25,371 nucleotides of DNA, from positions 1-25,371 of the IMG/VR virus record IMGVR_UViG_3300031957_002252. One strand, written 5' to 3'. A model generated the notes under the pieces. It saw nothing but the letters and a program-made list of their open reading frames with translations, made no database searches and had not been told where the DNA came from. Both the position numbers and the translations under genes were made by a program. This DNA comes from a virus. This document shows, one piece after another, positions 1 to 25,371 of the stretch. Positions within the stretch are counted from its first letter, which is position 1, and the number at the start of each line of letters is the position of its first letter.

Positions 1-1214
1 TTCTTGAACGATGCCGAAACATTTGCGAAAGAAGAACTCACTACATTATTAATAACACGTTCTGATTCAAATGCAAATGTAGATCCTGTTGTAAATCCTA
101 ATCCTTCGGCTGTGGAGGGCTCCAAGAATGTCGGATTGTTTGACCAGTTAAGTTCGCCTTTTCTCATAGAAGCAAAATACGTGTTTGTGTGTGTATATTT
201 TGTTCCTTGGAATGTTAGTCGGTAACTTCCAACTGGGTCTTGAGGTGTTGTTATGCTGTTGCCCCAATGAATCCACTTAGGATTACTCGTACCGTCGCTA
301 ACTGCTTGCTGTGATGCAACGCCAGTGCCCAGATCATATGCTCCGCTCAGAATTAAAAATCCTTCACGATAAAGAACAATACCCGCCACAGTGTCGTTCT
401 GAGCAGAAGCAAAACTGCTGCTTACCTGAATAAGTTCACCGTTATGTTTCTTATCAACAAGACTTCCAATGTAGGTTCCAGTAATGTAGTAGTCAAGCTT
501 TACAGAACCGGGCTTTATTTCGGAACCATAAAAAATAGATGGTATCGAAATAAGCGTGGAACGCACAACGTCGAAACTTCTGTTAGGACCATCTTTTATA
601 GATGCGGAATAGAAGAAATGAGGACTACGAATAGAGTTATAATCTAGTGTCGCTTCTAATGCTTTGAGCGCTGAAGCAGAGAGAAGCGGACGAATAGTCT
701 GTGCGTTCTGAAAATCAGAAACTGCCCTGTCTCTGTTGCTCTCTATAATGGTTGCATTGTTATTTTCAAGCGTGGTCAAATGATTTGCAGCAAACTCTTC
801 GCGAGCAATAGAGGCCGAAATATTATAGGAGCCCGTTAGGATAACACCGGGTTGTGTCTTCTTATAGGTATCAGATGTTATGCCCTTGAAAATAGGATCA
901 GTAAGAAGTGATTCTTGCCCTTTTACGACATAAGGATAGACAATACCAAAATTCTTTACGTTTGTACCACCGTCAAGCAAAGAAGAGCTAGGGCCTATAA
1001 TTAGACCCGTGTCAGCGTTAGCTCTGTCCACATTTATCTGGTAAAGTGATATATGACCAGTTGGTATACCGTATAAATTAGCTACATGCGTACCCGGAAT
1101 TGCATTCTGGTTTTGGTAATAAACGCTGGCACTATAAATAAAGAATTCGTTGTCTGGATATGTTTTTACTGTGTTGAAGAGCCTGTCTTCTTTGTCGAAT
1201 TGAAAAATCGACAT
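1..1214 (-). CDS. Virion structural protein, 3' end off the window (partial)
   Basis: I translated this frame by hand from an ATG at 1214. It stays open for 404 codons and leaves the window in mid-codon, so the C-terminus is missing. The start lies 4 bases after the stop of the 366-aa gene, which implies coupled translation. The N-terminus reads MSIFQFDKEDRLF. Residues about 224-365 hold a beta-rich domain with the landmarks SEIKPGSVKLDYYITG (231-246), DKKHNGEL (254-261), VAGIVLYREGFLIL (276-289) and KGELNWSNNPTFL (352-364). The 366-aa neighbour has matching landmarks in the same order, so the two look like relatives. No signal peptide or membrane segment is visible. By position and composition it is probably a peripheral tail or baseplate structural protein. 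The exact role is unknown, and a fibre or decoration protein is possible. Confidence 0.85.
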   Translation of the reverse strand, partial: MSIFQFDKEDRLFNTVKTYPDNEFFIYSASVYYQNQNAIPGTHVANLYGIPTGHISLYQINVDRANADTGLIIGPSSSLLDGGTNVKNFGIVYPYVVKGQESLLTDPIFKGITSDTYKKTQPGVILTGSYNISASIAREEFAANHLTTLENNNATIIESNRDRAVSDFQNAQTIRPLLSASALKALEATLDYNSIRSPHFFYSASIKDGPNRSFDVVRSTLISIPSIFYGSEIKPGSVKLDYYITGTYIGSLVDKKHNGELIQVSSSFASAQNDTVAGIVLYREGFLILSGAYDLGTGVASQQAVSDGTSNPKWIHWGNSITTPQDPVGSYRLTFQGTKYTHTNTYFASMRKGELNWSNNPTFLEPSTAEGLGFTTGSTFAFESERVINNVVSSSFANVSASFK

Positions 1215-1218
1215 AGCA

Positions 1219-2319
1219 TCAGTAATCCAGTCTTACGCGAATTGTATAGTTCTGTGTCGGGTCCTTACGAAGTGGTTCAGAAAGCTTAGCAACTGCAAGA
1301 AGCTCGTTATCAGGAGAGTAAAGCCCAACAGTTGTAAAGTAAGATACTGGAGTATCAGTTGAGTTATTCTTTACGCGAATCTCTGAAGCTGAAAGGTACG
1401 TTGGGTTTGCAGAATAGTTGAACTCGTTATGGTCTGCACGACAGAAGTAGATGGTAGAGTTTAGTTCAACAGTATTGTTGAAAGAAATATCGTAAATTCT
1501 TCGTCGGAAGTTATCTGCCATTGTATCTATGTTGTCTGTGAACAGAGCAGCGGGTGCGTCATTTCCTCCGAGATTATAAACAGCAGACTCAGAAAGCATA
1601 CCATTAAGTGCGGTTTCAGACGCAGAAAATACTGTCTTAAGATTTAGAATGGCGACGCCTGCTTGATAGTATAGCAATCCAACTGGTTGTGCGCTGGCAC
1701 CACCTGCTTGGCGGGCTGTTCCGCTAATTGGGCTGCCTAAAGAGTTCTCGGCGTAAAGCAGGCCATACTCTCCGGCTGGTGAATTGATCTTGTAGCTGCC
1801 GAGGGCTCCGGAGTCAAAGATCTTAATTCTTGAGCCCATTGGGCTTGCATAGGTCGAAGAAGCACCAAGTATCAAAGAGAAAGATTCTTTTTTGATCTCG
1901 TCCTTTGTGAGCAATCTAGAAAACGGAATCGCTACAATAGAATCCATTGTGTTACCAGTTCCCAGAACACCATCAACGTCAATCTCACGAATAGAGCCGG
2001 TAACATCATAGCCAACAAGAACCTGTGCAAATTCTTGATAAATGTTTCTTTTCTTCTGATTCTGTGAAGTAAGCGTCAAGCCTAAAGTATCCAAAAGAAC
2101 TGGGTTGGCACCAATTGATAGATCAAAAATATGGTTTGCTGAAGACGAAAGGAAAGGATAGTCATAAACAGACTCAAACATTCCATGAGCATAAGTCTTG
2201 ATGTTATTATCGGAATATGTTCCAGAAACAACAGAACCAGTAATTGGAATTGCTTCGTGCAACTGTGTCTTTGCAGACGCTACGTCAGTATTACGAATTA
2301 GTTTAAAAGTGTTTGCCAT
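1219..2319 (-). CDS. Virion structural protein, 366 aa, with C-terminal NPTY motif domain
   Basis: This is a complete 366-aa reading frame. Its ATG is preceded by an AAAAGG element 9 bases upstream. The N-terminal part contains HEAIPITGSVVSGTY (21-35) and MFESVYDYPFLSSSANHIF (47-65). The second half has FSRLLTKDEIKKESFSLILG (133-152), SPAGEYGLLY (180-189), VGLLYYQAGVAILNL (213-227) and NEFNYSANPTYL (298-309). It ends in a beta-like RVRLDY. From memory, this set of strings recurs in predicted structural proteins of large marine myoviruses; I ran no search. The second half parallels the protein encoded immediately downstream, which suggests an old duplication. No enzyme motif, signal peptide or membrane segment is seen. 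It probably belongs to the tail or baseplate periphery; its molecular role is not known. Confidence 0.85.
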   Translation of the reverse strand: MANTFKLIRNTDVASAKTQLHEAIPITGSVVSGTYSDNNIKTYAHGMFESVYDYPFLSSSANHIFDLSIGANPVLLDTLGLTLTSQNQKKRNIYQEFAQVLVGYDVTGSIREIDVDGVLGTGNTMDSIVAIPFSRLLTKDEIKKESFSLILGASSTYASPMGSRIKIFDSGALGSYKINSPAGEYGLLYAENSLGSPISGTARQAGGASAQPVGLLYYQAGVAILNLKTVFSASETALNGMLSESAVYNLGGNDAPAALFTDNIDTMADNFRRRIYDISFNNTVELNSTIYFCRADHNEFNYSANPTYLSASEIRVKNNSTDTPVSYFTTVGLYSPDNELLAVAKLSEPLRKDPTQNYTIRVRLDY

Positions 2320-2338
2320 TGTTTAATACCTTTTGTTA

Positions 2339-3238
2339 TCAGCGATTTCTAATGAATCTAATAGGAACATCAACTCTGTAGCCGGTTGTTCCACCTGTTA
2401 CGCGAACTGTTGTGTCAATGAAGTCAACATTGTTACTACTCAAAGTTCCCTGCGAGCCTAACTGACTAAACAGGAAAGTGCTTGAATTCAATTCAAGGCT
2501 TGCCTGAATGGAGAAGCGCAGGCGTGTGCCTCGTGGACCAGCGATTGCTTGATTACCACCAGTTGTAGTGTTAGTGATGCTATCAACAAAATCAGGGTCT
2601 GCGTCAAGAGAAAGAATGTAAGATGCGATTTGATCATCATCAATGAAAGACAATGGGGCAGCAATATTACCATTCTCTGGGATTGAAACGATAGAGCCAA
2701 GACGATTGTCGATCTCTAGAATATACTGGGTTTCGACCAATAGGGGATCTAGAGCACGGCTTGGTGAAATAGCGGTTGTGTCCAAGCCTTGGTCGAGACG
2801 AATATTATTATCAATATTGCCTGCGCCTGTGCCGTCGATTACGCCGGCTACAGTTTCAAATGTTGTTACAGTTGCATCGTTAACAGCAATTGCGAACTGA
2901 TTGATCTCAGTATTTCTGGCTGTACCAGCAAAATTCTCGTTCAGTTTAACCACTGGTAGGTAAAGCAGATCGTTTCTCGGCACTGTGACTAGCCTAGAAT
3001 TCATTAGTGACGTATTATTCGTGAAAGATTCCAATACAGGAGTCTGAAGTAGCTCAAGGTCAGCGTAAGCAGAACCACTCGGATGGTTAAGGTCAAACCG
3101 AGTATAATTAATCTCATCGTCACCAAGTGCAAACTTTACAATCTTGAAGGAGCCATCACCCTTAGCTAAGCGCATTCTACCAGTATCGGTAAGCACCGCG
3201 TCGAGGATAATATCACCTGAGTTGTCCAAAAAAGCCAT
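2339..3238 (-). CDS. Virion structural protein, 299 aa, with N-terminal LTDTGR domain
   Basis: This is a complete 299-aa frame. A GGAG element five bases before the ATG supports the start. The N-terminus carries AVLTDTGRMRLAKG (14-27), then SFKIVKFALGDDEINY (30-45). This has the pattern LT-x-x-G, leucine pair, G-x-F, then an aspartate-rich turn and Tyr. The 339-aa protein at 10079-9060 begins with the same pattern. The remainder is beta-rich and acidic, with no catalytic motif, coiled coil or membrane span. The C-terminal 60 residues (from about GTRLRFSIQA) alternate as short strands and end in a basic PIRFIRNR. From memory, similar N-termini occur in structural proteins of large marine phages. 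A tail or baseplate assembly role is inferred from its position in the operon; the actual function is unknown. Confidence 0.85.
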   Translation of the reverse strand: MAFLDNSGDIILDAVLTDTGRMRLAKGDGSFKIVKFALGDDEINYTRFDLNHPSGSAYADLELLQTPVLESFTNNTSLMNSRLVTVPRNDLLYLPVVKLNENFAGTARNTEINQFAIAVNDATVTTFETVAGVIDGTGAGNIDNNIRLDQGLDTTAISPSRALDPLLVETQYILEIDNRLGSIVSIPENGNIAAPLSFIDDDQIASYILSLDADPDFVDSITNTTTGGNQAIAGPRGTRLRFSIQASLELNSSTFLFSQLGSQGTLSSNNVDFIDTTVRVTGGTTGYRVDVPIRFIRNR

Positions 3239-3243
3239 TTTGT

Positions 3244-3247
3244 CTCC
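3244..3247 (-). promoter_or_regulatory. Ribosome binding site of the 299-aa gene
   Basis: On the coding strand GGAG lies five bases before the ATG at 3238. It sits in the longest intergenic gap of the window (3239-3273, 35 bases). The rest of that gap is AT-rich and shows no convincing promoter or terminator hairpin. Confidence 0.65.
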
Positions 3248-3273
3248 AGAAACCGTCTTGTTTCATTTTATAA

Positions 3274-5808
3274 TTAGTTATTAGTAGGGAAAATATCATT
3301 CAATCTTCTAGATTGTTGTCCTAGAATATTTTTTCTCTTCTTTTCCACTTCTTTCCCGATAGGTACAACCTTTTTAATTCTTGAAGTTAAGTTTTGATCT
3401 TCTAGGATATTATAGTTTCTAAAGCTGCTTACGTCTACTAATAAGTTTGTAGAGCCGTTACTCGAAGGAACAGTCTGCTGGCTTGGTTCCTCAATTGGCT
3501 CTTCCTCTTCCGACAAAGAAATACTATCACTTTGCTGACTAAAATCGTTATATACTTCTGTATTAACACATGAAAGGTTAATGTCAAATATTTTATTTGT
3601 TTTTCTTGACCTGAACCTAAACTTGAACTTTTTGCCTTCGCCCGGAAAGCCAAACATACTATCTTCTCTAAGCCCTAAGAATACTTTTTTGTTCTTCGCA
3701 GGAAGAGGATCGCCATCCGTGTCGATTAGCTTAGATTTTTCAAAATTAACTGCTACTTGCGGGTATGCTGGACGTATATTCACCAGCTTAGTCATGGTTT
3801 TTGTATCTCTTAGAGTTTGTTTTTCGCCCTCAAAATTGTATTCTTCATAATGTATTCTGGAAACGCCGTCTTGATTTATATACATAACCTCAAATATCTT
3901 TGTAGGATTTGACGCTAGGTCTAATCTATTTCTAGCCACAAAGCAGAGATAATATTTCTTATTTACCTCAAGATCTAAAACTATGGCCGCAGAATCTGCT
4001 ATTAGCTTAGGATCAGAATCTGCAATAGTATCTACAGACGTTAGTTTATTAGCAAAGAAGGATTTATAATCACCCTGCTCTGATGGTTTGTTTGCGGAAG
4101 TGTATATCTCAAAAGAAGTAACAGTTGAAACGCTACTACGCTCAACCTCGCTATTGACATTAGTTAGATACGAGTTATCCAATATCGTTTCATTTCTTGC
4201 TCTGTCTGCCTGCGTAAGCGAGACAGGTACTGTTGACTCGTTTCCATAACGAGAGTAAAATACCATTTTTATCTTATTGTCTTGTCTACGAATAGGATAA
4301 AAGTCCACTCTTGGTTGAAGTGGTGGTGCGGCTAGGATGTTTCCGCGATTTACAAAAGCTGGTATCTCTACAACTCTTATCGAAGGGTAACTCTTGACAA
4401 CGAGGTCGTATGAGCCATCATTTTTCTGCCCTGAGAGGCTTTCATACTCATATTCACAACCATGTATCGCGAAAACATAGTTAATAGCATAAGTGTATTC
4501 TTTTCCATAAAACACTTGTGTATCTAAATATTCAATATCTTCTTTAGTATTTGGAATTACAAATGTTTGCAGCGGCGTACCAGTTGTGGTATTTCCTTCA
4601 AACTTATCTATTTTGTAATATAGTATCTCGGTGTTACCGGGCAATCCAGCAAACACATCTTCAACTCTTTTTGTGCTATTTGAATTCAAGTATTCATCAA
4701 CAAACTTCTTGCTAAATCTTGTTAGTGTTTTAGCAAAGTCTACGGCATCACTATAGTTATTGACGGCCAAGTCTAAACTAGGCGCATCAGTGTTATAAAA
4801 CTTGAGGGCCTGTATATTGTCCGGCAGTCCTTCCAATCTTGCTGGAGCCAAGTCATTAAGCCAATTTAGAAAAGGGTAGGAGCTTAGCTGTTGTTCTCGC
4901 GCTCTTAGGTTTCTGTTTGAAACAGCATACGTTTTTGGCGAAATAAATACTTCGCTATTCTGGAGGTGCCAACGCATCAGTAAAGAAGCTATGTCCCCCT
5001 TAGGGTCGGGATCAGAATTTTGACCATAAAACATAAAATTATTACCAAGCTTTATGAAGTCTTGCTTTTGATCTATGTTTCCGTTTGTGTCTTTTATTTT
5101 AATTTTTGCCGCAAAAGGAATCTCAGAAGTGTAATCCAAATCTTCTATCTCGTAGCTATACTGGCTTGTAGTATCTAATAGGCTGTTTGTGTTTATTACT
5201 TCTTGAAGTGACTCGGGAGGAATAAAGATATTGCTAAAAGCTAACCTCTGTTCTTCGTCTTCGTTGAGAACATTTTTGGCCATTTTTACATAACTGTTTT
5301 TGTTTTTTACGTTTCTTAGACCCGGTTCGTAATAATTGATTAGATATTTTTCATCAGTTTCTGGTTGTATTAGATCTTCATACTCTCTGTTTTCTCTGAC
5401 GTATAACAACTCCACACCAACTGTGGGCTTAGCTGCGATTACGTTTTGCCTATTTTCTCTCTTTACATCAGGCCGGCTGTCGGGCAAAACCATTTCGGCA
5501 GAAAAATCGTAATACCTCTCATTAAGTACAATTGTAGAAGCCAATATCTGTTGTGTTTTTTCTTGGTCTTCCGGCTGGATATTTAGAGTGACCCTAAAGC
5601 CGGAATCAAGTATAGAGTCGTTGCTAGATGCGCTCATCTGCTCAACGGAATCTACGACCATTTTAAAAGGTATGTTTTTCTTTCTCTTATAAAATACTGA
5701 GTTTCCCCTATATCTCCAAGATCCCAACTCCCTATAGAACTGATCTTCAACCTCAGTATTTTCACTGGTTAGAATTTCTGAATTTGCGATTACAACTTTT
5801 TTGCCCAT
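3274..5808 (-). CDS. Virion structural protein, 844 aa, with FN3-like segments
   Basis: This is an 844-aa frame whose ATG lies three bases after the upstream stop (TAA-AAG-ATG on the coding strand), so translation is probably coupled. No strong Shine-Dalgarno is visible. Two segments look like fibronectin type III or a related beta-sandwich. About 385-485 contains EILYYKIDKFEG, DTQVFYGKEYTYAINYVF and GCEYEYES. About 560-648 contains SFEIYTSANKP and NKKYYLCFVARNRLDLASNP, resembling the F-G strand region of FN3. This fold call rests on strand pattern only. Residues 759-790 form an acidic, Ser/Gln-rich low-complexity linker (LSEEEEPIEEPSQQ). The last 40 residues are Lys/Arg-rich. The gene is visibly more AT-rich than the middle of the giant gene. 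It is most likely a tail or baseplate structural component, possibly paired with the adjacent 1074-aa product. The function is not established. Confidence 0.85.
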   Translation of the reverse strand: MGKKVVIANSEILTSENTEVEDQFYRELGSWRYRGNSVFYKRKKNIPFKMVVDSVEQMSASSNDSILDSGFRVTLNIQPEDQEKTQQILASTIVLNERYYDFSAEMVLPDSRPDVKRENRQNVIAAKPTVGVELLYVRENREYEDLIQPETDEKYLINYYEPGLRNVKNKNSYVKMAKNVLNEDEEQRLAFSNIFIPPESLQEVINTNSLLDTTSQYSYEIEDLDYTSEIPFAAKIKIKDTNGNIDQKQDFIKLGNNFMFYGQNSDPDPKGDIASLLMRWHLQNSEVFISPKTYAVSNRNLRAREQQLSSYPFLNWLNDLAPARLEGLPDNIQALKFYNTDAPSLDLAVNNYSDAVDFAKTLTRFSKKFVDEYLNSNSTKRVEDVFAGLPGNTEILYYKIDKFEGNTTTGTPLQTFVIPNTKEDIEYLDTQVFYGKEYTYAINYVFAIHGCEYEYESLSGQKNDGSYDLVVKSYPSIRVVEIPAFVNRGNILAAPPLQPRVDFYPIRRQDNKIKMVFYSRYGNESTVPVSLTQADRARNETILDNSYLTNVNSEVERSSVSTVTSFEIYTSANKPSEQGDYKSFFANKLTSVDTIADSDPKLIADSAAIVLDLEVNKKYYLCFVARNRLDLASNPTKIFEVMYINQDGVSRIHYEEYNFEGEKQTLRDTKTMTKLVNIRPAYPQVAVNFEKSKLIDTDGDPLPAKNKKVFLGLREDSMFGFPGEGKKFKFRFRSRKTNKIFDINLSCVNTEVYNDFSQQSDSISLSEEEEPIEEPSQQTVPSSNGSTNLLVDVSSFRNYNILEDQNLTSRIKKVVPIGKEVEKKRKNILGQQSRRLNDIFPTNN

Positions 5809-5811
5809 CTT

Positions 5812-8800
5812 TTAATATCCGAGATTTATATTTTGATTTATGTTTTGATTTATGTTTTCTTGGGTTCGACCGGCAGTTTCTAGTTCAACATCTGCTCTAT
5901 TGAATGTGGTTCTTAGATAACTGGAGTCTATTGATCCTGAGGGTTGCGTGATATATATCGAGGATGCAAAGTATTTTTCAAAATTATTAAATTCGCTTTG
6001 ATCAACTGCCTTAAGCTCGATTACTGTTTGATTGAGTGTATTAGGCTGCTCGGGTAGTTCCGGAGCGGTCACTATGGAAATGTTGATCAGAGAGGATAAG
6101 GGAGCTTGCCTACCTTGATCGCGGCCTTGAATTATTACAAAATTGTTCTCCAATACTCTACTTGGTATATCATACAAATTGGTCAGGAATTCATCGTTTG
6201 AATACATTTCAACTTTGCAGAGATATTTTGTGTCAGAACCGCGATTTTGACTATCAAGCAAATCGGCTGTTATATTCTCGTAGACAGGCTGTAAAGATTC
6301 GTCCTCTAGCCTTACCAAAACTTTAGCCTCACCTAAAGTGGAATAATTATAATAATAATACGCTAAGTTGTTGTTATCAAGCAATTTTAGATTTTCGTTC
6401 TCATCAAACAATACTGTATCACTGACCGGGGAAGAGAAGCTACCATATTGAAATGGTATATCTTTATTGGCAAGTCTCTCCCTAAGCACTGCGAAAGCCA
6501 AAGGATTTTTGCCCGGAGATTCAGTTACACTTAGCACTGCTTCTCGGTTTACAACAGAATTTTGGATTATTTTGGAAAGCGAAAGATCTAGTTTAGTGGA
6601 TATAGTGTCCAGATTCATCAACTTGCTTTTTTGCTCTAAGTTTTGTACCTCTGCTCGGTTGCCTACACTGTTATAAGCTCTGGAGCTAATAGCTTCCAAA
6701 TCTTGATCAACTGATATGCCGGAATCAGCCAAGCTTTCGAGTATTCCAACATATCTGTGATATTGTGTGTCCTTTTGTCCAAGAAGAACTTTTTTGCTTT
6801 CCTGCTTCTTTGTTGTGGAATATCCTAATCTGGAGGTGTACTTTTGTTGTTTTGTTTTTCGCACTGAGTCATCTAGCAATATAGATAAAAACTTTGTGTA
6901 ATCTTGATTATCTTCAATGGTCTCCATATCTTGTTTCCTGACTCGATAGTCTTTGTCTAGGAATACGGTATATGGCTTGTGATAAGTCAAAAATGTCTCA
7001 TCCGCTTGTGGGCTTGACAGAGATGCGTCTAGCCTATCAGTGGAAGAAAACTTTCTTCTAGAAACTGCTGGTAAAAATACTGGGGTCTTGAAGTCACTAC
7101 CTTCGACAGAATAGTTTGGATCATAAGAGTCTACGAACTTTAAGCCTACTGCGTTTTCAAAATTCAAGTTCAGAACATCAGAATTAATTTGAATTTCTAT
7201 CTTAGACTTTTCTTTTCCTCCGCTAATCGGCTCTATGGAACGTGATTCGGCTAGTTCATTTAGGAAGCTATAATCTTTTATAAGTTTATTTACAAGCCCT
7301 TCATATGCATTGTATATTTTCTCTAATTCGTAAAAATTTCCTGTTTCTATGTTCGCAGAAAAATATAGCGATCTCAACAACTGATCTGGAACTACCAAAT
7401 CAGATAAATTGTAAAAGAACTGTAGTCCTGCTACCATTGAAGCAAGCTCGTCTATAAAATTACTTATGTCCAATTTTTTCGTCTTTGCTTCTTTTGTGAA
7501 CATACCGTTACTGTTTCTAAGTGTAGGCTTGCTTAGGGTAGAATATATGGCCTTAAATCTATAAAAACTGTTTTGCAAATTCGTAATTTTACTGGATATA
7601 AATTCTCTGATGCCGTCTACAAATTGCATTCTAAATGTGTAATAAAATTCTGACTTTCTCAATACTTGCGGTACTTCGTCCACAAAACACAAAACTTTAT
7701 ATTGCGTGAGAGGGTTGCCAAAAGTATTCTGTCCCGCTTCTTCAAAGTATATGTGAGAGGTAACTTTATCGTCGGATGTAAGCTTGCTGCCCGGAATATT
7801 TTGATTATATACCTTTGAAGTTTGTGAGCCGGCCTTGAATGTTGTACTTATTACAGTATTAGAAACATTTTCATTATTTAGCACCGATACTCTATCAACT
7901 TCTATGCTTTCTAGGTAAGTTGTACGGTGGACATATGTTTGTTCGTTGTTATCTAAGCGATCATAAAAAGCTGAAAATAGAGAATTTTTACGCAGCAAGG
8001 TTTCCGGGTCTATGAACAATAAGTTGCTTGTGTTCTTTGGCGTTTTACCCAGCAAATTTCTTTGCTCTCTTTTGACTATAGAAGATATAACGGGACTAAC
8101 TCCAGTGCTTTTAGGAATAAAGGCAAGCTTCTCTGCTGTTTTATTATCCTGTAAAAGCCTTGTTTCTTCAATAAAATTGAAGTTTGGCTCTAGAGAGGCA
8201 AAAAGATTATCTATATCAACAACTCTTTTATCATAGACTTTCACAACCTGTGAAAGTTGCGGGTGTAAAATTCCATGTTCCTGAGTGGTGTGTTTTAATC
8301 CTTCCATATACACCCTATTGCCGCTTTCTACTTCTTCCTGTTGATGGGTTCCGCCCGCCCAAATCAGATCTTCAGAGTCTAAGAAGTAGTAGTTTTCGTT
8401 AACAACTACATCATCTCTAAGTATTAGCTGGCCGTTTATTTTCCCGTATAATGTATTCTCCGACGCCAGAGATACCCGAGAGTTATTATTTACAGTCTGA
8501 ACAGCGGCAAACGTGAAAACAGCCATGTTATTAGGACGCACTTGCTTTACTTGAATGTTTACTTCTTTTGTTGGCTTATAGTAAGTAATATTATTATTTG
8601 TAATCTGCTCTACATTTTCTAGCATCTGCTTGAGATTCAATACTTTATATTCGTATTTTCTATTCGACAGCAGAGATTGTAATTCTTTGAATGTAAAATC
8701 ACCATTTCTAAGCAAATTAATTTGCCTATTTGTGTTAGCGACTATAACATAAACATTCAAATTCACGTCTTCAGCCAAATTATTATATGTTTTCTCGTTC

Positions 8801-9036
8801 AACATCAAAAATACTTTAGTAGAAACATTGACCACTTTATCAGGCTCTTGTCCCACTAATTCTTCTTCTTGTTGTAAAATCGAAGTTTCTTGTACTCCGT
8901 ACTCATTGACAAATAAAGTTCCGGGCAAATTATCCAGCTTAAGTTCATCAATGCTTGGATAACCTAAAGAAACCTCCTCAATATAGCTAGGAGGAATAAT
9001 TGTGTCTTTTAGTGATGTAAAATTTAGTTCAGCCAT
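5812..9036 (-). CDS. Large virion structural protein, 1074 aa, function unknown
   Basis: This is a complete 1074-aa frame. The ATG at 9036 is preceded by an in-frame TAG seven codons upstream and by an AT-rich leader. The nearest AGGA is 16 bases away, so initiation here has no good Shine-Dalgarno. The protein is rich in Asn, Leu, Ser and Glu, with no signal peptide or membrane span. A local motif at 228-258 has four histidines (H231, H249, H254, H258) around RVYMEGLKHTTQEH. The C-terminus ends in three near-identical 4-residue units (NINQ, NINQ, NINL) followed by GY, encoded by 12-bp DNA repeats. The middle (about 500-900) looks mixed helix and strand. I do not recognise a named family. Its position between the 339-aa and 844-aa structural genes argues for a tail or baseplate component. 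Confidence 0.85.
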   Translation of the reverse strand: MAELNFTSLKDTIIPPSYIEEVSLGYPSIDELKLDNLPGTLFVNEYGVQETSILQQEEELVGQEPDKVVNVSTKVFLMLNEKTYNNLAEDVNLNVYVIVANTNRQINLLRNGDFTFKELQSLLSNRKYEYKVLNLKQMLENVEQITNNNITYYKPTKEVNIQVKQVRPNNMAVFTFAAVQTVNNNSRVSLASENTLYGKINGQLILRDDVVVNENYYFLDSEDLIWAGGTHQQEEVESGNRVYMEGLKHTTQEHGILHPQLSQVVKVYDKRVVDIDNLFASLEPNFNFIEETRLLQDNKTAEKLAFIPKSTGVSPVISSIVKREQRNLLGKTPKNTSNLLFIDPETLLRKNSLFSAFYDRLDNNEQTYVHRTTYLESIEVDRVSVLNNENVSNTVISTTFKAGSQTSKVYNQNIPGSKLTSDDKVTSHIYFEEAGQNTFGNPLTQYKVLCFVDEVPQVLRKSEFYYTFRMQFVDGIREFISSKITNLQNSFYRFKAIYSTLSKPTLRNSNGMFTKEAKTKKLDISNFIDELASMVAGLQFFYNLSDLVVPDQLLRSLYFSANIETGNFYELEKIYNAYEGLVNKLIKDYSFLNELAESRSIEPISGGKEKSKIEIQINSDVLNLNFENAVGLKFVDSYDPNYSVEGSDFKTPVFLPAVSRRKFSSTDRLDASLSSPQADETFLTYHKPYTVFLDKDYRVRKQDMETIEDNQDYTKFLSILLDDSVRKTKQQKYTSRLGYSTTKKQESKKVLLGQKDTQYHRYVGILESLADSGISVDQDLEAISSRAYNSVGNRAEVQNLEQKSKLMNLDTISTKLDLSLSKIIQNSVVNREAVLSVTESPGKNPLAFAVLRERLANKDIPFQYGSFSSPVSDTVLFDENENLKLLDNNNLAYYYYNYSTLGEAKVLVRLEDESLQPVYENITADLLDSQNRGSDTKYLCKVEMYSNDEFLTNLYDIPSRVLENNFVIIQGRDQGRQAPLSSLINISIVTAPELPEQPNTLNQTVIELKAVDQSEFNNFEKYFASSIYITQPSGSIDSSYLRTTFNRADVELETAGRTQENINQNINQNINLGY
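5825..5860 (-). repeat. Three 12-bp tandem repeats inside the 1074-aa gene's 3' end
   Basis: On the plus strand the three units are TTTATATTTTGA (5825-5836), TTTATGTTTTGA (5837-5848) and TTTATGTTTTCT (5849-5860). Units one and two differ at one base; unit three differs from unit two at its last two bases. Read on the coding strand they give the NIN(Q) repeat just before the terminal LGY. The unit is a whole number of codons, so gain or loss of copies keeps the frame. Confidence 0.9.
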
Positions 9037-9059
9037 CGTATAATAAATAGTTTCCTATG

Positions 9060-10079
9060 CTAATCTTTGCATTCTGGTGGAGGATTACCGTCCCCATAAA
9101 TATTCTCGACAGAGAGTCTTTGAACGTCTGAGTCTGGACATAGTGTTTGCAATGATGCTGGCAAGGCGAAATCTTTAGTTTGCAACTGGCCAACAAGACT
9201 ACATATAAAGTTTTTAGGTATTTCGTTATAATCATCTGTGTATACATTGAAGTAGTATTCAACATTATCTGTAGTAACTGGATACTTTGTTAGCAAAGCC
9301 TCGTCATTGTCGCGGTCGATCTTGGAACGATACAAATTGCTATCGTCAACATAAAGATCTTCGATTTGTTTTTTGAAAGTTAGCTTTCTTAATTGCTTAT
9401 CGCCAAGATAGTTTTCTTCTTCCAAGATCTCAAAAACTTCAATTTCAAAATCTGCAAAATTAGTAGCCACGCCAATTTCTTCCAGTAACATTGTAAGCTG
9501 CTCGGTACTCACATAAGGATAACCACCGTCAGGGAATTGTATTGAATCATAGGCAATTGTAAGTTCCGGCTCATCTGTAAAAGTAAATGTTGGGTTGACT
9601 GCGCTGTCAATCGTTGTTTGAAATTCTAGATTTACATCAATTTGTGGTATTGGTAAGCTGTCTCGTTGTGCTCCCGAAGCAGAGGCAGTATAGAAATTAT
9701 TAAACGACTCTATTTCATTGTCTAGCAGAAACAGTTTCAGTCTTGAGCTTGAGCTTGCAACTGTATCACATTTCCCTAGCGACTCCCTTTTTGCTATTTC
9801 TGTCTCAAAGTCTATGCCAATAATGTTTATATTTTTTGTTTTTTCATCCAGCAAATTAGAAAATCTATTTTTTTGAACTCTCAGATATGGTGTCTCCAAT
9901 TTGATTCTGCCATCAATATCATTTTGCCCTTCGCTTGCCGTAGTGATAAAGCTGTAGTTTACACCCTCGTCGGAGAAAGAGTAATAGATGGGCCTGAACT
10001 TTCCTTCGGACAAAAGGTCTTCGCCATAGTTTGTAAGTTTTAGTTCAAGAATATTTTCTTTTTGGTTGAAGAAAGTCAT
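9060..10079 (-). CDS. Virion structural protein, 339 aa, with N-terminal LTNYG domain
   Basis: This is a complete 339-aa frame. Its ATG overlaps the stop of the 3205-aa gene by one base (TAATG), a classic coupling junction. The N-terminus contains ILELKLTNYGEDLLSEGKF (10-28) and PIYYSFSDEGVNY (30-42), then EGQNDIDGRIKLETPYL. From memory, this block is typical of a family of structural proteins found beside giant proteins in marine T4-like phages. The 299-aa protein shows the same core pattern, so the two may be distant relatives. The rest is acidic and beta-rich, with FEIEVFEILEEENY around 212-225 and YYFNVYTDDYNEIP near 275. It ends in a Pro/Cys tail (GNPPPECKD). No enzyme or membrane motif is seen. 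A role in assembling or anchoring the giant protein is plausible from the coupling but is not shown. Confidence 0.85.
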   Translation of the reverse strand: MTFFNQKENILELKLTNYGEDLLSEGKFRPIYYSFSDEGVNYSFITTASEGQNDIDGRIKLETPYLRVQKNRFSNLLDEKTKNINIIGIDFETEIAKRESLGKCDTVASSSSRLKLFLLDNEIESFNNFYTASASGAQRDSLPIPQIDVNLEFQTTIDSAVNPTFTFTDEPELTIAYDSIQFPDGGYPYVSTEQLTMLLEEIGVATNFADFEIEVFEILEEENYLGDKQLRKLTFKKQIEDLYVDDSNLYRSKIDRDNDEALLTKYPVTTDNVEYYFNVYTDDYNEIPKNFICSLVGQLQTKDFALPASLQTLCPDSDVQRLSVENIYGDGNPPPECKD

Positions 10080-13000
10080 TATTCATTTTCTCCATTATCG
10101 GGACTAGATATACCTAAACCCTCAAGAATTCCGACAAGATCGGCTGCGGCGGCGTCTGCATCACGTACACCAGCAACGCCCACTTGAATAGTTTCAGCCG
10201 GAAGCATGTCTACTCCTATATCAAGCTTGCCCATTTCAACTAAGCTGAAGTGGTCGTAAGGCCAGTTATAACCAAAGTATTTTTGCTCTTTATTAGTCGG
10301 TATCTCTTTACCGAGAATGTCTCTCTCATAATTTGTCTTTGCTTTTTGTTTGACCTTGAAAACCATCCATTGAATATCTTCTGGTAGCTCAATGGAGTCA
10401 CGGTTTAGTGGTCTACTAAGCAATTCCGGGCCTCGTAAGTTATGAGTAATCGTTTGCTCAACTTCTTCAATTACTTGACCAGATGGAGGAGTAAGGTTCT
10501 GCCAAATATAACTTAAGTCGTTTTCATCAAATGTGTGTTCAAACTCAAAGATATAAGCACTATAAGGCTGAACTTCGTCTGAATAGTTGATAAAGTCGAG
10601 ATATGGCGGGAAATGATAACGCTTCATTTTTTGAATCTGAAGGCCGATGCTGTTCAGGCCAGCCGATGGCGTGCTATCGTCTATAGTGTCGATTAATGTA
10701 GCAACTTCTGCTATGTTACCTGCCCCTGTCTCTTCGGAAGCAAGAGGGAACAACTGCTTTACGCCTTCAATATTTCTAAATGGAATTGCTACGATAGCTT
10801 CGCGGACAGTCATTTCCTTCTTTAGTTTTCCTAGCTTGACCGGATCCTCTGAGAAGCCACAGACTTTTGAGAGTGGTATGAAGTCTTTCGGAGAAATTTG
10901 TTCAGTGCTATCGCCAAATGCTCTAATTGTATAGGCGTTACCAGCGCCGGTAGCTCCAATGCCATTTGAATCACGGCCTGTACCGATGACTCCGTTAGGA
11001 TGATTTTCATACCATTCAGCAGGAATTGTCTCAACCTTGAGATAAACCCCTTCATTCTCTTTTGGTATTCTACCAAACTGATGCCACATGCCCCGTGGAA
11101 CAGAAGCCGAAAGTTCACCGTTAGGCTGAGTCACTGAGCTATAGTCTGCAAGGTGATTAAAGTTTAGCATTGGAGTCTCAAACTTGAGTTCAATAGACCA
11201 CTGGGCTTGATCGCCCTCTCCAACAACTTCAAAAGCATTAATGCTGGCTGAAAGTTGCATGGCGTTTGAATTTAGATTACCGTCACGAGCGGGCAAGTCG
11301 GTACCCGGATTGGTTCCAGCCTCCTTGTCAAATCTCCAATAGTTCACAAATAAGCCATCTTGCCTATCTTCAAAAGCCGAGGATGCGTTAGAATTTGGGA
11401 AAGTAAATAAGAACTGATTTTGCTGTGCATTGGCAGCATCGTCCTTGAGAATGGGCCTGTATGGCGTTCTAGAAGAGTTGCCTGCTGCACCGCTAACACT
11501 GGTGTTTGTTGGCACATAGATAACATCTATCCACGCTTCTCCATCATAATATGGAGGAGTAAATGGTAAGTTATAGCCATTTAGCGAATCAAATGCCCCA
11601 GAAAATACAGTTGTTGCTTCGCCAGAGTCTCCGACGCCAATTGTTGGCGGGCCAAAAGCAGATGGTCTCGAATACATTGTTAGTGTTGGTCTTGAGAAGC
11701 TTCTTTGCTCTTCTGCATCTGTGAATGACCCTGTACCAATCCTTGCCTTAGAGTCATCTGTTTGTGTAGTAATATCTTCTGTGATGGAGCCAAGCAATGT
11801 GTCACTAACGAAGAAGAAGTTATCTAAACCATTATCGGTATTTGCCGGTGTTGCACTATTAGATACTGCTATACTAATATTACTTTCAAATATTCTAGAG
11901 GTCACTTCTATCACAACAAACTCTTCGTAAAGTCCACTACTTGCACAGCCGGCACCTTCAATGCCGGGAATATCTGTGTAGTCAATATTTGTATTAAACT
12001 GGCGCACGCTGTAATCTGGGTGTAAGCTTATTACAGAGACAAGGTTAGCTGCGACGGACTGATAGTTAATGTCTGCCGGCTGACCCAGTGGAAATCCTGT
12101 TGTATCTGTGTTGAACTTGAAGTTGTTTCCTGCCGCATTATATACAATATCTTGCGCTGAGCTAACATTGTCTTCTGAGAGACCAGTTACTGTCCAAGAC
12201 CCTGCTGTTGCGCCTGAGAGTGTAAAAGAAGCGGCGAAAGAAGAGTTCCAATTTGCATCAGATCCATTGGCAAAACAGTTAGCACTGCCTACAAATGATG
12301 GATCTGAGCCGGCAACAAGCCCCTTGTTCAAGTAAATATAAGCAACTGGTGCTGTTCCTGCTTCTTCGATAATTTGAGGCACGGGGTAGTTGCCATAGCT
12401 ACCAGAGTTAAACTTCGGCTTATTGAGAGATCTATACATTTTGATTCTCATGCCATACGCTTTACCCGGAGTTACTTCTTTGAAATCCGCTTGTCTGCCG
12501 GAAAGAATTCTAGTTGTTCTATCGCCTTCCAAGAAAAACCCGACCGACTCTGCCAGATAGTTATTTATCATGTAGATATATAGATTATTTTGCCCAGTAA
12601 TAGAAATTTCGTTTCTTAGCTTAGCCGCTGCACTGTTGATTCTAGTAAACTGTGTGTCATCGTTATCTACAATAACTTTGCCATTTAGCAAAGAAGGATT
12701 ATATAGTGCCTCAAAGGGTATTCTCTCATCAAAACTGCTTGAATATGAGGCTACTCGATTGAGGAAAACGCCCTCTGAGGATTTGGTGGACGTGTTTACT
12801 CCGCTAGACAATGGCCGTTGACCTCTGCTGTAACTGTCATTGAAAACAGGATAATCAACTGCCATACCAGACTTAATTGAATTGTAGAGAAGCCCCGGTG
12901 CAAACAAGGTTTGCATTATTGGTCGAAGCTGATTCGTATCGCTGACTTCCTCTGTTGCAAAGTCTGCGGGTACGGTGAATGAATTATCGCCATAGGTATT

Positions 13001-16000
13001 AAAGAACTGTTCTGCCACTTGAACAGATCTTTCAGAAGGAAAGAAGCCATTGTAAGGCAAGAACTTTTTAATACCTCTAAACTTGAGTGTCAACGAACCC
13101 GGCTCTAGGCCATTATCTTCTGCTCCATCTCTTACTTCTTCAAAGTGTTTCATTAAGTCACTGTGAGAATAGATTTTGAAAAAGTCTTGCTGCGAAGAAT
13201 TCTGCGGAAGGCTGCGGAGCAATGGTCTATTCACCTCAGAAGAAGGATTTCCTTGCTTAATCTTAAAGTTTTCATTGAATGAATCAGGGTCAAAAACATT
13301 TATATTCTCTAGATCTAAGCCCACAAAATCAGATGAAATGTATTCTGGGATGATTGATAGATCTTTACGCTTTGTTTTGACATCTAAGTTGTAGACATCA
13401 TATGTATCATCAAAAGGTTTAGCCGGCTTAGTGATGAATGAAGTTACGTTATTTGAAGAAGTGAATATACCTGCTTGCGTACCTGCTTCCCATTTCGCAA
13501 AACCAGAACCAATAAGTGAATAAATTGTATTTGTTGCTCCACCTAAACTTGGCTCGAATGAACTGATTTTTATTCCGCCATCGAGAACCAAATCCATTCC
13601 ATGTGGAGAAACAACAGAACGTACTTCTTGCATAAAGTGATTTCTTGCATAAGTGGGCTGAACATTTAGAGTTAGCGCGGAACCCGTCTGTGGTACGCCG
13701 GTCGAAGGTACCGGATTATACTTATTGTATGTTGTAAAGTTTTGCAGGATGCCCGAATTTCGAGTATTGTTAGGGTTAGCAAAAGTATTTGCTCCGGGTG
13801 TGCTAACACCCGAAGTACGATCATCGCGGGATCTAAAATTAGCAAGCTCAAAACGTCTAAACACGTCAAGATCCCACACTGATCTCAAGTAAAAGGCGTT
13901 ATCGTCACGAGCACCAAATGGTTTCCTCTTTGGGCCATCGTCGCTTCGATCCTGAGCGTCGTCTCTCCAGAAGTTGCTGACGAAACCAACTCTCTCACGA
14001 ACTTTTTCAAGATATGAGTTTTCTTCCGAAGGCCATAGTGTTTCTCTATATTTGATGTTATTGAGTGTAAATGTGTTGTCTTCAGCAAATGTTCCAAGCA
14101 TATTATCAAAAGCGGAATCGTTTTCTCCTTCAATGAGGTCATATCCCTTATTGATAATATCTTGTGAAAAATATAGCTTTTGATTGCCGTTTTCTACATT
14201 TAAGATGTATTCTTTGTTTCCAATACTTGCTCTTACTTCTACCGGATCATATCGACATGAAACAACCGATTGAGTGGTTACTGTGGTTGCTTCTTCAATA
14301 ATCGTTCTGAATACTGGGGGATCAAATACAGTTCTTGCGGTCGTACTTGGGTAAGCAAACAAGTTATTATTTTTCAAATAACGACTTACTCTGCTCTCGC
14401 CTACCCTTACCTGTTTGAATGAGGCATAGCCATAAGGGCCATTAGTATTAAGAATAAAATCATTCACCAACACGCTTGAGGTGGATGGGAATGTAACTGT
14501 TAGTGTATTTTCATCTACTGTTGGAACTGCCGTCTTCAGGTCATCAGATACAACATACAGGTTAGCTCCAACAAACGAAAGTGAGGAGTTGCGGTCAGAC
14601 CCAGATGTAAATACTATTTCACTTACCAAGCCAGCGGAGGTGGACACCTCACCAGTTGGAGTCTGATAACCTAGAATGTAGCTTGATTCATAAGACGAAG
14701 TGATCCATGCGTATCGAAGCTCAGTACCGGGGAGCGAAGTAACAACATAGTAGTTATCATATAGTGTCTTAGTTGTATCCGAAGCGCCAGAGCCTGTAGC
14801 GAAGTCATCAGCAGAACCAGAGTAGCGGACCAAACGACCTGCTCTCTGTGTCTTGTGGAAACTTGGAACGCCCACACTAAATACTGATGAAGTTCCAAGG
14901 TAGTTGGATGATGTCACGTTTGATGGATTATAGAGAGAGGAGCCAATATTACTTTGATCGCTGCTGAAGCCACCAGATACAGCGTGGTCAACTAAGAAGA
15001 TATTATTTAATGGCAATCTGGTAACCAAGTTTCTATAGTTCATGTGGCTGTACGGGCTTAGCTCAGCCGCCTCGTAGTCAAGACCTACGCCACCTTGGTT
15101 GTCGCCAGCGGTTAGGGGATCGCCGGGTGCCGAGAAACGGTTAACAATAATATGTTTTCTTGCAGGTCTCGTTGGCTTTGTATAGTCCGCGACATCTGCG
15201 ATAAACGAAGAAGTAATGCTGCCTGTTCCAAAGCCTTCTGCCTTGACAAAATCAGGATTGTTTACACTCCGACCATTAAGCTGCATAAGTTCATATTCTT
15301 CAATATAGTTACCGTAGGTCTGTGAGCCTGAACTGTATTTAATATTACGAATGTTTAGAGGGCGCTTAGCACCTTCGTCTCGTGTCCAAGGAGCATATGG
15401 TAGATTAGCATCTACTGAAGTCATAGCATCGTTATCAGTCTGAGGGGGGCCAAGGAATATTCTTTGTAAAGATCCGTTGAAGCCGATCTTGTAGCCTTCG
15501 GGACGTTCGGTTGTTGCCGAACTTGTATTGAGATCGTTGTGGCGATATTGTAAACCACCAACATGTGTTTCGGTAAATACACCCTGCATTGGAATTTCAT
15601 TAGTCAAGCCGTAGTCTAAATGAATGTTACCAATGTTAATCAAGTTGTTTACGGTCAGCGCATCGTTGTATCCTGCTAAGGATGGACTCTTGTATGAGGC
15701 ACTGAGAATGTTTCCGGGGAATACGATTTCAACATTGTCTTTGACAAAGTTTGAGACTTCTGGACCGAGATCGCCTTCAAAAGATTCAATATCAAATAGG
15801 CGTTTTCTCTTATCGTCTAATTCTTCGTCGTCTTTGATAGTAAGAGTCTCTGCAAAGTCAGAACGAATCCGGACGTCAGAATCTGCATCAGCAAACTTGC
15901 TTACAATGCTGCGGAGGAGATTGATGTCTTTTCTTACTGTGCTACTCAGACCGCCGAAGATTGTCCTGTCTTGCTCAATACCGAACGAGACATTTTCAAT

Positions 16001-19000
16001 TATCTGATTGTTCTGTGAGTCTTGCTTGAAATAGGAAGTGCCGGCTGCTGTGAAGTTCTTTCTATATTCTCGCAGATTTCTATTCTGCTGGATAAGTTTA
16101 ACCGCTGCGATGCCTTCGTTGACATCTTGATCGCCACTGCCTACAGAGCCGGTTCTTTCTGCTCTCTGCTTCCACCAAACGGCGTTATTGCTCTGGCCTG
16201 TTGCGTCTGAAACAGGAGCATGGCCAAACTTCCAGTTGTAATCAAGATCATTGATGCCCTGTAGTGTAGCCCCAAATGTATTTGTGTCCTCAACTACTTG
16301 CTGAAATTGGGGATAAGGAGTTAGAACCTTATCTCTTTCAAGAATGTGGTTTTCAATAATATCTTGCATTCCAAAACGTAGGTTAGCAGTTTCTGGAACT
16401 AGCTGCAAGATAAAGTTATATACACTATCATCGAACCATTTGTAGTAATCATAAAACTGATTGAAGTCTTTTACGCTCTGAACTCTTTGGAAGAACAGAG
16501 TCCGCAGGTTATCTAAATTGTTGTATTCTTCTCGGTACAGAGCGCCTGCTTCGCCAATAATGTTATTGAACTCAGTTACATTACCAATGAAGTCAATCAT
16601 TTCGCGAGAGAACGCACCAGCAAAGGACTTCTCTAGGGAGTAGTAAAGAGTCTCAGGGCTAAAGTCTCTCTTGAAAACTTCGTCATCAGAAGTAAGAACC
16701 TTTACAAGATCAGAAGAATTTACCTGCTCTGGGAATTGAATGTCCGAACCAATAATATTCTTGTTGTCCACAAAGGCTGTACTACTTTCTGGGAAACCAA
16801 AACCCTTGAATTCATACTGTGTTGCAAATTCCGCCCCATAAGGAGAAGCATAATCGTTACGAATATCTTCATCTGCCGATGTGGAGCCTGATGCGAAGTC
16901 AACTGCCAAGAATTCGCCAGAAGAATCTGAGCCTGTTACTGTCTGGAAGTCCACGTTGAACAGGATAGTGCTTACTTCGGGGATATATGAGCCGGTTGCA
17001 GTGCCCGCACTAAATAGGGAGAAGTTCTTTGTGGCTCTTGATGTGCCGAAAATATTACGGTCCTTAGCGTGGGCCTCTATGGCCTCCTGTGAAAGGACAA
17101 CATTATCGTAATGTCTGATGTGTCCGATTTCGACATCTGTCTTTGTAAGCACCGTTCCGGAGAAGTTTGTTCTGTCTGCGCCTGCAAAGTAAGTCTTAGG
17201 CGTTGTGAGCATAAGTTGTGCGCGGCTAGTGAGGAGCGACCCAGAAACACTAAAGCTATCGTTTACTATATCGCCTTCAGTGTTGTAGCCTGTTAGAGAT
17301 ATAAAGTAACTCGGTACCGACCCAGAGACGCCAGATCCATAGTCTTGCTGGTCATTATAAACAGAGACAGCAAATGTCCATTCATTTCCTGTATAGACCT
17401 CTTTAAAAAGGCTTGAACTACAGTATATAATGCCGCCAGCAGCGTTCTTGATCGCAAAGTAAGCGTCTTTTGATGCCTCAAATGGTCTAATAGCCATAAG
17501 TTGGAAGCTATTGTCTGTGGAGCTAAAATCATATGAACCGGTATTGTCAAGAAGATGGAAGCCAAATATAGATGATGACAAGAAGGATCTACTGTAATAG
17601 CCGGGTTCGTCAGGCTCGCGAGACCTTGGGAAGAATACATTTACCTCAGCCGAGAATGAACTAGAAGCGTCCTGTGCTCCTGTGATGTAAAATTCTCCTC
17701 TAGCGTTGGCATTTGAAGAGGCGGTTTGAAATATAGTTGCGCTAGTTAGCGACGAACTATCAAAAGAAATATACTTCTTTGGCTCCAAATTGTTCTCAAA
17801 ACGATCTTCTATTGTGTAACTTCTATTTGATGAATATCCCTTGAGATCTACTATCTGGTTAGAAACTCCAATAGTTCTTAAGAAGTTTCTTACTGATTTC
17901 TCTGTGCCCTTTGACTTAAGTATGGTTACGGCGTTATTATAAATATTAGTGTAAATTTGATTCTTTACATCGGTAAGATCTTGCTCATAAATCTTTGTGT
18001 CGCCACGATTACGAACAAATTCAAGTAAACTTTCATTTACAAAAAGCTCATCAGTATCAAGGCCGATAGATTGTAGCACCCTATCCATAACAGGATATGC
18101 TTTATAGTTAACTGCTGTATCAACTGTGGGGGGCTGGCCGTAGTTATTTTCTTTTACTTTGTTTATCTCTTGTATTTGCAGATACATCTCATCAAATGTA
18201 TTGGCCACAATTTGAATTGTTTTCTTCAAATTTTCATCGCCGTCGCCGTCAATTACGAAATTTGGAAATGTATTGTATAGAAGAGATGAGTTTTGCGAAT
18301 CATAGAAAGAGCCACTTTCAATTAGGCCATTTAGTGTTGAAATATAGTCAGGATTTTGTTGGTGGACTACAGGGTCTCTATATTCTACAGGGGCAACGCC
18401 TGCAAGAACCATGGCAGATTCTGTTTCTCGTGCATTTGAGCCGGGATAACCTACCCAGTTACCGTTTGATATACGGCCCGAATAGTCAAGCACTATAGAG
18501 TCGATAGAGTTGACTAATGTCTTGCCTTCGTTAAACTTGTAGTAGGCACCTAGTTCTGTGTTGGCAATATCATTATTGGTGCCACCATACACATTAGTTA
18601 TATAATACTTTGCAATATTTTCTGTTGTTCTTTCTGTCTTCCAATATCTAAATTCGTCAAGTGAAGCGGAAAGCTTACCAGCGCCTGCGGATGCGCTTGT
18701 TCCGGATGGTGCCGTAATCAATGCCCCAATTCTAGCTTTTAGGCCACCAGTTACATGATTTAGATTAAGTCCAGAAGTAATTGTATTTTTTAGAACACCG
18801 TCTAAATAAATTTTAACCCTGTCGTCTCCGTCTGAAGGGTTCTTAATGGAAACCGCATAATGATGCCAATTTCCATCAGCTAGGGTACCAGTAGTTTGTC
18901 CAGTGCTTAGAACTACATTCTGAAACCCAGAAGATCCAGAAATTAAATTCATTCTAAAAGGATCTGATCCGTCTGCTGTGCCGCTTACAAACAGGGTTAA

Positions 19001-19696
19001 GCGACCATAAGAATTGCTTCCGGAGGCTTCTCCGTTCCAAAGATCAAATATGACTTCCTTTTCTGTAGAAGCAGTAATAAACTCTGACTTGTTCATCCAG
19101 AATTCTACTGTTACACCGCGCTCATAGTCCATCAAGAAGTTATCGGTTCTTGTGCCCTGCCTTCCAAGATCAGATAAGCCTAGAGTATCATAAATATTTT
19201 CATCATACTTATTAGAGCCACTGAAAGTCTTGGCTAGGGGCTTACCTATCATACCGCCAGAAGCAGTATTCATGGTACCAACAATTGAAATATATTCTTG
19301 ATTTGCTGGCAGGCCGTAGCCATCTACTATAGATGATTGTGATCCCCATCCGTCAGAAGAAAATACTGCGTAGCCATTTTGCCGTGGGTAAAGATTCTCA
19401 AAAATATAAAGGTCTATATAAGATGACGAGTTTAGAAATTCTGTTTGCTCTGCCTCAGAGCCATCGTATGGATATTGATTGACAATGTTTTCCATCGCAC
19501 TTTGATAGTAAAGCTCAGCAGAACCAAACTTAGCAAAGTTTGAAGCAGTAGAAAAATCAATCCTTGGAATAAGTCGCTTCTTGAGTTCCACCTTAGCCTT
19601 AAGGTTTCTTACGGACTCAATATCGTTAAAGTTTTCCTCAAGATTAGTGTCCTGTATGACCTTCTTCGGCCCGAACAGATCTCTTGCTTTTGGCAT
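10079..19696 (-). CDS. Giant virion structural protein, 3205 aa, with LamG-like domains (putative fibre/adhesin)
   Basis: This single uninterrupted frame starts at an ATG with AGAGGG five bases upstream. By residue: 70-110 has NQYPYDGS and NLYPRQNGY. About 188-370 is a LamG/concanavalin-like jelly roll, with VTVEFWMNKSEF, DGNWHHYAVSI, VKIYLDGVL and LDEFRYWKTERT. At 590-625, ILKSKGTEKSVRNFLRTIG resembles the KGT...R..LR..G signature of gpI-type tail proteins (weak). A second LamG-like stretch is at about 670-885, ending in VEIGHIRHYDNVVLS. At 1080-1125 there is YDYYKWFDDSVYNF with IIENHILERDK. Later landmarks are HIIVNRFSAPGDP (1515-1527), NGPYGYASFKQVRVGE (1752-1767), PFGARDDNAFYLRSVWDLD (1926-1944), MYSRPSAFGPPTIG (2674-2687) and YFGYNWPYDHFSLVE (3140-3154). 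LamG folds usually bind glycans or proteins, so a host-contact or large baseplate/fibre role is inferred. It is not a helical tape measure. Only five cysteines occur in the whole chain. Confidence 0.85.
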   Translation of the reverse strand: MPKARDLFGPKKVIQDTNLEENFNDIESVRNLKAKVELKKRLIPRIDFSTASNFAKFGSAELYYQSAMENIVNQYPYDGSEAEQTEFLNSSSYIDLYIFENLYPRQNGYAVFSSDGWGSQSSIVDGYGLPANQEYISIVGTMNTASGGMIGKPLAKTFSGSNKYDENIYDTLGLSDLGRQGTRTDNFLMDYERGVTVEFWMNKSEFITASTEKEVIFDLWNGEASGSNSYGRLTLFVSGTADGSDPFRMNLISGSSGFQNVVLSTGQTTGTLADGNWHHYAVSIKNPSDGDDRVKIYLDGVLKNTITSGLNLNHVTGGLKARIGALITAPSGTSASAGAGKLSASLDEFRYWKTERTTENIAKYYITNVYGGTNNDIANTELGAYYKFNEGKTLVNSIDSIVLDYSGRISNGNWVGYPGSNARETESAMVLAGVAPVEYRDPVVHQQNPDYISTLNGLIESGSFYDSQNSSLLYNTFPNFVIDGDGDENLKKTIQIVANTFDEMYLQIQEINKVKENNYGQPPTVDTAVNYKAYPVMDRVLQSIGLDTDELFVNESLLEFVRNRGDTKIYEQDLTDVKNQIYTNIYNNAVTILKSKGTEKSVRNFLRTIGVSNQIVDLKGYSSNRSYTIEDRFENNLEPKKYISFDSSSLTSATIFQTASSNANARGEFYITGAQDASSSFSAEVNVFFPRSREPDEPGYYSRSFLSSSIFGFHLLDNTGSYDFSSTDNSFQLMAIRPFEASKDAYFAIKNAAGGIIYCSSSLFKEVYTGNEWTFAVSVYNDQQDYGSGVSGSVPSYFISLTGYNTEGDIVNDSFSVSGSLLTSRAQLMLTTPKTYFAGADRTNFSGTVLTKTDVEIGHIRHYDNVVLSQEAIEAHAKDRNIFGTSRATKNFSLFSAGTATGSYIPEVSTILFNVDFQTVTGSDSSGEFLAVDFASGSTSADEDIRNDYASPYGAEFATQYEFKGFGFPESSTAFVDNKNIIGSDIQFPEQVNSSDLVKVLTSDDEVFKRDFSPETLYYSLEKSFAGAFSREMIDFIGNVTEFNNIIGEAGALYREEYNNLDNLRTLFFQRVQSVKDFNQFYDYYKWFDDSVYNFILQLVPETANLRFGMQDIIENHILERDKVLTPYPQFQQVVEDTNTFGATLQGINDLDYNWKFGHAPVSDATGQSNNAVWWKQRAERTGSVGSGDQDVNEGIAAVKLIQQNRNLREYRKNFTAAGTSYFKQDSQNNQIIENVSFGIEQDRTIFGGLSSTVRKDINLLRSIVSKFADADSDVRIRSDFAETLTIKDDEELDDKRKRLFDIESFEGDLGPEVSNFVKDNVEIVFPGNILSASYKSPSLAGYNDALTVNNLINIGNIHLDYGLTNEIPMQGVFTETHVGGLQYRHNDLNTSSATTERPEGYKIGFNGSLQRIFLGPPQTDNDAMTSVDANLPYAPWTRDEGAKRPLNIRNIKYSSGSQTYGNYIEEYELMQLNGRSVNNPDFVKAEGFGTGSITSSFIADVADYTKPTRPARKHIIVNRFSAPGDPLTAGDNQGGVGLDYEAAELSPYSHMNYRNLVTRLPLNNIFLVDHAVSGGFSSDQSNIGSSLYNPSNVTSSNYLGTSSVFSVGVPSFHKTQRAGRLVRYSGSADDFATGSGASDTTKTLYDNYYVVTSLPGTELRYAWITSSYESSYILGYQTPTGEVSTSAGLVSEIVFTSGSDRNSSLSFVGANLYVVSDDLKTAVPTVDENTLTVTFPSTSSVLVNDFILNTNGPYGYASFKQVRVGESRVSRYLKNNNLFAYPSTTARTVFDPPVFRTIIEEATTVTTQSVVSCRYDPVEVRASIGNKEYILNVENGNQKLYFSQDIINKGYDLIEGENDSAFDNMLGTFAEDNTFTLNNIKYRETLWPSEENSYLEKVRERVGFVSNFWRDDAQDRSDDGPKRKPFGARDDNAFYLRSVWDLDVFRRFELANFRSRDDRTSGVSTPGANTFANPNNTRNSGILQNFTTYNKYNPVPSTGVPQTGSALTLNVQPTYARNHFMQEVRSVVSPHGMDLVLDGGIKISSFEPSLGGATNTIYSLIGSGFAKWEAGTQAGIFTSSNNVTSFITKPAKPFDDTYDVYNLDVKTKRKDLSIIPEYISSDFVGLDLENINVFDPDSFNENFKIKQGNPSSEVNRPLLRSLPQNSSQQDFFKIYSHSDLMKHFEEVRDGAEDNGLEPGSLTLKFRGIKKFLPYNGFFPSERSVQVAEQFFNTYGDNSFTVPADFATEEVSDTNQLRPIMQTLFAPGLLYNSIKSGMAVDYPVFNDSYSRGQRPLSSGVNTSTKSSEGVFLNRVASYSSSFDERIPFEALYNPSLLNGKVIVDNDDTQFTRINSAAAKLRNEISITGQNNLYIYMINNYLAESVGFFLEGDRTTRILSGRQADFKEVTPGKAYGMRIKMYRSLNKPKFNSGSYGNYPVPQIIEEAGTAPVAYIYLNKGLVAGSDPSFVGSANCFANGSDANWNSSFAASFTLSGATAGSWTVTGLSEDNVSSAQDIVYNAAGNNFKFNTDTTGFPLGQPADINYQSVAANLVSVISLHPDYSVRQFNTNIDYTDIPGIEGAGCASSGLYEEFVVIEVTSRIFESNISIAVSNSATPANTDNGLDNFFFVSDTLLGSITEDITTQTDDSKARIGTGSFTDAEEQRSFSRPTLTMYSRPSAFGPPTIGVGDSGEATTVFSGAFDSLNGYNLPFTPPYYDGEAWIDVIYVPTNTSVSGAAGNSSRTPYRPILKDDAANAQQNQFLFTFPNSNASSAFEDRQDGLFVNYWRFDKEAGTNPGTDLPARDGNLNSNAMQLSASINAFEVVGEGDQAQWSIELKFETPMLNFNHLADYSSVTQPNGELSASVPRGMWHQFGRIPKENEGVYLKVETIPAEWYENHPNGVIGTGRDSNGIGATGAGNAYTIRAFGDSTEQISPKDFIPLSKVCGFSEDPVKLGKLKKEMTVREAIVAIPFRNIEGVKQLFPLASEETGAGNIAEVATLIDTIDDSTPSAGLNSIGLQIQKMKRYHFPPYLDFINYSDEVQPYSAYIFEFEHTFDENDLSYIWQNLTPPSGQVIEEVEQTITHNLRGPELLSRPLNRDSIELPEDIQWMVFKVKQKAKTNYERDILGKEIPTNKEQKYFGYNWPYDHFSLVEMGKLDIGVDMLPAETIQVGVAGVRDADAAAADLVGILEGLGISSPDNGENE

Positions 19697-19701
19697 ACTT
19701 A

Positions 19702-19707
19702 CCCTCT
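19702..19707 (-). promoter_or_regulatory. Ribosome binding site of the giant structural gene
   Basis: On the coding strand AGAGGG stands five bases before the ATG at 19696, within the 19-base gap after the 669-aa gene's TAA. It is the strongest Shine-Dalgarno-like element I see in the window and fixes the start of the 3205-aa frame. Confidence 0.7.
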
Positions 19708-19715
19708 AATACTAA

Positions 19716-21725
19716 TTACTCTGTCTGACGTTTTTCTACTCTAAATTTGAACACTTCTGACTGAACATCCCATTTGCCGGTATACTCGTTATAGTGGCAA
19801 AGTTGAATGCCGTAGCCGTAATCGGGCTCCAACATTCCGATGTCTAGTTCAAAATAATTACCTCTTTGATCATAATTTAACAAGGTTTCAAGATCAGAGC
19901 CAGTACCAAATGGAATTATTTTTAAATTATCTTGTAAACGGAATATAGAAAAACTTGAACTTGGAATAATTGTTGTTTCTGGTTTTGCGTTTGCTACAGT
20001 ATAAATAGTAGGCGACCAGTTTCTTGGGCGAGTATAAACTCTAAACTGTGCTGTTTCGTCAGGCTCGTAAACAGGCTTGAGATTTGTAATATTATTTAGG
20101 TATCTCTCAGTGAATTCATCAGAAGATGCACCGAACGTAAGCGGCTCAATAGTTCCTGTTGTGAACTGCGTGGTCAAGTCACCATTGTGCCAAACATCGT
20201 GCAGATACTCCAACGGAGTTGCGGCTGCTGTAATAGCAAATGTGGCCTTATAAATACCGGTTGAAACATGTGATCCTGTAACAATGGTTTGATTTGTACT
20301 TGTAACATTTGTTCCGTCTGCGACCAGTGTCAATGCACTACCTGTTGGGGTTGTAGCAGATCCGGAAAATACAGAAACGTAAATTGCGCCTGTGCCAATA
20401 GTCGGAATGTTCACAAGCCTTCCACGGATTCTGTTATAAAGAAATACCGTGTTTAGGTTATCCGCAGCGGGAGCAAGTGAGCTTGAGTAGTAGAACTGCC
20501 CTCTGTCATCAAATACTGTTGGAGCAAAGCGTGCCTCAATGATAGGACGCTTGAAAAAGAACTCTGAGGAGCGGGCAAAGAACTTCTTCGTGTAGTATGA
20601 GCGGCTTGTAGAATCTTCCTCAGAGGAGGTCAAGAATACACCAAGACCATAATTTGGAAGTGTATTTGCACCATCGAAAAATTGCACTGTTGTTGAACCT
20701 TGCAGATACCCAGTATCTTTGTCAAATGCTGGAATAACTGCGGATTCTCTGAAAAATCTATACAGCGCAATAAATGTATTTGCTTCGCTGGTTTCAGAAG
20801 TGGCGCTATTACCCATTAAAATGCTTGTGTCGCCTGCTGTGCCACCTATATCTTGCTCAAGCTTAACAAGTCTCCCATCAGAACTAATAGAAGTAACAAG
20901 TGTAGCTGTGATACCTAGTGAAGAAACTGTTGAATCATTGACGGCAGCCACAAACTGCGAAGCTATATCTGATGTGTTTGTTGTTACGGCAGTTTGAACG
21001 CCTATTGTGCCATTTGTAGTGTTGTCTGTGCTTCGATCAAACGTAAACGTCTGGCTAACACCACTTGTATTTGTTAGCTTTATTGTATGGTTGTTTGGTG
21101 CCCCCACAGGGTCGTAGCTATTTGGACTTGCAGATTGAAAATAAACATACAGAACAGAAGCGCCTATGTCTACGTCAAGATACTTTAATTGCCTCTCAAC
21201 TATTTCTGTTACATCAACTTCAAGATCTTCTGTCCCTAAATCAAAGAACTGACTAGCTGTTGGATCGGATGAGCCTGTGTAATAATCACCGCCCTGATTT
21301 GTCCAAGCAGTCCCTTGGCTTGCAAAAATCCAGTTTGAAACTCCTGCATCTGAATAGTTTTCCATATCAAGGCCGACACCTTCAGTCCAAGATCGAGATA
21401 TAGGTGCTACTACAAGGTTGAACTGCTTTGGAAGAGTTTGGCCGTGTTTAGCATTGAACAGTTTATAGTAAAAACTTACAGATCCGGAGGCGGGAATATC
21501 GCCAGCAGCACGAGAAGATGAGATCTCAGTGACCTGAAATTCAGTAATTACTCTTGATTTCTCGGTTGTGAGGCCAGAAGAAGAGCTTGCCTGTGCAAAG
21601 ATAGAAAAGACTTCTAGAATATCGGCAGCACCCATGTTAGAGCCTGTACCGCGTGTGGTTAAATTAGCTTCAAAAGCATTTGTAATAGTGTTGTCTTTAT
21701 TGGCATAATATCTTTTGATACCCAT
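19716..21725 (-). CDS. Virion structural protein, 669 aa, DNRLRE-like with inserted module
   Basis: The 669-aa frame begins with MGIKRYYANKDNTITNAF, followed by ANLTTRGTGSNMGAADILE. Its ATG overlaps the gp6/J-like stop by one base (TAATG). An early beta domain has SRVITEFQV and SVSFYYKLFNA. Then VDVTEIVERQL (169-179) and NYGLGVFLTSS (358-368), SEFFFKRPIIEARF (387-400) follow the order of a DNRLRE-type domain (DVT..V..., NyGl.l, RP.+e.+). In ordinary members these elements sit close together; here about 145 residues separate the first two. The intervening part holds HTIKLTNTSGVSQTFTFD (213-230), DIASQFVAAVN and LVKLEQDIGG. After 400 comes DDRGQFYYSSSLAPAADNL, then a C-terminal beta region ending around YGIQLCHYNEYTGKW. 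It is very probably virion-associated and near the baseplate. The DNRLRE assignment is by pattern only. Confidence 0.85.
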   Translation of the reverse strand: MGIKRYYANKDNTITNAFEANLTTRGTGSNMGAADILEVFSIFAQASSSSGLTTEKSRVITEFQVTEISSSRAAGDIPASGSVSFYYKLFNAKHGQTLPKQFNLVVAPISRSWTEGVGLDMENYSDAGVSNWIFASQGTAWTNQGGDYYTGSSDPTASQFFDLGTEDLEVDVTEIVERQLKYLDVDIGASVLYVYFQSASPNSYDPVGAPNNHTIKLTNTSGVSQTFTFDRSTDNTTNGTIGVQTAVTTNTSDIASQFVAAVNDSTVSSLGITATLVTSISSDGRLVKLEQDIGGTAGDTSILMGNSATSETSEANTFIALYRFFRESAVIPAFDKDTGYLQGSTTVQFFDGANTLPNYGLGVFLTSSEEDSTSRSYYTKKFFARSSEFFFKRPIIEARFAPTVFDDRGQFYYSSSLAPAADNLNTVFLYNRIRGRLVNIPTIGTGAIYVSVFSGSATTPTGSALTLVADGTNVTSTNQTIVTGSHVSTGIYKATFAITAAATPLEYLHDVWHNGDLTTQFTTGTIEPLTFGASSDEFTERYLNNITNLKPVYEPDETAQFRVYTRPRNWSPTIYTVANAKPETTIIPSSSFSIFRLQDNLKIIPFGTGSDLETLLNYDQRGNYFELDIGMLEPDYGYGIQLCHYNEYTGKWDVQSEVFKFRVEKRQTE

Positions 21726-23527
21726 TATTTAATCTTTCCTTTGATATCAGTGGTAAATTTTACTTGAAAAGAAACATTTTCTGGTGGGATGACCTTGCGA
21801 CCATCAGTGGTAGTGTATCTAGCTAAGTTAATGTAGTTGTCGTTATAGTCGGTTCCTGTCTTATTTGTAAACTTGACTTCCGAAATATCAGCCACACCAT
21901 CTACTTCGTTCAATACAGTGTAAATATCAAGTATACTTATCGGTTCTCCAATAAATGTTGGTCTTGAATAAAAATCCTGCACTGCCGTTAAAGAAGCCTC
22001 TAGCACTTCAAAAGAGTTATACGGCTCCAAAACACTAATACAGAAATCAATCCCAATATTGACAATTACGCCATTTTGTATATCTACAGAGTCCCCGATC
22101 ATTCTATAGCGATTAATCCAATTTTTAATATTACTTTTTGTCTGTGTATTTGGGGCTTCTAGGTTTCCATTTTGATCGACAGAAAGGACATAAAGATTTA
22201 TATTTCTATTATTTGCGTCAGCGTCTCTTATTGCTCGCGCTCGTGAAATATTACCAAACTGCGAAGGCAACAAATAGCATAAAGCTTCATAATCTTGTGC
22301 TGTGACTGCCCTCTTTTGGGCGGCAAAAGCATTTGCGGCTAATTCCTTAAGCTCATCAAGATCTGGTATAACATTTGAAACGCTGATTGGCTCTTCATTG
22401 AAGCATTCCAAAGAGCCTTCAACATCTAATCTTTCTTGCTCAGTGGTTAGTTCAGGAGAATTAAAGTCCAGAATTACATCTGAAAGTCCTGTTATTGTCC
22501 CAACCGCTGCGTTTGAGCTATTACCCGTATTTCTTCTATATCTTATCGTAAGTGTTGTGTTTTCTGGGGCTATACCGAACACATTATTACTCAATAAGTT
22601 TTTAGGATCAAATGTAACATCTGTTATATAAGATCTTGCAAATTGCTGTATCGCTACATTTGTTGGGTCTGGAATTCTATTATCATCTGCTGTGTTCTCA
22701 GAACCATGTCCAAATGTAAGTGTAGTATTCTGCAAGGTCTTTTGAGTAACAAATCTTCTCGGTACCGGGGTAGGTACTAAAAGGGAAGGTGTTTGTTCTC
22801 TAGTCGAAAGATCGGTATTGATCATTTCTTTATATACAACTTCTTCAGAAAGATTTTCAACTTCGAAATATTCATTACCGTCTGTGTCTATTACAGATAT
22901 AATTTCTGTTACATTTTGATCTTGTATTACAACTTTTTTGAACTTCTGGAATTCTCCAACATCTATCTCAGTGGTTGTAAATTCGCCAGAAATTACTTCT
23001 GCTGTGGCCTTGATTGCAAAAGAGGTAACAATGCCAGTAGCTGCATCTCTGCGAGCGGCCACGACCTCTAATGTTGGGTCATCAAACCGAACATCTTTCG
23101 TAGTAATAAAAGAAGCACCCTGCGTGGATGTTAGAGTGGTGTTTCTTTTCAAAATAGGAAGTAGATTTCTATTAGGGCCTTCGCCGCTAGTTACTGCCGG
23201 AACAACTACATAAATATCTACTTTCCCTGCCGCAGTTGGTGAGCCTTTGAATTTGTATCCAATTTGCTCCGCCAAAGCAAGTGCATTATCATAGTCGCTA
23301 GAAGTGGCTAAAAGCGACTCATTAAACTGATAATCCATGTAAAAAGATAGTACGTCACCAGTGTAAGCAACTGTGTCTAAGAGCAAAGAACCAAAACTGG
23401 CCTCTGTAAAGTCCCTAAAAGTATCGGGATAATATCTTTTAGCATATGCGGTGATATTTTGCTTCAAACTATTGAAGTCTTTACCAGTATAGTCAACGGA
23501 TACAAATTTTTTATTATAGTTTTTCAT
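21725..23527 (-). CDS. gp6: Baseplate wedge protein, gp6/baseplate-J-like, 600 aa
   Basis: Members of this family (T4 gp6, P2 gpJ) form the ring of the contractile-tail baseplate wedge and contact gp25/gpW. The N-terminus reads KFVSVDYTGKDFNSLK (7-22). It is followed by EASFGSLLLDTVAYTGDVLS (42-61) and FYMDYQFNESLLATS, the usual opening of gp6-like proteins in T4-like phages. The middle (100-400) is beta-rich. The C-terminal half has AVTAQDYEALCYLLPSQFG (407-425), a basic turn and NINLYVLSVDQNG. Then come GDSVDIQNGVIVNIGID (478-494) and EPISILDIYTVLNEVDGVADI (528-548 region), matching the baseplate-J C-terminal order. At 600 aa it is close to the T4 gp6 length. It lies directly after the gp25-like gene, the arrangement expected for a wedge cassette. 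A GAGAAG element precedes the ATG by three bases. Family confidence is high; the exact wedge equivalence is inferred. Confidence 0.88.
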   Translation of the reverse strand: MKNYNKKFVSVDYTGKDFNSLKQNITAYAKRYYPDTFRDFTEASFGSLLLDTVAYTGDVLSFYMDYQFNESLLATSSDYDNALALAEQIGYKFKGSPTAAGKVDIYVVVPAVTSGEGPNRNLLPILKRNTTLTSTQGASFITTKDVRFDDPTLEVVAARRDAATGIVTSFAIKATAEVISGEFTTTEIDVGEFQKFKKVVIQDQNVTEIISVIDTDGNEYFEVENLSEEVVYKEMINTDLSTREQTPSLLVPTPVPRRFVTQKTLQNTTLTFGHGSENTADDNRIPDPTNVAIQQFARSYITDVTFDPKNLLSNNVFGIAPENTTLTIRYRRNTGNSSNAAVGTITGLSDVILDFNSPELTTEQERLDVEGSLECFNEEPISVSNVIPDLDELKELAANAFAAQKRAVTAQDYEALCYLLPSQFGNISRARAIRDADANNRNINLYVLSVDQNGNLEAPNTQTKSNIKNWINRYRMIGDSVDIQNGVIVNIGIDFCISVLEPYNSFEVLEASLTAVQDFYSRPTFIGEPISILDIYTVLNEVDGVADISEVKFTNKTGTDYNDNYINLARYTTTDGRKVIPPENVSFQVKFTTDIKGKIK

Positions 23528-23549
23528 TTACTTCTCGACAACCACTAGA

Positions 23550-23933
23550 CTAAATAGTAATTTCTAGAATTAAAAAATCACTAATTGTAACTTGAGCATC
23601 TATGGAATATTCAATCGCAAGTCCGATCTGACTACTATCAATATTCTCAGTATTGAAAATAATATCAGTGATTGCAATATAGGGCATATAGATTCTGGCC
23701 TGTTCTTGTATTTTGTTTATGATTTGTGCTTCTAGTTGAGGTGTGTAGTTTTCAAACAAATAGTTTCTAATACCGACACCAAAATCAGGTATTCTTATTC
23801 TCTCGCCCGGAGCAGTTAAAATAAGAAATCTTAAGTTTTGCTTAATGGCTTCTTTAGGATCCACAAGCATTGAAAATGCGCCGTCAATCGCACTGGTGGA
23901 CAGTGGCTCTCTCACGTTAAAACCTTTAGTCAT
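23550..23933 (-). CDS. gp25: Baseplate wedge protein, GPW/gp25-like, 127 aa
   Basis: This small protein matches the GPW_gp25 family, a core of every contractile-tail baseplate wedge, in length (127 aa; T4 gp25 is about 132) and in motif. It has DPKEAIKQNLRFLILTAPG, then GERIRIPDFGVGIRNYLFEN. This corresponds to the family's conserved Glu-Arg loop (the EPR-type core) followed by an FG-x-G-x-x-x-x-LFE segment. A helix (QLEAQIINKIQEQARIYMP) and strands IAITDIIFNTE and LAIEYSIDAQV complete the usual fold. It probably sits on the gp6-like ring where the sheath begins. The ATG at 23933 shares its A with the TGA of the preceding gene, so its translation is likely coupled to it. The gp6/J-like gene follows after 22 bases. 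Confidence 0.92.
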   Translation of the reverse strand: MTKGFNVREPLSTSAIDGAFSMLVDPKEAIKQNLRFLILTAPGERIRIPDFGVGIRNYLFENYTPQLEAQIINKIQEQARIYMPYIAITDIIFNTENIDSSQIGLAIEYSIDAQVTISDFLILEITI

Positions 23934-25371
23934 CAGAAATAGTCCTCCTCATCTTGACATTCCCCATCGAACAAGTCAAACGGCTTATCTACTCTCATCT
24001 TACGCTGCCACCAAGGCATACCTGCAAGCATATCGTTTGGAACCAAATCCGCCAATAGCGATTTGAGAGTAGAATCATACTTATCCTTATCTCGATTTCT
24101 AGCTCTTCGCCTATTGTCTTGGCTTTGCTCATTCAATGTATTGTAGAGATCCATAAATAGTCCCTTCAAAAGTCTCTGCGACTTTCTAAAGTTTCCATCG
24201 TTTTTGTCCCAAAGCCTGAAGCCGCTAGTAGGGCCACCTTCTGGGACATTCCAGAGGTCTCCAGCTTGTTTTGTTTCATAATCGTCTTCTGTTGGGAGCG
24301 GTAGGGCTCCGCTATTACCAATAGAAAGGTAAAACGCATTAGAAACATAAATTGTAAGAATAGACAAATATCTTCTAAGCGGGAACAGGTACTCAAAAAA
24401 TGTATTGAACTCTACTGTTTTGACAAGCTCATTAATAAGACAGAGGGTATCATACTGTCTTTCCAGTTCAAAGTCCTTTACTTGTCCAACAACATCAGTC
24501 AGTGAAACTGATTCGGATATTAGCTGGTTCATAACTTCAAGTTCTCCCGCTGCAAGTGGGATAATAAGTCTTTCTGAACCGTCGTCTAGTGTAACCACCT
24601 TTGAAGCAGAGTTAATATCAATTCCCCTATCAATTAAATTTTGGGCCATTGATTTATCTGCGGGGTCAAGAGCTAGTGAAATTCTCAAGCCAAAATACCA
24701 CTGCTTCCAGTAGTCATATATCTTATTTTCTTTTATGTTCTGCGGCAGACTTGCAAGATATTCTATCCAATCAGAAATTCTAACAACCCCTCTTAGCGAA
24801 TCTGGTCTCGATACAATTTTATCTCGAACAGTCTTAGGAATATCCTTAATGTCTTCAATATCTTCTATTCTAATATATTTCTCTAGCACAAAAGGCCATT
24901 CTGAATACCATTCTTCGTCTCGTGCAAGACCGGCTCCATCTATATCCGAAAATGCCTCGTTAAAGCTAATATTTGATCTTAGAACTTCTTGACCTCCCGG
25001 CCCTATGGTCGTATACGGAACATCAAATGGTACTTCATATTCAATTGTTCCGTCCGGTCTTGTAGCAAAAAGTGGTATTTCATCCAACTGCTCTGCCGAA
25101 AGATCAGTAATGGCTTGTTCAAATAATGTATCAGTATTTGTTACGATAGAATTAGAATATTCTATTTCGGCACCTTCACCATTCGGGAATGCGACGCCTC
25201 TGTTGAGAGATCTTTTTCTAACATGCCCATTGACGAATGAAGGATCTGAAACGATCATAAGCCGTAAATCATCCACCGAGGGCTCAAGAGCGTTATTAAG
25301 CCTATCACGTAAAGCTTCGATTTCGCTCTTAATATACATTGAGAACAAGATTTTAGCCGGCTCTTCTGTTT
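23933..25371 (-). CDS. Virion-module protein, C-terminal part only (at least 478 aa), unknown
   Basis: The frame enters from the right edge. From the edge it reads TEEPAKI, then LFSMYIKSEIEALRDRL. The TTG at 25348 and the ATG at 25339 have no Shine-Dalgarno, so the true start is probably outside the window. The split codon at the edge (-AA) leaves a stop just outside possible but undecidable. The body is mostly helical in appearance, with EEWYSEWPFVLEKYIRIEDI, then IYDYWKQWYFGLRISLALDP, ERQYDTLCLINELVKTVEF and EYLFPLRRYLSILTIYVSNA. The C-terminus has MPWWQRKMRVDKPFDLFDGE and an acidic end. The hydrophobic stretch near ILTIYVSNAFYLSI is too broken for a clear membrane span. The stop overlaps the gp25-like start (TGATG). 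I do not recognise the family. Context makes it a baseplate or tail morphogenesis protein. Confidence 0.8.
   Translation of the reverse strand, partial: TEEPAKILFSMYIKSEIEALRDRLNNALEPSVDDLRLMIVSDPSFVNGHVRKRSLNRGVAFPNGEGAEIEYSNSIVTNTDTLFEQAITDLSAEQLDEIPLFATRPDGTIEYEVPFDVPYTTIGPGGQEVLRSNISFNEAFSDIDGAGLARDEEWYSEWPFVLEKYIRIEDIEDIKDIPKTVRDKIVSRPDSLRGVVRISDWIEYLASLPQNIKENKIYDYWKQWYFGLRISLALDPADKSMAQNLIDRGIDINSASKVVTLDDGSERLIIPLAAGELEVMNQLISESVSLTDVVGQVKDFELERQYDTLCLINELVKTVEFNTFFEYLFPLRRYLSILTIYVSNAFYLSIGNSGALPLPTEDDYETKQAGDLWNVPEGGPTSGFRLWDKNDGNFRKSQRLLKGLFMDLYNTLNEQSQDNRRRARNRDKDKYDSTLKSLLADLVPNDMLAGMPWWQRKMRVDKPFDLFDGECQDEEDYF

Follow-up and report, generated by a model that had tools for sequence, protein, structure and literature searches.

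The window, that is the whole stretch of DNA analysed here, is a virus record of 25,371 nt with its genes on the minus strand. In order, these genes encode a protein of 471 aa, gp25- and gp6-type proteins, and proteins of 669, 3205, 339, 1074, 844, 299, 366, and 404 aa. The presence of the gp25-type gene anchors the region as baseplate. The features considered below are the following:

23550-23933, minus strand: gp25-type baseplate wedge protein (PF04965, E = 1.4e-11; phrog_261, E = 1.6e-19)
21725-23527, minus strand: gp6-type baseplate wedge protein (phrog_219, E = 4.6e-20)
9060-10079, minus strand: 339-aa protein (P0003), an N-terminal module followed by a different, fast-changing body (64-member family alignment)
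9951-10079, minus strand: N-terminal module of the 339-aa protein, residues 1-43
3274-5808, minus strand: 844-aa protein between the two module-bearing genes, found in most related loci (81 loci)
2339-3238, minus strand: 299-aa protein (P0002), an N-terminal module followed by a β-rich body (71-member family alignment)
3101-3238, minus strand: N-terminal module of the 299-aa protein, residues 1-46, a putative collar N-half
1219-2319, minus strand: 366-aa protein, encoded directly after the 299-aa gene, with a putative second collar piece at its C-terminus
1222-1341, minus strand: core of the 366-aa C-half, residues 327-366, TTVGLYSPDNELLAVAKLSEPLRK..., aligned with columns 90-134 of the P2 gpH profile
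3-1214, minus strand: 404-aa fragment, second gene downstream of the 299-aa gene, cut by the window end

The core of the C-half of the 404-aa fragment lies outside the window, and what is said of it here is based on relatives; in related loci, its place is occupied by a second C-half protein. The proteins at issue are annotated as hypothetical in named relatives and lack Pfam or PHROGs matches, yet their places are conserved throughout a large marine T4-type group. The 1074-aa gene (5812-9036) is present in only 5 of 93 records, its neighbors being widespread, and its site seems to be a place for lineage-specific genes. The 3205-aa protein (10079-19696) has no clear Pfam match (best E = 0.059), and its residues ~3021-3160 are the best conserved across relatives.

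The shared N-terminal module

The sequence-only reading had noticed that the 299-aa and 339-aa proteins begin alike and had proposed a common small docking module fused to different bodies. Both of the stretches it quoted are present on the minus strand, at 3104-3202 (DAVLTDTGRMRLAKGDGSFKIVKFALGDDEINY) and 9954-10052 (ILELKLTNYGEDLLSEGKFRPIYYSFSDEGVNY); the plus strand of 3104-3202 contains a stop codon. The tyrosine is not at equal spacing as had been claimed, the distance from LT to Tyr being two residues longer in the 299-aa protein owing to a GD insertion, and the alignment needs a gap. BLASTP aligns residues 1-46 of the 299-aa protein with residues 1-43 of the 339-aa protein (30% identity, E = 0.001 in a single comparison), a score modest enough to raise the question of a chance or compositional similarity between two unrelated N-termini. 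The Smith-Waterman score of the two 50-residue N-termini is 53, which is reached by none of 20,000 shuffles, by none of the 861 N-termini of other ORFs from the same loci (at least 150 aa), and by 51 of the 80 N-termini of the 339 family. For profile comparison, both families were collected from IMG/VR: of 111 relatives of the 299-aa protein, 80 loci were retained, and the 339-aa protein contributed 11 loci. With hhalign, the two family N-termini align in 44 columns (E = 4.6e-11). When the window gene families, several of which contain few sequences, are cut into 269 tiles of 60 residues, the module pair scores 1.2e-9 and 1.4e-9 and the best unrelated tiles reach 0.01 and 8e-4, a margin of five orders of magnitude. 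Chance similarity, with profile E-values of 1e-9 to 1e-11 and no other ORF or shuffle reaching the pair, is refuted by these comparisons and can hardly be entertained any longer.

Full-length family profiles match over their first ~50 columns only (E = 2.8e-6), and in every comparison the match ends at about residue 46-50, beyond which the bodies differ. HMMs of both N-termini, run with HMMER default filters against 3,814 ORFs from a redundant set of 93 records, return no ORF outside the two families even at E up to 10, with cross-matches between them. In a joint alignment of 60 N-termini, L16, G20, D40, and Y45 are invariant, and the module is N-terminal in both proteins. On this evidence, the first 46 residues of the 299-aa protein are homologous to the first 43 of the 339-aa protein, and each of these T4-type phages uses one inherited N-terminal module twice, on two of its tail proteins. 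The similarity first noticed is real and more general than that reading had it: a small common module sits on different bodies, at two fixed places of the tail/baseplate region.

The first 40 residues of the 299-aa family have a mean identity of 0.88 to the window and form the most conserved 40-residue stretch among the broadly sampled window gene families; over residues 3-21, most columns hold one residue in more than 95% of 75 sequences. Residues 1-40 of the 339-aa family are 0.52 identical to the window, and the rest of that protein changes, the 64-member alignment having a mean column identity of 16%. Both genes occur in 78 records (the window included), the 299 type alone in 13 (among them L001, a piece of the window), and the 339 type alone in 2, the records with a single module gene being mostly cut short. 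The spacing between the two genes is 5.0-9.4 kb (median 6.8, 77 records). L017 and L040 have no 339-aa gene despite 8.2 and 6.7 kb upstream, the shortest spacing seen being 5.0 kb, and it is likely missing from them through truncation. Fifteen longer records were searched whole, and 13 of them hold exactly two module copies; G008 has two copies and a third that is weak (E = 0.021). In 14 of the 15, gp25 was located, always upstream, in the order gp25 - 339 type - 299 type, and gp23, the T4-type capsid protein, in 10, which are the ten of at least 138 kb. In G014, the contig of L086, two 299-type modules adjoin at 96042-97459, making three in all, the extra copy looking recent.

AlphaFold2 models the body of the 299-aa protein (residues 91-299) with high confidence and its residues 1-90 with low confidence (blocks of pLDDT 33-58); the model of the 339-aa protein is poor (pLDDT 65). 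A helix covers the LT..G stretch in both models (residues 18-26 and 17-24, respectively), so that the predicted folds of the two N-termini do not contradict a common module, but the remainder of both modules is of low confidence and the test a weak one. High conservation that goes with no confident fold would suit a part that folds on a partner, but a shallow or uniform alignment could have the same effect. The same combination might be expected of a maturation or assembly signal, a tag read by an assembly factor or chaperone and lying outside the mature docking interface. We consider this improbable: a helix-strand-acidic turn arrangement with four invariant residues in 60 sequences fits a structural role better, as does the likeness to a fiber attachment domain described below.

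Fold searches bear on the bodies, as the N-terminal module is of low confidence. An Ig-like or pilin-like β sandwich was considered for the 299-aa body, with loose matches only (Foldseek best E = 6e-4, TM 0.25; VIA Z at most 6.8), and no fold relative is therefore claimed. In the viral library, this body matches A0A1B1IUS2 (35% identity, E = 9e-11) and UPI000018F681 (205 aa, E = 2e-5), the latter being, as we assume from its protein length, perhaps p129 of phage RM378. The best PDB match of the 339-aa model has E = 0.84, and among solved structures none gives a meaningful sequence E-value with profiles A1, A2, A3, or gpH. Neither the 299-aa nor the 339-aa protein finds a convincing Pfam or PHROGs match in a scan of the window proteins (the 3205-aa protein not being in the joint scan), and no family of either database is convincingly matched by the 71 and 64 family members. 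No PHROGs tail family matches the 299-aa protein at E of 1 or below, and the distances may exceed what its models reach. In the 339 family, 8 of 64 members match phrog_300 (tail fiber; best E = 0.0032), the match falling on N-terminal residues 26-62 in 2 of 10 slices of this family (E = 0.013 and 0.14); it was set aside because it is absent among the best 25 of the 34 gpH matches, and nothing is built on it. Literature searches in open-licence papers turned up no account of the module or of a collar divided between two proteins.

Likeness to the P2 gpH collar domain

In R pyocins and P2-type fibers, the collar domain lies at the fiber N-terminus and has been inferred to contact the baseplate (PMC6363177). 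The LT..G...LA - strand - GD pattern of the 299-aa module recalls the start of P2 gpH. The gpH / R-pyocin tail fiber collar (PF12571, DUF3751) and the 299-aa module are both N-terminal in a tail protein and share LT..G...LA, a strand, and the GD turn in one register, and a later part of gpH resembles the C-terminus of the 366/404-type proteins. Unlike in the window, where the two parts belong to separate neighboring genes and the second lies at the C-terminus of its protein, gpH carries both in one polypeptide, at the N-terminus of a long fiber.

A gpH profile of the PF12571 type was built without sequences from the phage group of the window. In a 12-sequence version compared with 232 tiles, the 366-aa C-terminus ranks first (1.2e-6), the 299-aa N-terminus second (5.9e-5), and the 339-aa N-terminus third (0.011), the best unrelated tile being at 0.038. 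A 50-sequence version, from which 80 near-identical P2 relatives and L226 and L227 were left out, returns the 366-aa C-terminus at 4.2e-7 and the 299-aa N-terminus at 4.2e-5 among 177 tiles; the 339-aa N-terminus scores 0.013-0.022, the best unrelated tile 0.024, and a reversed gpH profile at best 0.0092. The 299-aa family therefore carries the gpH pattern above noise, and the 339-aa module, at the level of sequence profiles, is within noise. The alignments divide gpH in two: its residues ~8-41 align with the 299-aa N-terminus (E = 3e-5 to 4e-5, 30-31 columns, hhalign probability ~70%), and its residues ~48-134 match the very end of the proteins in the next gene family (366/404 aa).

Searching the 3,814 ORFs with the gpH HMM at E up to 10 gives the same division. 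It matches 168 of 173 C-half ORFs (best E = 5e-4), 21 ORFs of the 299-aa family (E = 0.69-8.3, none significant alone), and 3 other ORFs (E = 5.1 or more). The 21 weak matches carry weight only through their common register, with gpH 9-42 aligned to residues 14-44 in every case. Among 170 match rows of C-half proteins, 30 begin at gpH column 55 or before and nearly all end at column 110 or beyond, so that the two gpH pieces (~8-41 and ~48-134) complement each other with hardly any overlap. With PF12571 itself, a 722-aa protein of phage Mel-JY01 is touched in its C-terminal region (model positions 88-115, E = 0.03), and phrog_30680, which is among the gpH matches, is touched at positions 82-114 by the C-half proteins of L023 and RM378 (E = 0.07 and 0.075, respectively).

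At its cut-off, PF12571 returns no row for the 299-aa, 339-aa, or 366-aa protein of the window and no match for 10 C-half proteins; it is absent among all 15 Pfam families matched by the 71 members of the 299 family and among the best 25 of the 28 matched by the 64 members of the 339 family. The module is not assigned to PF12571, since it falls below the cut-off and the second half is not in the same chain: within the 299-aa family, the gpH profile matches the N-terminal tile only, the second gpH part being the C-terminus of the neighboring family. It is possible that a divergent second collar part is hidden in the 299-aa body. The link of the N-half to gpH, drawn from a profile-profile comparison over 30 columns, is weak, and the GLYD..LIAVA hairpin of the C-half could be a widespread motif unrelated to collars.

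Downstream proteins and relatives in named phages

The C-half is found in 170 proteins from 89 loci, all downstream of the 299-aa gene, and in all 170 it forms the extreme C-terminus, with at most one residue after it. There are two such proteins in 83 loci, one in 4, and none in 2. The gene directly after the 299-aa gene has a C-half in each of the 87 loci with at least 1.3 kb downstream. The 366- and 404-type proteins are side-by-side paralogs, in the window (3-2319, minus strand) and in relatives, and have in common a C-terminal region with the pattern FNYSxNPT...GLYD..LIAVAK..P..K.

Relatives in named phages are few. With the 299-aa protein, tblastn matches 6 of 50,697 phage records, namely four immuto isolates, Mel-JY01, and LR756508; the 339-aa protein gives one weak match, in RM378 (E = 0.6), and another member of its family matches none of the phage records. 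A joint module profile finds two copies in RM378, in p129 (E = 1.8e-15) and p127 (E = 1.3e-5), and one copy each in immuto, Mel-JY01, and LR756508, an uncultured huge phage. The Rhodothermus phage RM378 is presented as a Far-T4 isolate with no readily identifiable structural module (PMC4360716). Its p129 and p127 carry the N-terminal module, and p128, lying between them, ends with the C-half; these homologs are all annotated as hypothetical. Unlike the window, RM378 has a single C-half and two N-modules in a row, with no large genes between.

The same N-module opens gene 163 of the Flavobacterium phage immuto (219 aa) and WWT39512 of the Microcystis phage Mel-JY01 (211 aa), and C-half genes follow directly, as in the window: genes 164 and 165 in immuto, and the next gene in Mel-JY01 as well as in RM378 (p128). 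Both phages differ from the window in having one N-module each and shorter bodies, and no 339-type partner was found in their records with the A3 profile. LR756508 has two C-half proteins, the first directly after the N-module gene. The numbers of N- and C-halves are thus unequal in these phages: 2 and 1 in RM378, 1 and 2 in immuto, 1 and 5 in Mel-JY01. One Mel-JY01 C-half protein contains a laminin G-type lectin domain (E = 3e-14), which fits host recognition. The five C-half genes of Mel-JY01 lie in a row.

Co-variation and the putative two-protein collar

We consider that the N-module is probably a docking module, one half of a collar made by two proteins. As a best explanation, to which we give a probability of about one half, it would be the N-terminal part of a collar of the P2 gpH kind, whose other part is encoded apart, in the neighboring genes. 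The 299-aa protein would then be an adaptor on the baseplate, and the C-terminus of the 366-aa protein would be accommodated by its first 46 residues, so completing one attachment collar; the second collar part would be the last 40-85 residues of the proteins encoded next (366 and 404 aa), and the 339-aa protein would do likewise with the second C-half protein (404 aa). We infer the baseplate location, the physical pairing, which half goes with which, and the order of assembly. The fuller version, in which two collars per phage (299 with 366, 339 with 404) each combine the first 46 residues of an adaptor with the last 40-85 of a neighboring host-recognition protein, is tentative, and we hold it at somewhat less than even odds; the arrangement of two N-modules (13 of 15 records) and two C-halves (83 of 89 loci) would mean two collars per phage. 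If this is true, fiber-like proteins hang by their C-terminus, and the phage could exchange them while keeping the adaptor. It would also give a first map of the fiber attachment site in these phages, make the C-half a sequence handle for finding host-recognition proteins, and provide a case in which the fusion of a domain in one group of phages predicts which proteins touch in another.

A simpler account dispenses with the second half. The module would be the same N-terminal plug for one repeated baseplate site, the C-half of the neighbors would be a separate attachment motif, and the likeness to gpH would stem either from remote shared ancestry among tail attachment domains or from a helix-strand motif of frequent occurrence. 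A short, N-terminal, extremely conserved segment present on two bodies is what such a plug should look like, and low confidence in monomer models is expected if it folds on its partner. The T4 protein gp9 would be a precedent, as its N-terminal domain binds the wedge, through gp7, and the rest carries the fiber, which joins the C-terminal domain (PMC3004832). Like gp9 and peripheral wedge proteins, the window proteins could be wedge-fiber adaptors, and their genes lie downstream of gp25 and gp6; no sequence match between gp9 and them was found, and the comparison is by place and role alone. This account leaves unexplained the clean split of an independent gpH profile over exactly these neighboring families, as well as the mutual co-variation that links the 299-aa module to the 366-type C-half but not to the 339-aa module. 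We regard it as a serious candidate, with roughly the standing of a minority view.

For the co-variation, 13 segments were compared through their pairwise distances by partial rank correlation. All five genes are present in 61 loci, of which 50 entered the test after removal of 11 whose 299-aa bodies were identical. The test is exploratory, a first version having been seen before the permutations, and the permutation p-values are uncorrected for 78 pairs. Residues 1-60 of the 299-aa protein, with the module, and the last 85 residues of the 366-type protein are mutual best partners (partial r 0.30-0.31), a correlation that none of 2,000 permutations reaches, and in 66 of 100 subsamples (30 each) this C-half (C1) is the best partner of the 299-aa module. 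The part that lies between both on the genome, residues 61-100 of the 299-aa protein, has a partial r of -0.12. Slow-changing segments may correlate for other reasons. The 339-aa module correlates best with the middle of the 404-type second C-half protein (0.26), then with its own body (0.17) and the second C-half (0.15; permutation p 0.02). The 299-aa and 339-aa modules do not vary together (N2-N3 partial r ~0), and this exploratory result points to different partners for the two modules rather than one. Of the idea of one docking module on two bodies, the shared module stands in outline; a common docking site for both proteins, which the co-variation does not favor, would be conjecture, as would docking on the virion at all. 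Outside the split-collar model, the 844-aa protein has high partial correlations, of 0.32 with the body of the 339-aa protein and of 0.31 with the second C-half, and the 844-aa, 339-aa, and second C-half proteins perhaps form a further complex.
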